Positions 1 to 64,000 of a DNA stretch of 64,000 nucleotides are shown piece after piece; within the stretch, counting starts at the first letter, position 1, and every line of letters starts with the position of its first letter. This stretch comes from Ketogulonicigenium robustum (lineage in GTDB: Bacteria; Pseudomonadota; Alphaproteobacteria; Rhodobacterales; Rhodobacteraceae): positions 2,229,501 to 2,293,500 of the forward strand of contig NZ_CP019937.1 in NCBI RefSeq assembly GCF_002117445.1, given 5' to 3'. The notes below the pieces were generated by a model. It did no database searches and was not told where the DNA came from. It worked only from the letters and a program-made list of their open reading frames with translations. The position numbers were made by a program, and so were the translations under genes.

Positions 1-684
1 AAGTTCGGCAGGCGTCCGGCCATCCAGCGCGGCGGCCAGCTCGCGCACGCGCTGTTCCAGCGCGATGCGGCGGGCACTTTCGCCCGGCTGCGTGCTGGGC
101 GGAATGATGAAACCGGGTTGATTCTGCAAAAGGCCAGGCTTGGTGGCCATCACCTCGGGCAGGCCCTCGCCTTCCTCGGTCACGGTCGCCACAAAGCCGA
201 CCTGCGCGGGAACGATCACGAAGGCCGACAGGTTGCGGGCCGCATTCACCAGTTGCAGCACGGCAAAGTCGGTGCCCATCAGCAAGCGCCAGTCGGCAAC
301 AGGGTTCAGCGCCGCGAAATCGTTGATGGGCAGGGCGCGTTGGCTGGCCCCGAACAGGCGGTGGACGGCGTCCTGCAACTCGCGCATATCGCGCGCGCCA
401 ACGGCCTCTATGAAACGCTCGGACATCTTTTTCGACGGGCCCTCGGCGATTTCGGGGGCGTCGGCGCTGCCGGCCTTGGGCACAAAGAAGCTGAGGCCGT
501 TCGGCAGCATCACTCCGCCTTGCGGGCTGGTCGGGCCGATGGTTTTGCCCCCCTCGGCGCGGGTGTGCACATACACCTCGCGCAGGATACCGGGCCGAAT
601 CGAGGGCTGCTGCAGCAGTGCGGCACGCAGCTGGCGCGGCACGGGCAGAACGTCAAACTCGACGGCGTTCAGCTTGATCTTCAT
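1..684 (-). CDS. Hypothetical protein (partial, 3' end off the window)
   Basis: Open reading frame of 228 codons that runs off the left edge without a stop, so the C-terminus is missing. The ATG at 684 has an AAGGA ribosome-binding site 8 nt upstream. The product starts MKIKLNAVEFDVLP, has no signal peptide or obvious membrane segment, and its last visible stretch (about residues 205-228) is charged and likely helical. It lies 38 nt downstream of rlmN on the same strand and could be co-transcribed. I do not recognise the family and assign no function. The reading frame itself is well supported by the RBS and the lack of stops. Confidence 0.6.
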   Translation of the reverse strand, partial: MKIKLNAVEFDVLPVPRQLRAALLQQPSIRPGILREVYVHTRAEGGKTIGPTSPQGGVMLPNGLSFFVPKAGSADAPEIAEGPSKKMSERFIEAVGARDMRELQDAVHRLFGASQRALPINDFAALNPVADWRLLMGTDFAVLQLVNAARNLSAFVIVPAQVGFVATVTEEGEGLPEVMATKPGLLQNQPGFIIPPSTQPGESARRIALEQRVRELAAALDGRTPAEL

Positions 685-722
685 CGCAATGTCCTTTTGG
701 GAAAGGGTCTGACACCCTGATG

Positions 723-1967
723 TCAGGCGTTATTTGCAACCTCGGCGGCGATGGCAGCGCGGGATTTGCGCGCGCGTTCGGTCGCCGATTTCAGCTGACC
801 ACAGGCGGCCATAATATCCTCGCCGCGCGGGCGACGGACGGGGCTGGCATAGCCTGCAGCATTGACGATGTCGGCGAAAGCCTCGATCCGCGCCTTGGTC
901 GAACGCTGATAGGGCGAGCCGGGCCATTCGTTGAAAGGGATCAGGTTGATCTTGGCAGGGATGCCGCGGATCAACTCGACCAGACGGCGCGCGTCTTCAT
1001 CGCTGTCGTTCACGCCGCGCAGCATCACGTATTCAAACGTGATGCGTTCGGAATTCGACAGCGCGGGGTATTCACGCAGCGCACTCAGCAGAGTTTCGAT
1101 GTTCCACTTGCGGTTCACCGGCACCAGCACATTGCGCACCTCATCGGTGGTGGCGTGGAAGCTGACGGCCAGCTGGCAGCCGATTTCCTCGGCCGTGCGG
1201 GCGATTTCGGGCACGATCCCCGAGGTCGACAGCGTAATGCGGCGGCGCGACAGCTGGATCCCCTCGGGGTCCATCACGATTTTCATCGCATCGCGCACGT
1301 TTTCAAAGTTATAGAGCGGCTCGCCCATGCCCATCAGCACGATATTCGACAGGCGACGCGGGCCGAGTTCGCTGACATCCTGCCCCGGCGCGGGCCATTC
1401 GCCCAAATCGTCGCGGGCCACCAGCACCTGCCCGACGATTTCGGCGGCGGTCAGGTTACGCACCAGCTTTTGCGTGCCGGTGTGGCAGAACGAACAGGTC
1501 AGTGTGCAGCCAACTTGGCTGGACACACACAACGTGCCACGGTCGGTTTCGGGAATGTAGACGACCTCGACCTCGTGACCGCCGGCGATGCGCACCAAAT
1601 ACTTGCGGGTGCCGTCCTCGGACACCTGACGCGTGACGACCTCGGGAACCTCCAGCACATAGGCCTCGGCCAGCGTGGCGCGCAGATCCTTGGCAAGGTT
1701 CGTCATGGCGGCGAAATCGCGCACGCCCCAGACGTAGATCCACTGCCACAGCTGCCCCATGCGCATCTTGGCCTGCTTTTCGGGCACGCCCACATCGATC
1801 AGCGCCTGCCGCAGCTGCACGCGCGTCAACCCGATCAGGTTGCGCGGGCCATCGGGCAATTTGCGCGCGATGGTCAGAACGTCTTGCGTGACGGGGGCCT
1901 GTTTCAGGTGGCTTTGGTCAATCGCAGGAACAGCAAAAGGCAGAGAGCTGGTCGCCGGGGAGGTCAT
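723..1967 (-). CDS. rlmN: Dual-specificity 23S rRNA / tRNA adenine-C2 methyltransferase RlmN
   Basis: Radical SAM enzyme that methylates C2 of A2503 in 23S rRNA and A37 of some tRNAs. The 414-residue product has the CxxxCxxC [4Fe-4S] motif at C154, C158 and C161, the SAM-binding GMGEPL motif, and the two mechanistic cysteines expected of the family: C147 in TLCVSSQ and the C-terminal one in AACGQL. The frame can be extended to a TTG at 1988, but the ATG at 1967 gives a normal family length and is preferred. Length and motifs are complete and nothing is unusual. Confidence 0.95.
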
Positions 1968-2079
1968 GGCATCACTCGCAATATACAACAGACGCGCCTT
2001 CTAGCGCAAAACCCCGCAGGGTTCCACGCCGAAAATCTTCTGTTTTGCCATGCGGCGCACCCCAGCGTGGGGCGCCCGC

Positions 2080-2622
2080 TTAGCCGCAGCGGCGCTGCGC
2101 GTCGTCGATCGCCGCAGTCACACCCGAAAGCGAGAACGTGTCATGCGTGCGGTTGCCCCGCCCCGACACACCCTCGACCACCGCGCGCGAGCCACGCTTC
2201 AGCGCGGCGACAACGCGGGCGTCATCCTCGGCCGAGGCCAGCCAGGCCCATTCGCCTTGCGTGAACATCTGGTAAGCCGTACCGTCGATGGTCAGCGTCA
2301 CGTTCGACCCGTCGCGGAACGCATAGCCGCCCGTATAGGCGATTTGACCGCGCACGCCCGCCTCGGGGCGGAAGAACACGAACAAGAAGAACGATCCGCG
2401 CGACACTGTCGTGCGGGCGCCGCTGGCGTTCGTCGCATACCAGTCAGTGGTTTGCGATACGGCCATGCACTCATGGGGCGACTGTTCTTCGTAGACGTCC
2501 CAGTTCGTAAAAGTCCCAACGCGGTTCTGCGTGGTCTGTTGCGCGATTGCGGGCGTGATCCCCGCAACAACGGCCAGACCGGCAACCAAAGCCCGCACAG
2601 CACCCATCCGTCGTGAAATCAT
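2080..2622 (-). CDS. Invasion-associated locus B (IalB) family exported protein
   Basis: A 180-residue protein with an N-terminal signal peptide (about residues 1-28, ending PAIAQ), followed by a single IalB-type domain containing the FTNWDVYE start and the FFLFVFFRPEAG strand. The frame can be extended to a TTG at 2634, but GGAGG at 2628-2632 sits inside that extension, 5 nt before the ATG at 2622, which fixes the start. IalB-family proteins are periplasmic or outer-membrane-associated and of unclear biochemical role in free-living alphaproteobacteria; the invasion label comes from Bartonella. It lies upstream of rlmN on the same strand. Confidence 0.8.
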   Translation of the reverse strand: MISRRMGAVRALVAGLAVVAGITPAIAQQTTQNRVGTFTNWDVYEEQSPHECMAVSQTTDWYATNASGARTTVSRGSFFLFVFFRPEAGVRGQIAYTGGYAFRDGSNVTLTIDGTAYQMFTQGEWAWLASAEDDARVVAALKRGSRAVVEGVSGRGNRTHDTFSLSGVTAAIDDAQRRCG

Positions 2623-3041
2623 TGCAGCCTCCAAGCCGTCTTTTTCTAAGCCCTGCCATGGCCAGACGGGCGATCACCCGAAAACCTGTTTGCGAGGCGG
2701 GCTATTTCAACCCGATACCCAAAGCCATAACAACAAAGCTGCCTAGGCGAAAAGCCCCGCTTCGCAGCTGATTGCGCGAAAACTTGCTGAACACACCGTG
2801 ATCGGCCGCGTGTTTGCCCCGGATGCGATCACATTCAGCCGATCAGACCGCGGATTTCGCGCTTCGGGCGGGCACAATTTCGCACATTCGCGCCATGACA
2901 GGCCGCGAATCACCCCGGAAACCGCCCCTGCCGGCGTGTTGCCACCAGTTTGGCGCGGCGATCACAATTATTCTACCCCGTCGCGGGCGCGTGACGTGCT
3001 GTTACCTGCCAATCACACAAATGCGATGAAAAATTTCTTCC

Positions 3042-3056
3042 TGCGACAAATCGCGA
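3042..3056. promoter_or_regulatory. Imperfect inverted repeat with TTGTCGCA-type motif, site 1
   Basis: TGCGA and TCGCG separated by CAAA; on the minus strand the left part reads TTTGTCGCA. A similar motif occurs at 3154-3162 and upstream of the second dehydrogenase at 27189-27207. It is a possible operator for a regulator shared by the two dehydrogenase genes. The site is inferred from sequence similarity only. Confidence 0.35.
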
Positions 3057-3153
3057 TCTTTGATCATCAGCATGGGCAACACTGCGCGGCGCACTGCGCA
3101 CGGATCGCAGGGTTAGAACCATTTAGCTACTAAGTTAACTGCGCATACAGCAA

Positions 3154-3162
3154 ATTGTCGCA
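3154..3162 (+). promoter_or_regulatory. ATTGTCGCA motif, site 2
   Basis: The nine bases ATTGTCGCA are identical to those at 27189-27197 upstream of the second dehydrogenase. They lie about 135 nt upstream of the predicted -35 box of the cytochrome/dehydrogenase promoter. This is a candidate activator or repressor site; the palindromic partner seen at 27202-27207 is not clear here. Confidence 0.3.
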
Positions 3163-3295
3163 CGTTTAGGGCCGAATCCGCACCCCGCCGCGCACTTGAC
3201 TTCACACCCACAAAAATGTGCTGTGCCGCCAATCCCGGCGCCATCGACGACGACTGGGGGGCTGAAACACCCGAGGCTGAGTTGCCCGGCAAAGA

Positions 3296-3324
3296 CTGAC
3301 ATTCCTGTTTCATACGTCTATATA
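3296..3324 (+). promoter_or_regulatory. Sigma70-type promoter of the cytochrome/PQQ dehydrogenase operon
   Basis: CTGACA (3296-3301), a 17-bp spacer, and TATATA (3319-3324). Both hexamers are near consensus with ideal spacing. Transcription would start near 3331, giving a leader of about 60 nt before the cytochrome ATG at 3390. A strong promoter fits the high expression expected of periplasmic sugar dehydrogenases. Confidence 0.65.
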
Positions 3325-3333
3325 GGGCGTGCA

Positions 3334-3364
3334 TGCAGGTGTCGGGACCTTGCCCGGATCTGCA
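3334..3364 (+). other. 5'-leader hairpin upstream of the cytochrome gene
   Basis: Nested pairing: TGCAG (3334-3338) with CTGCA (3360-3364), enclosing CGGG (3343-3346) with CCCG (3353-3356). It would begin within a few bases of the predicted transcript 5' end and lies upstream of the AAGGA ribosome-binding site. 5'-terminal hairpins of this kind often protect mRNA from decay; that role is an inference here. Confidence 0.4.
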
Positions 3365-3389
3365 CCGCAGCAAGGTAAAGGAAGCTAAA

Positions 3390-3884
3390 ATGAACAACAA
3401 AACGATTCTGGGCGGTGTTCTTGCTCTGTCGGCCGTTCTGGCTGGCACGACGGGCGCATTTGCTTTCAGCAACATCGAGCGGACTCCCGCCGCTGACACC
3501 GCAGCTACCGAAGAAGCCGCCGCAACCGAAGGTGGTACGCGTACCATCTACGACGGCGTCTTCACCGCCGAGCAAGCCGAGCGTGGCCAAACTGACTGGA
3601 CAGCTAGCTGCGCCAGCTGCCATGGCCCGACCGGTCGTGGTTCGTCGGGTGGCCCGCGCGTGATTGGCCCCGTTATCAACAACAAGTACGCAGACAAGCC
3701 GCTGCAAGAGTACTTCGACTACGTTGTTGCTAACATGCCGATGGGTGCGCCCCACTCGCTGAGCAACGAAGCCTATGTCGACATCACCGCCTTCATCCTC
3801 AGCTCGCACGGCGCAGAGCCGGGCGATGCCGAGCTGACTGAAGCCGATCTCGGCAACATCATGATGGGTCGCAAGCCTAACTAA
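3390..3884 (+). CDS. Periplasmic c-type cytochrome, probable electron acceptor of the PQQ dehydrogenase
   Basis: A 164-residue monohaem cytochrome c. An N-terminal signal peptide (about residues 1-25) is followed by an Ala/Glu/Thr-rich linker and one haem site, CASCH (C74, C77, H78). The likely axial methionine is M116 or M118 in NMPMGAP. The start is the ATG at 3390, preceded by AAGGAAG; the frame is open further upstream, but that part overlaps the leader hairpin and lacks a signal peptide. It lies 83 nt before a PQQ dehydrogenase, so by analogy with cytochrome cL (MoxG/XoxG) it should carry electrons from that enzyme to the respiratory chain. Pairing with the second dehydrogenase is also possible, since that gene has no cytochrome of its own nearby. 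Confidence 0.85.
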
Positions 3885-3967
3885 GGCCAGCCACCCCGGG
3901 AATGGCCGGCCGCTATGCCGGCCATTCCAACCCCTTTACCCCAAAAACCCAAATCAAGGTCAAACCG

Positions 3968-5707
3968 ATGAAGACGAAGTCTTTTCTGTTTGCAGGCGTT
4001 GCTGCGCTTGCAAGCTACGGCACAATTGCGCTTGCTGATGTGACCCCCGTCACCGACGAGCTGCTGGCAAACCCGCCCGCCGGCGAATGGATCAGCTACG
4101 GCCGCAACCAAGAAAACTATCGCCACTCGCCCCTGAACCAGATCACGCCCGAGAACGTCGGTCAGCTGCAACTGGTCTGGGCGCGCGGCATGAACGCCGG
4201 CAAAGTCCAAGTCACTCCGCTGATCCATGATGGCGTGATGTACCTGGCGAACCCCGGCGACATCATCCAAGCGATCGACGCTAAAACCGGCGACCTGATC
4301 TGGGAACACCGCCGCCAGCTGCCCAACGTGGCAACGCTGAACAGCTTCGGTGAGCCGATCCGCGGTATCGCGCTGTACGGCACCAACGTTTACTTCGTCT
4401 CGTGGGACAACCACCTGGTTGCGCTGGACGCAGCCACCGGCCAAGTCACGTTCGACGTCGACCGCGGCCAAGGCGAAGACATGGTTTCTAACTCGTCGGG
4501 CCCGATCGTGGCTAACGGCGTGATCGTGGCCGGTTCGACCTGCCAATACTCGCCCTTCGGCTGCTTCGTTTCGGGCCATGACGCGACTACCGGTGAAGAA
4601 CTGTGGCGCAACTACTTCATCCCCAAAGCGGGTGAAGAAGGCGATGAAACCTGGGGCAACGACTACGAAGCCCGCTGGATGACCGGCGTCTGGGGCCAAA
4701 TCACGTACGACCCCGTCACCAACCTGGTATTCTACGGATCGTCGGCCGTCGGCCCGGCTTCGGAAACCCAACGCGGCACCACCGGCGGCACCATGTACGG
4801 CACGAACACCCGTTTCGCCGTGCGCCCCGACACCGGCGAAATCGTCTGGCGTCACCAAACTCTGCCCCGCGACAACTGGGACCAAGAGTGCACGTTCGAA
4901 ATGATGGTCGCCAATGTCGACGTCCAGCCTTCGGCTGACATGGACGGCCTGAAGTCGATCAACCCCAACGCCGCCACTGGCGAGCGTCGCGTGCTGACCG
5001 GCGTTCCGTGCAAAACCGGTACCATGTGGCAGTTCGACGCTGAAACGGGCGAATTCCTGTGGGCGCGCGACACCAACTACCAAAACATGATCAGTTCGAT
5101 CGACGAAACCGGTCTGGTCACGGTGAATGAAGATATCATCCTAAAAGATCTGGACACCGACTACCGCATTTGCCCGACATTCTTGGGTGGACGCGACTGG
5201 CCGTCGGCATCCTTGAACCCCGATAGCGGCATCTACTTCATTCCCCTGAACAACGCCTGTGCGGATTTGGCGGCAGTCGATCAAGAGTTCACGGCAATGG
5301 ACGTCTACAACACCAGCGCGACTTACCTGCTTGCGCCGGAAAAAGAAAACATGGGCCGCATCGACGCGATCGACATCAGCACGGGCAAAACCCTGTGGTC
5401 GGTCGAACGTCTGGCGTCGAACTACTCGCCGGTCCTCTCGACGGCTGGCGGCGTGCTGTTCAACGGCGGCAGCGATCGCTACTTCCGTGCCCTCAGCGAG
5501 GAAACTGGCGAGACCCTGTGGCAGACCCGTCTGGCGACTGTCGCTTCGGGCCAAGCCGTGTCGTACGAACTGGACGGCGTGCAGTACATCGCCATCGCTG
5601 GTGGCGGCACCACCTACGGCGCGGTCCAGAACCGTCCGCTGGCCGAGCCTGTTGACTCGACCTCGATCGGTAACGCCGTCTACGTTTTCGCTCTGCCCCA
5701 GCAATAA
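3968..5707 (+). CDS. PQQ-dependent L-sorbose/L-sorbosone-type dehydrogenase (copy 1)
   Basis: A 579-residue periplasmic quinoprotein. The signal peptide (residues 1-23, ending ALA) precedes mature DVTPV, then an eight-bladed propeller with repeated W-docking motifs such as [13 protein letters not shown] and ALDAATG. The catalytic aspartate region is RDNWDQE (D305); K349 sits where methanol dehydrogenase has its PQQ-contacting arginine. By recall it closely resembles the L-sorbose/L-sorbosone dehydrogenases of Ketogulonicigenium vulgare, which oxidise sorbose through sorbosone toward 2-keto-L-gulonate. There is no adjacent Cys-Cys pair; the nearest is C192/C199. The metal-site residues differ from methanol dehydrogenase (see findings). 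The gene follows a cytochrome gene and is followed by a terminator. Bases 4994-5544 are identical to the second copy. Exact substrate preference cannot be read from sequence. Confidence 0.93.
4994..5544 (+). repeat. 551-bp gene-conversion block, copy 1
   Basis: Covers codons 343-526 of dehydrogenase copy 1 and matches 28296-28846 base for base. Immediately outside the block the two genes differ again: GTG against GTT just before it, and GCT TCG against GCC AGC at its end. The sharp edges inside otherwise diverged genes indicate recent homologous exchange. Confidence 0.9.
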
Positions 5708-5729
5708 GTCTGGCAGCGCACATCATAGC

Positions 5730-5751
5730 AAAGGGCCCTGCGGGGCCCTTT
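5730..5751 (+). terminator. Rho-independent terminator after PQQ dehydrogenase copy 1
   Basis: Perfect 9-bp stem, AAAGGGCCC (5730-5738) and GGGCCCTTT (5743-5751), with loop TGCG. The T-run is short (TTTGT), so termination may be partial, allowing weaker read-through into the 5886-19918 genes. Confidence 0.75.
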
Positions 5752-5800
5752 GTCATATAGGCCAGCCCCCTTTTAGGGCGGAAGACAGCCTTTAGGCGAT

Positions 5801-5818
5801 TCAAATTGCGTCAAATTG
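5801..5818 (+). promoter_or_regulatory. Tandem TCAAATTG octamers upstream of the accessory genes
   Basis: TCAAATTG occurs at 5801-5808 and 5811-5818, a 10-bp period, so both copies face the same side of the helix. A TTGACG at 5816-5821 overlaps the second copy and could serve as a -35 box, but no good -10 box follows at the right spacing. The arrangement suggests an activator site for a separate promoter of the downstream genes. Confidence 0.35.
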
Positions 5819-5885
5819 ACGCTGGTGTTTACCCAGCAATCTGAATAAATCTTTACATAACAACAGAAGTCCCGAGGATATGCAG

Positions 5886-6722
5886 ATGAGACGCCCGAAT
5901 ATGTGCGGATATGTCGCATCACTTGCCCTGATGCTGATCGGCACCGGCGCGCTGGCCCAAAGCGAGGTCGTGGCGCGCAACATGTACACCGAACGGACCA
6001 GCCAAGATAACAAGCTGACCTTCTGCTACAACGGCTTCAACGCGCTATCGGAATTCGAACAGGATCTGGCGCAGGCCCTCGGCGATGCCCTGCTGACCGA
6101 AGTGACCCTGTTCACTTATAAAGAGGGTGACCTGCAGTCGACCCCGACCTCGTATGACTACCGCCTACCAGTGAGTGACGAACAAATTTTCGTCCTGCTC
6201 GCCCAGAACTGCGACGCCTTCATGGGGTATGTGGCCAATACCAACGCCCCCGAATGGATGAAGGTGACCCAGCCCTACATCAACGTCGAATCGATCCTGT
6301 TTTCGGCGAACCCCGACATTCACCGCGTCGCGGATTTGACCCCGCCGGTGCGCGTTGGCATCCGCATGACGACGCCGGGCGACAGCCAGCTGATCTCCTA
6401 CGTTAACTCGACCCCAGGCTGGTCGCGCACCCCCTATCACGACAACGGCCGCGTTGTGGAACGTGTGCTGGATGGGTCGACCACGCTGGGCATGATCTGG
6501 CGCCAAGGGTTCTATCTGGCCCGCCACGACATGGGCGACGACCCCAAGATCTTCGCGCTGGACGACTTGCCGTTCGTGGCGCGCACATCGGCCATCGGCA
6601 TCGCGACCCGCGGGCAGGACGGCTACCTCAACACCATGCTGAACGATGCGATCGCCGCCCTCATGGCCGACGGCACGATCGAGGCGTTGCAAATCAAACA
6701 CCACATGTTGCCCGAGGGCTGA
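5886..6722 (+). CDS. MoxJ/XoxJ-like periplasmic binding protein (solute-binding family 3)
   Basis: A 278-residue exported protein with a signal peptide (about residues 1-23, ending ALAQ) and a family-3 solute-binding fold: NKLTFCYNGFNALSEFEQDLAQAL near the start and the hinge/second lobe around ADLTPPVRVGIRMTTPGDSQ. In quinoprotein loci such proteins (MoxJ, XoxJ) are thought to bind the dehydrogenase during maturation rather than feed a transporter. GAGG lies 8 nt before the ATG at 5886; the ATG at 5880 is too close to it. It directly follows the dehydrogenase and lies 1 nt before the next gene. A related gene closes the cluster at 19091. Confidence 0.75.
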   Translation: MRRPNMCGYVASLALMLIGTGALAQSEVVARNMYTERTSQDNKLTFCYNGFNALSEFEQDLAQALGDALLTEVTLFTYKEGDLQSTPTSYDYRLPVSDEQIFVLLAQNCDAFMGYVANTNAPEWMKVTQPYINVESILFSANPDIHRVADLTPPVRVGIRMTTPGDSQLISYVNSTPGWSRTPYHDNGRVVERVLDGSTTLGMIWRQGFYLARHDMGDDPKIFALDDLPFVARTSAIGIATRGQDGYLNTMLNDAIAALMADGTIEALQIKHHMLPEG

Positions 6723-6723
6723 T

Positions 6724-7344
6724 ATGATCCCCGCACTAGACCTGACGGTGTGGCAGATTTTTCTGCGGGCGACGGGCGGTCTTGTCGCCATAGGGGTGTT
6801 TGGCGCCGCGCTGGCGTGGATGTTCAAACTTCTGGGCGACGAAGGCCCCGTGCTGGACGGCCGCGGCCATCCCAGCCCCGTTTTGCACACCGGATGGTTG
6901 GCATGGGTGGGCACGGTTATCGTGCGCTTTGGCTGGGCGAAGCCGCTGGACGTTGATCCGCGCCTGCTGCGCGGCGGGCCATTGGGCACTGCCGCCGCTG
7001 TCGTGGCGGCGATGGCGGTTCTGGTGGCTTTGGGGAACCTGGCGCTGTTTCTTAGCCCCTATCCGGTACGTTTCTTCCCGCCGCCCTTCGGGATCGGGGT
7101 GCAGAATTGGCTGACAACCCTTGCGCCGATCTGTGCCTTGACGGTGCTGATGAACCTGATCCCGCTGCCCCCGTTTGCCGCGGGCTACGTGCTAAAGGCC
7201 TACGCGCCGCGGGTTTACAATCGCCTTCCGCCCGACTGGCTGATCGGCTTTGCGGTCATCGCTGCGATTTACATGATGCGGCCTATTGGGGCGCAGGGGC
7301 TGCTGCTGCAACTGGCTAGCCTTCTGCTGTCCGGACGTCTTTGA
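6724..7344 (+). CDS. Membrane protein resembling a catalytically dead M50 (site-2) protease
   Basis: A 206-residue protein with about five hydrophobic segments. Several landmarks of M50B site-2 proteases are present in order: LLGD (36-39), a GRxxP-like turn followed by H55, GWAKPLDVDPRLLR (70-83) and NLIPLPP (144-150). The metal ligands are not. Where HExxH is expected there are F26, G27 and L30, and the Asp of the NxxPxxPLDG motif is A152. It should therefore be a pseudo-protease that may chaperone or anchor partners in the membrane. It sits between a MoxJ-like gene and the DUF/VWA/MoxR block. The family call rests on manual motif matching and should be confirmed with a profile search. Confidence 0.6.
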   Translation: MIPALDLTVWQIFLRATGGLVAIGVFGAALAWMFKLLGDEGPVLDGRGHPSPVLHTGWLAWVGTVIVRFGWAKPLDVDPRLLRGGPLGTAAAVVAAMAVLVALGNLALFLSPYPVRFFPPPFGIGVQNWLTTLAPICALTVLMNLIPLPPFAAGYVLKAYAPRVYNRLPPDWLIGFAVIAAIYMMRPIGAQGLLLQLASLLLSGRL

Positions 7345-7345
7345 T

Positions 7346-8788
7346 ATGACACACACCACCGCGTCCGATCCGCATAACCGCTTGATGCGGCCTGCAAAAC
7401 TGGTTTTGCGGCGCTGGAAGCAGCGAAACGCGCTGACCGTTTTTGCCCTCGCCGCGCTGGTTGTCACGTTGGTCGTGCTGGGGCTGCGGTTGGCAGGCAG
7501 CACATTTCCCGCGCTGCCGTTTGTCTTTGCCGGCGGCACGTTCGGGCTGCTGATTACGATGATGGTAAACCGCGGCGCAGGTGCGCGCCTGCTGTGGCAA
7601 ATCGACCGCAGCGCGCAGCGCGACCAAGCCTATGCAACGGCCACCCGCCTGTCGCTGGATGCGGACGACCCCGGCCCTGTCGGCCGTGTGCTGCTGCGTG
7701 ACGAGGCCGCGAAAGCCGCCACAATCGACCCGCGCGCCGTCGTCAGCGTCCCCGGCCCCATCGCGATCACTGCTGCGGTTGCAACGGTGGTGTTGGTGGG
7801 TGTCAACTTCTGGCTGGCCGACCAGCGCGCCGCCCAAAGCCTGACGCACGACGCGCCCGCAGCCCCGGCAGCGGATGACGACACCGCACCCCTTGCCGAT
7901 ACGCTAGACGCCATCGCCACCCGCATGGCCGAGGACGCCGCCGCTACCGAAAATGACTATCTGGCCGCCGTCGCCCGCGCCTTGTCCGAAAAAAGCGACG
8001 CCTTGGCCGATGCGCCCGACGACGCCGCCCTGCAACAAGACGTGGCCGACCTGTTGGAACATGCCCGCCGCGCCTATGGCGAAACACCGCCAAACTGGCT
8101 GGGAGAATCCGGTGCTTTCTCCACCCAGCAAGTCGCCGAGAATTTCGAGGATATGCTAGCTCAGCAAGCCCGCGCCAGCGAACGCGCCGCCGAGCGCAGC
8201 CAAGAGGGCTATGTCGATATTTACGAACGCGACGACGAGCGCCTGCAACAGCTGTATAGCGGGCGCGACGCGGACGAGCTGATCTCGAACGTCGAGGGCG
8301 ATGTGCGCATGGCCGATAACGACCTCGCCCCCGGAACCGCCCCGGATGAAGGCACCCCGCGCCGGATGGACGATGCCGAGCTGCAAATGCTGGGCGGTGC
8401 GCCCGTGGGCGCCGCGATGGAATCGGGGCGCGGCGACAGCCGTCTGGCCGGTGGCGGCAGCCAAGAGCTGCAAGACGACACAACCTCCCTCGGCCCCGAC
8501 AGCACGACATCGACCGACATGACCCTTGCCGGGAACCCCGACGCGACCGGCAACCGCATCCGCATCGACGCCGCCCCGCCCATGGCCGCCGGTGACCCCG
8601 CCGCAACCAGTGATGGTGCCGTCGCGGGCCGGTTCGATTCCACCCAGATCGCGCGCGCGGCCATGGGCGCTGCACGCACCGAAATTCCCGCCTCCGCTCG
8701 CGGTCTTGTCGCCCGCTACCTGGATCGCGCGACAGCCAACAGCGCCGCAGGCGGCCAAACACAATCGTCGAACGGATCGGCAGAATGA
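7346..8788 (+). CDS. Membrane protein with long acidic, low-complexity tail (unknown function)
   Basis: A 480-residue protein with three N-terminal hydrophobic segments (about residues 28-48, 55-72 and 133-155), followed by a periplasmic or cytoplasmic region rich in Ala, Asp and Glu, with a likely helical part at 185-300 and Gly/Asp/Thr-rich low complexity from 320 on. I recognise no catalytic motif. It starts 1 nt after the preceding stop and overlaps the next gene by 4 nt. In mox/mxa loci the comparable place is held by small membrane-anchored assembly proteins, so an assembly-scaffold role is plausible but unproven. The start codon is ATG. Confidence 0.6.
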   Translation: MTHTTASDPHNRLMRPAKLVLRRWKQRNALTVFALAALVVTLVVLGLRLAGSTFPALPFVFAGGTFGLLITMMVNRGAGARLLWQIDRSAQRDQAYATATRLSLDADDPGPVGRVLLRDEAAKAATIDPRAVVSVPGPIAITAAVATVVLVGVNFWLADQRAAQSLTHDAPAAPAADDDTAPLADTLDAIATRMAEDAAATENDYLAAVARALSEKSDALADAPDDAALQQDVADLLEHARRAYGETPPNWLGESGAFSTQQVAENFEDMLAQQARASERAAERSQEGYVDIYERDDERLQQLYSGRDADELISNVEGDVRMADNDLAPGTAPDEGTPRRMDDAELQMLGGAPVGAAMESGRGDSRLAGGGSQELQDDTTSLGPDSTTSTDMTLAGNPDATGNRIRIDAAPPMAAGDPAATSDGAVAGRFDSTQIARAAMGAARTEIPASARGLVARYLDRATANSAAGGQTQSSNGSAE

Positions 8789-11700
8789 ACATCAGCTTGC
8801 TGTTTCCGGGTTTCGTGCTGCTGGCCGCATTGGCAGGTCTGGTCCTATGGCTGCACGCCCAGCGCAAGCGCGAGGTGATCGTGCCCAGCCTGCGCCTGTG
8901 GCAAGCGCTTGCCATCACTGCAGGCGCGACCAAACGCAATCGGCAGTGGCCGCCCCTTAGCTTGCCGCTGGTGCTGCAGGTGCTGGCAGTCATTTTGGCT
9001 GCGATTGCGCTGACCCAGCCGTTTATCGGGCCGCGCCCTGCCGAGCATCGCATCATCATTCTGGACCACATTGCCACGGATGATCCCGCAGCGGGCATCA
9101 ACCACCTGCGCGATACGCTGCAATCGGCCCGCTATGTGGCTGTAGTTGTCGGCGGCGGCACCCCGCGCATCTTACACGCGAACCAACGCGGCAGCGACCT
9201 TACCGCAAGCGAGATCTGGGCCACCGCCGCCGCTACGCTGGCAACGGGCGGCGCCCAGAGCGACTGGGCTGCAATCGACCGGCGCCTCGAGATGATCGAC
9301 CCCGCGCAGCAGGCCGAGGTCACCGTTTTGGGCAACAGCGCCCCACCCGATGGTTTTGGCCAGGACCGGCCGCTGGCGCAGGTCACGCTGGCGAACAGCG
9401 CCCCCGCGCAGATGGCTTTCACCGTCACACCCACGGCAACACCGTTCAGCTTCAACATCACCGGCACCATCGCAATGGCCGAGGGGCTGGAATCGGTCCA
9501 TTTGGTCATCGGTTATGCCGATGGCCCCGGCGTCGCGCCGCTGCCTTGGGTCGAAAAGACGCTGGGGCGGTCGATTTCGGGCCAGATTCGCATGAACGAA
9601 ACCGTCACCCTGCCCGGCGCGGGGGAACTGACGGTCACGCTGGATGGGCGGCTGCAAGGCAACCTCCGCACCGACGCCCCGCAGCAAGACCAGAACTACC
9701 TGTATTTCGGCGCGGGGCAGCAGCCTTTGCTGAACGCCGTGCGCGCCCTGCCCGATGCCGCCTTGTTCCAATCCGGCGCGGTGCCTGCCGACCTGTCAGG
9801 CTATCGCATGGCGATTGTCGACAACACGACCGTCGACCGCGCACCCGCTTTGCCCACGCTGTGGATCGGCTCGGCCCACGTCGCGGGGCAACCCGCACCT
9901 ACGCTGCTACCGCAATCCGACCCTGATGCATGGCAAACCGACAGCCCCTTGCTGGCCGCTGTCGACCTGTTGCCCCTGCTACCCGGCCCCGCTTATACGC
10001 TGCCCGCTATCGCTGGGGCCGACATTCTGGCCTCGGCCGCGGGGCAACCCCTGATCCAACTGGCCGAGGTAGATGGCCAACGGCAGGCATGGCTGGCGTT
10101 CGACCCCCGCACATCGAACTGGGCCGAGGACCCCGCCCTGGCCTTGCTGACACAAAGCTTGGTCAACTGGCTGGTGCCCGCCGCCCCAACCGCCGCCTGT
10201 ACCGCAGATGACCCGTGCTACCCCGACGGGCGGGTGATCGGCGCGATTACGGCCCCGTCAGATAGCACCCCCGCAACCGTCGGCCTGCCCTTGATGCCGT
10301 GGCTGCTGCTGGCCGCTGCGCTTTGCATTCTTGCCGATGCAGTACTGACGGCGCGCCGCCGTGGCGGGCGCATCGGGCTGCCCGCACCGCTTGCCGTCAT
10401 CGCGGGCGCGCTGATGCTGGCCGCCGCATTCGATCTGCCCGCCCCGCAGCCCACTGCGCGCAGCGCGGTTGTCGGCATCGACGTGGCGGGTGCCGCGCCT
10501 CACCAAGGGCTGCGCTTGAACACGCAAACCATATCGACCCAAGGCCCCCTGCCCGTTGTCAGCCAGACGGCGACGGGCGCACCCGCTGGCAACATCGCAA
10601 ATGCCGCGCTGGCGCTGGAGCTGGCCGATGCCATGATCCCGCCAGCCCAAAGCGGCGCGATCCTGCTGGGTGCCCCCGTGGTGCCACACCCCCTTGATGC
10701 GACTGGCATGGCCGCAACCCACGCAGTCAACAGCGTGCCGCTATTGAATGCCGGCGGGCAGCCGGTGCTGCGCAGCATGGCGATGAATGGTCGCCCGCTG
10801 CAGGGCGAGCCGCTGCCGCTGACTTTCCTTATCCATGCGCCTAACGCCACCCAGACTACCCTGCGCCTGCAACTGGATGGGGCAGATCTGTCGCAGACCG
10901 ATATCGCGCTGGCTGCGGGCGATAACCGTGTTGAAACGCTGCTGCCCGCGCTGGCAGATGACGAAGGGCTACTGCAGGCCCAAATCGGCGACGGGCAAAG
11001 CACGCAAACCGCCGGCCTGATTATCCGCCCCGCTGCCACGCGCCCCGTGGCGATCATCGCCGCCAACCCCGATGAAGGCGCGGCCTTTGCCCGCCTGTTG
11101 GCCGACCAAGGGATGACCGACACCCGCGTCCTGCGGCCTGACGAGACACCGGATTACTTGCGCGACTGGGCCGACTACGGCGGCATCGTGCTGCTGAACA
11201 CACCCGCGCTGGACCTGATGCCCCACCGCCAACGGATGATCCGGCAGATGGTGACGGAATACGGCCTCGGACTGCTGATCCTCGGGGGCGAACGCGCCTT
11301 CGGGCCGGGGGGGTATTTCGAAACCCCGCTTGAGGAAATCTCGCCGCTTTCCTCGCGCGTGCCGCGCGAAGCGCCCGAGGTGACGATGGTCTTCGTCCTC
11401 GACCGCTCCGGCTCGATGCAGCAGGCGGTGGATGACAGCAACCGGCTGGGGGTTTCAAAGCGCGCGACGCTATCGGCGTTGGACCTGCTGAACCCGCAAA
11501 GCCAGATCGGCATCGTGGTATTCGACACCGAAGCGACAACCATCGTGCCCCTCTCGACCGTGGACATCGACGCAGCGCGTACGGCACTGGAGCGCGTGGA
11601 TACCGGCGGCGGCACGGCGATCTATCCGGGGCTAGTTGCAGCCTATCAGGCCCTGCGCGCTAGCCAGTCGCCCGCCAAGCATATCGTTGTGATGACGGAC

Positions 11701-12762
11701 GGGCTCAGCCAACCCGGCGACTGGGCGGGCATTCTGGGGCAAATCACGGCTGACGGCACAACCGTATCCGCCGTCGCCGTCGGCCAAGGCGCCGATACCG
11801 AGGCTGCCAATACCATCGCCCGCCTTGGCAATGGCGTTGCGCACGTCAGCCGCGACTTCGCCGCGCTTCCCTCGATCCTTGCGCAGGAGGCGATGATGTT
11901 CGCCGACCCGCTGAACACCGGCGAAAGCCAACCCCAGTGGACAGGCGCCACCGCGCCCTTCCTGCGCGCGATGCCTGCGACCCTGCCCCCTGTAGGTGGA
12001 TTTGTGCTGACGACGGCGAAGCCCGACGCAACGGTGGCGATGACGGCCCCCGACACGCAGGGCGAGGATATGCCCCTGCTGGCGTGGTGGCGCGCTGGCA
12101 ACGGGCAGGTCATGGCTTTCGCATCGGACGCGGTGGGCAGTTGGACACAGCAATGGCACGACATGCCGGGGTATGGTGCCCTCTGGGCCGACAGCCTGCG
12201 CGCCTTCCAGCCTGCGCTGCCGATCAGCGGGCTGATCTTACGACTGCGCCCCCAGAACGAAGATCTGGTCGTCGCGCTGACTGCCCTGTCCCCCGCAGGC
12301 GAGGGCATCACCGGCATCGCCCCTATTGCACACCTGAAAACGCCCGATGGGACTGTGGATGTGCCGCTACAAATGGTTGGCCCCGGGAATTATCGCGGGA
12401 CGCTGCCGCGCGGGGCCACGGGGCGGTACGACGCCACGCTGGACGCCACCAGCGTCGGCGCACCGGAGCAAGCCATGCCCAGCGCCAGCTGGTTCAACGC
12501 GTGGAACCCCGCGCTAGATACCACCCGCAGCCCCGCCCCCACGCTGGCATTGGTGCAGGGCACCGGCGGGCAATTCACCGATCTGAAAACCCTAAGCGAC
12601 AGCCTTGCCGGCACCGCCTGGCGGCTGGCCAGCGCAGCACCGCCATGGGCACTGCTGGCCATTGCACTTTTCATGCTGGACCTTGTCCGGCGCTATGCTG
12701 AAATCAGAATATTCATGCGCCGCGCAGGCAACCGCCGCCCGACGCAAGCAGGAGCACGCTGA
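8785..12762 (+). CDS. Giant BatA-like membrane protein with von Willebrand A domain
   Basis: A 1325-residue protein. The N-terminus (FPGFVLLAALAGLVLWLHAQRKRE) matches the aerotolerance-regulator (BatA) N-terminal helix pair, with a second segment near 56-76. Two further membrane segments lie near 500-552 and one near 1285-1310. A VWA domain spans about 865-1050, with an intact MIDAS: DRSGSM (873-878), GGGTAIYP near 940 and MTDG (970-973). VWA proteins work with MoxR-type AAA+ ATPases in metal insertion and complex maturation; MxaC and MxaL play this part for methanol dehydrogenase. The next two genes are exactly the MoxR and DUF58 partners. It looks like a fusion of functions usually spread over several genes. 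ATGA overlap with the gene before; TGATG-type overlap with moxR. Confidence 0.8.
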   Translation: MNISLLFPGFVLLAALAGLVLWLHAQRKREVIVPSLRLWQALAITAGATKRNRQWPPLSLPLVLQVLAVILAAIALTQPFIGPRPAEHRIIILDHIATDDPAAGINHLRDTLQSARYVAVVVGGGTPRILHANQRGSDLTASEIWATAAATLATGGAQSDWAAIDRRLEMIDPAQQAEVTVLGNSAPPDGFGQDRPLAQVTLANSAPAQMAFTVTPTATPFSFNITGTIAMAEGLESVHLVIGYADGPGVAPLPWVEKTLGRSISGQIRMNETVTLPGAGELTVTLDGRLQGNLRTDAPQQDQNYLYFGAGQQPLLNAVRALPDAALFQSGAVPADLSGYRMAIVDNTTVDRAPALPTLWIGSAHVAGQPAPTLLPQSDPDAWQTDSPLLAAVDLLPLLPGPAYTLPAIAGADILASAAGQPLIQLAEVDGQRQAWLAFDPRTSNWAEDPALALLTQSLVNWLVPAAPTAACTADDPCYPDGRVIGAITAPSDSTPATVGLPLMPWLLLAAALCILADAVLTARRRGGRIGLPAPLAVIAGALMLAAAFDLPAPQPTARSAVVGIDVAGAAPHQGLRLNTQTISTQGPLPVVSQTATGAPAGNIANAALALELADAMIPPAQSGAILLGAPVVPHPLDATGMAATHAVNSVPLLNAGGQPVLRSMAMNGRPLQGEPLPLTFLIHAPNATQTTLRLQLDGADLSQTDIALAAGDNRVETLLPALADDEGLLQAQIGDGQSTQTAGLIIRPAATRPVAIIAANPDEGAAFARLLADQGMTDTRVLRPDETPDYLRDWADYGGIVLLNTPALDLMPHRQRMIRQMVTEYGLGLLILGGERAFGPGGYFETPLEEISPLSSRVPREAPEVTMVFVLDRSGSMQQAVDDSNRLGVSKRATLSALDLLNPQSQIGIVVFDTEATTIVPLSTVDIDAARTALERVDTGGGTAIYPGLVAAYQALRASQSPAKHIVVMTDGLSQPGDWAGILGQITADGTTVSAVAVGQGADTEAANTIARLGNGVAHVSRDFAALPSILAQEAMMFADPLNTGESQPQWTGATAPFLRAMPATLPPVGGFVLTTAKPDATVAMTAPDTQGEDMPLLAWWRAGNGQVMAFASDAVGSWTQQWHDMPGYGALWADSLRAFQPALPISGLILRLRPQNEDLVVALTALSPAGEGITGIAPIAHLKTPDGTVDVPLQMVGPGNYRGTLPRGATGRYDATLDATSVGAPEQAMPSASWFNAWNPALDTTRSPAPTLALVQGTGGQFTDLKTLSDSLAGTAWRLASAAPPWALLAIALFMLDLVRRYAEIRIFMRRAGNRRPTQAGAR

Positions 12763-13775
12763 TGACGACCGTTTCCACCACACAGACCGATCTTGATGCC
12801 GCGACGCTGGACCGCCTGCGCGGCGCGCTGTCGGCAACGCTGAAGGGGATGCAAGCCTCGGTCATCGGGCAAGAGGGGCCGGTGCGGCTGCTGTTGCTGG
12901 GGCTGATCGCGGGCGGTCACGTCTTGCTGGAAGGCCCCCCCGGCGTCGGCAAGACACTGATGGTGCGCAGCCTTGCGGTGGCGACCGGCCTGTCGTTTGC
13001 CCGCGTGCAATTCACCCCCGACCTGATGCCCGCCGACATCACCGGTGCCAACGTGCTGGTTCCCGATAGCGAGGGGCGCAATCGGCTGGAATTCCACCCC
13101 GGCCCGATCTTCACGCAGCTGCTGCTGGCCGACGAAATCAACCGCGCCACCCCGCGCACCCAGTCGGCCTTGCTCGAGGCGATGCAGGAAGGCACCGTCA
13201 CCGCTGGGGGGGCAACGCACAAACTGCCCAGCCCCTTCTTTGTGCTGGCCACGCAAAACCCGATCGAGATGGAAGGCACCTATACCCTGCCCGAGGCGCA
13301 GACCGACCGCTTTTTGTTCCGCGTCGATGTGGCCTACCCCGACCAAGCCACGCTGGCGGGTATCCTGACCAGCACCACCGGCACCCAGCAGGCCGCGCAG
13401 ACGCAGACCATTACGCCCGACGACATTCTGGCCCTGCAGCAACTGGTGCGCGCGGTGCCGATCGCCCCAGAAATGGTTGACGCCATTGCCAAGCTGGTGC
13501 TGACCACGCAGCCCAGCAGCCCGCTGGCCACCGATGAGGTGCGCCGCAATATCCGCTTCGGCCTTAGCCCCCGCGGGGCGCAGGCGCTGGTCATGGCCGC
13601 CAAAGCCCACGCCATGCTAGAAGGGCGCAACCACGTCGCCAGCGCCGATGTGCGCGCCGTTCTGCCCGCCATCACCGGCCACCGCGTGCAACTGAACTTC
13701 GAAGGTCGCGCCAACGGCATCGACATTGCCCAGCTTGTGCAGGGCCTGTTCGACAAGACGGTAGGCAAGCTCTGA
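12762..13775 (+). CDS. moxR: MoxR-family AAA+ ATPase
   Basis: A 337-residue ATPase with Walker A GPPGVGKT (58-65), Walker B LLLADEIN (D124, E125), the RATPRTQSALLEAM sensor region, and the C-terminal AAA lid. MoxR proteins act as chaperones that, with VWA-domain partners, remodel or metallate client enzymes; the founding member is needed to make active methanol dehydrogenase. Its start overlaps the VWA gene stop by one base, and its end overlaps the DUF58 gene start, so the three are translationally coupled. The client is most likely the PQQ dehydrogenase upstream. The ATPase call is certain; the client is inferred from context. Confidence 0.93.
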   Translation: MTTVSTTQTDLDAATLDRLRGALSATLKGMQASVIGQEGPVRLLLLGLIAGGHVLLEGPPGVGKTLMVRSLAVATGLSFARVQFTPDLMPADITGANVLVPDSEGRNRLEFHPGPIFTQLLLADEINRATPRTQSALLEAMQEGTVTAGGATHKLPSPFFVLATQNPIEMEGTYTLPEAQTDRFLFRVDVAYPDQATLAGILTSTTGTQQAAQTQTITPDDILALQQLVRAVPIAPEMVDAIAKLVLTTQPSSPLATDEVRRNIRFGLSPRGAQALVMAAKAHAMLEGRNHVASADVRAVLPAITGHRVQLNFEGRANGIDIAQLVQGLFDKTVGKL

Positions 13776-14629
13776 TGCGGCCAAGCCCCGCCCTTCTGGA
13801 ACAGCTGATGACAGCCAAGCTGGTGCCATCCTTGGCCCAGCCCAGCGTCGGCACGGGCGAGCGTCGCTCGCGCATGAAGGGTGCCGGGATCGAATTCATC
13901 GACCACCGCCCCTATCAACCGGGCGATGACACGCGCCATTTGGATGCGCATGTCATGGCGCGCACGGGCGATGCGGTCATTCGCGAATACGCCCTGATGC
14001 GGCAGGTGCCGATTACCATCGTCCTCGACAGCTCAGCCTCGATGGCGACCAAGCGGGATACGGCGGGGCTGGTCGCGCAGATTTTCGGGTTCGTGGGGCT
14101 GGCGGCTGGTGATCGCGTGCAGGTCGCAGTGAACCGCGGCGGCGCGCTGCGAATCGGCCCCCGCCTGCAAGGCACCGCCCGCGCCGAGATCCTGTTCGAC
14201 GAAATCGCCACCGCCGAAGACGGCCCCGCCCCCGACCTGATGCCCCTGCTGCGTGCGGCGCAAGGCCAGCGCGGGCTGATCATCATCATTTCCGACTGGT
14301 GGGACGAAGCTTTGGCCGAACAGCTGCCGCTGGCCGCCGCCGCAGGGCACGAGGTGCTGGGCATCCAGATTCTCAGCCCAGCCGAACGTGACCCCACTGG
14401 TCTCGGCCAAGGCGTCGTCAGCCTGCGAGACGCCGAAACCGGCGACGAGGTTGACGTGCGCCTAGATCTGGCGACACTGTCGGCCTATGCCACCGCTTTA
14501 CAAAGCTGGCAGCAGGATTTGGGCCAGACTTTCCGCAGCCGTAGCTGGCATTTCCTCGCCCTCGGGGCCGAGGATTCGCTGGATGATTTCTTTTTGCGCC
14601 GCTGCCGCAGCCTTGGGATTCTGACATGA
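13775..14629 (+). CDS. DUF58 protein (MxaS/MoxS-like), VWA-related
   Basis: A 284-residue protein with the DUF58 signature: a Gly/Glu/Phe start at about 37-41, then DHRPYQPGDDTRHLDAHVMART (43-64, cited by ends only: D43 to T64). A VWA-like core follows with D85-S-S-A-S-M90. DUF58 proteins are the usual third partner of MoxR ATPases; MxaS is the methanol-dehydrogenase version and is needed for assembly of the active enzyme. It overlaps moxR by 1 nt and the following ABC ATPase gene by 4 nt. Probably a soluble cytoplasmic or peripheral protein, since no strong membrane helix is seen. Confidence 0.85.
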   Translation: MRPSPALLEQLMTAKLVPSLAQPSVGTGERRSRMKGAGIEFIDHRPYQPGDDTRHLDAHVMARTGDAVIREYALMRQVPITIVLDSSASMATKRDTAGLVAQIFGFVGLAAGDRVQVAVNRGGALRIGPRLQGTARAEILFDEIATAEDGPAPDLMPLLRAAQGQRGLIIIISDWWDEALAEQLPLAAAAGHEVLGIQILSPAERDPTGLGQGVVSLRDAETGDEVDVRLDLATLSAYATALQSWQQDLGQTFRSRSWHFLALGAEDSLDDFFLRRCRSLGILT

Positions 14630-15606
14630 ACGCAACACCTGCAACCGACCCCCAAAATGCCATTGAGGTGCGCGGCGTGACCAAACGCTTTGGTCGGGTC
14701 GAGGCGCTGAAAGGTGTCGATCTGGATGTCCCGAAAAACAGCATCTTTGCACTGCTGGGGCCGAACGGCGCGGGAAAATCGACGCTGATCGACATTTTGT
14801 GCACCATCCGCCCGCAGGATAAGGGCACGGCCATGGTCGCGGGATTTAGCACCCGCAAAAATCCCTTGTCGGTGCGCCGCAATATCGGCGTCGTCTTTCA
14901 AAACCCCACTGTCGACAGCCGCCTGTCCGTGCGCGAGAACCTAGATTTTCATGGCATGGTCTACCAGATGCCCTACAAGGCCCGCAAAAAGCGCCTGATC
15001 GAGGTGCTGGAACTGGTCGACCTGTCGGATTGGATCGACGCGACCGTCGGCGCGTTGTCGGGCGGGATGAAACGCCGGCTGGAAATCGCCCGCGCGCTGA
15101 TGCACGAGCCGCGTATTTTGTTCATGGACGAGCCGACCGTCGGCCTTGATGCGCAATCGCGCGCCGCAATTTGGGATCACCTTGATCGCTTGCGCACGGG
15201 TTCGGATCTGACTGTCGTCGTTACAACCCACTATATCGACGAAGTCGACAATGCGGACCGCGTTTGCATCATTGACAAGGGTCTGATCCTCGCCAATGAC
15301 ACCCCCCAAGCCCTGAAAGAGGCCCACGGCACGACGACCCTGCGTCTGCGCCCCGCCTCGGCCGAGGCTGCCGCCCAGCTGAACGCGCGCTTTACCACTG
15401 CGACCAAGGGCGCGGGCGATACGCTGGTCTTGCCACTGACCGGCACCGAAGATCTGGCCGCCCTAATGGGCGAAATCGGGCCGCTGGCCAGCGGGTTGGA
15501 GCTGCATCAACCCTCGCTGGAAAGCGTTTTCTTGGGCCTGACCGGCCGCGATCTGCGCGAAGCGGGCGGTACAAAGCCAGCCCGCAGGGGGGGACGCAAT
15601 GGCTAA
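14626..15606 (+). CDS. ABC transporter ATPase, ABC-2 (drug/PQQ-system) type
   Basis: A 326-residue ATP-binding subunit with Walker A GPNGAGKS (45-52), signature LSGGMKRR, Walker B ILFMDEPTVGLDAQ and an H-loop in VTTHYID. The C-terminal extension of about 80 residues is typical of DrrA/CcmA-like export ATPases. PQQ alcohol dehydrogenase loci often carry such an ATPase with an ABC-2 permease (PedC type). Its natural permease is the ABC-2 gene at 18286, three genes downstream; the adjacent permease at 15599 belongs to another transporter class. It overlaps the gene before by 4 nt and the gene after by 8 nt. Confidence 0.85.
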   Translation: MNATPATDPQNAIEVRGVTKRFGRVEALKGVDLDVPKNSIFALLGPNGAGKSTLIDILCTIRPQDKGTAMVAGFSTRKNPLSVRRNIGVVFQNPTVDSRLSVRENLDFHGMVYQMPYKARKKRLIEVLELVDLSDWIDATVGALSGGMKRRLEIARALMHEPRILFMDEPTVGLDAQSRAAIWDHLDRLRTGSDLTVVVTTHYIDEVDNADRVCIIDKGLILANDTPQALKEAHGTTTLRLRPASAEAAAQLNARFTTATKGAGDTLVLPLTGTEDLAALMGEIGPLASGLELHQPSLESVFLGLTGRDLREAGGTKPARRGGRNG

Positions 15607-16378
15607 GCCCCACCGCAAACCCGCCGACAATCCGGTGCTGATCGCCCTATTGCGACTGGTCTTTCTGGGCCTGCTGCTGCTGCTGTGGTGGCTCGCTTCG
15701 GAAAACGTCTCGCGCAACCTGATCCCGTCGCCGCTGCAAACCTATGACGCGTTTTGGCGGTTGATCGCGAACGGGCGGCTGGTCGCAGCGCTTGGCGATA
15801 GTTTGCAGGTCTTCCTCAGCGGCTATGGGCTGGCCATTCTGGTCGCCGTCCCGCTGGGGCTGATCATGGGCGGATTCAACCTGCTGGGCAAAACGGTCGA
15901 GGTGTTCCTTTATGCCCTTGCCGCGACCCCGCGCGTCGCGTTCATTCCGCTGATCATCGTTTTCTTGGGCCTTGGCGTGCAGGCCAAGCTGACGGTGGTG
16001 TTCATGGGCGCGGTCATGCCGATCGTGATGAACACCTATGCCGGCGTGCAGCAGGTTGACCGCGAGTTGGTGGAAATGGCCCGATCCGTCGGAGCATCGC
16101 GGCTGCGCATCTACGCCCGCATCATCCTGCCCGGGTCGCTGCCCTATCTGATTGCGGGGCTGCGCATCGGGGCCACCATCGGCCTGATCAATACCGTCGT
16201 GGCCGAGCTTTACACATCGGTAAAGGGCCTTGGCGGCTTGCTGGCCACCTATGGCAACAGCTTCCGCATGGCCGAGTATTTCGTCGTTGTCCTGACGCTG
16301 TCGCTGATTGGCGTCGTGGTTACCGAAATCCTGCGCCACATCGAAATTCGCCTCGCCAGATGGAAGCAAGGTGGATGA
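15599..16378 (+). CDS. SsuC/TauC-like ABC import permease
   Basis: A 259-residue inner-membrane permease with about six helices and the BPD permease EAA-type loop in the region VEMARSVGASRLRIYARIILPGSLPY (about residues 158-183; key residues E-A-R-S-x-G and I-x-L-P). The family imports sulfonates, taurine, nitrate or thiamine precursors. Partner genes are the binding protein at 16407 and the ATPase at 17438. The ATG at 15599 lies inside the last codons of the preceding ATPase gene. The substrate is unknown; placement in a quinoprotein locus is unusual for this class. Confidence 0.82.
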   Translation: MAKPHRKPADNPVLIALLRLVFLGLLLLLWWLASENVSRNLIPSPLQTYDAFWRLIANGRLVAALGDSLQVFLSGYGLAILVAVPLGLIMGGFNLLGKTVEVFLYALAATPRVAFIPLIIVFLGLGVQAKLTVVFMGAVMPIVMNTYAGVQQVDRELVEMARSVGASRLRIYARIILPGSLPYLIAGLRIGATIGLINTVVAELYTSVKGLGGLLATYGNSFRMAEYFVVVLTLSLIGVVVTEILRHIEIRLARWKQGG

Positions 16379-16406
16379 ATCGCAACATTGCTGACTGGAG
16401 GATGCA

Positions 16407-17423
16407 ATGAAACTGACGAAGAATATCGCGCTGGCCTCGACCATCGCACTGCTTGCTGCGGGTGCGGCCCAGGCTGAACCCTTCCGCATGATCGTGACCG
16501 ACCTCGAGCCGCCCTTGGTTCCCAACTCGATCATCGATTTCGCCGTCGCAGGCGGTTATTTCACAGCCGAAGGCGTCGATCTGGAACTGGTTCGTGTGGA
16601 ACAGACGCCTTCCGCACTGGCTGCCATTCAGGCGGGCGAGGGCGAGATGGCGAACATCTCGGTCGACTCGCTACTGCAGCTGGTGGCGAACGGCGCCGAC
16701 GATCTGCGCGCCGTGCTGACGCCGAACAAAGCGCTGCCCTACCAGATCATCGGCAAAGACAGCATCGCCACGCTGGCCGATATGGAAGGGCACAGCTTTG
16801 GTGTCGGTCGCGTCGGCAGCCTTGATTATTCGCTGTCGCTGAACGTGCTGTCCACCGGCGGGGTTGATACCGACAAGGTTGAAATCGTCGCCTTGGGCCA
16901 ACCTGCCGTGCGCGCGCAGGCGCTGTCGGCCGGTCAGGTCGATGCAACTACGGTCTCGCTGGGTATCTGGCTGTCGCTGCCAGAAAAAGACGGGCTGCAC
17001 ATCATCACTAACGTCGATGATTTTTACGCTGCCGCCCCCGTGGTGAACAAAGTGAACATCGTCACCCTCGCCACGCTGCAAAACCGTCAGGCCGAGGTTG
17101 ACGGCATCACCCGCGCCGTCATCCGCGCCAGCCGCGATGTCGCCGAAAACAGCCAGCTGTGGGTCGATTTCATGACGACCGCCCGCCCCGATGTCTCGGC
17201 TGAAACGCTGGACGCGCTGGCCGCCGCCTTCACCCAAAGCTGGAGCGTGAACGGGGGCCTGTCCGCAGACGAGCTGAACTTCACCGCCGAATGGGCCTAT
17301 AAGGGCGAGGAATTCGTCGGCGTCCGTCCCGTCACGCTGAATGAATGGGTCGACTTCGGCCCGATCGACCGCGCGCTGGAAAGCCTTGGCACGTCGGATA
17401 TTTCCGACGCCGTCACCCGCTAA
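16407..17423 (+). CDS. SsuA/NMT1-like periplasmic substrate-binding protein
   Basis: A 338-residue binding protein with a clear signal peptide (residues 1-23, ending AQA) and the NMT1/SsuA-like start: MIVTDLEPPLVPNSIIDFAV, then GGYFTAEGVDLELV. GGAGG lies 7 nt upstream of the ATG. It works with the permease at 15599 and the ATPase at 17438. Relatives bind aliphatic sulfonates, nitrate or pyrimidine precursors; the ligand cannot be read from the sequence. A compound linked to the dehydrogenase pathway is possible by context. Confidence 0.82.
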   Translation: MKLTKNIALASTIALLAAGAAQAEPFRMIVTDLEPPLVPNSIIDFAVAGGYFTAEGVDLELVRVEQTPSALAAIQAGEGEMANISVDSLLQLVANGADDLRAVLTPNKALPYQIIGKDSIATLADMEGHSFGVGRVGSLDYSLSLNVLSTGGVDTDKVEIVALGQPAVRAQALSAGQVDATTVSLGIWLSLPEKDGLHIITNVDDFYAAAPVVNKVNIVTLATLQNRQAEVDGITRAVIRASRDVAENSQLWVDFMTTARPDVSAETLDALAAAFTQSWSVNGGLSADELNFTAEWAYKGEEFVGVRPVTLNEWVDFGPIDRALESLGTSDISDAVTR

Positions 17424-17437
17424 GACAGGTAGAACCC

Positions 17438-18274
17438 ATGAACCGCCCCGTCACGACGCAATCCTCCAGCACCGGTCTGGTGATGGAGAATGTCTCGAAA
17501 ACCTTCCTGCGCCCCGACGGGGCGGAAACATTCGCGCTGCGCGATGTGAACCTGCAACTGGCCGACCAGCAATTCGTCGCGCTTGTGGGGCCGTCGGGCT
17601 GCGGCAAGACAACAATGCTGCGCATGGCGAACGGCCTGCTTCAACCCGACGGCGGCCGTGTGCTGTTGAACAACGCCCCGCCCGTGCCCGGCCCGGATGC
17701 AGGTTTCGTTTTCCAGTCCTTCCGGCTGATTCCGTGGGAAACGGTGCTTTCGAACATCACCTTTGCGCTGATGGATATGGGCCTGACCAAGGCCGAACGG
17801 AACGACCGCGCCATGCACTATCTGGAACTGGTCGGGCTGGCGCGCGTGGCGGGCAACTACCCCGCGCAGCTGTCGGGCGGCATGCGCCAGCGCGTCGCAT
17901 TGGCCCGCGCCTTGGCGGTTGAACCCAAGATCCTGTTGATGGATGAACCCTTTGCCAGCCTTGACGCGCAAACACGCGAGCTGATGCAGATTGAACTGCT
18001 GTCGCTGTGGGAACGCCGCCGCGCGCTGGTGATGTTCGTCACCCATTCGGTCGACGAGGCTGTCACACTGGCCGACCGTGTTGTCGTCATGGGCGCAGGC
18101 CGCGTGCTGGAAACGGTCGATATCGACCTGCCCCGCCCCCGCGCCGGCGAGGCGCTGCGCGCCGACCCCCGTTATATTGAACTGCGCACCTATCTGTGGG
18201 CGCGTATCCGCGAGTTGGTCCTGTCGGACCCCGCATCCGAATTCCATGGCCGCGCTGCCGGCCAAGTTGCGTGA
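17438..18274 (+). CDS. SsuB/TauB-like ABC import ATPase
   Basis: A 278-residue ATPase with Walker A GPSGCGKT (51-58), Q-loop FQSFRLIPWETV, signature LSGGMRQR, Walker B ILLMDEPFASLDAQT and the switch histidine in FVTHSVDEA. This is the importer-type sequence pattern of SsuB/TauB/NrtD. It completes the importer with 15599 and 16407. The reading frame is open upstream, inside the 16407 gene, but the ATG at 17438, 14 nt after that gene's stop, gives the normal family N-terminus. Confidence 0.87.
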   Translation: MNRPVTTQSSSTGLVMENVSKTFLRPDGAETFALRDVNLQLADQQFVALVGPSGCGKTTMLRMANGLLQPDGGRVLLNNAPPVPGPDAGFVFQSFRLIPWETVLSNITFALMDMGLTKAERNDRAMHYLELVGLARVAGNYPAQLSGGMRQRVALARALAVEPKILLMDEPFASLDAQTRELMQIELLSLWERRRALVMFVTHSVDEAVTLADRVVVMGAGRVLETVDIDLPRPRAGEALRADPRYIELRTYLWARIRELVLSDPASEFHGRAAGQVA

Positions 18275-18285
18275 AAGGACAGTCC

Positions 18286-19086
18286 ATGGGCTATCTAGTC
18301 GGGGTCTATGCGATCTGGCTGCGCGAGGTGAAACGCGCCTTGCGTGACAAAGGGCAGCTGATCGGCGGCGTCAGTCGTCCGCTGCTGTGGGTGCTGATTT
18401 TGGGCATCGGCCTGAACCCCTATTTCCGCGGCGAGGTTTATGGCGAGACACGTTTCGTCGTACCCTATACCTACCTGCAATTCATCTTTCCCGCCGTGGT
18501 CGTGCTGAACATCCTCTACACCTCGGTCCAGTCGGCGGTGTCGCTGATTTGGGACCGCGAGTTCGGCTTCCTGCGCGAGGTGATGGTCTCGCCCATGCCG
18601 CGCAATCTGGTGCTGCTGGGCAAGGTGCTGGGCGGGGCGACGACGGCGGTGATCCACGGCTGTATGGTGCTGGCCGTCGCCCGCTTTGTTGGCGTTACAC
18701 TGATGTGGCCCCAATTCTTCGAGGCGCTGGCCCTGATGTTTGTGCTGTCCTTTGGCCTGACATCATTCGGGATCATCGTGGCGAATTACATTCGCGGGTT
18801 CGAGGGCTTCGGCGTCTTTTCAAACGCCATCATCTTGCCGCTCTACTTCACGTCCAGCTCGGTCTTTCCGCTGGATCCGGCGCTGACGCGGGCGCAGACG
18901 CTGGTCGTTTACCCCGAATGGCTGGTGATCGTGGTGGAATGGAACCCGCTAACCTATGCGGTGGATGCGATGCGCGGCATCTTGATCAACTTCAACCAAT
19001 TCGCCCCCGCCCTTGGCTTCCAAGTGGTGGGCATCATGGCCGTGGTTCTGTTCCTTGCGGCCATGTGGGAATTCAGGAAGGTCTAG
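18286..19086 (+). CDS. ABC-2 type transport permease (PedC-like)
   Basis: A 266-residue membrane protein with six predicted helices and the ABC-2 signature region near the third helix (WDREFGFLREVMVSPMPR, about residues 88-105). The natural ATPase partner is the gene at 14626. Permeases of this type are found in PQQ alcohol dehydrogenase loci and are presumed exporters, of unknown cargo. The ATG at 18286 follows GAAAGGA by about 7 nt; the longer frame starting inside the preceding gene is rejected. The next gene starts 4 nt after the stop. Confidence 0.83.
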   Translation: MGYLVGVYAIWLREVKRALRDKGQLIGGVSRPLLWVLILGIGLNPYFRGEVYGETRFVVPYTYLQFIFPAVVVLNILYTSVQSAVSLIWDREFGFLREVMVSPMPRNLVLLGKVLGGATTAVIHGCMVLAVARFVGVTLMWPQFFEALALMFVLSFGLTSFGIIVANYIRGFEGFGVFSNAIILPLYFTSSSVFPLDPALTRAQTLVVYPEWLVIVVEWNPLTYAVDAMRGILINFNQFAPALGFQVVGIMAVVLFLAAMWEFRKV

Positions 19087-19090
19087 GCCC

Positions 19091-19918
19091 GTGGCACCTG
19101 CAAGGAAACGCGCCTGGACAGGCTATATCCCGCTGGCGCTGTGCTTCGCCGTTCTGTTCGGCGTCAGTTTTCTGCCGCCCGATACCTCGCTCAGCCAGAT
19201 CAACGCGGCGGGGCGCATATCGGTGTGCGTGCCACAATCGGCGCCGCCGATGGTCACTGGCCAAGCCGCCAACCCCGGCTTTGACATCGAACTGCTGAAC
19301 GAGATCGCCCGCCGCGCTGGGTGGTCGATCGCCTATAGCCGCAACGCCGCCATGACGCGCGACATCAACCCGCGCAGCTGGCACATCAACCGCGCGCAAT
19401 GCCAGATCGTCGCCGGCGGGGTGGTGCTGTCGGACACGACGCGATCGTATATGGATACATCCGCGGGTTACCTGCAGGCCGGCTGGGCGATGATCAGTAA
19501 AGCCGGCACCCCTGCCCCCGAACGCGGGGCGCAGGCGGGCTTTTTGGCGGGCCTTTCGGGGCTGAACCGCATCACGCTGGGCCAGCATCTGCGCGCGATC
19601 GGCATATCACCCGTGGTGGTAAACAACGCGACTGATCTGAAACGTGGGCTGGATGACGGGCGCTATGCCTATGCCATCACCGACGCCTTCACCGCGCAGG
19701 CCAATTTCAGCGAAGATGACGGCTATGATATGGGCTGGGTTCCCGAAGACGACGAACATTTCGCCCTTGGCTTCGGATTCTGGAAGGGCGACACGACCCT
19801 GCGCCAGCACGTCGAGGGGCTGCTGGGCGATATAAAAGCCGACGGCACATTCGCCGCCTTGGCCGAAAAATACGACCTCGACCCCGCGTTCTTCTGCGGG
19901 GCCGAGCACAACTGCTAG
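19091..19918 (+). CDS. Second MoxJ-like quinoprotein-associated binding protein
   Basis: A 275-residue protein starting at GTG 19091, 4 nt after the permease stop. An N-terminal hydrophobic segment (about residues 11-26) serves as signal peptide or anchor, followed by a family-3 solute-binding fold: AAGRISVCVPQSAPPM, then GFDIELLNEIARRAGW. It ends CGAEHNC, with two cysteines that could form a disulfide with others in the protein. This matches the quinoprotein dehydrogenase-associated binding-protein class rather than a normal amino-acid binder. It is the last gene of the cluster; the next gene is convergent and begins 2 nt later. Confidence 0.72.
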   Translation: MAPARKRAWTGYIPLALCFAVLFGVSFLPPDTSLSQINAAGRISVCVPQSAPPMVTGQAANPGFDIELLNEIARRAGWSIAYSRNAAMTRDINPRSWHINRAQCQIVAGGVVLSDTTRSYMDTSAGYLQAGWAMISKAGTPAPERGAQAGFLAGLSGLNRITLGQHLRAIGISPVVVNNATDLKRGLDDGRYAYAITDAFTAQANFSEDDGYDMGWVPEDDEHFALGFGFWKGDTTLRQHVEGLLGDIKADGTFAALAEKYDLDPAFFCGAEHNC

Positions 19919-19919
19919 A

Positions 19920-21161
19920 TCAAAACGCCCATTCACCCTGACGGAACACCGGCGTGCGTGTGCCATCGGCCGCGACGCCGTCGATGTCGACCTGCCCCGA
20001 TCCGATCATCCAGTCGATGTGGATCATGCTGGAGTTGCCACCGCGCGCCTTGATCTGCTCGGCCGACATATTCGGGTCGGTGAAGCAGTCCGAATAGCAT
20101 TGCCCCAGCGCAATGTGGCAGGCGGCGTTTTCGTCGAACAGCGTGTTGTAGAACAGCACCCCCGACGCCGAGATCGGCGAGGAATGCGGCACCAGCGCGA
20201 CCTCGCCTAAGCGTCGGGCGCCCTCGTCACTGTCGATCACGCGCTGCAGCACTTCCTCGCCCTTGGTCGCGTGGGCTTCGACGATGCGGCCCTCCTCGAA
20301 CCGGACGCGGATGTTTTCGATCAGCGTGCCGTTGTGCGACAAGGGTTTGGTCGCGCTGACATGCCCCTCGACGCGCAGGGCGTGCGGGGTGGTGAAGACT
20401 TCCTCGGTCGGGATGTTGGGGTTGCAGGTGATGCCGTTCTTGACAGGCGATGCCCCGCCCTTCCACGCGTGTTCATCGGCCAGACCGACGATCAGGTCGG
20501 TGCCCGGGCCGGTGAAATGTAAGCTGGCAAAGCGCTGCCCGTTCAGCCACCCCGACCGCTGCGCCAGATTGGCGTTGTGCGCCGCCCAAGCCGCAACCGG
20601 ATCGGGCTGATCCACGCGCGAGGCGGCAAAGATCGCACGCGCCAGCGCAGCAATCGCGTCGGGTTCGGGCAGATCGGGGAAGACCAGCTTGGCCCATGCC
20701 GCGTTCGGATAGGATACGATCGTCCAGTTCACATCGAAACCGGTGATCTTTTCCATCGCGGGCTTCGATGCGATCGAGTTGGCGCGGTTCACCCGCGCGA
20801 CTTTGGCCGGGTCCTGCGCCGACAGCATCATCGGGTTATCGCCCGAAATCGCCAGCCGCGCGGCGTTGTTGCCATAGGCCTCGGCCATGCCGCGGTGCAG
20901 CCAACCGGGTGCCACGTCGAACGACGCATCGTTCGCATTCTCGAAACGCGCCAGCGTCACGTCTTCGTCCGAAAGGATCGGCACCACGACACCCGCGCCC
21001 GCCTTATAGGCGTGGGCCGCGATACGGCGCACCAACGGCAGCGCGCTAGCCGGGGCGGTCAGCACCAGATCTTGCCCTTCGTGCAGATCCAGCCCGACTT
21101 TGACCGCCACTTCCGCCAAGCGGTCGATCATATCGGGGTCGATTGTGGGGGAAGATGTCAT
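19920..21161 (-). CDS. Aminopeptidase of family M29 (AmpS/PepS type)
   Basis: A 413-residue cytosolic metallo-aminopeptidase that removes N-terminal residues from peptides. The family's metal-ligand regions are visible: E in NIPTEEVFTTP, E and H in LGEVALVPHSSPIS, H in CHIALGQCYSD, and H and D in MIHIDWMIGSG. ATG at 21161. Length fits the family. It is convergent with the PQQ cluster and divergent from the MFS gene. A housekeeping enzyme with no evident link to the neighbours. Confidence 0.9.
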   Translation of the reverse strand: MTSSPTIDPDMIDRLAEVAVKVGLDLHEGQDLVLTAPASALPLVRRIAAHAYKAGAGVVVPILSDEDVTLARFENANDASFDVAPGWLHRGMAEAYGNNAARLAISGDNPMMLSAQDPAKVARVNRANSIASKPAMEKITGFDVNWTIVSYPNAAWAKLVFPDLPEPDAIAALARAIFAASRVDQPDPVAAWAAHNANLAQRSGWLNGQRFASLHFTGPGTDLIVGLADEHAWKGGASPVKNGITCNPNIPTEEVFTTPHALRVEGHVSATKPLSHNGTLIENIRVRFEEGRIVEAHATKGEEVLQRVIDSDEGARRLGEVALVPHSSPISASGVLFYNTLFDENAACHIALGQCYSDCFTDPNMSAEQIKARGGNSSMIHIDWMIGSGQVDIDGVAADGTRTPVFRQGEWAF

Positions 21162-21281
21162 TTCACGGCCTTTCTTGCTGTTCGCGCCACCCTATCGCCG
21201 CAGTTCGATGCCCGATAGGGGGTTCACACCACCGTACAAAGGGATATGAGAGGGGTGAACCCCCCTTAGCCGCATGACCAA

Positions 21282-22904
21282 ATGTCCGAAGCTGCTGTTC
21301 CATCGCCATTTTCAAACCCGACCTATCGCAATCTGTGGATAGGGAACCTCGGCTCGGGGTTTGGCACGATGATTCAAGCGGTCGGCGCGGCATGGCTGAT
21401 GATGGCGCTGACATCGTCGGTCGACATGGTGGCGCTGGTGCAAGCGGCGAACGCGCTGCCGGTGGTGATGCTGTCGCTGATCGGCGGGGCCATCGCCGAC
21501 GGCTACAACCGCCGCAAGGTGATGTTGATCACCCAGACGTTCATGATGGTCGTTTCGGCCTTGCTGGCGCTGTTTGCGCTGCTGGGATGGATGTCGCCAT
21601 GGGTTTTGCTGGGTTTCACATTTCTGATCGGCTGCGGGAACGCGCTGAACAACCCATCGTGGCAGTCGTCGGTGGCCGATATCGTCACGCGCGACCAGCT
21701 GGCCACCGCCGTCAGCTACAACTCGATCAGTTTCAATCTGGCGCGGAGCTTGGGGCCTGCCCTGGGTGGTTTGATCGTTGGCGCGGTCGGCCCTGTCGGG
21801 GCATTCGCCGCCAATGCGCTGACCTATGGCGGCCCGCTGACCGCACTAAGCCTGTGGAAATCCCAGAAATCCGATCGCACGCTGCCGCCCGAATCGATCG
21901 GCCCCGCTATCATGGCGGGCTTGCGCTATGTCGGCATGTCGCGCGAATTGCTCCGGATTATCTTTCGCGCGGGTCTTTACGGGTTCGGCACCATCGTCAT
22001 GCAGGCGCTGATGCCCGTGGTCGCCGCGCAGCAACTGGGCGGCAACCCGCTGGTGTTTGGCGTGCTGCTGGGTTGCTTTGGCGTAGGTGCGATTGGCGGG
22101 GCCGTCGTCGGCCCGAACATCCAGCGCCGCTACCCGTCCGAGCGTATCGTGATGAGCGTCTGCCTGGTGTTCGCCAGCACGTTGGTGCTGATGGGATTTG
22201 CGACACAGCTGTGGATGGCGATGATCGCATCACTGGTCGCGGGTGCAGGCTGGATCATGTGCATGGCGCTGTTCAACGTATCGGTGCAGATGTCGGCCCC
22301 GCGCTGGGTCGTCGGGCGGGCATTGGCGCTGTACCAGACGGCAATGTTCGGCGGATTTGCCGTCGGCAGCTGGTTCTGGGGCCGCTTTGCGGAAGATTTC
22401 GGCCTGCAGCCGACATTCATCACGGCGGCAGTCGCTATGGCGGTCGTAGCGCTGGTCGGGTTGATCATCCCGATGCCGCCGCGCATCAGCCGCAACCTTG
22501 ATCCGCTGAACCGCTTTCAGGAACCGACCATCGATCTGGAGCTGTCGCCCCGCAGCGGCCCCATCGTCGTGCAGATCGTTTACACCATCGCCCCCGAAAA
22601 CACCGCGACTTTCCTGAACCTGATGCAGGAACGCAAGCGCGTGCGGATGCGCGACGGCGCCCGCAACTGGACTTTGGCGCGCGATCTTGCCGCCCCGAAC
22701 CGCTGGGTCGAGCGCTACAAAGCGCCGACCTGGACCGATTACATTCGCCAGAACCAGCGCGTCACGCAGGCCGATGCCGGCCTCAGCGACGAATTGCGGG
22801 CCACGTTTGCCGACGATGCCCGCCCCGTCGTGACCCGCTACCTCGAGCTGCACCACGAAACACATCAGGCGATGCGCGACATCGCCCATGATCACCATCA
22901 CTAA
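21282..22904 (+). CDS. MFS exporter of the MFS_3 (EntS-like) type with C-terminal soluble domain
   Basis: A 540-residue protein. Residues about 15-405 form a 12-helix MFS core starting NPTYRNLWIGNLGSGFGTMI, typical of the transmembrane secretion effector family. Residues about 425-540 are soluble and include VVQIVYTIAPENTATFLNLM and WVERYKAPTWTDYIRQ, resembling an antibiotic-biosynthesis-monooxygenase-like ferredoxin fold. The family exports siderophores or small toxic compounds. The ATG at 21282 is chosen because it gives the standard N-terminus. The next gene starts 11 nt after the stop. Confidence 0.82.
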   Translation: MSEAAVPSPFSNPTYRNLWIGNLGSGFGTMIQAVGAAWLMMALTSSVDMVALVQAANALPVVMLSLIGGAIADGYNRRKVMLITQTFMMVVSALLALFALLGWMSPWVLLGFTFLIGCGNALNNPSWQSSVADIVTRDQLATAVSYNSISFNLARSLGPALGGLIVGAVGPVGAFAANALTYGGPLTALSLWKSQKSDRTLPPESIGPAIMAGLRYVGMSRELLRIIFRAGLYGFGTIVMQALMPVVAAQQLGGNPLVFGVLLGCFGVGAIGGAVVGPNIQRRYPSERIVMSVCLVFASTLVLMGFATQLWMAMIASLVAGAGWIMCMALFNVSVQMSAPRWVVGRALALYQTAMFGGFAVGSWFWGRFAEDFGLQPTFITAAVAMAVVALVGLIIPMPPRISRNLDPLNRFQEPTIDLELSPRSGPIVVQIVYTIAPENTATFLNLMQERKRVRMRDGARNWTLARDLAAPNRWVERYKAPTWTDYIRQNQRVTQADAGLSDELRATFADDARPVVTRYLELHHETHQAMRDIAHDHHH

Positions 22905-22915
22905 AGGCCGCAGCC

Positions 22916-23431
22916 ATGCAAGACGACGCGATCACCCCCCGCCCCGCCGAAATCGACCCCGAGGCCGGAACGCCGTTTGATGCGGTGGCCTGCGCGCAGG
23001 ACCTGCTGTTCAACACGCCCGCCGCTGCCCTATCGACGCTGGATCCGGGCGGCTACCCCTATGGCACTGTCACCAATCTGGCGGTGATGCCCGACGGCAC
23101 GCCGATCTTTTTTGCCGCGGGGCTGGCCCTGCATGCGCGCAACATTGCGGTCGACAACCGGATCTCGTTGGTGATGGCCCCCTTTGGCGTGCCCGACCTG
23201 CTGACCAAGCCGCGCCTGACGCTGGTCGGCCGCGCAATCGCCATCTCGAAGGGCGAGGACGAGGCCGAGCGCGCCGTTTATCTGGCGCGCTTTACCAAGG
23301 CCAAGCTGTACCTGCAGCTGCCCGATGCGATCATGTACAGGATGGATGTGGAAAGCCTGCAGTTGAACGGGGGCCCCACGCGCAACGCCAGCGCCTTGAC
23401 CCCCGCAATTTTGCGCCAGCCGCGCCCCTGA
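22916..23431 (+). CDS. Pyridoxamine 5'-phosphate oxidase-like flavin-binding protein
   Basis: A 171-residue split-barrel protein with the family pattern PAAALSTLDPGGYPYGTVTN and, later, LALHARNIAVDNRISLVMAP. Relatives bind FMN or F420, or bind haem (HugZ-type N-terminal domain). No experimental role can be inferred; a general flavin reductase or haem-utilisation protein is possible. Probably co-transcribed with the MFS gene (11-nt gap). Convergent with the metal-transport operon. Confidence 0.75.
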   Translation: MQDDAITPRPAEIDPEAGTPFDAVACAQDLLFNTPAAALSTLDPGGYPYGTVTNLAVMPDGTPIFFAAGLALHARNIAVDNRISLVMAPFGVPDLLTKPRLTLVGRAIAISKGEDEAERAVYLARFTKAKLYLQLPDAIMYRMDVESLQLNGGPTRNASALTPAILRQPRP

Positions 23432-23440
23432 AACGGGGCG

Positions 23441-24274
23441 CTACAGCGTCGCCGCGGTTTTGCGGTTCAGGTAGGTTTTCCGCAGGAACGCCGCCAAGAA
23501 CAGCGTAATCAACACCAGCACAACCGTCGGCGCGGGCGCGCTATCGAGGAAAAAGCTGAGGTAGACGCCGCCCAGCATCGCGAACAGGCACACGGCCACA
23601 GCCACGGCCATCATCCGGCCAAAGCTGCGCGTGACCAGAAACGCGATGGCACCCGGCGCGATCAGCAATGCCACGGCCAAGATCAGGCCAGTCGCGCTCA
23701 GCGTCGCGACGATGGTCAGCGACAGGATCGTCAGCAGCCCATAGTGCAACAGCTTGACCGGCAGCCCCGAGGTGCGCGCCTGCACGGGGTCGAACGCATG
23801 CAGCAGCAGGTCTTTCCATTTCAACAGCAGCGCGCCCACCACGAACAGGGCGATCAGCCCCGCCGTCCACAGGTCATCCGGCCCGACGCCCAGCGGATCG
23901 CCGAACAGGATGTGGTCCAAGTGAACATCCGAGGTGATCGAGGTGTAAAGCACGATCCCCAGTCCGAACATTCCCGAAAAGACCACCCCCATGACAGTGT
24001 CTTGTTTGACGCGGCTATTGTCGGCCAGATAGCCCGTCGCGACAGCCGTAAACATACCGGCAGCAAAGGCCCCGATAATCAGCGGCAGGCCCAGCATATA
24101 GGCCAGCACGATTCCCGGCAGTACGGCGTGGCTGACCGCATCGCCCATCAGCGCCCAGCCCTTCAGCACCAAAAAGCAAGACAGCAGCGCCGTCGGCACC
24201 GCGACGATGGCCGAAATCAGAAAGGCGTTTTGCATAAAGCCGAATTGAAACGGCATCAGCAGGGTATCAAGCAT
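23441..24274 (-). CDS. sitD: Mn/Fe ABC transporter permease (SitD-like)
   Basis: A 277-residue inner-membrane permease of the ABC-3 family with eight or nine helices. The pattern LKGWALMGDAVSHAVLPGIVLAYMLGLPL is the classical start (only ends quoted: LKGW and GLPL around residues 35-65). It pairs with the SitC-like permease. ATG at 24274, 7 nt after GAGGAGG, overlaps the stop of the preceding gene (TGATG); the GTG at 24277 is too near the RBS. Last gene of the four-gene operon. Confidence 0.88.
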   Translation of the reverse strand: MLDTLLMPFQFGFMQNAFLISAIVAVPTALLSCFLVLKGWALMGDAVSHAVLPGIVLAYMLGLPLIIGAFAAGMFTAVATGYLADNSRVKQDTVMGVVFSGMFGLGIVLYTSITSDVHLDHILFGDPLGVGPDDLWTAGLIALFVVGALLLKWKDLLLHAFDPVQARTSGLPVKLLHYGLLTILSLTIVATLSATGLILAVALLIAPGAIAFLVTRSFGRMMAVAVAVCLFAMLGGVYLSFFLDSAPAPTVVLVLITLFLAAFLRKTYLNRKTAATL

Positions 24275-25137
24275 CACAACGCCTCCTCTTGGCGCAGGGC
24301 CGCGCGGGCTTTGGCGCGGGCGGCCAGCAGGCCGTGTTTGGGCGCAAAGACGAAGGCCGCCAAGAAGACTAGCGTTTGCAGGCAGACAATGATGCCGCCG
24401 GTCGCCCCATCCAGAAAATAGCTGAAATAAGCGCCCAGAAAGCTGGTCACGGTGCCGATCAGAACCGACAGCAGGATCAGACGCGGGAAGCGGTCGCTAA
24501 GCAGATACGCCGTCGCGCCCGGTGTCACCACCATGGCGATCACTAAGAACGCGCCGACCGTCTGCATCGCAGCCACCACGCAGGCCGCCAGCAACACAAA
24601 GAAAACCGCCTTCAGCAGCCGCGGGCGCAGCCCGATGGATCGCGCGTGGCTTTCGTCAAAGAACACCACCATCAGATCTTTCCACTTCGCCAGCAAAATC
24701 GCCAGCGAGACAAAGCCGATGATCGCCAGTTGCAGCGTATCTTGCGGCGAGATGGCAAGGATATTGCCCATCGTGATCGTCTGCACCGAAATCGCCATCG
24801 GGTTCAGAGACACCATGAACAGTCCAAGGCCAAAGAACGATGTGAAGATCAGCCCGATGACCACGTCGATTTTCAGCCCCGACCGATCCGACAGGAATAG
24901 CATCGCCCCCGCCGCCATGCCGCCCGCCAGAAACGCCCCCAGCGCAAACGGCAGGCCCAGCATATAAGCCCCCGCCACGCCCGGCACGACCGCGTGCGAC
25001 AGCGCATCGCCGATCAGCGACCAGCCCTTTAGCATCAGATATGTCGACAAAAACGCGCAAACGGCCCCGACCAAAGCCGAGACCCACATGGCATTCATCA
25101 TGTAGGAATAGGTGAAAGGCTCTAGCAGGACACTCAT
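24274..25137 (-). CDS. sitC: Mn/Fe ABC transporter permease (SitC-like)
   Basis: A 287-residue ABC-3 family permease with the family pattern [20 protein letters not shown] and multiple hydrophobic helices. It forms a heterodimer with SitD. Its ATG (25137) overlaps the ATPase gene stop by 4 nt, showing translational coupling. It imports Mn(II), possibly Fe(II), with the binding protein at 26099. Confidence 0.88.
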
Positions 25138-26039
25138 TGCTCGCCCCCTTGGGGTGTGCGTGTATGGGTGCGGTCGCCGTATTGCACCAGCGGGCGTTCG
25201 TCGTCGGTAAAGATGCTGACATGGCGCCCATCGTCATCGTCGTGCAGCGCATCGCCGCCCAAGGTGAAATGGCGCAGAACGCCGCCAAAGGCCGCTTCCA
25301 GATTTTCGCGGGTAAAGGTCGTCTCGGTCGGACCATAGCCCAACACGGTGCCTTTGACCAAAACCACGCGGTCGCAGAATTCGGGCACCGATCCCAGATT
25401 ATGGGTCGACACCAGCATCACGCGCCCCTCGTCTCGCAGCTCGCGCAGCAGGGCGATGATCTGTTCCTCGGTCTTCACATCGACGCCGGTAAAGGGTTCA
25501 TCCAGCAAAATCACGCGGCCGTCTTGCGCTAGGGCGCGCGCCAGAAAGACGCGCTTTTTCTGCCCGCCCGACAGCTCGCCAATCTGGCGCTTGCGGAAGT
25601 CCTGCATGTTGACGCGGCTCAGCGCAGCTTCGACCGCATCGTGATCGGCTTTGGACGGGTGGCGGAAAAAGCCCATGTGCCCATAGCGCCCCATCATTAC
25701 CACGTCTTCGACCAGAACGGGGAAGGACCAATCGACATCCTCGGACTGGGGGACATAGGCGACAAGGTTCTGCTTCAGCGCCTCTTTCACGCTCAGGCCC
25801 AGCAGGTGGATGTCGCCCTTGGCCAAAGGCACGAAACCCATGATTGCCTTGAACAGCGTCGACTTACCCGCCCCGTTCACCCCCACCAGCGCCGTCACCG
25901 TGCCGCGCGGGATCTGGAAACTGGCGTTGCGTAAGGCGGTATGCCCGTTGCGATACGTGACCGTCACACCGCTGGCCGTAATGCCGCCCCCCGGGTCCGA
26001 CTGCTGCGCATCGAGGGGGGTCGGGTAGATCTGGCTCAT
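25134..26039 (-). CDS. sitB: Mn/Fe ABC transporter ATPase (SitB-like)
   Basis: A 301-residue ATP-binding subunit with Walker [10 protein letters not shown], signature LSGGQKKR, Walker [13 protein letters not shown] and the H-loop VSTHNLG. The start is the ATG at 26039, preceded by a GAGAG-type RBS; the frame extends to a TTG at 26090, but that would nearly reach the binding-protein gene and has no RBS. The C-terminal tail ([10 protein letters not shown], then TRTP) is charged with a His/Asp-rich stretch, possibly metal-responsive. Confidence 0.88.
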
Positions 26040-26098
26040 CGCTAACTCTCTGCCGGAGGGGTCGGTCGCCCTGATTGTGTTGACAGCCAACTGCCGCG

Positions 26099-27016
26099 TT
26101 ATTGCGCCGCGCCCGTCAGCCCGTTGACGACAGTTTCCGAGGTGACGCGCAGCAAATCAAGGTAGCTGGGCACGGGGCCATCGGGTTCGGACAGGCTATC
26201 GACATAAAGGACACCGCCGTAATGCGCGCCCGTTTCGCGCGCGACCTGCTGGGCGGGGGTGGTGTTAACGGTGCTTTCGCAGAACACGACCGGAATGTGG
26301 TGTTCGCGCACACCATCAATTACCGCACGTACCTGTTGGGGGGTGCCCATCTGGTCAGCGTTGATCGGCCACAGGTACAATTCGTGCATGCCGAAATCGC
26401 GCGCAAGATAGCTGAAGGCCCCCTCGCAGGTGACCAGCCAGCGCTCGTCCTCGGGAATTGCGGCGACCTCGTCTCGCAGGGGTTGTAGCGTGTCGCGCAA
26501 CTGCTGCGCATAGGCTGCAGCATTTGCGGCATAGGTCGCCGCGTTATCGGGATCTTGCGCGACAAAGGCCTTTTCGATGTTATCAATATAGATCAGCGCG
26601 TTGTCCAAGCTCATCCACGCATGGGGGTTGGGTTTACCCTGATATTCCCCGCCAGAGATCGACATCGGCTCGATCCCATCCGTCAGCACGGCGGACGGAA
26701 CATCGCCCATGTTTTGCAGGAATTGCGCGAACCATACCTCGAGGTTGAAGCCGTTCCACAAGATCAAATCGGCGCCCTGTGCGGCCACCAGATCGCGGGG
26801 GGTCGGGGAATAGCTGTGGATGTCGACACCGGGCTTGATCAGTGACACGACATCCGCCGCATCCCCCGCAACATTCGACGCCATGTCGGCCAAGATGGTG
26901 AATGTCGTGACAACCTTCATACGGCCGTCCGCGCCTTGGGCAGCCGCCTGCTGCGCCCAAACTGCCAGAAGTGCAGCAGCAGCCACCGCCGTACCGCGCC
27001 CGAATAGAACTAACAT
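26099..27016 (-). CDS. sitA: Periplasmic Mn/Fe-binding protein (SitA/MntA-like)
   Basis: A 305-residue cluster A-I binding protein with signal peptide (about residues 1-26). The expected four metal ligands are visible: H in [10 protein letters not shown] in NPHAWMS, E in the FCESTVN strand and D in LYVDSLSEP. Two His, one Glu and one Asp is the Mn/Fe-type set rather than the Zn type. The ATG at 27016 lies 6 nt after AAAGAGG; the GTG at 27019 is too close. The promoter region carries two Fur-family-like palindromes. First gene of sitABCD. Confidence 0.9.
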
Positions 27017-27052
27017 CACTAACCTCTTTCATTACCTTGCGTCCGCCACCAT

Positions 27053-27073
27053 AGTTGCGAGTCGTTCTCAACT
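27053..27073. promoter_or_regulatory. Fur/Mur-family-like palindrome upstream of sitA
   Basis: AGTTGCGAG (27053-27061) and TTCTCAACT (27065-27073) separated by TCG; 7 of 9 arm positions are complementary. It lies 37 nt upstream of the sitA ATG, where a repressor would block transcription. In alphaproteobacteria sit genes are typically controlled by Mur, a Mn-sensing Fur homologue; assignment here is by position and symmetry. Confidence 0.5.
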
Positions 27074-27083
27074 CAAGCAAAAA

Positions 27084-27098
27084 TGCGAACAATTCGCA
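27084..27098. promoter_or_regulatory. Perfect palindrome TGCGAA-CAA-TTCGCA between sitA and PQQ dehydrogenase 2
   Basis: Perfect 6-bp arms with a 3-bp spacer. It lies 10 bp from the Fur-like site, about one helical turn, and so may be part of the same operator array. It is in the divergent promoter region and could affect both sitA and the dehydrogenase. Confidence 0.45.
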
Positions 27099-27188
27099 AC
27101 TACGCGGAACCGCCCTAGTCACCAACTGAATGACTCGCATTTTCGTGATTTTGCACTTGAACTCGTGCGCGAAATGTCACAGCGTCAG

Positions 27189-27207
27189 ATTGTCGCATCT
27201 TTGCGAC
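27189..27207. promoter_or_regulatory. ATTGTCGCA motif within perfect inverted repeat (site 3)
   Basis: GTCGCA (27192-27197), spacer TCTT and TGCGAC (27202-27207) form a perfect 6-bp palindrome. The left half with flank, ATTGTCGCA, also occurs at 3154-3162 upstream of the first dehydrogenase operon, and its relative TTTGTCGCA at 3042-3050 on the other strand. Candidate shared operator. Confidence 0.4.
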
Positions 27208-27250
27208 TGCGCGGACGGAAACTCTCGGGAGGAGCAGGCCGTCCGCGCAG
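27207..27250 (+). other. Stable leader hairpin before PQQ dehydrogenase 2
   Basis: CTGCGCGGACGG (27207-27218) and CCGTCCGCGCAG (27239-27250) are a perfect 12-bp stem with a 20-nt loop that itself contains a GGGAGGAG stretch. The stem ends 8 nt before the true GGAGG ribosome-binding site (27259-27263). If in the transcript it would be very stable and could protect the mRNA or take part in translational control. Confidence 0.55.
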
Positions 27251-27269
27251 AACCATCTGGAGGACAGAG

Positions 27270-29006
27270 ATGAAATCGAATTCGTTGCTTCTGGCAAGCG
27301 TTGCTGCCGTTGCATTCTTTGCTGTGCCCGCATTTGCCGATGTGACGCCCGTCACCGACGAGCTGCTAGCAAACCCGCCCGCCGGCGAATGGATCAGCTA
27401 TGGCCGCAACCAAGAAAACTACCGCCACTCGCCGCTGAACCAAATCACCCCCGACAACGTCGGCCAGCTGCAGCTGGTCTGGGCGCGCGGGATGAACCCC
27501 GGCGTCGTGCAGGTGACCCCGCTGATCCACGACGGCGTGATGTACCTGGCGAACCCAGGCGACATCATTCAAGCGATTGACGCCAAAACCGGTGACCTGA
27601 TCTGGGAACACCGCCGCCAACTGCCCGAGACCTCGACGCTCAGCTCGCTGGGGGATCGCAAGCGCGGCATCGCGCTTTATGGCACCAATGTCTACTTCGT
27701 CTCGTGGGACAACCACATGGTCGCGCTGGATGCTGCCAGCGGGCAAGTCGTCTTCGACGTCGACCGCGGCCAAGGCGACGAGCGGGTCTCGAACTCGTCC
27801 GGCCCCATTGTGGCCAACGGCGTGATCGTGGCCGGTTCGACCTGCCAATACTCGCCCTTCGGCTGTTTTGTGTCGGGCCATGATGCAAGCACGGGCGAAG
27901 AACTGTGGCGCAACTACTTCATCCCGCAAGCAGGTGAAGAGGGTGACGAAACCTGGGGCAATGATTACGAAGCCCGCTGGATGACCGGCGTCTGGGGCCA
28001 GATCACCTATGACCCCACTACTAATTTGGTATTCTACGGATCGTCGGCCGTAGGCCCGGCATCCGAGGTTCAGCGCGGCACCCCGGGCGGCACGCTTTAC
28101 GGCACCAACACCCGCTTTGCCGTTCGTCCCGACACGGGCGAAGTCGTCTGGCGTCACCAAACCCTGCCCCGCGACAACTGGGACCAAGAGTGCACGTTCG
28201 AAATGATGGTCGCCAATGTTGACGTGCAGCCCGCTGCCGACATGGACGGCGTGCAAGCCATCAACCCCAATGCCGCCACTGGCGAGCGTCGCGTTCTGAC
28301 CGGCGTTCCGTGCAAAACCGGTACCATGTGGCAGTTCGACGCTGAAACGGGCGAATTCCTGTGGGCGCGCGACACCAACTACCAAAACATGATCAGTTCG
28401 ATCGACGAAACCGGTCTGGTCACGGTGAATGAAGATATCATCCTAAAAGATCTGGACACCGACTACCGCATTTGCCCGACATTCTTGGGTGGACGCGACT
28501 GGCCGTCGGCATCCTTGAACCCCGATAGCGGCATCTACTTCATTCCCCTGAACAACGCCTGTGCGGATTTGGCGGCAGTCGATCAAGAGTTCACGGCAAT
28601 GGACGTCTACAACACCAGCGCGACTTACCTGCTTGCGCCGGAAAAAGAAAACATGGGCCGCATCGACGCGATCGACATCAGCACGGGCAAAACCCTGTGG
28701 TCGGTCGAACGTCTGGCGTCGAACTACTCGCCGGTCCTCTCGACGGCTGGCGGCGTGCTGTTCAACGGCGGCAGCGATCGCTACTTCCGTGCCCTCAGCG
28801 AGGAAACTGGCGAGACCCTGTGGCAGACCCGTCTGGCGACTGTCGCCAGCGGTCAAGCCATCAGCTACGAACTGGACGGCGTGCAGTATGTTGCCATCGC
28901 AGGCGGCGGTAATACCTACGGCACTAACCTGAACAGCAATATCGGCGCGACCATCGATTCGACTTCGATCGGCAACGCCGTCTACGTCTTCGCCCTTCCG
29001 CAATAA
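27270..29006 (+). CDS. PQQ-dependent L-sorbose/L-sorbosone-type dehydrogenase (copy 2)
   Basis: A 578-residue paralogue of the enzyme at 3968, aligning without gaps over nearly its whole length. Signal peptide residues 1-23 (ending AFA), the same catalytic RDNWDQE region, and the same C192/C199 pair. Differences cluster in the signal peptide, the region about 120-175 and the last 35 residues before the shared [13 protein letters not shown] end. GGAGG lies 6 nt before the ATG at 27270. It has no adjacent cytochrome or maturation genes and so probably relies on the cluster at 3390-19918. Divergent from sitA; followed by a strong terminator. Bases 28296-28846 are identical to copy 1. Confidence 0.93.
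   Translation: MKSNSLLLASVAAVAFFAVPAFADVTPVTDELLANPPAGEWISYGRNQENYRHSPLNQITPDNVGQLQLVWARGMNPGVVQVTPLIHDGVMYLANPGDIIQAIDAKTGDLIWEHRRQLPETSTLSSLGDRKRGIALYGTNVYFVSWDNHMVALDAASGQVVFDVDRGQGDERVSNSSGPIVANGVIVAGSTCQYSPFGCFVSGHDASTGEELWRNYFIPQAGEEGDETWGNDYEARWMTGVWGQITYDPTTNLVFYGSSAVGPASEVQRGTPGGTLYGTNTRFAVRPDTGEVVWRHQTLPRDNWDQECTFEMMVANVDVQPAADMDGVQAINPNAATGERRVLTGVPCKTGTMWQFDAETGEFLWARDTNYQNMISSIDETGLVTVNEDIILKDLDTDYRICPTFLGGRDWPSASLNPDSGIYFIPLNNACADLAAVDQEFTAMDVYNTSATYLLAPEKENMGRIDAIDISTGKTLWSVERLASNYSPVLSTAGGVLFNGGSDRYFRALSEETGETLWQTRLATVASGQAISYELDGVQYVAIAGGGNTYGTNLNSNIGATIDSTSIGNAVYVFALPQ
28296..28846 (+). repeat. 551-bp gene-conversion block, copy 2
   Basis: Identical to 4994-5544, with differences resuming at once on both sides. 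The repeat is direct (same orientation) about 23.3 kb apart, so recombination between the copies could also delete the intervening genes. Confidence 0.9.
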
Positions 29007-29045
29007 GGGCGACCCCGCGGGAAACCGCAACCTTGCTGTGTAAAC

Positions 29046-29073
29046 TGGCCTGCAAAGGAAACTTTGCAGGCCA
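29046..29073. terminator. Rho-independent terminator between PQQ dehydrogenase 2 and ugpC
   Basis: Perfect 12-bp stem, TGGCCTGCAAAG (29046-29057) and CTTTGCAGGCCA (29062-29073), capped by a GAAA tetraloop and followed by TTCTTTT. Strong for the plus strand; it may also stop minus-strand transcription from ugpC, which ends at 29089, though the T-run on that side is poor. Confidence 0.85.
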
Positions 29074-29088
29074 TTCTTTTGTAACGGG

Positions 29089-30132
29089 TCAGTCGATCCG
29101 CTTGCCGGTGCCCTCGTGGAAGGCGGTTATCGAAGACCACGGCAGATACAGGTTCAGCATCTGCCCGACCTGCGCTTGCGCTGGGCCGCTGTGGCGGATG
29201 ATCAGTTCACGATCCAGCCCCGCAACATGCAGGTATGTAAAGCTTTCTGCGCCCACCAGTTCAATCGCATCCACCTGCCCTTGCAGCGTCATCGCGTCGG
29301 CGACGGGCGCAAGGCTGACATCTTCGGGGCGAATCCCGACGGTGCCGGCGTGCGGCGACAGGCTGTCCGGCAGTGTCACAATGCGGCGCAGCGCATCGGT
29401 CGGGATCAGGTTCATCCCAGGCGCCCCGATAAAGGATGCGACATGCAGCGACGCGGGCTTTGCATATACCTCTAGCGGGGTGCCGACCTGTTCGATCCCC
29501 CCGTTCGACATAACAACCAGTCGGTCGGCCATCGTCATCGCCTCTAGCTGGTCATGCGTGACATAGACCGAGGTCGTCCCAAGGCGCCGCTGAAGGCGGC
29601 GGATTTCAACGCGCATATGGCCGCGCAGCTTGGCATCGAGGTTCGAGAGCGGCTCGTCGAACAGAAAGACCTTGGGTTGGCGCACGATGGCGCGGCCCAT
29701 GGCCACACGCTGACGCTGCCCGCCCGACAAAGCCCGCGGCTTGCGGTCGAGGAACTTCTCGATCTCGAGCATCTTGGCCGCCTCGTTCACACGTGCGTCG
29801 ATTTCGGCGCGCGGGGTGCGGCGGTTTTTCAGCCCGTATTCCAGGTTACCGCGCACCGTCATGTGGGGGTAAAGGGCGTAGTTCTGAAACACCAGCGCGA
29901 TGTCGCGCTCGGCCGGCTCCAGTTCGTTCACGACCCGCCCGTCGATGCTGATTTCGCCCGAGGACACGGTTTCCAACCCTGCAATCATTCGCAGCAAGGT
30001 GGACTTTCCGCACCCCGACGGACCAACCAGAACCACCATTTCACCCGGGGTGATCGACAGGTCGATGCCTTTCATCGCCTCGACGCCACCGGCATAGGTT
30101 TTGCGCAAGGCATTGATTTCAATACCAGCCAT
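29089..30132 (-). CDS. ugpC: Glycerol-3-phosphate ABC transporter ATPase UgpC
   Basis: A 347-residue MalK/UgpC-type ATPase with Walker A GPSGCGKS, signature LSGGQRQR, Walker [17 protein letters not shown], and the C-terminal TOBE domain (IGIRPEDV onward). It powers import of sn-glycerol-3-phosphate and glycerophosphodiesters through UgpAE. The ATG at 30132 lies one base after the UgpE stop; an extension upstream has no support. Last gene of ugpQBAEC. Confidence 0.92.
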
Positions 30133-30133
30133 C

Positions 30134-30982
30134 TTACTTCTCCGTCTCGACAAGGCCTTTGACGAACAGCCTTTGCATGAAGATTACCACCAATACGGGC
30201 GGCAGCATGGCCAGCATCACGCCCGCCATTACGATATTCCATTGGGGTTCGCCGTCGGCGATATCCAGCAACCGCTTGATCCCCATTACAATGGTGTAGA
30301 ATTTCTCGTTCGTGGTGATCAGCAGCGGCCACAGGTATTGCACCCAGCCAAAGATGAACATGATCACGCACAGCGCGGCGATATTCGTGCGCGACAGCGG
30401 CAGCAGAATATCTTTCATGAAGCGCATCGGCCCCGCCCCGTCGACACGCGCGGCTTCGGCCAGCTCGTCCGGCACGGTCAGGAAGAACTGGCGGAACAAG
30501 AACGTGGCCGTGGCCGAGGCGATCAGCGGTAGCGTCAGCCCCGCATAGCTGTTCAGCAAACCAAGGCTGGCGACGACTTCGAAGGTGGGGATGATCCGCA
30601 CCTCGACCGGCAGCATCAGCGTGATGAAAATCGTCCAGAACGCCAACGCACGAAACCGGAAGCGGAAGTAGACAATCGCGAACGCCGACAGGAACGAGAT
30701 CAGCACCTTGCCCACGGTAATCAGCAACGCGACGATAACCGTAGTTTGCAGCATCTTTGCCAGCGGCGGCATACCTTGCACAGCGGTGCCGCCCGACAAG
30801 ACCTGACCATAGTTGTTCAGCAGCTGATCCCCCGGCAGCAGGGGTGTAACCCCGCTGAGGAACGTTGACTGCGGGTGAGACGAGGCGACGAAAGCCAGAT
30901 AGACCGGAAAGGCGACGGCCAGCACGCCCAAGATCAACACAAGGTGCGACAGGACGGTCAGCAGTGGGCGTTTTTCAACCAT
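30134..30982 (-). CDS. ugpE: Glycerol-3-phosphate ABC transporter permease UgpE
   Basis: A 282-residue inner-membrane permease with six helices and the EAA loop [20 protein letters not shown]. It forms a heterodimer with UgpA. The ATG at 30982 (MVEKRPLL) gives the usual family N-terminus and follows GAGG; the frame extends further upstream into ugpA without a good RBS. Confidence 0.92.
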
Positions 30983-30992
30983 TTCCAGCCCC

Positions 30993-31877
30993 TCAATACT
31001 GTACGCGCCGCTCGACAAAGCGGAACTGGATGAAGGTCAGCAAAATGACAAATCCCATCAGAATAACGGATTGCGCGGCAGACGCGCCTAGGTTCAGGCC
31101 CTTCACCCCATCGACATACAGCTTGTAGACCAGCGTCGTGGTTTCGGCGTTGGGGCCCCCGCCCGTCGCGCCGTCGATGGTGCCGAACGTATCGAACAGC
31201 ACGTAGTTCATGTTGATGATCAGCAGGAAGAACGTGGTCGGCGACAGCAGCGGGAAAACGATCGTCCAAAACCGGCGAACGGGCCCTGCGCCGTCAATGG
31301 CGGCGGCCTCGGTCAGCGATTGAGGAATGCTTTGCAGCCCGGCCAGGAAGAAAAGGAAGTTGTAAGACACCTGCTTCCACGTCGCGGCCAGAATGACCAT
31401 GATCATGGCCTGCGTGCCGTCGATGCGGTGGTTCCAAGTGATGCCTACCGTTTTCAGCGCGGCCGGCAGAATGCCCAGCGTCGGGTTGAACATGAACCAC
31501 CACAGCGCCCCCGCAACCACGGGCGCGACCGCATAGGGCCAAACCAGCAGCGTCGAATACAGCCGGTTCGCACGGATCACGCGGTTCACCGCCACCGCCA
31601 AGCCCAGCGAGATGAAAATAGCCAACACCGTCACGCCACCCGCGAAAACCGCTGTGCGGCTGATCGCCTTCAGGTACGACGGGTCGTGCAGAATGCGGGT
31701 GTAGTTGTCGAACCAGACGAAGGTCGACGACAGGCCGAACGGGTCTTGGCGCAAAAACGAAAACCAGACGGCTTGCGCCGCCGGCCAGATGAAGAAAACC
31801 AGTGTGATGGCCAGTTGCGGAAACAGCAGCAGCCACGGCAGCAGCTTTCCGGGGAATATGGCGCGTTTCGATTGCAT
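30993..31877 (-). CDS. ugpA: Glycerol-3-phosphate ABC transporter permease UgpA
   Basis: A 294-residue inner-membrane permease with six helices and the EAA loop SLTEAAAIDGAGPVRRFWTI. The N-terminus, LLPWLLLFPQLAITLVFFIWPA, is the standard UgpA/MalF-like opening (only about residues 12-33). It follows ugpB after a 63-nt gap that holds a strong hairpin, and precedes ugpE by 10 nt. Confidence 0.92.
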   Translation of the reverse strand: MQSKRAIFPGKLLPWLLLFPQLAITLVFFIWPAAQAVWFSFLRQDPFGLSSTFVWFDNYTRILHDPSYLKAISRTAVFAGGVTVLAIFISLGLAVAVNRVIRANRLYSTLLVWPYAVAPVVAGALWWFMFNPTLGILPAALKTVGITWNHRIDGTQAMIMVILAATWKQVSYNFLFFLAGLQSIPQSLTEAAAIDGAGPVRRFWTIVFPLLSPTTFFLLIINMNYVLFDTFGTIDGATGGGPNAETTTLVYKLYVDGVKGLNLGASAAQSVILMGFVILLTFIQFRFVERRVQY

Positions 31878-31899
31878 GAAGACAGTCCGGAATGGGAAA

Positions 31900-31925
31900 G
31901 GCGGGGCAAATCACTCTGCCCCGCC
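31900..31925 (-). other. Intercistronic hairpin between ugpB and ugpA
   Basis: Perfect 9-bp stem, GGCGGGGCA (31900-31908) and TGCCCCGCC (31917-31925), with an 8-nt loop, in the gap after the ugpB stop. Such hairpins after binding-protein genes usually stabilise the upstream mRNA or attenuate the permease genes, so that the binding protein is made in excess. Confidence 0.65.
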
Positions 31926-31940
31926 GATGCGATCAAGAGA

Positions 31941-33263
31941 TCAGCGGTTGGCCGCTTCGAAATCGCGCAGGATCTGGTTGCCTTGGGCGACCGCATCGTT
32001 CAGCGATTGCTCGGCCGTTTTGGCGCCCGACAGGTTGGCCTCCAACTCTTGGTCGAAGATCGCGCGGATCTGGGTGAAGTTCCCAAAGCGCAAACCGCGC
32101 GAGTTGGACGTCGGCTCGTTCAGGGTCAGCTGGCGGATCGAGGTATCGGCACCGGGGTTCGCCTCGTAGTAGCCTTGCTCTTGGCTCAGCTCGTACGCGG
32201 CTTGGGTGATCGGCAGGTAGCCGGTCGATTGGTGCCAGTCGGCCTGCACTTCGGGCGACGACAGGTAGGTCAGGAATTCGGCCGCGCCTTTGTATTCGGC
32301 TTCATCATGCCCGCGCAGCACCCACAGGGTCGCGCCACCGATGATCGAGTTTTGCGGCGCGCCTTCGACATCACCGTAGTAGGGCTGGAAGCCGTAACCG
32401 ACCTCGAAGTCCTTGGCGTTTGCCATGATCCCCGCACGCGAGGCCGACGAGCCGATGAACATCGCACAGGTCTGTGCGTAGAACGACGGCGCAGCTTCGG
32501 GGGCACCGGCAGGGCCGCCGTAGTTGAAGACGCCTTCGTCTTGCCACTTCTTCAGGTCTTCCCAGAAGCGCACTTGCAGCGGGCCGTTCAACTGCAGTTC
32601 GGTCCCCAGACCGCCAAAGCCGTTTTCCAGCGTCGCGATGGGCTGATTGTGCCAAGCCGAGAAGTTCTCGGTTCCGACCCAAGTGGCCGCATAGGACAGC
32701 GCGATGCCGCAGCTGGCCGCATCCGACGAGATGATTTGGCGCGAGAACGCCTCCATCTCTTCCCAAGTGCGGGGGGGCTGGTTGGGGTCAAGGCCGGCTT
32801 TTTCGAACACGGTCTTGTTGTAATACAGGATCGGCGTCGAGGAGTTGAACGGCATCGACAGCATGTTGCCGTCGGTGTCGCTGTAATAGCCAACCACAGC
32901 CGAAAGATAGCTGCTGGGGTCAAACGCCTGATCGGTATCGGCCATCAGCTGGTAGACAGGGTAGACGGCGCCTTTGGCAGCCATCATCGTGCCGGTGCCG
33001 ACCTCGTAAACCTGCACCAGAACGGGTTGTTCATTGGCGCGGAACGCAGCAATCGTGCCAACCAGCGATTCCTCGTAAGTGCCGCGGTAGACGGGCACGA
33101 CGGTGTATTCGTCTTGGCTGGCGTTGAAATCGGCGACGATGCTTTCCAGCTTGGCGCCAAGTTCGCCTGCCATAGAATGCCACCAAGTGACTTCGGTCTG
33201 GGCTGCGGCGCCGGTCGCCAGAAGGGCAAAGGCCGCGCCTGTGGCCAGAAGGGTCTTTTTCAT
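31941..33263 (-). CDS. ugpB: Periplasmic glycerol-3-phosphate-binding protein UgpB
   Basis: A 440-residue solute-binding family 1 protein with signal peptide (residues 1-21, ending AAA) and the UgpB-like opening TEVTWWHSMAGELGAKLESI. Family motifs include YNKTVFEKAGLDPNQPPRTWEE (about residues 148-169). The ATG at 33263 is preceded by GGGAG; the much longer upstream frame overlaps ugpQ and is rejected. It delivers glycerol-3-phosphate or glycerophosphodiesters to UgpAE. Confidence 0.92.
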   Translation of the reverse strand: MKKTLLATGAAFALLATGAAAQTEVTWWHSMAGELGAKLESIVADFNASQDEYTVVPVYRGTYEESLVGTIAAFRANEQPVLVQVYEVGTGTMMAAKGAVYPVYQLMADTDQAFDPSSYLSAVVGYYSDTDGNMLSMPFNSSTPILYYNKTVFEKAGLDPNQPPRTWEEMEAFSRQIISSDAASCGIALSYAATWVGTENFSAWHNQPIATLENGFGGLGTELQLNGPLQVRFWEDLKKWQDEGVFNYGGPAGAPEAAPSFYAQTCAMFIGSSASRAGIMANAKDFEVGYGFQPYYGDVEGAPQNSIIGGATLWVLRGHDEAEYKGAAEFLTYLSSPEVQADWHQSTGYLPITQAAYELSQEQGYYEANPGADTSIRQLTLNEPTSNSRGLRFGNFTQIRAIFDQELEANLSGAKTAEQSLNDAVAQGNQILRDFEAANR

Positions 33264-33372
33264 CCTGAACTCCCGTATGGATGATCCGCGCCGGTTATCC
33301 GGCATGGCGGCTGCGTAGAAAGCGGATGTGGCGATCAGATGGCGCGCGCGTGAAGGTTTCGTGACAAGCTTG

Positions 33373-34143
33373 TCATTGCGCCCCCGGCAGCCCCAGCGCG
33401 ATATCGGGGCGGTCGGTGTGGACATAGGCCACGCCCCTGTCGATCCACGCGGCCAGATCGGTGGGGGTGTTGGGCGTCCAGACGGTGATGCGGTCGGGCG
33501 CGCGCCGCGCGGCGACGGCATCGAAACGCGGGGCCAGATAATCGGCATGAAACGCGGCGTAATCGACCCATGTGTCTATTTTGGTCAGCAGCGCATCAAG
33601 CCCGCCATAGGTTTCGGCATTGCCTTTGTAGATGCACAACATACGCGGGTATTCGGGGGCGATTTCGTGCAGTTCGCTAAGTACAGTCAGATCGAACGTC
33701 AGCAGGCAAACCCGCTGCGCAGGCACGGCGCGGGCCCGCAAGATCGCAACCACCTTCGCCGCAAGGCCCGGATAGGGGTGATGCGCGGCGTCCGATTTGA
33801 TCTCGATGAAAAAGATCGCGCTGGGATGCGCCAGAACGACATCCAGCGCCTCGTCCAGCAGGGGCAGATGGTTCTGCGTCACCGTGCCATCGGGCCCGCG
33901 CAGTGCGATGGCGGCGCGCGCTTCGGGTGTCACGGCGGTCACGGGGCCGGTGCCGGTTGTCGTGCGCTCCAGCGTCGCGTCGTGGATCACCACCACTTCG
34001 CCAGCATCGGTCAGGTGGACGTCACATTCCACACCCGACACGCCCCGCCCATCGACGGAAATCTGCAGAACCTCGCGAAAGCCTTCCAGCGCGTTTTCCG
34101 CCCACAGGTCGCGCGCACCGCGATGGCCCATGATCTTTGTCAT
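33373..34143 (-). CDS. ugpQ: Glycerophosphodiester phosphodiesterase UgpQ
   Basis: A 256-residue GDPD-family enzyme that hydrolyses glycerophosphodiesters to sn-glycerol-3-phosphate and an alcohol. The catalytic HRGARDLWAEN opening (H at about residue 7), the metal-ligand pair in VECDVHLT and the VVIHDATLERTT motif are all present. No signal peptide, so it acts in the cytoplasm on imported substrate. First gene of ugpQBAEC, 61 nt downstream of a perfect palindrome. Confidence 0.92.
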   Translation of the reverse strand: MTKIMGHRGARDLWAENALEGFREVLQISVDGRGVSGVECDVHLTDAGEVVVIHDATLERTTTGTGPVTAVTPEARAAIALRGPDGTVTQNHLPLLDEALDVVLAHPSAIFFIEIKSDAAHHPYPGLAAKVVAILRARAVPAQRVCLLTFDLTVLSELHEIAPEYPRMLCIYKGNAETYGGLDALLTKIDTWVDYAAFHADYLAPRFDAVAARRAPDRITVWTPNTPTDLAAWIDRGVAYVHTDRPDIALGLPGAQ

Positions 34144-34203
34144 AACATCAACATCCGCAAAAGCGGCGCGTTCGTGCGCCGCCGCAGCCCGATGCGCCTC
34201 TTT

Positions 34204-34221
34204 TGTAATAGGACTATTACA
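34204..34221. promoter_or_regulatory. Perfect palindromic operator upstream of ugpQ
   Basis: TGTAATAG and CTATTACA separated by GA: 8-bp perfect arms in 18 bp. It lies 61-78 nt before the ugpQ start in an AT-rich patch, the expected promoter position. It does not resemble the PHO-box direct repeat that controls ugp in enterics, so a dimeric HTH repressor or activator is suggested. Confidence 0.55.
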
Positions 34222-34259
34222 GAAACGTATCAGTTTGATGTTGTCGCCCGCGCAGCAAA

Positions 34260-34279
34260 AAGGGGGCCGTAGCCCCCTT
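34260..34279 (-). terminator. Rho-independent terminator of the TerC/CBS gene
   Basis: An 8-bp stem with GGGGGC and GCCCCC cores and loop CGTA; reading the minus strand it is followed by TTTT. It lies 27 nt after the stop of the minus-strand gene at 34306. Confidence 0.75.
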
Positions 34280-34305
34280 CGCGTAATGCCAGCGCGGTGG
34301 TCGTT

Positions 34306-35856
34306 TTAGGCGACCTGCTTGCGGATCCGCAATTTGTCGATAGCGTGGCCCTGCATAGCCACCACGTCAAAGACCAACCCGTCGACGACAACTTCCTCGC
34401 CCTCGACAGGCATGCGGCGCAGGTGGCGCAGCAGATATCCCGCCAAGGTGGAGTAGCGCTCGGCGTCATCCTCCAGATCCACCTCGAGCAGTTGCGACGC
34501 GCGGCGGATGTCAACCCAACCATCCAGCAGCCAGCTGCCATCCTCGCCCTGCACTTCGGTCGCGGGGGCCTCGTTCTCGCTGGGGAAGTCACCTGCGATC
34601 GCCTCCAGCACGTCCGTCGGGGTCGCAATCCCCTCGAGCGAGCCGAACTCGTCCACGATAACCGCCAGTTGCACCGGCGCTTGGCGCAGCTGTTCCATCA
34701 GGCGCAGCACGCTGACGCTTTCGTGCACGACCAGCACTTCGCGGACGGAACGGTCCATATTAATCACACCATCGGTCAGCAAGTCGCGCATCAGATCGCG
34801 CGTCAGCGCGATGCCGATGAAGTCATCCAGCGCGCCGCGGGCCACCAGAAAACGCGAATGGCCCTGCTGCAAGATTTGGGCGCGGATCTCGGCTTCGGAT
34901 GCGTTCAGGTCGATCCAGTCGACTTCGCTGCGCGGTGTCATGACGGACGTGGCAGGCCGGTACGACAGGCTGAGAACGCCTTGGATCATCTCTTTTTCTT
35001 CGCGCGCGAACAGCGACTGCGCGGCGGCCTGATCGGCGATGACATCAGCCGTGCCCCCCAGCGCATCGCCCTTGCCGCCGCCCAGCAGGCGCAGCACGGC
35101 CGCGGCCGTTTTGTCACGCAAGTCGCCCGAGGTGATGAACCGTTCGCGGTTGCGGCGGGCGATCTGGTTCAGCGCCTCGATCCCGACCGAGAAACCGATC
35201 GCGGCATAGAGGTAGCCCTTGGGCACATGAAAGCCGAACCCTTCGGTGATCAGCGAAAAACCGATCATCATCAGGAAGCCAAGGCAAAGGATCACCACCG
35301 TCGGGTGCTTGTTCACGAACGCCATCAACGGCTTGGACATGATCAGCATGACACCCATCGCGACAACGACGGCGATGTACATGATCGACAGATGCTGCAC
35401 CATGCCGACCGCCGTGATCACACTATCCAGCGAGAAGACGGCGTCCAGCACGACGATTTGCAACAGAACCTGCCAGAACGCGGCGTGGACGGGGTTTTGC
35501 GCCTTGGGCGCATGGTGACCTTCCAACCGCTCGTGCAGTTCGGTCGTGCCTTTGAACAGCAGGAATAGGCCGCCGAAGATCAAAATCAGATCGCGACCGC
35601 TGAACCCGTGCCCGAAAATGGAAAAGAGTTGCGCCTGCAGCGTCACGATCCACGCGATCGAGGCCAGCAGAATGAAACGCATGATCAGCGCCAGCGACAG
35701 GCCGATGATTCGCGCCTTGTCGCGCTGATGGGGGGGCAGCTTTTCGGCCAGCACGGCGATGAACACGAGGTTGTCAACCCCGAGGACAATCTCGAGCACG
35801 ATCAGCGTGGCCAGCCCGGCCCATGCGGCGGGGTCGGACATCCATTCAAAGAACAC
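34306..35856 (-). CDS. TerC-family membrane protein with CBS pair and CorC/HlyC domain
   Basis: A 516-residue protein of the YegH/YoaE kind. Residues about 1-240 form a seven-helix TerC domain with the [16 protein letters not shown] motif and the later [15 protein letters not shown]. Two CBS domains lie near 300-420 and a CorC_HlyC domain at about 430-510, suggesting nucleotide-regulated metal or cation handling, in analogy with Mn exporters. Start taken as GTG at 35856, which gives VFFEWMSDP, the normal family opening; GGAG lies about 13 nt upstream. An ATG at 35841 is a less likely alternative. Confidence 0.85.
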
Positions 35857-36179
35857 CGGTCAGGTCTCCGTCATAATAGGGAAATGGCAAAGCGACGGTG
35901 CAAATACCAACGGCCCTGCCACCCCGTAAGGTGCAAGGCTGAGCGTATGTGCGAGCGTATCTTTGCGTGGAAAACTGGCGGCCCTGCGGCCGCCTACATC
36001 GGTCTGGTGGGGCGGGTTCGCCCTCGGCATCGTTCAAAACAGCTACAGCCGGTGCGCAAGTTGCGCCCGGTTTTTGGCCGGTACCGGTCAAATGGCTTTT
36101 GTACAACGAACTCCCCAGGGCCCGAATGGGCCTCGATATGTATATGATGGGGTATCAATGCACCCCATACAAGGCTTGA
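35857..36179. other. Intergenic region between TerC/CBS gene and GNAT gene
   Basis: About 320 bases without a credible gene on either strand. Contains one strong hairpin (35977-35994) and the left arm of an inverted repeat that overlaps the GNAT stop. It should hold the promoter of the TerC/CBS gene; no clear -35/-10 pair was found. Confidence 0.4.
35977..35994 (-). terminator. Candidate terminator downstream of the GNAT gene
   Basis: GGCGGCC (35977-35983) and GGCCGCC (35988-35994) form a perfect 7-bp stem with loop CTGC; on the minus strand it is followed by AGTTTTCC. It is about 195 nt after the acetyltransferase stop, so it could also act as a transcript-processing hairpin. Confidence 0.4.
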
Positions 36180-36210
36180 TTTTGCCGCTTACGCCAAATC
36201 AGCGGCAAAA
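36180..36210. repeat. Inverted repeat overlapping the 3' end of the GNAT gene
   Basis: TTTTGCCGCT (36180-36189) and AGCGGCAAAA (36201-36210) are perfect 10-bp arms with an 11-nt loop. The repeat spans the stop codon of the acetyltransferase. It may end transcription, though no long T-run follows. Confidence 0.5.
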
Positions 36211-36704
36211 TTCGGGTGAAAGCGCACCATGTGGGTGGTGTGCTGATAGCGACCACCAAAGAAAAGGTCGAAGCGCGACTCGCCCTCTACCTCAAAGCCG
36301 AACCGCCGATAAAGCGCGATGGCGCGTGCATTGTTTGACGCTACATCCAGTTGCATGCGGGTAATATTGTACCAGTTGTCTGCCAGATTTAGCATTTCGC
36401 CCATCAAGGCGGCACCGGCCCCCTGACCCTGATGGTCTGGGTGGACCGCGATACCGAAACTCGCCACATGCTTGCGACGAGGCGCGCTGTTGGTCAGCAA
36501 GCCCAGATGGCCAACCACCCCCGCACCGCTCACCGCAACCAACTCGGCCCCGTTCGGGTCGCGCGTGCGATAAAAACCGGGCCAAAAGACGTCGGGGCGA
36601 TGCGGCAACTGGCTTGTCAGCGCTACAACGGACTCAAATGCGTATATGGCCGCAATCTGGGCTGCATCCGATTCGCGTGCAGCACGTATAGTAATTTCCG
36701 CCAT
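36189..36704 (-). CDS. GNAT-family N-acetyltransferase
   Basis: A 171-residue acetyl-CoA-dependent acetyltransferase. The acetyl-CoA loop is VHPDHQGQGAGAALMGEML (about residues 83-101), and the RRFGFEVEGESRFD ending is typical of the L-amino-acid N-acyltransferase/PhnO-like branch. The ATG at 36704 (MAEITIRAA) gives the standard start; the longer frame is rejected. The substrate is unknown. It stands alone on the minus strand next to tRNA-Thr. Confidence 0.82.
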   Translation of the reverse strand: MAEITIRAARESDAAQIAAIYAFESVVALTSQLPHRPDVFWPGFYRTRDPNGAELVAVSGAGVVGHLGLLTNSAPRRKHVASFGIAVHPDHQGQGAGAALMGEMLNLADNWYNITRMQLDVASNNARAIALYRRFGFEVEGESRFDLFFGGRYQHTTHMVRFHPNFAADLA

Positions 36705-36802
36705 ACCAATCCCGACCAATAGCGTAACGCGCGCAATTGGCGACAGATGTTACATGTACGGGCTGAGGTGTCTAACCCAATCCTTCCGCGTCTGGAAAGA
36801 AG

Positions 36803-36878
36803 TGGTGCCGCTGAAGGGACTCGAACCCCCGACCCCATCATTACGAATGACGTGCTCTACCAGCTGAGCTACAGCGGC
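36803..36878 (-). tRNA. tRNA-Thr (anticodon CGT)
   Basis: A 76-nt cloverleaf on the minus strand. The acceptor arm GCCGCTG pairs with CAGCGGC, followed by A and an encoded CCA. D-arm TAGCTCAGCTGGTAGAGCA is standard; the anticodon arm is CGTCA-TTCGTAA-TGATG with anticodon CGT; the T-arm contains GGTTCGAGT. It reads ACG codons. Confidence 0.96.
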
Positions 36879-36919
36879 GACGCGCGGCAGATAGCATTCT
36901 GAATCGTCAGTGGAAAGCC

Positions 36920-38464
36920 CTAATTTGCACGCGAGGGAGGTGTATCGTCGGCCAACACGACGTCAGGCGGCGGCGGAATATAGACCTCCTCGGGCTTTGC
37001 GGCGGCGGGGGCGGTAGTTTTCGACGGATCGATAGGCGCGGGCTGCACATCTTCGACCACAGCTTCCGTTGCGGCAGCAGCCTCGGGCGCGCCGACGATC
37101 AGCGGCAGCATGGCCGCACCGCCTGGCATTGCGAAGTCGCTGGCGGGGGGCGTAACCCACGCCAAGGTGTCGAAGCCATGGCACGAATCGCAGACCGGCA
37201 ACCAATGCGCATGCACCTTACCGCATTGGCCGCAGACCCACTGCGGGCCGCGCGGGGCGGTCAGCGCCTTGGTCAGCCATCCACGCACAACCGATTCGTC
37301 CGCGCCCATGCCCCGCTCGACAGCGGCCATCAACGCCAGCGAACGAGACGTCGCATCCGCCCCCTCGACCAGATTGCCCAGCGCGCGGCGCGCGGCGGGG
37401 AAGTCGCCGGTGGCAATCAGCAGCTCGGCCCGCAGCATTTTGGTTTCCGGGTGATCGGTGCGCAGGTTGGTCAGCGTCTCGAAACGCGCAAGGCGGGCGT
37501 CAGGCCGCTCGTCAGGAGCGATTTCGGCGAAGGCTTCGGCGATATCGGGGTGCGGCTGCGCCTCCCATGCTTTGCGCAGAACACGGGTCGCATAGCGGGT
37601 GTTGCCTTCGTTGATATAGCTGCGCGCGGCCATGACAGCCGCGGGCACCAGATCGGGCGACAGGCGGTTCGCCTCGATCGCACGCTCACGCGCGTCGATG
37701 GGAACCTGATCGTCGAAGACGGCCTGCGCCTCGGACAGGGCCAGCACCGCATCACGGCGGCGGTAAACATCGCGTGGCAGAACCCCGCGGCGGGCCTTTT
37801 CACCCAAGGTCGCGCGCGCGCCGGCCCAGTCACTGCTTTCAGCCTGCAGGCGCAACAAAATGTCCTGCACCTCGACGTTTTCGGGGCGTGCCTTGAAGGC
37901 GGCTTCGGCCAATTTCAGGGCGGTCACGGAATCGCCCGCCGCCAGCTTCTGCTTCATCAACCCCTGCAGGGCGACAAAACGGGTGCGGTCGCTCTCAAGC
38001 AGTTCTTTATAGGTTTGCTCGGCCAGATCGGTCTCGCCCGCGCGCTCGGCCGTGTGAGCCATCAGAACGTGGGTGATGTCGGGCGCGCCAAGGTATTTGT
38101 CAGCCACTTTCGCGCGCGAGAGCGCCTCTTTCGGCTCGCCTGCGGCGAGGGCCAGAACGCTGTCCGACAGCGCCTTCATCCCCTTGCGTTCACGACCACG
38201 GCTGAAGAAACGCGAGACCGCCGTGTCATCGCCATTGATGAACCGCAACACAGCCAGCAACAACCCCAGCAGGCGAAAGACGGCCCAAGCAGCCATCATC
38301 AAAATGGCGATGGCGATCACACCTTCCAGCGGGCGCAGGGTGAATTCGACCCCGCCCAGCGTCACCAGCGCCCCACCGGGCATTTCGGCCAGCCATACGG
38401 CGCCGAACGTGACAGCTGTGACGACAGCGACAAAAAGCAGGATTTTCAACAAAGACCAGATCAT
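36920..38464 (-). CDS. HemY-like membrane protein with TPR region and C-terminal zinc ribbon
   Basis: A 514-residue inner-membrane protein: two N-terminal helices (about residues 3-24 and 43-66), a HemY N-terminal domain, and TPR-like helices to about 400. A CxxC...CxxC pair (C411, C414, C425, C428) forms a likely zinc ribbon, followed by a Pro/Ala-rich tail. HemY-N proteins sit in haem operons of proteobacteria but their biochemical role is unclear; this is not the protoporphyrinogen oxidase also called HemY. The ribbon after TPRs recalls the LapB/YciM layout. The ATG at 38464 follows the Mic60 gene by 14 nt. Confidence 0.8.
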   Translation of the reverse strand: MIWSLLKILLFVAVVTAVTFGAVWLAEMPGGALVTLGGVEFTLRPLEGVIAIAILMMAAWAVFRLLGLLLAVLRFINGDDTAVSRFFSRGRERKGMKALSDSVLALAAGEPKEALSRAKVADKYLGAPDITHVLMAHTAERAGETDLAEQTYKELLESDRTRFVALQGLMKQKLAAGDSVTALKLAEAAFKARPENVEVQDILLRLQAESSDWAGARATLGEKARRGVLPRDVYRRRDAVLALSEAQAVFDDQVPIDARERAIEANRLSPDLVPAAVMAARSYINEGNTRYATRVLRKAWEAQPHPDIAEAFAEIAPDERPDARLARFETLTNLRTDHPETKMLRAELLIATGDFPAARRALGNLVEGADATSRSLALMAAVERGMGADESVVRGWLTKALTAPRGPQWVCGQCGKVHAHWLPVCDSCHGFDTLAWVTPPASDFAMPGGAAMLPLIVGAPEAAAATEAVVEDVQPAPIDPSKTTAPAAAKPEEVYIPPPPDVVLADDTPPSRAN

Positions 38465-38478
38465 CACATTCCCCGCCG

Positions 38479-39597
38479 TTACTGCGCTGTGCCCAGCGCG
38501 ACGATTGCAGCCTCGGCCGAAAGGCGCGCCTCGGCCCGCGCCAGCCACGGCGCCATTTCGGCCTGTGCGGCGCCGGTCAGGGCGCCAACCTCGCGCACGG
38601 CGGTGGCCAGATCGCCCGCCATAACGGCAGCCCCCGCGCGCGACAGGACCGCGTCTGCATCATCCCCCTCGCGCGGCGCGACCGAGCGTGGATTGAAGCG
38701 GTTTTGTAAGAAGCCCATCAACCCGTTATCCGTGGCGCGATCCGCCACCAGCGCAGCGCGGGCTGCGGGGGTGAAGTCGTCTTGCAGCTGCGCCAACGCC
38801 GCAACCCCTCCGGCCGGTATATCGGCCAGTGCGGCAGGTAAGTCGCCGCCTTGCGCCCTCAGGTCCTCAAGCGCGTCTGTAAAGTCGGCTCCGCCGTCCA
38901 ACGCGGTTTGCAGCCGTGCCTGTAATGCCGTCATCATCTGGGCGCGCGCCTCGGCCGCTGCGGCGTCGGCAGCAGCGACTGCGGTTTCGCTAGCAGCAGC
39001 CGCCTCGGCGGTGCGCGACTGCGCAAATTCTTGCAACTGCGCGCCCTGCGCGGCAAGGGCATCACGCAGCGTCGCTAACTCTTGCTCGAGCACGCTTGTA
39101 TCGGGCCCGCCTACATCGGGGGCCGACTGTGCGGCCGCCTCGCTGGCAAGGGTATCCAATCGCGCGGCCAACGCGGCAAGTTCGTCTTGCAACGGCGCGG
39201 TCGCGGCGGCGACCTGCGCATCCAGCATCGACTGGGCCTGACTGGCCTGCGCGGCCACATCTTGCCGCAACGCCTCAAGCCCGGCGGTCGCATCGGGCCG
39301 TGCGGCTAGTTCGCCCTCCAGCGCGGCAAGGCGCTGCGTAAGGGGGCTGTGATCCATGCCGTAGCCCATGAAGGCCGCGCCATAGCCCAAACCTGCCGCG
39401 ACAATTCCGCCCAAGACCACGGGCACGAAGCCCACTTTTTTTACCGGCGCGTCTTCAAGGTCGCGCGGCGTTGCTGGGGCCGATGGCGTCACTTTAGCAT
39501 CAATATCTTGGCTACCCTCTTGCCCCGTATTTTGGGTCACGTCTTTGCCCGTGACTTTGGGGGCCGCATCGTTTGGCTTGATCTCGGGATCTGGCAT
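38479..39597 (-). CDS. Alphaproteobacterial Mic60/mitofilin-like protein
   Basis: A 372-residue protein with an acidic N-terminal tail, one membrane helix (about 55-79), an Ala/Gln/Glu-rich coiled-coil region (about 85-220) and a C-terminal mitofilin-type domain (about 270-365, with FLQNRFNPRSVAPREGDDAD near its start). Alphaproteobacterial Mic60 is known from the hemD-mic60-hemY neighbourhood and is the homologue of the mitochondrial cristae-organising protein; it shapes intracytoplasmic or envelope membranes. The order here is exactly that. The coiled coil is of low complexity, so the call rests on layout, C-terminus and context. Confidence 0.75.
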   Translation of the reverse strand: MPDPEIKPNDAAPKVTGKDVTQNTGQEGSQDIDAKVTPSAPATPRDLEDAPVKKVGFVPVVLGGIVAAGLGYGAAFMGYGMDHSPLTQRLAALEGELAARPDATAGLEALRQDVAAQASQAQSMLDAQVAAATAPLQDELAALAARLDTLASEAAAQSAPDVGGPDTSVLEQELATLRDALAAQGAQLQEFAQSRTAEAAAASETAVAAADAAAAEARAQMMTALQARLQTALDGGADFTDALEDLRAQGGDLPAALADIPAGGVAALAQLQDDFTPAARAALVADRATDNGLMGFLQNRFNPRSVAPREGDDADAVLSRAGAAVMAGDLATAVREVGALTGAAQAEMAPWLARAEARLSAEAAIVALGTAQ

Positions 39598-39675
39598 GCT
39601 TTCCCCCTATGTAGGGCCCGTCATGTATACGGCGCGGGCGACTTCCACAGCATCCTACCTGCACCTGCGCAGGCT

Positions 39676-40371
39676 TCAACCCGCTTCGCGACAGGCACTT
39701 GCGACAAGGCGATGCATCGCCGACCCGTCGGGCACGTCGGCGATCTGCAATCGGACTGCTGGCGGGGCTTTGGCCGCTGCTGCATCGCTGATCGCGATCA
39801 CCCACAACGGCGCAGCAAACGGCCCCTGCCCCGCAAAAGCTGCGGCTGATCGTGGCGAAAACAGCGGGACGATCACGGGCGATGCACCGCTCAAACAGGC
39901 CCTTGCCTGCGTGGTCAGGGGCTGGACGACCTGGTCGTAAACCACCGCTTCGTCGCACACCCGACCCGCCGCCCGCAGTGCACCGGCCACATCAGCGGCC
40001 ACATGGGCCCCGCGCAGGTGAAGGAAAGGGCCGTCGCCGCCTTCGGCCAAAAGGCGCGGCAACAATCGGGCCGCATCGGGACCCGCCAAAATGGGCCGTG
40101 CGCCATGCGCCGCCGCAACATCAGCGGTGCGCTGCCCCACGCACCACGCGGGCAGGCCCGCAGGCAGCGACAAGCGCGCTAGTGCCGCCGCCCCGTTTTC
40201 CGATGTCAACACCAGCGCCGCCGGCACCCTTTTGGGAAGTTCAGGCGTTATGGGGGTAATTTGCAGGACGGGGCTGATGATTGCAGCGGTGGCGACCGCT
40301 TCGGCAATCAGCCCCGCATGGAACCGACGCGCGGCAGCCTCGGGGCGAGTCAGCAGCAATGTCGCGGCCAT
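39676..40371 (-). CDS. hemD: Uroporphyrinogen-III synthase HemD
   Basis: A 231-residue enzyme that cyclises hydroxymethylbilane to uroporphyrinogen III in haem and cobalamin synthesis. The opening [13 protein letters not shown], the [12 protein letters not shown] strand and [11 protein letters not shown] are family hallmarks of this poorly conserved enzyme. It starts at ATG 40371, divergent from tsaD over 85 nt, and leads the hemD-mic60-hemY run. Confidence 0.85.
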
Positions 40372-40456
40372 CTTATCCTCGCACCGTTGTTTCGCTTGGC
40401 GTCAGATGTTACCTGCTGGGCACCGCGGCGCAAGCCGCCCCAAAGGACTTTCTGAC

Positions 40457-41551
40457 ATGGACGGCACGCTGACCATTCTTGGCATTGAATCCAGCTGTGA
40501 TGACACCGCTGCCGCCATCGTGCGCATCGGGCCGGACGGCACGCAGATATTATCGTCGGTCGTCGCGGGGCAAACCGACCTGCATGCCGATTTTGGCGGC
40601 GTGGTCCCCGAAATCGCCGCCCGCGCCCATGCCGAGCGGGTGGATATCTGTGTCGAGGACGCGCTGGCGCAAGCCGACATCGCGCTGGCGGGCGTCGACG
40701 CAATCGCTGTGACCGCCGGGCCCGGGTTGATCGGCGGCGTGCTGGCTGGCGTGATGTGCGCCAAGGGGCTGGCGCTGGCCACGGGCAAGCCGCTGATCGG
40801 CGTCAACCACCTTGCGGGCCACGCCCTGACACCGCGCTTGACCGATGATCTGGCCTTTCCCTACCTTTTGCTGCTGGTGTCGGGCGGGCATTGCCAGTTC
40901 TTGCTGGCCGAAGGGCCTGACCGCTTCCGGCGCCTCGGCGGCACGATCGATGACGCCCCCGGCGAGGCATTCGACAAAACGGCCAAGCTGTTGGGCCTGC
41001 CGCAACCCGGAGGCCCCGCGGTCGAACGTGCCGCGCGCGACGGTGACCCCCGCCGCTTCCCCCTGCCCCGCCCCCTGCTGGATCGAGCGGGCTGCGATAT
41101 GTCGTTTTCGGGGCTAAAAACCGCGCTGCTGCGGGCGCGCGACGCTGTGGTTGCCGAAAAGGGTGGCATAACCGTGCAAGACCGCGCCGATCTGTGCGCA
41201 GGGTTTCAGGCAGCGGTTGTCGATATTCTGACCGAAAAGTCGCGCCGCGCGTTGGCCGAATACCTGACACTCGCCCCCGCCCAACCGGCCTTTGCGGTCG
41301 CAGGCGGTGTTGCGGCGAATGGGCCGATCCGCGCGGCGCTGCAGGGCCTTGCCAAAAGCGCAGGCGCGACATTCCACGCGCCCCCCTTGGCGCTGTGCAC
41401 CGATAATGCGGCCATGATCGCCTTTGCCGGGGCCGAGGCCCTGCAAGCCGGTCACACCAGCGGGCTGGATCTGGCCGCCCGCCCGCGCTGGCCGCTGGAT
41501 TCAACCGCAGCCCCCCTATTGGGCGCTGGCAAGAAAGGAGCCAAAGCATGA
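40457..41551 (+). CDS. tsaD: tRNA threonylcarbamoyladenosine transferase TsaD
   Basis: A 364-residue Kae1/Qri7-family protein that transfers the threonylcarbamoyl group to A37 of ANN-decoding tRNAs. The signature [14 protein letters not shown], the metal-binding HLAGH of GVNHLAGHA and the VSGGHCQ loop are all present. The ATG at 40457 ([13 protein letters not shown]) gives the normal N-terminus; the frame is open upstream within the hemD region but unsupported. It overlaps gpsA by 4 nt. Confidence 0.95.
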
Positions 41552-42516
41552 CCATCTGCATCGTCGGGGCCGGAGCCTTTGGCACGGCCTTGGCCGTCAC
41601 GTTGGCGCGCGCGACGCCAGACCGCATCATCCACCTGTGGGTGCGCGACATCACGGCCGAGACAACCATCAACTGGACCGGCGAAAGCCCGCGCCTGCCC
41701 GGCGTGCCGCTGCCCAAAAACGTGCATGTCACATCGCTGACAACCGCCCTGTCCGACGCCGATACGATCCTGCTGGCTACACCCGCACAAGCCCTGCGGC
41801 CGTTCTTGGACAAACACGCCAGCCTGCTGGCCGGCCGCCCCCTTGTCGCCTGCGCCAAAGGCATCGACCTGACCACCCTAGAGGGGCCGAGCGCCACCAT
41901 CGCCGCCATGGTGCCCGATGCGACCCCCGCCATTCTGACCGGCCCCAGCTTTGCCGCCGATATCGCCCGCGGGTTGCCGACGGCGCTGACGCTGGCCTGC
42001 GCTGATGATGCGGTGGGCGCGGCGCTGCAAGAACAGCTGTCGACACCGACCCTGCGCCTTTATCGCACGACCGACCTGCGCGGGGCCGAACTGGGCGGCG
42101 CGCTGAAAAACGTGATGGCGATTGCATGCGGCGCCACCATCGGGGCAGGTTTCGGCGATTCCGCCCGCGCCGCCCTAATGACGCGCGGCTATGCCGAAAT
42201 GCAGCGCATGGCCTTGGCACTGGGGGCAGGCCCCGAGACGCTGGCGGGCCTGTCGGGCTTCGGCGATCTGGTGCTGACCTGCACGTCCGATCTGTCGCGC
42301 AACTACCGCTTTGGCCTTGCACTTGGCCAAGGGCGCGCGCCAGATAGCGGTGTCACCGTCGAAGGTGTGGCAACTGCCGACGCAGCCCACCGCCTTGCCC
42401 AAAAGCTGGGTATCGACATGCCGATCACCGCAGCCGTCGCCCAACTGGCCCGCGGCGAAATCACCCCCGCCGATGCCATGCAAGACCTGTTGGCACGGCC
42501 CCTGAAGGAAGAATAA
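41548..42516 (+). CDS. gpsA: NAD(P)H-dependent glycerol-3-phosphate dehydrogenase GpsA
   Basis: A 322-residue enzyme that reduces dihydroxyacetone phosphate to sn-glycerol-3-phosphate for phospholipid synthesis. Rossmann motif [10 protein letters not shown] at residues 7-16; catalytic lysine region [15 protein letters not shown]; substrate-binding [16 protein letters not shown] overlap with tsaD; the next gene starts directly after its stop. Confidence 0.95.
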
Positions 42517-42786
42517 ATGCGCTTCGCCATTATCTGCCGCGACAAGGCCGACTCGCTTGAAATCCGCATGAGCAACCGCGAAGCGCATCTGGCGTTTCTG
42601 GCCACCGGCCCGGTCGAACAGGCTGGCCCCTTTCTGGACACCGACGGCAAAATGGTCGGCTCGATGCTGATCGTCGATTTCGACACGCTGGCCGATGCGC
42701 AAAGCTGGGCCGCCAAAGACCCCTATGCCAATGCGGGTTTGTTCGAAACCGTCTACATCGACCAGTGGAAAAAAGTCATCGGCTGA
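42517..42786 (+). CDS. YciI-family protein
   Basis: An 89-residue small protein with the YciI/YCII fold pattern: MRFAIICRDKADSLEIR, then REAHLAFL, and FDTLADAQSWAAKDPYANAGLF (about 57-78). The His-Asp pair proposed as active site in YciI proteins may be represented by H27 and D73. Function is unknown in most family members. The ATG follows the gpsA TAA with no gap, and its stop overlaps the next start. Confidence 0.85.
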   Translation: MRFAIICRDKADSLEIRMSNREAHLAFLATGPVEQAGPFLDTDGKMVGSMLIVDFDTLADAQSWAAKDPYANAGLFETVYIDQWKKVIG

Positions 42787-43226
42787 TGGCCTATTGGCTG
42801 CTGAAATCCGAACCCGATACGTTCGGCTGGGACCACCAGCTTGCCTTGGGCGCGGGCGGCGGCGCGTGGACGGGTGTGCGCAACTATCAGGCGCGCAACG
42901 CGATGCGCGCGATGCAGGTCGGCGATTTGGCGCTGTTCTATCATTCGAACATCGGCAAAGCGGTGGTCGGCATCGTGCGCGTCACCGCGCTATCGGCCCC
43001 CGACCCCACCACCGACGACCCCCGCTGGGATTGCGTGACAGTTGCAGCCCTGATGCCACTGCCCCAGCCGGTATCTTTGGCCACTATTAAAGCGACACCC
43101 GCCTTGGCAGAAATGGCCCTGGTAAAGGCGCCGCGGCTTTCAGTCCAACCGGTCGATCCGGCGCATTTCGCGCTGATTTGTCGGATGGGCGGGCTGATGC
43201 ACCCGCCCGTTTCGCAGGGCGGCTGA
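42786..43226 (+). CDS. EVE-domain protein (modified-base-binding PUA-like)
   Basis: A 146-residue EVE-domain protein with the hallmark opening MAYWLLKSEPDTFGWDHQ, the GVRNYQARNAMRAM helix and the FYHSN motif. EVE/PUA-like domains bind modified bases in DNA or RNA. It overlaps the YciI stop by one base (TGATG), placing it at the end of the tsaD-gpsA operon. A linked role in tRNA modification is conceivable but unproven. Confidence 0.9.
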   Translation: MAYWLLKSEPDTFGWDHQLALGAGGGAWTGVRNYQARNAMRAMQVGDLALFYHSNIGKAVVGIVRVTALSAPDPTTDDPRWDCVTVAALMPLPQPVSLATIKATPALAEMALVKAPRLSVQPVDPAHFALICRMGGLMHPPVSQGG

Positions 43227-43500
43227 CGCCTGCACGCCCGCAACCAAAACGACGCGCTGGCCCAACTGCACACTGAACCGCATCGTGCGCCGCCGTTGCT
43301 GCTGCGCATAGTGTGAAATCGTTGCCCCGTGCCGCACCTGATGCCCCTGCCGCTATCGTTGTTACCGGCGCAGAATCGCGTGACAGGGTTAATATTTCGC
43401 AAATGCCTGTGCGGTTGACCGATCACCGACCGATGGCTATCTGCTGTAGCATACCGACACCGCACCCTCGCCGACCCGTCGCGCCAAAATCGGAGCTGAA

Positions 43501-44112
43501 ATGGCCAACTTCCTCTACCAGAACGACCTGCCCGACGGGCTTGACCTTGGCCCCGTCGTCGCCATCGACTGCGAGACGATGGGCCTTAATCCGCACCGCG
43601 ACCGGCTGTGTCTGGTGCAGATGTCGGGCGGCGACGGCAATGCCCATCTGGTGCAGGTCGCCCCCGGCCAGACCAGCGCCCCCAACCTTGCCCGCATGCT
43701 GGAAGACCCGAACGTCTTGAAACTGTTCCACTTTGGCCGGTTCGACATTGCGGCGATGTACAACAGCTTTGGCGCACTGGCCCAGCCGGTTTACTGCACC
43801 AAGATCGCATCGAAGATGGTGCGGACGTTTACCGATCGGCACGGGCTGAAATACCTACTGCAAGATCTGGTCGGCGTCGACATTTCGAAACAGCAGCAAC
43901 AGTCGGACTGGGGCGCCAGCACGCTGACAACCGCGCAAATGGATTATGCGGCATCCGACGTGCTGTACCTGCACCGCCTGCGCGCGCGTCTGGATGAAAT
44001 GCTGGAACGCGAGGGTCGCACCGCGCTGGCGCAGTCCTGCTTCGACTTCCTGCCCACCCGTGCCCGCCTTGATCTGGAAGGCTGGCCCGATATCGACATT
44101 TTTGCGCACTGA
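43501..44112 (+). CDS. rnd: Ribonuclease D, short form
   Basis: A 203-residue DEDD-type 3'-5' exonuclease: D23 and E25 in AIDCETMG, D82 in FGRFDIAAMY, and the final YAASDVLYLH with the Tyr and Asp. It lacks the HRDC domains of the 375-residue E. coli enzyme, as is normal for this short alphaproteobacterial form. GGAG precedes the ATG. It processes or trims structured RNA 3' ends. The kdsD gene follows after 4 nt. Confidence 0.9.
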   Translation: MANFLYQNDLPDGLDLGPVVAIDCETMGLNPHRDRLCLVQMSGGDGNAHLVQVAPGQTSAPNLARMLEDPNVLKLFHFGRFDIAAMYNSFGALAQPVYCTKIASKMVRTFTDRHGLKYLLQDLVGVDISKQQQQSDWGASTLTTAQMDYAASDVLYLHRLRARLDEMLEREGRTALAQSCFDFLPTRARLDLEGWPDIDIFAH

Positions 44113-44116
44113 TCCC

Positions 44117-45082
44117 ATGACCCAATCGAACAGCGATCTTGCCGTCGGCGCCCGCGTTATTCTGGACGAAGCAGCCGGCCTGACCCGACTGGCCGAGGTT
44201 TTGGACAGCCGCTTTACCGACGCTGTCGCGATGATGGCCGCGGCCAAGGGGCGGGTGATTTGTTCGGGCATGGGCAAATCAGGCCATATCGCCCGTAAAA
44301 TCGTGGCGACGCTGGCCTCTACCGGTACACCCGCGCAGTTCATCCACCCCGCCGAGGCCAGCCACGGCGATTTGGGCATGATTACCGCCGATGACGTGCT
44401 GCTGATCCTGTCGAATTCGGGCGAGACGCCGGAACTGGCAGACATTATCGCCTATGCGCGGCGCTTTCGTATTCCGCTGATCGGCGTTGCATCGCGCGCC
44501 GACAGCACGCTGCTGACGCAGTCGGATGTGGCCATCGTGCTGCCCGCCATGCCCGAAGCGTGCGGCATCGGCGTGGTTCCCACGACATCGACCACCATGA
44601 CGCTAGCCCTTGGCGATGCGCTGGCCATTGCCTTGATGGAGCGCCGGCATTTCACCGCCGAAAACTTCCGCGCCTTCCACCCCGGCGGCAAGCTGGGCGC
44701 ACGCCTGTCGAAGGTGCGCGACCTGATGCACGGCGGCGACGCGCTGCCGCTGGTCGCCGCCGATACGCCGATGCCTGACGTGCTGCTGACGATGACCCAT
44801 AAAGGCTTCGGCGTTGTCGGCGTCACCGATGCCGGAGGTCGCCTGTCCGGCATTATCACCGATGGTGACCTACGCCGCCACATGCGCGGTTTGCTGGATT
44901 TGACCGCCACGCAAGTGATGACAGCCAAGCCCAGCACGATTTCGCCCGATGCTTTGGCCGCCGAGGCGCTGGCGCAGATGCAAGACCGCAAAATCACCAG
45001 CCTGTTCGTGACGGCGGCAGATAGCGCGCTGCCGGTCGGCCTTATTCATATTCATGACTGCCTGCGCGCGGGGGTAGTCTGA
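44117..45082 (+). CDS. kdsD: D-arabinose-5-phosphate isomerase (KdsD/KpsF)
   Basis: A 321-residue protein with a SIS sugar-isomerase domain (about residues 35-175; GMGKSGHIARKIVATLASTG motif) and two CBS domains (about 205-320). It converts ribulose-5-phosphate to arabinose-5-phosphate, the first committed step of KDO synthesis. It leads directly into lptC-lptA-lptB, linking core sugar supply with LPS transport; kdsB lies at 57121. Confidence 0.93.
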   Translation: MTQSNSDLAVGARVILDEAAGLTRLAEVLDSRFTDAVAMMAAAKGRVICSGMGKSGHIARKIVATLASTGTPAQFIHPAEASHGDLGMITADDVLLILSNSGETPELADIIAYARRFRIPLIGVASRADSTLLTQSDVAIVLPAMPEACGIGVVPTTSTTMTLALGDALAIALMERRHFTAENFRAFHPGGKLGARLSKVRDLMHGGDALPLVAADTPMPDVLLTMTHKGFGVVGVTDAGGRLSGIITDGDLRRHMRGLLDLTATQVMTAKPSTISPDALAAEALAQMQDRKITSLFVTAADSALPVGLIHIHDCLRAGVV

Positions 45083-45086
45083 CACG

Positions 45087-45713
45087 ATGGCACGGGGCGG
45101 CGACGCATATTCCCGCTTCATCGCCCTGCTGACGGTGATCTTGCCGCTGGCGGCACTGGGACTGATGGCGGGGCTGTTCCTGTCCTCGCGCACGCGCGCG
45201 CCCGACGCGAACACCTTTGAAAACGCAGCACAAATCGCGGCAGATCCACATGTGGGCGAGCCGAAGGTCACAGGCGTCGCCGCCGACGGGTCGACCGTAT
45301 CAATCGTGGGCGAGGAAGTGCGCCAGATCGCCAACACCCCCGACGAGGTTCAAATCACCCGCCCTTTCGGCGACATCACGTTGCCCAGCGGCGTGGTGCT
45401 GCATGTCTCGGCCGGAAATGGCCTGTTCAACACCACGCAACAAGTCGCTGACCTGAGCGGGTTGGTCTGGGTGGAAAGCGGGGCACAGTGGCGGGTCGAG
45501 ACATCGGCCCTGACGGTCGATCTGGCCAATGCCATCATGGAAACCAAGGGCGCGCTCGAGGCGCGATCGCCTTTCGGGCGGCTAACCGCCGGCCATATGC
45601 GCGCGACATCGACACCCGTGCAACCAAATGGCGAAGGCGGCCTGCAAGTGCTTTTCTCGGACGGGGTTAGGCTGTTATATCAACCCGTACCCATCGAAGG
45701 AACCGACGAATGA
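45087..45713 (+). CDS. lptC: LPS export ABC transporter periplasmic protein LptC
   Basis: A 208-residue protein with one N-terminal membrane anchor (about residues 10-32) and an OstA-like beta-jellyroll beyond it. LptC joins LptB2FG to the LptA bridge. Recognised by position before lptA-lptB, single anchor and the LptC-type pattern SGVVLHVSAGNGLFNTTQQ. Overlaps lptA by 4 nt. Confidence 0.85.
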   Translation: MARGGDAYSRFIALLTVILPLAALGLMAGLFLSSRTRAPDANTFENAAQIAADPHVGEPKVTGVAADGSTVSIVGEEVRQIANTPDEVQITRPFGDITLPSGVVLHVSAGNGLFNTTQQVADLSGLVWVESGAQWRVETSALTVDLANAIMETKGALEARSPFGRLTAGHMRATSTPVQPNGEGGLQVLFSDGVRLLYQPVPIEGTDE

Positions 45714-46210
45714 CCCGCCCGCCCTCGGCCCGCCTAGTCGCCCTGCTGATCGGATTTTCGGCCATTGCCTGCGCAGGGCCAATGTTTGCGCAGACCACGA
45801 TTGCCATGTCGGGCCTGCAAACCGACCCCGCCGCCCCGATCGAGGTGACATCGGATACGCTCAGCGTCAGCCAAAGCGACCAGCGTGCCGTGTTTTCCAG
45901 CAATGTTATCATTACGCAGGGCGATCTGCGCATCAGCGCCGAAACAGCCGAGGTCAGCTATGACGGCGCGAGCGGGCAAATCACCGAACTGCAGCTGGAA
46001 GGTGGCGTCACCCTGACAACCCCGACCGAGGCCGCCGAATCCGAAACCGCGCAGTATATCATCGGCACATCGCATCTGACGATGATGGGGAACGTGCTGC
46101 TAACGCAGGGCGCCATGGTTGTTGCGGGCGACACTATGTTGACCGACCTGCGCGCAGGCACCGCGCAAATGAACGGCAATGTTCGCAGCAGCTTCGCGAC
46201 TGGGCAGTAA
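45710..46210 (+). CDS. lptA: LPS transport periplasmic protein LptA
   Basis: A 166-residue exported protein (signal peptide about residues 1-26) with the OstA/LptA domain: IEVTSDTLSVSQSDQRAVFSS, then NVIITQGDLRISAETAEV. It forms the periplasmic bridge for LPS to LptD. The ATG at 45710 overlaps the lptC stop; lptB starts 1 nt after its stop. Confidence 0.92.
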   Translation: MTRPPSARLVALLIGFSAIACAGPMFAQTTIAMSGLQTDPAAPIEVTSDTLSVSQSDQRAVFSSNVIITQGDLRISAETAEVSYDGASGQITELQLEGGVTLTTPTEAAESETAQYIIGTSHLTMMGNVLLTQGAMVVAGDTMLTDLRAGTAQMNGNVRSSFATGQ

Positions 46211-46211
46211 C

Positions 46212-46946
46212 ATGGAACACACCGCCGGCCTGAATGTGCGCAACCTGCGCAAAAGCTATCGCCGCCGCCCGGTGATCCGCGATGTCAGCCTGCGGCTGGA
46301 ACGCGGCGAGGTTGTGGCCTTGCTCGGGCCGAACGGGTCGGGCAAAACCACCTGCTTTTACGCGATTGCGGGGCTGGTTCAGGCCGACGCGGGCCAAGTG
46401 ATGATCGACGGGCGTGATGTCAGCACGCTGCCGATGTACCGCCGCGCGCGGCTGGGCATCGGCTATCTGCCGCAGGAAATGTCGATTTTTCGCGGCATGT
46501 CTGTCGAAGACAACATCATGGCGATTCTGGAAATTGCCGAAAGCGACCATTCCCGCCGCCGCGAGCGGTTGGAGGAGCTGCTGGCCGAGTTTTCGATCAC
46601 CCACATCCGTCGCGCCCCCGCCCTTGCCCTTTCGGGCGGCGAGCGTCGCCGTGCCGAAATCGCCCGCTGCTTAGCGGCAGGCCCCAGCTATGTCCTGCTG
46701 GACGAACCTTACGCCGGGGTCGACCCTATTGCAGTGGCCGAAATCCGCGCGCTGGTGGCGCAATTGAAAACCCGCGGCATTGGCGTGCTGATCACCGACC
46801 ACAATGTGCGCGAGACGCTGGAAATCGTTGATCGCGCCTACATTTTGCACGACGGCAAAGTTCTGATGTCGGGAACGACCGCCGAAATCGTGGCGAATCC
46901 CGATGTGCGGCGCGTTTATTTGGGCGCAGATTTCAGCATGGGGTAA
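46212..46946 (+). CDS. lptB: LPS export ABC transporter ATPase LptB
   Basis: A 244-residue ATPase with Walker A GPNGSGKT, signature LSGGERRR, Walker B VLLDEPYAGVDPIAV and the H-loop ITDHNVRET, the LptB-type version. It powers LPS extraction with LptFG, which are elsewhere. In many proteobacteria rpoN follows; here a 209-nt gap leads straight to hpf. Confidence 0.94.
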   Translation: MEHTAGLNVRNLRKSYRRRPVIRDVSLRLERGEVVALLGPNGSGKTTCFYAIAGLVQADAGQVMIDGRDVSTLPMYRRARLGIGYLPQEMSIFRGMSVEDNIMAILEIAESDHSRRRERLEELLAEFSITHIRRAPALALSGGERRRAEIARCLAAGPSYVLLDEPYAGVDPIAVAEIRALVAQLKTRGIGVLITDHNVRETLEIVDRAYILHDGKVLMSGTTAEIVANPDVRRVYLGADFSMG

Positions 46947-47155
46947 AGGCCGCTGGCCACCCCCTGCCGCCCGTCTTTGCCGATTGTAACAGTTTTTTCC
47001 AATATCGTTGACTTTGCATTCTGGCTGGGGCCGAATGGACCTGACGGAACCCCATGCCGAAAGGAGGATCCCAAGAGACGCCCCTTTCCTGTGGGGACCG
47101 TCTAGGACCTGCAGCCCGCCCATCAGGGCGGCGACAGCGCAACCAGGAGGAATCC
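46947..47155 (+). other. Intergenic region before hpf
   Basis: 209 bases. TTGACT at 47008-47013 followed after 17 bp by CCGAAT is a weak promoter candidate for hpf-ptsN. No rpoN or remnant of it is visible. Confidence 0.35.
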
Positions 47156-47740
47156 ATGCGTTACCAGATCAGTGGAAAACAACTCGATATCGGCGATGCC
47201 CTGCAGCAGCATGTGCGCACCGAGCTGGACGAGATCATCGCAAAATATGCCGGTCGCCCGACCAGCGCGGTGGTCAGCTTCTCGCGCATCGCACACGAAT
47301 TTTCCTGCGAGGTTACCGTCCACCTGTCCACAGGCCTGATCGCACAATCACGCGGGCGCGACGCCGAAATCTACGCCGCCTTTGCCAAAGCCGCCGAACG
47401 AATGGGCAAACAATTGCGCCGCGCCAAGCGCCGCTTGAAGGACCATTATGCCGCCCGTCCGCAGCCGGTTGAACTTCTGGCCGGTTCCGCCTATATCCTC
47501 GCGCCGATAGAGGACAGCGACGAAACCGAGAACGAGGCCGAGAACACCAACCCGACGATCGTAGCGGATATGCAGGCGCAGATTCCGGCGTTGTCGGTAG
47601 GCGAGGCGGTAATGCAAATGGAACTGGCAGATATCCCCGTCCTGATGTTCCAAAATGAAAAACATGGCGGGCTGAATGTGGTCTACCGTCGCGATGATGG
47701 TAACATCGGCTGGATCGACCCGCGCAACTCCGGTTTATAG
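47156..47740 (+). CDS. hpf: Ribosome hibernation promoting factor, long form
   Basis: A 194-residue protein. The N-terminal HPF/RaiA domain (MRYQISGKQLDIGDALQQHV onward) binds the 30S decoding region; the C-terminal dimerisation domain (about 140-194, PVLMFQNEKHGG and NIGWIDP) makes it the long form that forms 100S ribosome dimers in stationary phase. AGGAGG lies 5 nt before the ATG at 47156. ptsN follows after 24 nt. Confidence 0.93.
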   Translation: MRYQISGKQLDIGDALQQHVRTELDEIIAKYAGRPTSAVVSFSRIAHEFSCEVTVHLSTGLIAQSRGRDAEIYAAFAKAAERMGKQLRRAKRRLKDHYAARPQPVELLAGSAYILAPIEDSDETENEAENTNPTIVADMQAQIPALSVGEAVMQMELADIPVLMFQNEKHGGLNVVYRRDDGNIGWIDPRNSGL

Positions 47741-47764
47741 CAACCGGGCAAGACAGGATCCCTC

Positions 47765-48229
47765 ATGAAGCTTGGCGACATCCTTCAGCCGAACGCCGTA
47801 AAGGTGCTTGTTGGCTCGAACACCAAAAAGCGCCTTTTTCAGGACTTGGGTGAGCTGGCAGAAGCCTGCTACGGCCTTGATACCGAACAGGTCGTGACAG
47901 CCCTGCTGGAACGCGAAAGCCTGGGACCCACTGGTGTGGGCCACGGCGTTGCGTTGCCGCACGCCCGGATGGAGGGGATAGACAGCGTTCAAGGCATGTT
48001 CATCCGCCTTGAAAAGCCGATGGACTTCGAAGCGATCGACCGTCAGCCGGTGGATCTGGTCTTTGCATTGCTGGCCCCCGCCCACGCGGGGGTCGACCAC
48101 CTGAAGGCACTGGCGCTGGTGTCGCGCACCATGCGCGACCAGAATGTGCTGTCGAAGCTGCGGTCCAATTCCGATCCGGCAACGCTGCACACCATTTTGA
48201 CAGACGCGCCAGCTACACAGTTGGCTTAA
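47765..48229 (+). CDS. ptsN: Nitrogen-PTS EIIA component PtsN
   Basis: A 154-residue EIIA-Ntr protein with the phosphorylated histidine H66 in GVALPHAR. It is the regulatory output of the PTS-Ntr chain, sensing nitrogen and potassium state and controlling other proteins by binding. Standard partner of hpf. Its 3' end overlaps the convergent gene at 48213 by 17 nt. Confidence 0.94.
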   Translation: MKLGDILQPNAVKVLVGSNTKKRLFQDLGELAEACYGLDTEQVVTALLERESLGPTGVGHGVALPHARMEGIDSVQGMFIRLEKPMDFEAIDRQPVDLVFALLAPAHAGVDHLKALALVSRTMRDQNVLSKLRSNSDPATLHTILTDAPATQLA

Positions 48230-48581
48230 GCGCAGCCTTCACCGCTGCATGGCGGCGGTGAAGCCACGGCTCGTTGATGAACGTGCCAAAGGGGAACAGA
48301 CTGAACACAAAGGTGCGCAGAACCCCGCCAACGCCCCACCCCAAGCCGGGCAGAACAATCACCATCCCCAGCAGATACAGCAGGAACGCATAGCCGTGGA
48401 TCTGCCCCGTCAGCGGAACCAGCGCGTCGTTGCCACCCCAGTATTTCAACGGCATCGCCACCAGAAACAGGGCCAAAGTCGTAACGCCCTCGATCACGGC
48501 GATAATACGGAACAGGCCCAGTGCTGGGTCTTTCCAAGATGGAATAGTATTCAAGCGATCCTCCATTGGCGGCTTCGGCAT
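48213..48581 (-). CDS. DUF3817-like small integral membrane protein
   Basis: A 122-residue protein with about three helices and the DUF3817 pattern: LGLFRIIAVIEGVTTLALFLVA, then VPLTGQIHGYAFLLYLL, and the FGTFINEPWL end. Function unknown. Start taken as ATG 48581 (MPKPPME); ATG 48566 is an alternative, and neither has a strong RBS. Convergent overlap with ptsN. Confidence 0.75.
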   Translation of the reverse strand: MPKPPMEDRLNTIPSWKDPALGLFRIIAVIEGVTTLALFLVAMPLKYWGGNDALVPLTGQIHGYAFLLYLLGMVIVLPGLGWGVGGVLRTFVFSLFPFGTFINEPWLHRRHAAVKAALKPTV

Positions 48582-48677
48582 GGTTTGATCACAGGGGTGC
48601 GCCGCCGCCAAGCCCACACTGGAAGTCAGGCCGGCAAACCTATATCAAGGCCGCGTGATCCCGCGAAAGGAACCGCT

Positions 48678-49364
48678 ATGACCTTCGACCGCCGCCTCAA
48701 GATCGCCCCCTCCATTCTATCCGCCGACTTCGCTGCGCTTGGCGCCGAATGTCGCGCCGTCGAGGAACAAGGTGCCGATTGGGTGCATGTCGATGTGATG
48801 GACGGGGCCTTCGTGCCGAACCTGACGTTCGGCGCTGTCGCAGCCAAAGCGATGCGGCCGCATATTCGCGGGGTGATGGATGTGCACCTGATGGTCGCCC
48901 GTCCCGATGACTGGATCGCCGATTTCGTGGCGGCAGGGGCGGATTTCATCACCATTCACCCCGAATCCGGCCCCCATACGCATCGCACATTGCAAAGCAT
49001 CCGCAAAGCCGGGGTCAAAGCAGGCCTAGCCCTGAACCCGGGCACAGGCCTTGATGGGCTGGAATGGCTACTTGATGACATCGACCTGATCTGCGTGATG
49101 AGCGTGAACCCCGGCTTTGGCGGCCAAAGCTTTATCCCCTCTGCCCTGCCCAAAATCGCGGCCATTCGCAATCTAATCGCAGATCGCCCGATCCATATCG
49201 AAGTCGACGGCGGCGTAGTTCCCCAAAACGCTGGCGCGATTGTGGCCGCAGGGGCCGACGTGCTGGTTGCGGGGTCTGCGGTGTTCAAGGGCGGCTCGTT
49301 GGCCGCCCCCGATGTTTACGGGCGCAATATCGCCGCGCTGCGCGCCGGGGCAGCGGCGGGTTAA
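48678..49364 (+). CDS. rpe: Ribulose-phosphate 3-epimerase
   Basis: A 228-residue TIM-barrel enzyme interconverting ribulose-5-phosphate and xylulose-5-phosphate. Catalytic and metal residues are in the family motifs SILSADF, HVDVMDGAFVPNLTFG, MDVHLMV, VMSVNPGFGGQSF and VDGGV. AAAGGA precedes the ATG at 48678. The frame open upstream is unsupported. Convergent with the MATE gene, overlapping by 4 nt. Confidence 0.95.
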   Translation: MTFDRRLKIAPSILSADFAALGAECRAVEEQGADWVHVDVMDGAFVPNLTFGAVAAKAMRPHIRGVMDVHLMVARPDDWIADFVAAGADFITIHPESGPHTHRTLQSIRKAGVKAGLALNPGTGLDGLEWLLDDIDLICVMSVNPGFGGQSFIPSALPKIAAIRNLIADRPIHIEVDGGVVPQNAGAIVAAGADVLVAGSAVFKGGSLAAPDVYGRNIAALRAGAAAG

Positions 49365-50713
49365 ACCAGCCTCTTGATCGGTTTATTGCGCCAGACGAAC
49401 CAGTAATACAGCGCATTCAGCACCATCATCATGCTGAAGTTTGCCGCATAGGCCCACCAGATCCCCTGAATCCCGATCGCACGCGAGAGGAAGATCGCCA
49501 GCGGCACCTCGAGCAGGACGATACAGCCTATCCCGATGATCATCGGCGGCAGAACAGTGCCCGATGCGCGCATGATGCCGCCCAGCACGGCACCCGCGCC
49601 GAACAGCAGGCTGGACCACGTGACAATGTTCAGCAACATCTGGCTGAGGGCGACGACCGCGGCATCCGTCACGAACAACCCGACAATCCAATGCGAGGCC
49701 AGATAGACGATAAGCACCAGCGAGCCGGTCAGCGCGATATTCATTTGCAGCGCGGTCAGCGCCACTTTGTGCAACCGATCCACCTGCCCCGCGCCAATCG
49801 CCTGCGCGCCGAAAATCGACGCGGCGATGGAAATCGAGATCGCCGGAAACTGCACATAGCTGAGAACTTGGTTCACCGCACCGAACGCCGCCGTCGCGTT
49901 CGAGCCGAAGGCGTTGACCAGCCCGATAATCACAATGCCCGCAACCGCGCCGGTGATCATCTGCACGCCGGTAGGAATACCCAGCTTCAACGTCAGAAGC
50001 AGGATCTTCATGTCAGGCTTCATGTTGCGCAGCAGCGCGGCATCGGGGGCCATCGGGTGACGTTTCCAGCGCAGATAGAACCCCAACGCGATGGTCGAGA
50101 TGGTGAAGGCGATCAGCGAAGCATAGGCCGCCGCCTCGACCCCCAGCTGCGGCAGGCCGAGCCAACCCTGAATCAGCGCGGGCGTGATGAACGCGCCGAT
50201 AATCGTCGACAAAACCAAGGAATAAAGCGGCGTCACCGTATCGCCCACCCCGCGCAGCATAGCGGACGAGACGAAGAACAGGAACATCACCGGCATCGAC
50301 AGGAAGCTGACTCGCGCAAAGCGTACCGCGTCATCCAGGATGTTCGCGGGCGTGCCTAGCAGCATCATCAGGTTGCGTGAGTAGATGCCGGTCGAAATAC
50401 CGATCACCACGCCGCCGATCAGAACGACAGTCAAAATGGTGCCAGTAATCGCTTTGACCTTGGCATGGTCGCGCGCGCCAAAGGCCTGTCCGATCAACAC
50501 CGAGCCGCCCGCCGACATGCCGATCAGGAAGGCGATGAACAGGAACATAATCGGAAAGAACACCGACGCGGCGGCCAAAGCATCGGTGCCCAGCAAGCGC
50601 CCGATAAAGATGTTGTTAATCGTGCCTTGCAACGATTGCAGCATGTTCGCCGCCATCATCGGCAATACGAACAGCAGGAAAGTCTGCCAGAACGGCTTTT
50701 CAGCTTTTGTCAT
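49361..50713 (-). CDS. MATE-family multidrug/sodium antiporter
   Basis: A 450-residue 12-helix membrane protein with the MATE opening LFVLPMMAANMLQSLQGTIN and SAGGSVLIGQAFGARDHAKV. It exports cationic drugs or metabolites in exchange for Na+ or H+. The ATG at 50713 is chosen over a TTG at 50731. Minus strand, 151 nt downstream of the sulfotransferase gene, and not clearly part of that operon. Confidence 0.88.
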   Translation of the reverse strand: MTKAEKPFWQTFLLFVLPMMAANMLQSLQGTINNIFIGRLLGTDALAAASVFFPIMFLFIAFLIGMSAGGSVLIGQAFGARDHAKVKAITGTILTVVLIGGVVIGISTGIYSRNLMMLLGTPANILDDAVRFARVSFLSMPVMFLFFVSSAMLRGVGDTVTPLYSLVLSTIIGAFITPALIQGWLGLPQLGVEAAAYASLIAFTISTIALGFYLRWKRHPMAPDAALLRNMKPDMKILLLTLKLGIPTGVQMITGAVAGIVIIGLVNAFGSNATAAFGAVNQVLSYVQFPAISISIAASIFGAQAIGAGQVDRLHKVALTALQMNIALTGSLVLIVYLASHWIVGLFVTDAAVVALSQMLLNIVTWSSLLFGAGAVLGGIMRASGTVLPPMIIGIGCIVLLEVPLAIFLSRAIGIQGIWWAYAANFSMMMVLNALYYWFVWRNKPIKRLV

Positions 50714-50848
50714 CTCGGTGGTGTCCCGCAAAAGGTGGGGCTCTGCCGATCAGAATACCTAACCCACAGCAAGGGCAGCAGCCACCAACGGGCGGGTCCG
50801 ATAACACAGAGGTGCCATCCGAATATACGTCATTCCCCGATGACGCCA

Positions 50849-50870
50849 GTGTGAATGTAACCGTTCACAC
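50849..50870. repeat. Inverted repeat at the 3' end of the sulfotransferase gene
   Basis: GTGTGAA (50849-50855) and TTCACAC (50864-50870) are perfect 7-bp arms; the right arm overlaps the stop codon of the sulfotransferase gene (50865-50867). Either a weak end-of-operon hairpin or an operator for the MATE gene promoter, which lies on its left. Confidence 0.4.
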
Positions 50871-52298
50871 CCCGTCGCTGGGACGCCAATCGCCAAAGCC
50901 GAAGGCCATGTAATCACGCGCGTAGGCCTCGCGCGCCTGCGCCTCAAGGCTGGGCGAGTAGATCCGCACCAGACGTGCTGCGTGGGGGTCGGTGGGAAAG
51001 GGTAACTCGGGCAAATCATCGCGGCCAACTTGCGCAGCAAGCAAGGCAAGCCCCTCGGGCAGCTCATCCTCGCGCAGGACAGCGTCTGGCGTCGCGAATT
51101 GGGCGAAACCCTGCAGCGTGGCGACCTGCGATGCCCAGCAACCGTCAACCCGCAGCGCCGTCTGACTGGACAGGTTCGCCTTAACGAAGGTCAGAAAGGA
51201 CGAAAAGGCCGCGGCATGCAGGATATCGTCGGTATGGGGGCCTTCGCCGCCCTCGGGCATCGGCATGGCGAAGTGGCGCGCCAAGTGGTTGCGGATTTGG
51301 CGGAACCCCTTGCCGTCGGCGCACAAGATATTGTCGCAAAAGGCCGCATGCGCGCGCGCCAGCGGGTGGCGCAACACGGTGAAGCTGCGGTGACCGGGCC
51401 GATCGGCTTTCCACTGGCGCAACGTGCCCAAGTTGAATTTCTGCTCCGGCGCCGCACCATCCAGCGCGGCCAGCCAGTCTGTCACCGCCTGCACGGGGCC
51501 TGACGCAACTGGCAGAAACAAAAGGTTGCTGCGCGCCGCCGCGACAAACCCCGGCACGCCAGGGCCTCGGCGCGGTTCGAAATTCGGCGTGCGCGACAGG
51601 TTGAACCGGTCCAGACGCGCCAAGGCCTCTTCCATTTCGGGGAAGTTTTCAACCTTGTCGGCCACCGCCTCGGGGTTTTGCTTTTTCACCTTCTGGTCCA
51701 ACGCCTCTAGGCGCCCTTCGACCCCCAAGAACACGGCCAGACCATTCAGCACAGCCAGATCGTGCAGGTCGTCGTAATCGATATAGAACGCGGTCTGCCC
51801 CGTGGTCTGCAGGCCGTGCATCAGCGTCACTTGAAAGGCCTGATGGGCTTGCAGATGCTCCTCAAACTCGGCGGCGTCGAAGCCGATCACCTCGCGCTTG
51901 GCGTTGGTGATATTGGTGACCTTCCACTGCCCCGTCGCCGATGCGATCTTGCGGCTGATATAGCTGTCGATCGGGTTGCGGGTCAGGATAACCTTGGCCA
52001 CTTTGGGATCGGGCAGGATTTTATCCAGCACGCGCGCGTCGTGGTTGCTGAAAAAGCGAAAGCCCTGCAACACCCCCCCCCGCGCGTTGCGGATCTTTTT
52101 CAGCAGCGCCATCGGGTCGGCCACGCGGTCGGCATAGGTCACGCCCAGCAAATCCTCGCGCGCGGGGTAGCCGATGAACTGCGGGTTAAACGCCTCGCCC
52201 AAGCACGCAACGCCGGGAATGGTGTTCAGGTTCGTTTCAAGGAAATTCGAGCCCGTGCGCATTTCGGCAAAGACGACGAAGCTGTCAAATTTTGTCAT
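50865..52298 (-). CDS. Two-domain sulfotransferase (NodH-like N-terminal half)
   Basis: A 477-residue protein. Residues about 5-240 resemble NodH-type sulfotransferases: the 5'-phosphosulfate loop AEMRTGSNFLE (11-21) and the 3'-phosphate motif VILTRNPIDSYISRK (103-117), both PAPS-binding. The second half (about 255-470) contains FTVLRHPLARAHAAF (near 300), again a 3'-phosphate-type motif, like the sulfotransferase-2 family of carbohydrate sulfotransferases. It starts 3 nt after the GT14 gene, the last gene of the glycan operon. Likely adds sulfate to a surface glycan. Whether both halves are active is unknown. Confidence 0.75.
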   Translation of the reverse strand: MTKFDSFVVFAEMRTGSNFLETNLNTIPGVACLGEAFNPQFIGYPAREDLLGVTYADRVADPMALLKKIRNARGGVLQGFRFFSNHDARVLDKILPDPKVAKVILTRNPIDSYISRKIASATGQWKVTNITNAKREVIGFDAAEFEEHLQAHQAFQVTLMHGLQTTGQTAFYIDYDDLHDLAVLNGLAVFLGVEGRLEALDQKVKKQNPEAVADKVENFPEMEEALARLDRFNLSRTPNFEPRRGPGVPGFVAAARSNLLFLPVASGPVQAVTDWLAALDGAAPEQKFNLGTLRQWKADRPGHRSFTVLRHPLARAHAAFCDNILCADGKGFRQIRNHLARHFAMPMPEGGEGPHTDDILHAAAFSSFLTFVKANLSSQTALRVDGCWASQVATLQGFAQFATPDAVLREDELPEGLALLAAQVGRDDLPELPFPTDPHAARLVRIYSPSLEAQAREAYARDYMAFGFGDWRPSDGV

Positions 52299-52301
52299 GG
52301 A

Positions 52302-53993
52302 TTACCTAGGCACATAAGGCTTGGGGGAGCCTTGGTTTTTCTTGCGGTTGGTGGGCAGCAGGTCACCCATCAAATAGGGGTGCATCCCCGAATTCTTCAG
52401 CTCTTGCAGGAATTCGGCAAGGCCCGCCAGGTCAACAAGCGGCGGCAACGATGTCAGCGCGGCATGACCTGCCCCGATATTGATCATCGCTTCCTGCATC
52501 GCCCCGCGATAATCGCTGAGGAATTCGGCCAACGTCCACACCCTCACGCGAGTTTTAGACCAGTCCGACCGCAGCGCCTCAATATGTTCGGCCTCGATCT
52601 TTTGCAGCTCGGCGGCTTGGGTGCGCACACGCTCGGCGTTGGCACCTGCGCGGAACATCGGAATGATCCACGCCCCCGAAACGACACAGATGCTGGCGTT
52701 GCGGTCTTTCGCGATGGGCCATGTGATGGCCTGATTATCGGCAGGGCCGAACTGAAAGATCTGACGCTCGCCCCGTGTATTCCAGATCAGGTTGGTCAGG
52801 AACATAGAAGGGTTGTAGTCGCGTAGGCTGGCGCTATCGGATAGGCTGCCTGCAAAGATCTTCTCGTGCCCCGCGAATTCGGCGCGGTTCGGGCCAAAGA
52901 TATGGCCATGGACACGGCCCCCGACCGTGTCTTGCAGCCAGCTTTCAAACCCGTCAATCACATCGGCGAACCCCTCGAACACCGCATAGGGTGCGGCGGT
53001 CAGAATGTCGCGGCGCGACGAGACGGGGAACCGGCTTTGCATATAAAGCCCGACCCGCCCCCGCCCACGCCGGTCGGATGCGTTGGCGAATAACCGGTCG
53101 ATCTTGCCGGGGTCAGGCAGGCCGCGTTCAAGGTCGGCGGGGCGTGGGGCCAGAAATGTCTTGTATAGCAGATCCGCGCGCGGCCATGCCTTGCGCGCGA
53201 TAAAGCAGTTCGACCGCCGCAGCAGTTGCAGGTGGTCGTCGTAGAAGATCGCGGGTCGCCCCTGCCGGTCGAACTTCGCCAGCGTCAGCGACGCGCTGTG
53301 AATCTGCTTGGCATGGCGGCGGGCCAAGGTCTGGAAGTAGCTTTCATCGGGAATCCAGACCAAGCGGAAATACTGGTCGAATTCCTTGCGGCGCGGGTCG
53401 GTCAGGATCGCATCTAAGGTGGCGCGCGTCAGGCACCACCATTGCGCGCCCAAATGCGGCACGACGCCGGACGGCACCTTGCGCTGCATCCGCAGCAAAC
53501 GCTGCGCCCCCACGGCGATGTCGAACAGCCGCCGCTGGTTGCGCCACGAAAACGGGAACGCCAGCGAGAAACGCTCCTCGGACAACCCGCCGACGATCCA
53601 CGGCACCTCGGCGGTTGTAGCGCTTTCGATGAAATCGACGCCGGGCCGCTCGTCCAGAAACGCCTGCAACTCGGCCACAGGCCTTAGCGGCAGACACGAG
53701 CCCGAGCTCAGCAGCACGCGTTCGACCTCGGGGAAACTGTCGAGCATTAGTTCCGAGGCCACCAGCGTCGCATCGACGATGCCCCACTGGCCCCATTCAC
53801 ACTTGCGGCGCGATGCAAAACGGACACGGCCTTTCAGGTCGGAAAGCGCGCTGACGAAGGCTTCGTATTCATGCAGCGGCACCCGTTTGTCGACATGCAC
53901 CACTACGGGGCAGCCGCCACGCACCCAGAACCGCACCAATGCGGCGGCCCTGTCGAAATCGCGGTGGGTCAGCATCACAACGCCGAGGCTCAT
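52302..53993 (-). CDS. GT14-type (core-2/I-branching) glycosyltransferase with C-terminal extension
   Basis: A 563-residue protein. Residues about 1-290 match the branching-enzyme/xylosyltransferase fold of GT14: LGVVMLTHRDFDRA, the HVDKRVPLHEYEAF strand, SGSCLPLRPVAEL and WIPDESYFQTL. The C-terminal part (about 310-560) is a separate domain of unknown function seen with such enzymes in Rhodobacterales. AAAGGA precedes the ATG at 53993, which lies in the last codons of the GT2-type gene (4-nt overlap). It should transfer N-acetylglucosamine or xylose to a surface glycan. Confidence 0.78.
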   Translation of the reverse strand: MSLGVVMLTHRDFDRAAALVRFWVRGGCPVVVHVDKRVPLHEYEAFVSALSDLKGRVRFASRRKCEWGQWGIVDATLVASELMLDSFPEVERVLLSSGSCLPLRPVAELQAFLDERPGVDFIESATTAEVPWIVGGLSEERFSLAFPFSWRNQRRLFDIAVGAQRLLRMQRKVPSGVVPHLGAQWWCLTRATLDAILTDPRRKEFDQYFRLVWIPDESYFQTLARRHAKQIHSASLTLAKFDRQGRPAIFYDDHLQLLRRSNCFIARKAWPRADLLYKTFLAPRPADLERGLPDPGKIDRLFANASDRRGRGRVGLYMQSRFPVSSRRDILTAAPYAVFEGFADVIDGFESWLQDTVGGRVHGHIFGPNRAEFAGHEKIFAGSLSDSASLRDYNPSMFLTNLIWNTRGERQIFQFGPADNQAITWPIAKDRNASICVVSGAWIIPMFRAGANAERVRTQAAELQKIEAEHIEALRSDWSKTRVRVWTLAEFLSDYRGAMQEAMINIGAGHAALTSLPPLVDLAGLAEFLQELKNSGMHPYLMGDLLPTNRKKNQGSPKPYVPR

Positions 53994-55000
53994 GCCCAGT
54001 TTCCTTTGGACATCAGGCCCAGCACTTCCAGCTGGCGCCAATTCAAATACCTTACGCTTTTATCGCACCACAGGGTAGTGTCGTCGCCCAAGCCCTCGGC
54101 ATAAACCTGATATTCGGCGGCGCCGCCGTAGTGTTCGGCTCGGCCTGCCTCCTCGGCGGCGCGGGGCAGCAGCGCCCCGATGAATTTCGTATGGATCAGC
54201 ACGCCCGAGGCCTTCTCCCCGCCCCAGCTATCGTAAACCAGATTCAAGCCGCGCGGCAGCAGCATATGGGTCGAGCTGACATACACCATATTGGCCGACC
54301 ACTTCACCAGCGGGATCTTGTTCAACGCAGGCGCCGAGACTGGTTTTTTGTCAAAGAACGCCCGCGCCCGCACACCGCCCTGAATCCACAGGTTTTTCAG
54401 ACGCGGGTTGCGAGTGATCATGTAATTGCCACTGTCGAACCAGGGCGCAACCTCCAACGGGTCTTGCCCCTCGCGGTAGATCGCCTCCGCGATGCGACCC
54501 TCGGGGTAGGTGTCCAGCAGCATCGCGGAAAACGACCGCAGCTCCAACGAATCCAGCCAGTCGGTCAGCGCGCGAAGGGGGCGCGTGTCGCAATGGGGGT
54601 AAACCAGCAATTCGTCGGCATCGACCGTCATCACCCAATGGCCGGTGCCATAGCGGCGCGACAGGTCATTCATCCAATCGATGCCGTAGTGCGCGCGCGC
54701 ATAACTGGCCTTGGTTTCCCACAGCGACAGGTCGGGCTGTTCTTTCAGATATTCGACCGTCCCGTCCTGCGAGCCGTTGTCGATCACCAGAAAATGCCCG
54801 ACCCCCATCTTACGGTAATAGTCCAGAAAATAAGGCATCCGGATGCGTTCGTTGCGCAGCGTGGTGACCAGCAAAATCATCCCCGGCAAAATATCCGAGG
54901 TGCGGTCAAGGCTCGCTTTCAGGTCCCGCCCGCGGACACGTGCCCGCAGCAGGCCCAAAAGCCGCTGGTTTCGCAAGCGCCACTTATCAAGGACAGGCAA
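53990..55000 (-). CDS. GT2-type glycosyltransferase (GT92/DUF23-like), copy A
   Basis: A 336-residue transferase: TTLRNERIRMPYFLDYYRKM and HFLVIDNGSQDGT are the NDP-sugar-binding start, and MTVDADELLVYP is the metal-binding DxD-type motif. It is a paralogue of the next gene upstream, sharing NLWIQGGVR and the RYLNWRQLEVLGLMSKG end. The first usable start is TTG at 55000, since an in-frame stop lies just upstream; the next ATG would cut into the fold. The uncommon TTG start may keep expression low. Confidence 0.75.
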   Translation of the reverse strand: MPVLDKWRLRNQRLLGLLRARVRGRDLKASLDRTSDILPGMILLVTTLRNERIRMPYFLDYYRKMGVGHFLVIDNGSQDGTVEYLKEQPDLSLWETKASYARAHYGIDWMNDLSRRYGTGHWVMTVDADELLVYPHCDTRPLRALTDWLDSLELRSFSAMLLDTYPEGRIAEAIYREGQDPLEVAPWFDSGNYMITRNPRLKNLWIQGGVRARAFFDKKPVSAPALNKIPLVKWSANMVYVSSTHMLLPRGLNLVYDSWGGEKASGVLIHTKFIGALLPRAAEEAGRAEHYGGAAEYQVYAEGLGDDTTLWCDKSVRYLNWRQLEVLGLMSKGNWA

Positions 55001-55079
55001 GGTTACACGTTCCGGAGGTCATGACATTCTTAATTTATCTGCTACTATTGTGGCTTGGTTTTACCTTAAAGGCGAGGCC

Positions 55080-56141
55080 TCAAATCCAGCCACCGCGCGA
55101 TAAAAGACCCAGTGCCTCTAGCTGACGCCATCCTTGCAGACGGACGGACGCCTCGCACCATAATGTGGGATTTTGCGCCAAGGCCGTATGATAATCACGG
55201 TATTGTGTGGGACGCGCGAAATGTTGCCCACGGGCCAGCTCTTCTTGCGATTTTGCGACGATCGTATCGAGGAATTTGGTGTGCATCAGCAGCCCCGAAG
55301 GCATCTCGCCGCCATCAGGCGCGTAAAAATGGTTCAGCCGTGCGGGCAGCGCGGAGTGGGTGGAATTGACGTAAACATAATCGCGCCGCCAGCGGATCAG
55401 CGGAACCTTGGTCAGGGTCGGGCCCTTGCGCGGATCGTCGGCAAAAAACACGCGGCTGCGTACGCCGCCCTGAATCCACAGGTTTTTCATACGATCTTGG
55501 ATGGTGATCGTGTAATTTCCGGCGTCGAACCACTGCAAATGTGCGAGCGGGTCGCCCCCTGCAGGCGCTGCGCCGACGGGGCCACGGGGGTAAAGATCCA
55601 GCATCATTGCCGGCAGCCTGTCCAGTCCCTGTCCATCCAACCACTGGGTCAGCGCATACAAATCGCGCGTTTCGTGATAGGGGTAAATCAGCAGTTCATC
55701 GACATCGAGGGTCAAGCACCATCGGTCATGCCCAAACCGCGCCAGCAAGCACGTCGCCCAATCCAACCCGAAGCGCGCCGCGCGATAGGCCGCCTGCGTC
55801 GTCCATACTGACACATCCGGCTGCGCCGCCAGATACGCGGCAGAGCCGTCATCAGACCCGTTATCGACACATAGAAAATGGGTGACGCCCAAACTGCGGT
55901 AGTGCTGCAGGAAATAAGGCAGCCGCGCCATCTCGTTGCGCAGCACCACCACCGCCAGTATCGCATCGGCGCCGATATCTGCCGTGCGGTCGACAACCGG
56001 CGTCAGCGCGCCTTTAGATGCAAAAGATCTGCGCAGCAGTCGCCTGCGGCGCAGATCCAAACGCACCTTTTGGTCGGCTGCGGCGTAGCGCGCGCGCAGC
56101 CGCTGCCATGGGCCCGCCTTAGCGCGTGCCACCCAATTCAT
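55080..56141 (-). CDS. GT2-type glycosyltransferase (GT92/DUF23-like), copy B
   Basis: A 353-residue paralogue of copy A with the same landmarks: VVLRNEMARLPYFLQHYRSLG, HFLCVDNGSDDGSA, LTLDVDELLIYPY, NLWIQGGVRSRVFF, and the LQGWRQLEALGLLSRGGW ending. A longer basic N-terminal region (about residues 1-55) precedes the fold. ATG 56141 is preferred; ATG 56153 is possible. Either start lies inside the galU 3' end, so the two genes overlap by 23 nt and are co-transcribed. Confidence 0.78.
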   Translation of the reverse strand: MNWVARAKAGPWQRLRARYAAADQKVRLDLRRRRLLRRSFASKGALTPVVDRTADIGADAILAVVVLRNEMARLPYFLQHYRSLGVTHFLCVDNGSDDGSAAYLAAQPDVSVWTTQAAYRAARFGLDWATCLLARFGHDRWCLTLDVDELLIYPYHETRDLYALTQWLDGQGLDRLPAMMLDLYPRGPVGAAPAGGDPLAHLQWFDAGNYTITIQDRMKNLWIQGGVRSRVFFADDPRKGPTLTKVPLIRWRRDYVYVNSTHSALPARLNHFYAPDGGEMPSGLLMHTKFLDTIVAKSQEELARGQHFARPTQYRDYHTALAQNPTLWCEASVRLQGWRQLEALGLLSRGGWI

Positions 56142-57018
56142 CCGCCACGACATGGCGCAGATAGTCGCCCAACTCGTCACGCAGCTCGGGGTGAGACAGG
56201 CCGAAGTGGACGGTCGCCTGCAGGAAGCCCGCCTTCGAGCCGCAGTCGAAACGCTGCCCGTCAAAGCGGTAACCGAAGACCTTGCCGCCTTTTTCGAATT
56301 CAGCTGCGATGGCGTCGGTCAACTGCAACTCGCCACCCGCGCCGGGTTTGATGTCGGCGATGTTGCGCATCACGCGCGGCGACAGGATGTAGCGGCCGAT
56401 CACAGCCAGGTTCGACGGCTGCGTGCCAAGCTTGGGCTTTTCAACCATACCCTGTGCTTCAACCAGACGCCCTTCGCCGGCCTTCACATCAAGCACCCCG
56501 TACGAGGAAATCATCGTGTCCGGCACTTCCATCGTCGCAACCATCGAGCCTTCGTTGCCAACTTCGGCATAGGCCTCGACCATCTGGGCAAGGCACGAGG
56601 GCTGTGCGGCAATCACATCATCGGGCAGGATAACGGCGAACGGCTCGTCCCCGATCAGCTTGGACGCGCAAGACACCGCATGACCCAAGCCCAATGCCTT
56701 GTGCTGGCGCACATAGGCAATCGCGCCGCTGTCCATGTTGCTGGGGGCCAGCGCGTCAAGCAGCTTGGTTTTGCCTGCATCACGCAGGGTCTGTTCCAGC
56801 TCGGGATTGTGGTCGAAGTAATTTTCGAGCGCGGATTTGCCGCGTGCGGTCACGAAGATGAAGTCGGTAATCCCAGCCTCGCGCGCCTCGTCGATCGCGT
56901 ATTGGATCAGCGGGCGGTCAACCAGCGTCAGAACCTCTTTCGGGACAGCCTTGGTGGCAGGCAGAAAACGCGTACCCAAACCCGCAACAGGGAAAACCGC
57001 CTTACGTACTTTCCGCAT
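56119..57018 (-). CDS. galU: UTP-glucose-1-phosphate uridylyltransferase GalU
   Basis: A 299-residue enzyme making UDP-glucose for polysaccharide and LPS synthesis. Nucleotide-binding GLGTRFLPATKAVPKEVL at residues 14-31, then the VDRPLIQYAIDEAREAG helix and the VEKP motif. Minus strand, between kdsB and the glycosyltransferases. Confidence 0.95.
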   Translation of the reverse strand: MRKVRKAVFPVAGLGTRFLPATKAVPKEVLTLVDRPLIQYAIDEAREAGITDFIFVTARGKSALENYFDHNPELEQTLRDAGKTKLLDALAPSNMDSGAIAYVRQHKALGLGHAVSCASKLIGDEPFAVILPDDVIAAQPSCLAQMVEAYAEVGNEGSMVATMEVPDTMISSYGVLDVKAGEGRLVEAQGMVEKPKLGTQPSNLAVIGRYILSPRVMRNIADIKPGAGGELQLTDAIAAEFEKGGKVFGYRFDGQRFDCGSKAGFLQATVHFGLSHPELRDELGDYLRHVVADELGGTR

Positions 57019-57120
57019 AGGAAAATCTCTCTCTCATTCGCAATCTTTGACGCCTGCATCAGGTGTCGGGGTTAAAAGATCAGCTGTTCGGTGCGGGCCG
57101 CACCGCGGAACAAGCGGGGT

Positions 57121-57921
57121 TTAGTTAACACCCATCTGAAACAGCATTGTTTCAATCCGCGGCACGTCCTCGGGGTTGTTCAACTCCCAAAACGCGCGCC
57201 CGCGGGCCTCTACCTCGACGCAGAGCACAGGGGCCCCGATGTCGAGAAAACGCAGTTGCTCCAGCCCCTCCAACTCCTCGAGGATCGAGGGCTGAGCCGC
57301 GACATAGCGTGCGAGCGCGGCCGGACGGTAAGCATAGACACCGACATGGTGGAAAACCGGTGTTTCGTCATCGTCGCCGTAGGTTTTGCCCCGATAGGGG
57401 ATAACCTCTTTCGAGAAATAGAGCGCGCGCTTGTCGGCGGCGAAAACGGCAGTAGTGCCGCCCACACGGCCCGCGCGGCGATCTTCCAGAAAGCCGTTCA
57501 GCGCTGCGCCATGCGTCCGCAGAACGGGGGTTGCTACATCGAATTGCGGCGCGGCGCGCAGGCCCGCAACCAACTCCTCGACAAACCATGCGGGCGTCAG
57601 CGGTGCGTCGCCCTGCAGGTTCACGACGATATCGTAATTGTCCCCCAGCGCGGCCAAAGCCTCGGCGCAGCGCTCGGTCCCATTCCGGCAGTCTGAGGAA
57701 GTCATTACCACTTCGGCCCCGAAGCCCTGTGCAACATCACGGATGCGTGTATCATCGGTGGCCACGACGACGCGGTCAACACCGCCAGCCGCCTTTGCCG
57801 CCAACCAAGACCGCTCAATCAGCGTCTTTTGGCTGCCGTCGGCGCCTTTCAGCGCAACAAGCGGCTTTCCGGGGTAGCGGGTGGATGCAAAGCGGGCGGG
57901 AATAACCACCAAAACAGACAT
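57121..57921 (-). CDS. kdsB: 3-deoxy-manno-octulosonate cytidylyltransferase (CMP-KDO synthetase)
   Basis: A 266-residue enzyme that activates KDO as CMP-KDO for the LPS inner core or KDO-containing capsule. Motifs IPARFASTRYPGKPL (about 6-20), VVATDD and NLQGDAPL are standard. It starts 6 nt after cysQ, so the two are co-transcribed. Confidence 0.94.
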   Translation of the reverse strand: MSVLVVIPARFASTRYPGKPLVALKGADGSQKTLIERSWLAAKAAGGVDRVVVATDDTRIRDVAQGFGAEVVMTSSDCRNGTERCAEALAALGDNYDIVVNLQGDAPLTPAWFVEELVAGLRAAPQFDVATPVLRTHGAALNGFLEDRRAGRVGGTTAVFAADKRALYFSKEVIPYRGKTYGDDDETPVFHHVGVYAYRPAALARYVAAQPSILEELEGLEQLRFLDIGAPVLCVEVEARGRAFWELNNPEDVPRIETMLFQMGVN

Positions 57922-57927
57922 GTAAAA

Positions 57928-58719
57928 TCAGGCTTTCAAATCGACGCTGGGTGCGGTCGCAATAAAGAAGGGGTTTTCGAAGCCCGCTTTGCCGTAGCGC
58001 AGCGGTTGGTGATCATCAAAACGCACCGTCACACCGCCGGCCCCGCGCAGTACGGCATCGCCCGCCGCGGTATCCCATTCCATCGTCCGTCCCAGACGCG
58101 GGTAGAGGTCGGCCTCGCCGGTGGCGACCAGACAGAACTTCAGCGACGATCCGGCGCTTGTCATGTCACGCACGGCGTATTTCGAAATGTAGTCGTCGGT
58201 TGCCTGATCGCGATGCGATTTCGAGGCAACGACCATCAGTCCCGCATTATCGGCAGACGACACCTGCAACACCTGCGTCGGGCCCGCGGCCTCGCCGAAG
58301 GGGCCGATTTCCTCGACCGACACGCCGTCGGCGCGGGTGTAGAACAAACGGCCCTTGGCGGGGGCGTAGACAACACCGCGCACCGGTTCGCCATCGACGA
58401 CATAGGCTATGTTCACCGTGAAATCGCCACGGCGCTGGATAAATTCCTTCGTGCCGTCCAGCGGGTCGACGATCAGGAACGTGTTGACGGCCTGCGCGTG
58501 GCTATCGGCCTGCTCCTCGGTCACCAGAGCAACATCGGGGAATGCGGCCCGCAGACCCGCCGAAATCAGCTTGTCCGCAGCCTCGTCGGCCAGTGTTACG
58601 GGGCTTTCATCTGCTTTTTGGGTGACACCCAGATCGTCGCCCTCGTAAATGCGTAAAATCTCGGCACCAGCCTCAAGGGCAAGGCTGCGCATCGTTTGCG
58701 TCAGCAGATCAAAGTTCAC
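57928..58719 (-). CDS. cysQ: 3'(2'),5'-bisphosphate nucleotidase CysQ
   Basis: A 263-residue inositol-monophosphatase-fold enzyme that hydrolyses PAP, the by-product of PAPS-dependent sulfotransferases, to AMP. Metal-binding residues are in VTEEQ, DPLDGTKEF and EWDTAAGDAV. Start taken as GTG 58719 (VNFDLLTQT), preceded by GGGGG; the longer frame upstream crosses the promoter region. It is the first gene of the minus-strand glycan operon that ends with a sulfotransferase, a sensible functional link. Confidence 0.92.
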   Translation of the reverse strand: MNFDLLTQTMRSLALEAGAEILRIYEGDDLGVTQKADESPVTLADEAADKLISAGLRAAFPDVALVTEEQADSHAQAVNTFLIVDPLDGTKEFIQRRGDFTVNIAYVVDGEPVRGVVYAPAKGRLFYTRADGVSVEEIGPFGEAAGPTQVLQVSSADNAGLMVVASKSHRDQATDDYISKYAVRDMTSAGSSLKFCLVATGEADLYPRLGRTMEWDTAAGDAVLRGAGGVTVRFDDHQPLRYGKAGFENPFFIATAPSVDLKA

Positions 58720-58861
58720 GTCGTGCCCCCAGTGTTGCCTGAATGTATTTGAACAATTATGCTGGTTTATACATCGCTCGGCAAGGAATAGACACGTATC
58801 CGCACTAAATTGCGGCAAAACACGCCGATGCGCCATCCCCCCAAGGAGGAGGATACAACAG

Positions 58862-59683
58862 ATGCAAAACAGAGCAGGTCGCGGCGCGACGACACACACG
58901 GTCTGGAGCATGCTGCTGCTGACCTATCACCAGACGGTGAACAACGTCCGCAAAACCCACCGCAACCCCGTCATCGCCCTGCTGCTGAACATCGCCCAAA
59001 CGCTGATGATGCTGGCGGGATTCTACGTGATGATGTCGGTCCTGAACATGAAAAGCGGCTGGCTGCCGGGCGATTTTATTCTGTATCTGCTGTCGGGAAT
59101 TTTCATCTTCTTTACACATGTCAAGGCGATGGGAGCCGTCAGTGGAGCAATGGGACCGACATCTCCAATGGCGCTCCACCGCCCACTGAACACGCTGATC
59201 GTCATAGCGGCGGCCGCTATTTCGGCGCTGTATCTGCAAGTGCTCTCACTGGCTGTGGTATTGTTCATGTATCACGCCATCGTCACACCGGTGACCATCG
59301 ACAACCCCGTCGGGGCCGTAGCAATGCTGCTGCTGGCTTGGTTCACGGGCGTTGGGGTCGGCATGGTGTTTTATGCGCTGAAAGTATGGTTTCCCAATTT
59401 CAGCACCATGGCGACGAATGCCTATTCGCGCGTGAACATGATCGCCAGCGGCAAGATGTTCCTTGGCAACTCGCTGCCGGCTTTTGCGCTGCCGCTGTTT
59501 TTGTGGAACCCGCTTTTCCACATCATCGACCAGTGTCGCGGGTTCGTCTTCGTGAACTACGTGCCGCGCAATTCAAACTGGGAATACCCGCTGTGGGTTG
59601 GGGTTGCTCTGCTGATGATCGGTTTCATGGGCGAGTCCTACGCCCGCCGAAATGCCTCCCTCAGCTGGGGGGCAACGCGCTAA
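58862..59683 (+). CDS. ABC-2 polysaccharide export permease (KpsM/RfbD-like), orphan
   Basis: A 273-residue membrane protein with six helices. The opening (TTHTVWSMLLLTYHQTV, about 10-26), the KSGWLPGDFILYLLSGIFIFF region and the FHIIDQCRGFVFVNYV end match ABC-2 permeases of capsule and O-antigen export. AGGAGGAG precedes the ATG at 58862. No ATPase (KpsT/RfbE) gene is adjacent. It is divergent from cysQ over 142 nt and may export the glycan built by that operon. Confidence 0.78.
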   Translation: MQNRAGRGATTHTVWSMLLLTYHQTVNNVRKTHRNPVIALLLNIAQTLMMLAGFYVMMSVLNMKSGWLPGDFILYLLSGIFIFFTHVKAMGAVSGAMGPTSPMALHRPLNTLIVIAAAAISALYLQVLSLAVVLFMYHAIVTPVTIDNPVGAVAMLLLAWFTGVGVGMVFYALKVWFPNFSTMATNAYSRVNMIASGKMFLGNSLPAFALPLFLWNPLFHIIDQCRGFVFVNYVPRNSNWEYPLWVGVALLMIGFMGESYARRNASLSWGATR

Positions 59684-59685
59684 CA

Positions 59686-59718
59686 AAAAGCCCGGACACC
59701 GTTGGTGCCCGGGCTTTT
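59686..59718. terminator. Bidirectional terminator between the export permease and the DUF475 gene
   Basis: AAAAGCCCGGACACC (59686-59700) and GGTGCCCGGGCTTTT (59704-59718) pair over 15 positions with a single mismatch, loop GTT. T-runs occur on both strands, so it serves both convergent genes. Confidence 0.88.
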
Positions 59719-59722
59719 GATT

Positions 59723-60772
59723 TTACCGCGCTGCGCGGTTGAACTTAATAGAGGCCCAGAGCGCCGTGCCGATAAACGCCGCGCCCAAAAGGCCCGTGAC
59801 CACCTCGGGCACCTCGACGTGCAGGGTCTGCACGAACATGATGACCGCCAACGTCAGGATCGAATAGAACGCCCCGTGTTCAAGGTAGCGGAACTGGGTC
59901 AGCGTCTGACGCTCGACCAGCATGATCGTCATCGAACGCACGTACATGGCACCGATCCCCAGACCGATGGCGATCAGGAACAGGTTTTGCGTCAGCGCAA
60001 AGGCCCCGATAACACCATCGAAGCTGAAGCTGGCGTCTAGCACTTCAAGGTACAGAAACGCGCCGAAGCCGCCCTTGGCAGCAGTGCTCATGGCGGCCTG
60101 CTTTTCGTCCAGCCCATGGCCGATCAGCTCGACCACAAGGAAGGTCACCAGACCCGACACGGCGGCGGTCAGGAAGGTCTCTTTCTCGGTTGCCGGAACG
60201 AAGTTGCTGAACACCAAGATCAACACCAGCACGACAGCCACTTCGATACCGCGCACGCCCGCCATGCGGTGCAGCCAAGCCTCGAAACCTGGCACCCAAT
60301 GCACGTCTTTTTCTTCGTTCAGAAAGAACTTCAGCGCGACCATCATCAAGAAAGCGCCACCAAAAGCGGCAATCGACACATGCGCGTCGTTGATGATGGC
60401 GGCATAGCGCGCCTCGTCGGTGGCGGCCAAGCGGATCGCCTCGATCGGGCCGATGCGCGCCGCGATCACTACGATCAGCAGCGGGAACACCACGCGCATC
60501 CCAAAGACGGCGATCAGAATGCCCCACGTCAGGAAGCGGCGCTGCCATTCAGGCGTCATGTCCTTCAGCTTGTTCGCGTTCACGATCGCATTGTCGAACG
60601 ACAGCGAAATCTCGAGGATGGCCAGCACGAACCCGACGAACAGGAAGCTCATCGCATGGGGAAAACCGCCCGCGCCCGAATTCCACCCCAACCAGAACGA
60701 CAGGGCGAGGCCCAATGCCGTAACGATGAAGGGCCATTTAAAATACCGTAAGGCGACGTCCATTTCACTCAT
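59723..60772 (-). CDS. TerC-family membrane protein of the DUF475 type
   Basis: A 349-residue integral membrane protein with nine or so helices. The duplicated acidic helix pattern EISLSFDNAIVNANKLKDM and EVLDASFSFDGVIGAFALTQ is the hallmark of DUF475/TerC proteins, associated with tellurite resistance, Mn export and stress. Start taken as ATG 60772; a GTG at 60778 is an alternative. A second, unrelated TerC architecture occurs at 34306. Confidence 0.88.
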   Translation of the reverse strand: MSEMDVALRYFKWPFIVTALGLALSFWLGWNSGAGGFPHAMSFLFVGFVLAILEISLSFDNAIVNANKLKDMTPEWQRRFLTWGILIAVFGMRVVFPLLIVVIAARIGPIEAIRLAATDEARYAAIINDAHVSIAAFGGAFLMMVALKFFLNEEKDVHWVPGFEAWLHRMAGVRGIEVAVVLVLILVFSNFVPATEKETFLTAAVSGLVTFLVVELIGHGLDEKQAAMSTAAKGGFGAFLYLEVLDASFSFDGVIGAFALTQNLFLIAIGLGIGAMYVRSMTIMLVERQTLTQFRYLEHGAFYSILTLAVIMFVQTLHVEVPEVVTGLLGAAFIGTALWASIKFNRAAR

Positions 60773-60889
60773 ATCCACGCTGACACTTTGGTCGCGAGAT
60801 AGGTTCTGGGCAGCGGTGCCACAAGGCGAGCGATCAGCTTTTCGTGATAATTAACCCAATCTTCACGATTTCTGATGAAAACTTAAGAC

Positions 60890-61666
60890 ATGACGGGATT
60901 TCAGGACTCGCTCTTCCGCTTTGCCCCTGCAGCCGCAGCCGACACATCACCGGCTGAGGACGAGGCCACGCCGCCGCCAGATACCGGCAAAGCCCCCAGC
61001 TATATCCGCGACCACCGCGCGCGCCTGCGCGACCGCTTTATGGGTGGCGGGGCCGACGCACTTCCCGACTATGAACTGCTGGAACTGGTCTTGTTCCGCG
61101 CCATTCCCCGCCAAGATGTGAAACCGCTGGCCCGCCGCCTGCTGGACCAGTTCGGCGATTTCAACGCCGTCCTTTCCGCCCCTGCCCCGCGTCTGGCGCA
61201 GGTCGAAGGCGTCGGCCCCGCCGTCGTTACCGAACTGAAGGTGGTCGAGGCGGCCGCCCACCGGCTGGCGCGCGCCCGCGTTTTACAGCGGCCCGTGCTG
61301 TCGGGCTGGGATGCGCTGCTGGATTACTGCCACACCGTCATGGCGCACCGCGAGGTCGAGCAGTTCCGCATTCTCTTCCTCGACCGCAAAAACATCCTCA
61401 TCGCCGACGAGGCGCAAGCGCGCGGCACGGTCGACCATGTGCCCGTCTACCCGCGCGAGGTCGTCAAGCGCGCGCTGGAATTGAACGCCTCGGCGCTGAT
61501 TTTGGTGCACAACCACCCCTCGGGCGACCCGACACCATCGCCGCAAGATATTGCGGTGACGCGGCAGATCGACGAGGGGTTGAAAGTGTTGGGGTTGGTC
61601 CTGCACGACCACCTGATCATCGGGCGCCAGCGCGAGATCAGCTTCAGATCCGAAGGTCTGCTTTAG
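60890..61666 (+). CDS. radC: RadC-family JAMM-domain protein
   Basis: A 258-residue protein with an N-terminal helix-hairpin-helix region (about 60-110, VEGVGPAVVTELKVV) and a C-terminal JAMM metalloprotease-like domain with HNHPSGDPTPSPQD. The role in DNA repair is historical and weakly supported. The ATG at 60890 is preceded by CTTAAGAC. It converges with the exported protein gene, overlapping by 3-4 nt. Confidence 0.92.
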   Translation: MTGFQDSLFRFAPAAAADTSPAEDEATPPPDTGKAPSYIRDHRARLRDRFMGGGADALPDYELLELVLFRAIPRQDVKPLARRLLDQFGDFNAVLSAPAPRLAQVEGVGPAVVTELKVVEAAAHRLARARVLQRPVLSGWDALLDYCHTVMAHREVEQFRILFLDRKNILIADEAQARGTVDHVPVYPREVVKRALELNASALILVHNHPSGDPTPSPQDIAVTRQIDEGLKVLGLVLHDHLIIGRQREISFRSEGLL

Positions 61667-62253
61667 TCGCCAAGTATCAGCGTCGCCAGCAATGGGCCGG
61701 GCACCGGACACGCGGGCAGCGCAAGGTCCAGCGGCAGGACGCGGCTGTGCAGTGCACTATCAACGCTGATCACCGTGGCCGTCAGGGTCTTGCCGCAATC
61801 GGCGGGGTCAAGCTGCACGGTCAGCGTGCGCTGGCCCGCCCAGAACATGGCATCAGGCCCCAGCTGCGTCGCATCATCCACCTTCACCATCGCAGGCGTC
61901 ATGGTGTCACCGATCAAGATCGTGCGGGCAGGCCCCGCTGCGACAGGCGCGACAGCGGCGGCGCTGGTGCCATCGGCCAGGCTGGCCATCAGCAAGGCCT
62001 CGGGCGATAGGGCGGGTAGCAGGGCGGTTAAGTGCCCTACGTCGTCCAGCTTCGCCTGAAAGGTCAGCGCATCGTGAAAAAGGGTGACCGTGGTTCCGGC
62101 TGCGCAAGGTGCATCCAGCACCGCGCGCACCAGACCCGCATCGGCGTCTTCGGCGGTGAAGGAAACGGCGCAGCTATCCGCCGCCGTTTGCGCGGCGGCG
62201 AAGGGTGCGGGCAACGCCACAAGCGCTGCAAGGGCGATGCCCGCTGGGCGCAT
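61663..62253 (-). CDS. Hypothetical exported protein downstream of secA
   Basis: A 196-residue protein with signal peptide (about residues 1-21, ending AAAQ) and four cysteines in the mature part. Pattern: CAVSFTAEDADAGLVRAVLDAPC near the start, TFQAKLDDVGHLTALLPAL in the middle, and LPACPVPGPLLATLILGD at the end. Unrecognised. Its ATG overlaps the secA stop by one base (TAATG), so it is translationally coupled to secA. The frame further upstream lies within secA and is not used. Confidence 0.7.
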   Translation of the reverse strand: MRPAGIALAALVALPAPFAAAQTAADSCAVSFTAEDADAGLVRAVLDAPCAAGTTVTLFHDALTFQAKLDDVGHLTALLPALSPEALLMASLADGTSAAAVAPVAAGPARTILIGDTMTPAMVKVDDATQLGPDAMFWAGQRTLTVQLDPADCGKTLTATVISVDSALHSRVLPLDLALPACPVPGPLLATLILGD

Positions 62254-64000
62254 TAATGCGCCCCGTGGCAGTTTTTGAACCGCTTGCCCGACCCGCAAGG
62301 GCACGGGTCGTTGCGCGAGGGGTTGCCCCACGTGCTGCGGTCATTCTCGTCAAACCCCGGACGCGGGCCAGTGGGTTCGGCGGGCGGTGCAGCGGGGGCT
62401 GCGGGTGCGGCAACGGGGGTCGACCCACCCGGCAAGCCGACAGGCCGCACCGATACTTGCGGTGCCGCGGGCGACGGCGACGGGGTGGGCGCTTGCGGGG
62501 CGCGTGCGGCAGCTTCGGCGGCCATACGCTGGCGCTGTTGCTCCAGCATCTGGTTCATCAACGCTTCTTGCTGCTCGCGCGAGATCGGGCGGATTTGCGC
62601 CAGCTTGGTCGATACCTCGGCCCGCAGCGATTCCAGCAGTTCTTCGAACAGTTGGAAGCTTTCGTTCTTGTATTCGTTCAGCGGGTCGCGTTGCGCATAG
62701 CCACGGAAGCCGACGACCGAACGCAGGTGCTCCAGCCGCAGCAGGTGCTCGCGCCACTTCGCGTCGATGACCTGCAGCAGCATCTGCTTTTCGACCGACC
62801 GCCACGTATCGGCGCCGAAGGCCTCGACCTGCGCGGCAGCGCGCTTGGCCGCCGATTCGATCAGACGGTCGCGGACAATCTCGGGGTCGATGTTTTCCTC
62901 GGCCAGCCATGCATCCAGCGGCTCTTCCAAAACCAACTGCTCGGCGACGGCGGCTTTCAGCCCCTCGACGTCCCACTGGTCAGAATAGGTGCCGTAGGGC
63001 ATGTACTGCCCGACCAGATCCTCGATCGCCTGTTCGCGCATATCGCCGACAATCGCCGACAGATCCTGCGCTTCCATGATCTCGCGGCGCTGGCTGAAGA
63101 TCACCTTACGCTGATCGTTCATCACGTCGTCAAACTTCAGCAGCTGCTTGCGCACGTCGAAGTTGCGGCCCTCGACCTTGGCTTGCGCGCGCTCCAGCGA
63201 CTTGTTCACCCACGGGTGAACGATAGCCTCGCCTTCCTTCATGCCCAGCTTGGACAGAACGGAATCCAGACGCTCGGACCCGAAAATCCGCATCAGGTCG
63301 TCTTCCAGCGACAGGAAGAAGCTGGACCGGCCCGGGTCGCCCTGACGGCCCGAACGGCCGCGCAACTGGTTGTCGATCCGGCGCGATTCATGGCGTTCTG
63401 TGGCCAGAACGAACAGGCCGCCCGCCTCTTTCACCTTCTGCTTTTCTTCGGCGTGCTCGGCCTCGATCTGGGCACGCAGCGCGTCGGGGTCGGCGTTCGG
63501 ATCGGCCGCAACCGCCTCGAGCACCTTCATATCGACGTTGCCGCCCAGCTGAATGTCGGTCCCGCGACCGGCCATGTTGGTGGCGATGGTGACCGCGCCC
63601 AGTCGGCCCGCGTCGGCGATGATATGGGCTTCTTGCTCGTGTTGGCGGGCGTTCAGCACATTATGCGCGATACCGGCCTTGTTCAGCAGGTTCGACAGCA
63701 TCTCGGACTTTTCGATCGAGGTCGTGCCGACCAGAATCGGCTGGCCCTTGGCATGGGCGGCCTCGATCTCTTTGACAACACCTTCGAATTTCTCGCGCGT
63801 GGTGCGGTAGACTTGGTCGTGTTCATCCTTGCGTGCGATCGGCCGGTTCGTGGGAACCTCGACAACGCCAAGGCCGTAAATCTCGGCGAATTCTTCAGCC
63901 TCGGTCAACGCTGTACCAGTCATACCGGCCAGCTTTTTGTAAAGGCGGAAGTAGTTCTGGAACGTTACCTGCGCCAGCGTCACGTTCTCGGGCTGGATTT
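62253..64000 (-). CDS. secA: Preprotein translocase ATPase SecA (partial, 5' end off the window)
   Basis: The C-terminal 582 residues of SecA; the N-terminus with the first nucleotide-binding motif lies beyond the right edge. Visible parts: [19 protein letters not shown], the second nucleotide-binding domain with NMAGRGTDI and [18 protein letters not shown], the helical scaffold/wing region, a Pro/Ala-rich linker, and the zinc-binding [16 protein letters not shown] end that binds SecB and phospholipid. It drives Sec-dependent export. Confidence 0.96.

Follow-up and report, generated by a model that had tools for sequence, protein, structure and literature searches.

A predicted bacterial site-2 pseudoprotease conserved in gene clusters for PQQ dehydrogenases

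Why would an operon for a PQQ dehydrogenase encode what looks like a dead intramembrane protease? This question is raised by a 206-residue membrane protein encoded in the window, which is the whole stretch of 64,000 nucleotides of Ketogulonicigenium robustum DNA that was analysed here. A preliminary description, based on the letters of the window, had read this protein as an M50B site-2 protease (S2P) that has lost its metal ligands but kept its fold, and had suggested that such a pseudoprotease might be used for chaperoning, sequestration, or membrane anchoring. Here, we ask whether the protein is an S2P homologue, whether the loss of the active site is a property of a family under selection, and what the company of its gene says about its possible function.

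Results

A predicted pseudoprotease gene in an L-sorbose dehydrogenase operon

The operon is composed of the following genes.

3333..3884, + strand: c-type cytochrome, start uncertain
3902..5707, + strand: PQQ dehydrogenase with active-site motif D-Q-E, matching PDB 4mh1 with 1128 bits over residues 48-600
5880..6722, + strand: XoxJ/MxaJ/PedG-like periplasmic solute-binding protein (weak SBP_bac_3 match), its stop 1 nt before the pseudoprotease gene
6724..7344, + strand: putative pseudo-site-2-protease, 206 residues with four to six helices; F26, G27, L30, and A152 stand at the former catalytic positions
7346..8788, + strand: 480-residue protein unmatched in Pfam and NCBIfam, its start 1 nt after the pseudoprotease stop
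8785..12762, + strand: large vWA protein with a BatA N terminus, GATase1-like
12762..13775, + strand: MoxR AAA ATPase
13775..14629, + strand: DUF58 protein
14626..15606, + strand: ABC ATPase, relative of the PQQ-dehydrogenase-associated ATPase (TIGR03864, 234 bits, below the cut-off of 302)
15599..16378, + strand: SsuC-like ABC importer permease, family name assigned by its neighbours
16407..17423, + strand: SsuA/NMT1-like solute-binding protein
17438..18274, + strand: SsuB-like ABC ATPase, start inferred
18286..19086, + strand: ABC-2 permease, PedC relative (TIGR03861, 113 bits, below the cut-off of 241), start inferred
19013..19918, + strand: solute-binding protein (SBP_bac_3) whose single N-terminal hydrophobic helix precedes LPPDTSL (the anchored binding protein), start uncertain

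PDB entry 4mh1 is named sorbose dehydrogenase, presumably that of K. vulgare, and the match identifies the dehydrogenase of the operon as an L-sorbose dehydrogenase, nearly a K. vulgare one. The neighbouring genes probably serve to supply cofactors to enzymes that oxidise sugars and alcohols. A paralogue 90% identical to the operon enzyme lies elsewhere in the window (27243-29003), with no adjoining maturation genes in the list of open reading frames, and sorbose dehydrogenase paralogues elsewhere in the genome may share one apparatus. The 480-residue protein is conserved alongside the vWA and MoxR genes (35% identity in genome G018). Within the operon sits an SsuCAB-like importer (15599-18274, with permease, SsuA/NMT1-like binding protein, and ATPase), which might import a cofactor or metal complex. 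The same importer set, with an 'LEPPL.PNS' binding protein, is found in the clusters of G689, G018, G048-C16, G014, G074, and G042.

The pseudoprotease frame runs from an ATG at 6724 to a TGA at 7342-7344, 1 nt after the stop of the solute-binding protein and 1 nt before the next ATG, a spacing common to both congeners. The orthologue in K. vulgare is intact, which rules out an artefact of a frameshift or of the choice of start site.

A small family of S2P homologues

A profile search of the family to which K. robustum belongs identified 13 pseudoprotease genes in 9 of 394 genomes: two in the own genome (G000), two in G689 (the nearest genome, from the same genus as the window), three in G048, and one each in G014, G018, G030, G074, G598, and G677. 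In total, 28 of the 394 genomes matched, 19 of them partially and in frames of 444-528 residues, which is the length of RseP; these 19 were left out of the count. The first family search had yielded 6 positive genomes out of 149, after a TauE/TSUP-like protein, recognized as such by eye (G120, locus L008), was dropped before all counts. A further candidate, a 201-residue frame in G042 (L149:3146-3715), was located by its cluster position directly upstream of the ABC ATPase gene. It aligns with the family from end to end (H-Q-M-V-L, V-G-W, L-V-P-V-A-P-L), while its scores are weak (E 0.0037 by hmmsearch of the frames at two loci, hhalign probability 30%). G042 had given no profile hit. The frame was left out of the 13, and we regard it as a probable but unconfirmed fourteenth member, strongly diverged.

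Single-sequence searches recognize these proteins poorly. The window protein matches PF02163 with an E-value of 0.27 and 11 bits (gathering cut-off 27.2), and although 9 of the 13 members match this family at E <= 1, the best at 1.3e-4, none reaches the gathering cut-off. There was no NCBIfam match for the window protein, and its sole PDB sequence match (E 0.44, a glyoxalase-like chain) was dismissed as chance. Profiles were far more telling, and the M50 similarity perceived in the preliminary description was recovered in three comparisons with them. When the profile of the 13 members was aligned with six active relatives, hhalign gave 99.3% (E 1.8e-20), against 1.3% for a control with an unrelated membrane protein family. 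Profile A1, built from nine members, i.e., relatives found within the family, matched 193 of 385 genomes of the class at E <= 1e-6, and profile A2, built from 13 members, matched 142 of 398 genomes of the phylum at E <= 1e-15; since 7 or 8 candidates were scored per genome in the profile searches, and genomes were sampled from larger groups, some pseudoprotease carriers may have been missed. We inspected the best 29 non-own matches of each search, 58 in all, two pairs of which are the same gene twice. HExxH and PxPxD are present in 58/58, and no pseudoprotease was found among these 58 matches outside the family. As judged from these comparisons, a chance resemblance to S2Ps is excluded, and the 206-residue protein is a diverged M50B S2P homologue without catalytic residues.

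Searches of other DNA added little. While tblastn of the window protein found nothing on plasmids, the L014 member gave six partial plasmid matches, four of them in genes annotated as site-2 protease family protein. A scan of genome contigs returned a single locus (L120), which belongs to a Syntrophobacterales MAG and matches with 31% identity over residues 36-156.

Structure prediction points the same way. AlphaFold models were made for the window protein (pLDDT 87.4, pTM 0.83) and the L014 member (pLDDT 90.4, pTM 0.85); the input alignment of the second model (A5) included the G042 candidate. For the window protein, the top 8 VIA-align rows are S2Ps (Z 9.7-7.0), followed by an unrelated protein at 5.7, and the best match is 3b4r (Z 9.7, 160 aligned residues, rmsd 5.0). 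For the L014 member, the top 9 rows are S2Ps (Z 10.6-7.2, next 5.8), led by 7w6x (Z 10.6, 155 aligned residues, rmsd 4.5), with 3b4r at Z 10.1. This ranking comes from a VIA-align run on Foldseek's own candidates, and the Z-scores are middling for a helical protein; Foldseek alone returned nothing in the PDB at E <= 0.001 for the first model (best 0.38). S2Ps thus rank first for both models, and the window protein is predicted to keep the S2P core fold.

The active site is lost throughout a family under purifying selection

Alignment with the 58 active relatives bears out the residue calls of the preliminary description: the H, E, and H of HExxH are replaced by F26, G27, and L30 in the window protein, and the third-motif Asp by A152. 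The structural landmarks are in place, with GD at 38-39, GR at 46-47, P52, GW at 70-71, and the N-x-x-P-x-P-P loop at 144-150. Across the family, the Glu and second His of HExxH and the third-motif Asp are absent in 13/13 members and present in 58/58 active relatives. The three HExxH positions are occupied by H (7 members), Q (4), or F (2); by G (11) or S (2); and by L (8), I (2), V (2), or F (1), while the third-motif Asp is replaced by T (7), A (2), L (2), I (1), or P (1). The claim that all metal ligands are gone therefore holds for the window protein and not for the family, where seven members keep the first His. The middle-helix Asn, found in 58/58 active relatives, is replaced in the family as well (L8, M2, I1, P1, V1). 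By contrast, the GD, GR, and GW motifs are kept in 13/13 members, and G38, D39, G46, R47, P52, G70, P147, P149, and G154 are invariant.

Might the family have kept an enzymatic activity, through an altered chemistry or a reconstructed metal site? The first His retained in 7/13 members speaks in favour. We find this very improbable, considering that Glu, second His, and Asp are gone in 13/13 and that the window protein lacks the first His too. The protein is predicted to be unable to bind zinc or cleave.

At the other extreme, the gene could be functionless and decaying. Divergence is indeed high, with 22-37% identity to non-congeneric members, and the G042 candidate has diverged almost past recognition. 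Yet the frame is open in 13/13 members, the structural motifs are invariant, the 1-nt spacing is shared by both congeners, and the comparison of the window with the K. vulgare pseudoprotease (65% identity) gives a dN/dS of 0.26 (dS 1.19). This value is like those of the downstream neighbours (0.26 and 0.28), while MoxR (0.13) and the binding protein (0.11) are lower. Purifying selection contradicts decay, which we regard as hardly credible; the kept motifs and the dN/dS argue for a selected pseudoprotease instead. In a quick, unrooted tree, the 13 members form one side of a branch with an SH-aLRT of 100, and the simplest reading is that the active site was lost once, before the family spread. 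These findings support the pseudoprotease reading of the preliminary description: by its sequence, the gene fits the profile of an S2P pseudoprotease, i.e., an S2P homologue that has lost its catalytic motif and has been retained under selection.

No active sister is apparent in the same family. Among the 394 genomes, no active small S2P was found, and matches outside the pseudoprotease clade were all of RseP length, which argues that the pseudoprotease is not partnered with an active sister. Active small S2Ps were seen in about half of the genomes of the class, in contrast with the 394 genomes of this family. This bears on another explanation, in which the pseudoprotease regulates an active protease (RseP) or acts as its decoy, so that the anchored binding protein or some other client escapes cleavage. 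The own genome does encode an RseP-type M50 protease above the Pfam cut-off, and inactive rhomboids are reported to regulate clients and proteases. However, the ancestral small active S2P was not seen in the 394-genome sample, the 19 other matching genomes having RseP-length proteins only; no link between RseP and these clusters emerged, and the gene tracks the PQQ cluster rather than proteases. We consider such a role quite improbable.

The pseudoprotease gene keeps constant company

A binding-protein gene adjoins the pseudoprotease gene in 13/13 clusters, with gaps of -8 to +31 nt. The adjoining protein is of the XoxJ-like type in five clusters and of the anchored type in eight. The pseudoprotease gene lies downstream in tandem in 8/13, and is convergent with the binding-protein gene in 5/13, so that in these five the two are not co-transcribed. 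A PQQ dehydrogenase gene lies 1.0-3.9 kb away in all 12 measurable cases (the contig of G030 ends beyond the XoxJ-like gene), and every one of the 13 clusters contains an XoxJ-like gene, an anchored binding protein, and an ABC-2 permease. In the window and two other clusters, ~11-13 kb separate the anchored binding protein gene from that of the pseudoprotease. One N-terminal hydrophobic stretch with a proline-rich motif at its end is a feature of all 14 anchored binding proteins; the motif is LP[PQ][DE].[SAT]L in 11 and a variant in three. A partner gene (binding-protein or dehydrogenase-cluster) is found within ~1.5 kb at 12/12 pseudoprotease loci vs. 0/58 active-S2P loci, a comparison that somewhat favours the former since the partner queries were drawn from the family of the pseudoprotease carriers.

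Not all neighbours are constant. The MoxR, DUF58, and vWA genes accompany the pseudoprotease copies of the window, G689, G018, G048-C16, and G074, with vWA also at G048-C7, and were not found in the fetched stretches of the layout in which cytochrome c adjoins the pseudoprotease gene; occurring in some clusters only, they are not constant partners. The survey of moxR and PQQ dehydrogenase neighbours called for in the preliminary description thus bears out the dehydrogenase (12/12 within 3.9 kb), to which the binding protein (13/13) and the ABC-2 transporter can be added as constant companions; moxR and vWA genes were found in part of the clusters.

The partnership extends to genome distribution and copy number. 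The anchored binding protein was detected in 1 of 318 genomes of the class, which is the own genome, and in 8 of 238 genomes of the family (two in G000, three in G048, and one each in G014, G018, G030, G042, G074, and G598). Seven of these eight carry a profile-positive pseudoprotease, the eighth being G042. Copy numbers agree in these carriers (2/2, 3/3, 1/1), and G677 has one of each and G689 two of each. Similarly, the XoxJ-like protein was found in 7 of 100 genomes; six of these are all the carriers that the sample contained, and the seventh is G042. Fisher tests of co-occurrence (p 1e-12 and 6e-9) are a rough guide, since they assume that unlisted genomes lack the pseudoprotease and ignore shared ancestry, as is the joint chance of ~1e-25, for which genes were treated as independent. 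Only 12 of the 25 places with a PQQ dehydrogenase in the nine carriers have a pseudoprotease nearby, and a dehydrogenase/XoxJ-like pair in the own genome (G000:C1:1921590-1924049) has none, which indicates that the pseudoprotease is not needed next to every PQQ dehydrogenase.

In ten clusters, counting that of G042, the active-site motif of the dehydrogenase is D-x-D, which is the pattern of lanthanide enzymes; in the sorbose-type enzymes it is D-Q-E. In two loci, the PQQ dehydrogenase is fused in one frame to an N-terminal cytochrome c domain (L011:11118-13346, which is C1:883117-885345 of the own genome, and L082:11246-13330); the L011 fusion has one CxxCH, at residue 94 of 742. The usual domain order of quinohaemoproteins is the reverse.

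This gene company also lends itself to a reading in which the pseudoprotease is a transporter accessory, its former active-site cavity lying in the path of an ABC-2 substrate (e.g., lanthanide, calcium, or PQQ) rather than docking a protein. The ubiquity of the ABC-2 permease and anchored binding protein in the clusters, the resemblance (below cut-off) of transporter parts to PedC and the PQQ-associated ATPase, and the lanthanide-type D-x-D of the non-sorbose-type dehydrogenases are all consistent with it. Moreover, PedA1A2BC is reported as a lanthanide transporter (PMC12997753). Against it, the former active site has no conserved new polar cluster, most residues at positions 26, 27, 30, and 152 being hydrophobic or small, and the gene adjoins the binding-protein gene, not the permease gene, in 13/13 clusters. 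We therefore think it unlikely that the protein serves in transport itself.

Discussion

Taken together, these findings tie the pseudoprotease strongly to PQQ dehydrogenases by gene company, and the fixed linkage with a PQQ dehydrogenase and an XoxJ-like gene may point to a role in maturation. The explanation toward which we lean, if only just, is that the pseudoprotease docks proteins at the membrane, as a subunit of the apparatus by which these dehydrogenases would be loaded with metal and/or PQQ. The M50B-derived pseudoenzyme would keep the S2P membrane fold and serve as a membrane-embedded protein-binding subunit, its constant partners being 1) the XoxJ/MxaJ-like periplasmic protein, 2) the binding protein anchored by a single helix, and 3) the ABC-2 transporter. 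The former substrate groove would hold a client at the membrane beside the transporter during metal and/or PQQ insertion; plausible clients are the anchored binding protein, by its one transmembrane helix, and an apo-dehydrogenase/XoxJ complex. S2Ps bind helices that cross the membrane once, frequently close to helix breakers, which makes the anchored protein an attractive client for a dead S2P. Points against docking are the distance of ~11-13 kb to the anchored binding protein gene in three clusters, the convergent binding-protein gene in five, the PQQ dehydrogenases of the carriers that have no pseudoprotease nearby, and the fact that PQQ dehydrogenase systems elsewhere manage without one.

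A bolder version of the docking model, which we offer tentatively and rate as less probable, is that the clade is a transmembrane receptor that grips the helix of the anchored protein by its LPPDTSL-type end and docks the XoxJ-like chaperone at the ABC-2 transporter, so that metal and/or PQQ would pass directly to the apo-dehydrogenase. If this is true, an intramembrane protease has been turned into the hub of a periplasmic cofactor-loading machine, which would be a bacterial S2P counterpart of iRhoms.

To the periplasmic metal/PQQ loading of PQQ dehydrogenases, where the holding of apo-enzyme by XoxJ/MxaJ-type proteins is so far only a proposal, the clade would contribute a membrane component whose partners are defined. 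XoxJ/MxaJ/PedG homologues are proposed to hold a partly folded apo-dehydrogenase for cofactor insertion (PMC12997753). The preliminary description knew of no role for such a protein in PQQ dehydrogenase maturation, and we found none in the open-licence literature, which likewise yielded no bacterial S2P pseudoprotease and no link of S2Ps to PQQ enzymes. The bacterial S2P pseudoprotease clade is real and conserved, and apparently undescribed.

How does this clade compare with known systems? Its closest relatives are the active small M50B S2Ps (~230 residues, annotated 'site-2 protease family protein'), with which it shares the fold and the order of GD, GR, GW, and N-x-x-P-x-P-P. It differs from them by the absence of HExxH and the third-motif Asp, by a conserved stretch before GW that is about eight residues shorter, and by a PQQ-dehydrogenase neighbourhood that is fixed at pseudoprotease loci and found at 0/58 active ones. 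The Ped/Mxa/Xox genes (PedA1A2BC, PedG/XoxJ/MxaJ, and MoxR) likewise bring together a PQQ dehydrogenase, an XoxJ-like protein, and an ABC-2 transporter, and no S2P-like protein is described in the excerpts of PMC12997753 and PMC7391723. Here, in contrast, the ATPase and permease are below the NCBIfam cut-offs, and there is a second, membrane-anchored binding protein.

Among pseudoenzymes, EGY3 of plant chloroplasts, compared here by description only, is also an S2P homologue without the zinc motif, and is reported to stabilise other proteins (PMC10978774 and PMC9355673). It differs by its chloroplast location in plants, its stress-related roles, and its having no link to PQQ enzymes. According to a 2022 paper (PMC9355673), EGY3 is the sole pseudoenzyme with homology to the S2P family and is confined to plants; the clade described here would stand beside it as a bacterial S2P pseudoprotease family. 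The parallel with iRhoms is one of analogy only. These too are reported to be intramembrane proteases turned into receptors, acting mainly by recognising the transmembrane domains of their clients (PMC7618786), and they differ by an unrelated serine-protease fold, occurrence in animals, and other clients. Finally, MamO of magnetotactic bacteria is likewise reported to be a bacterial protease that has taken on a metal-related task in which it shows no protease activity, although it belongs to a serine-protease family and serves in biomineralisation.
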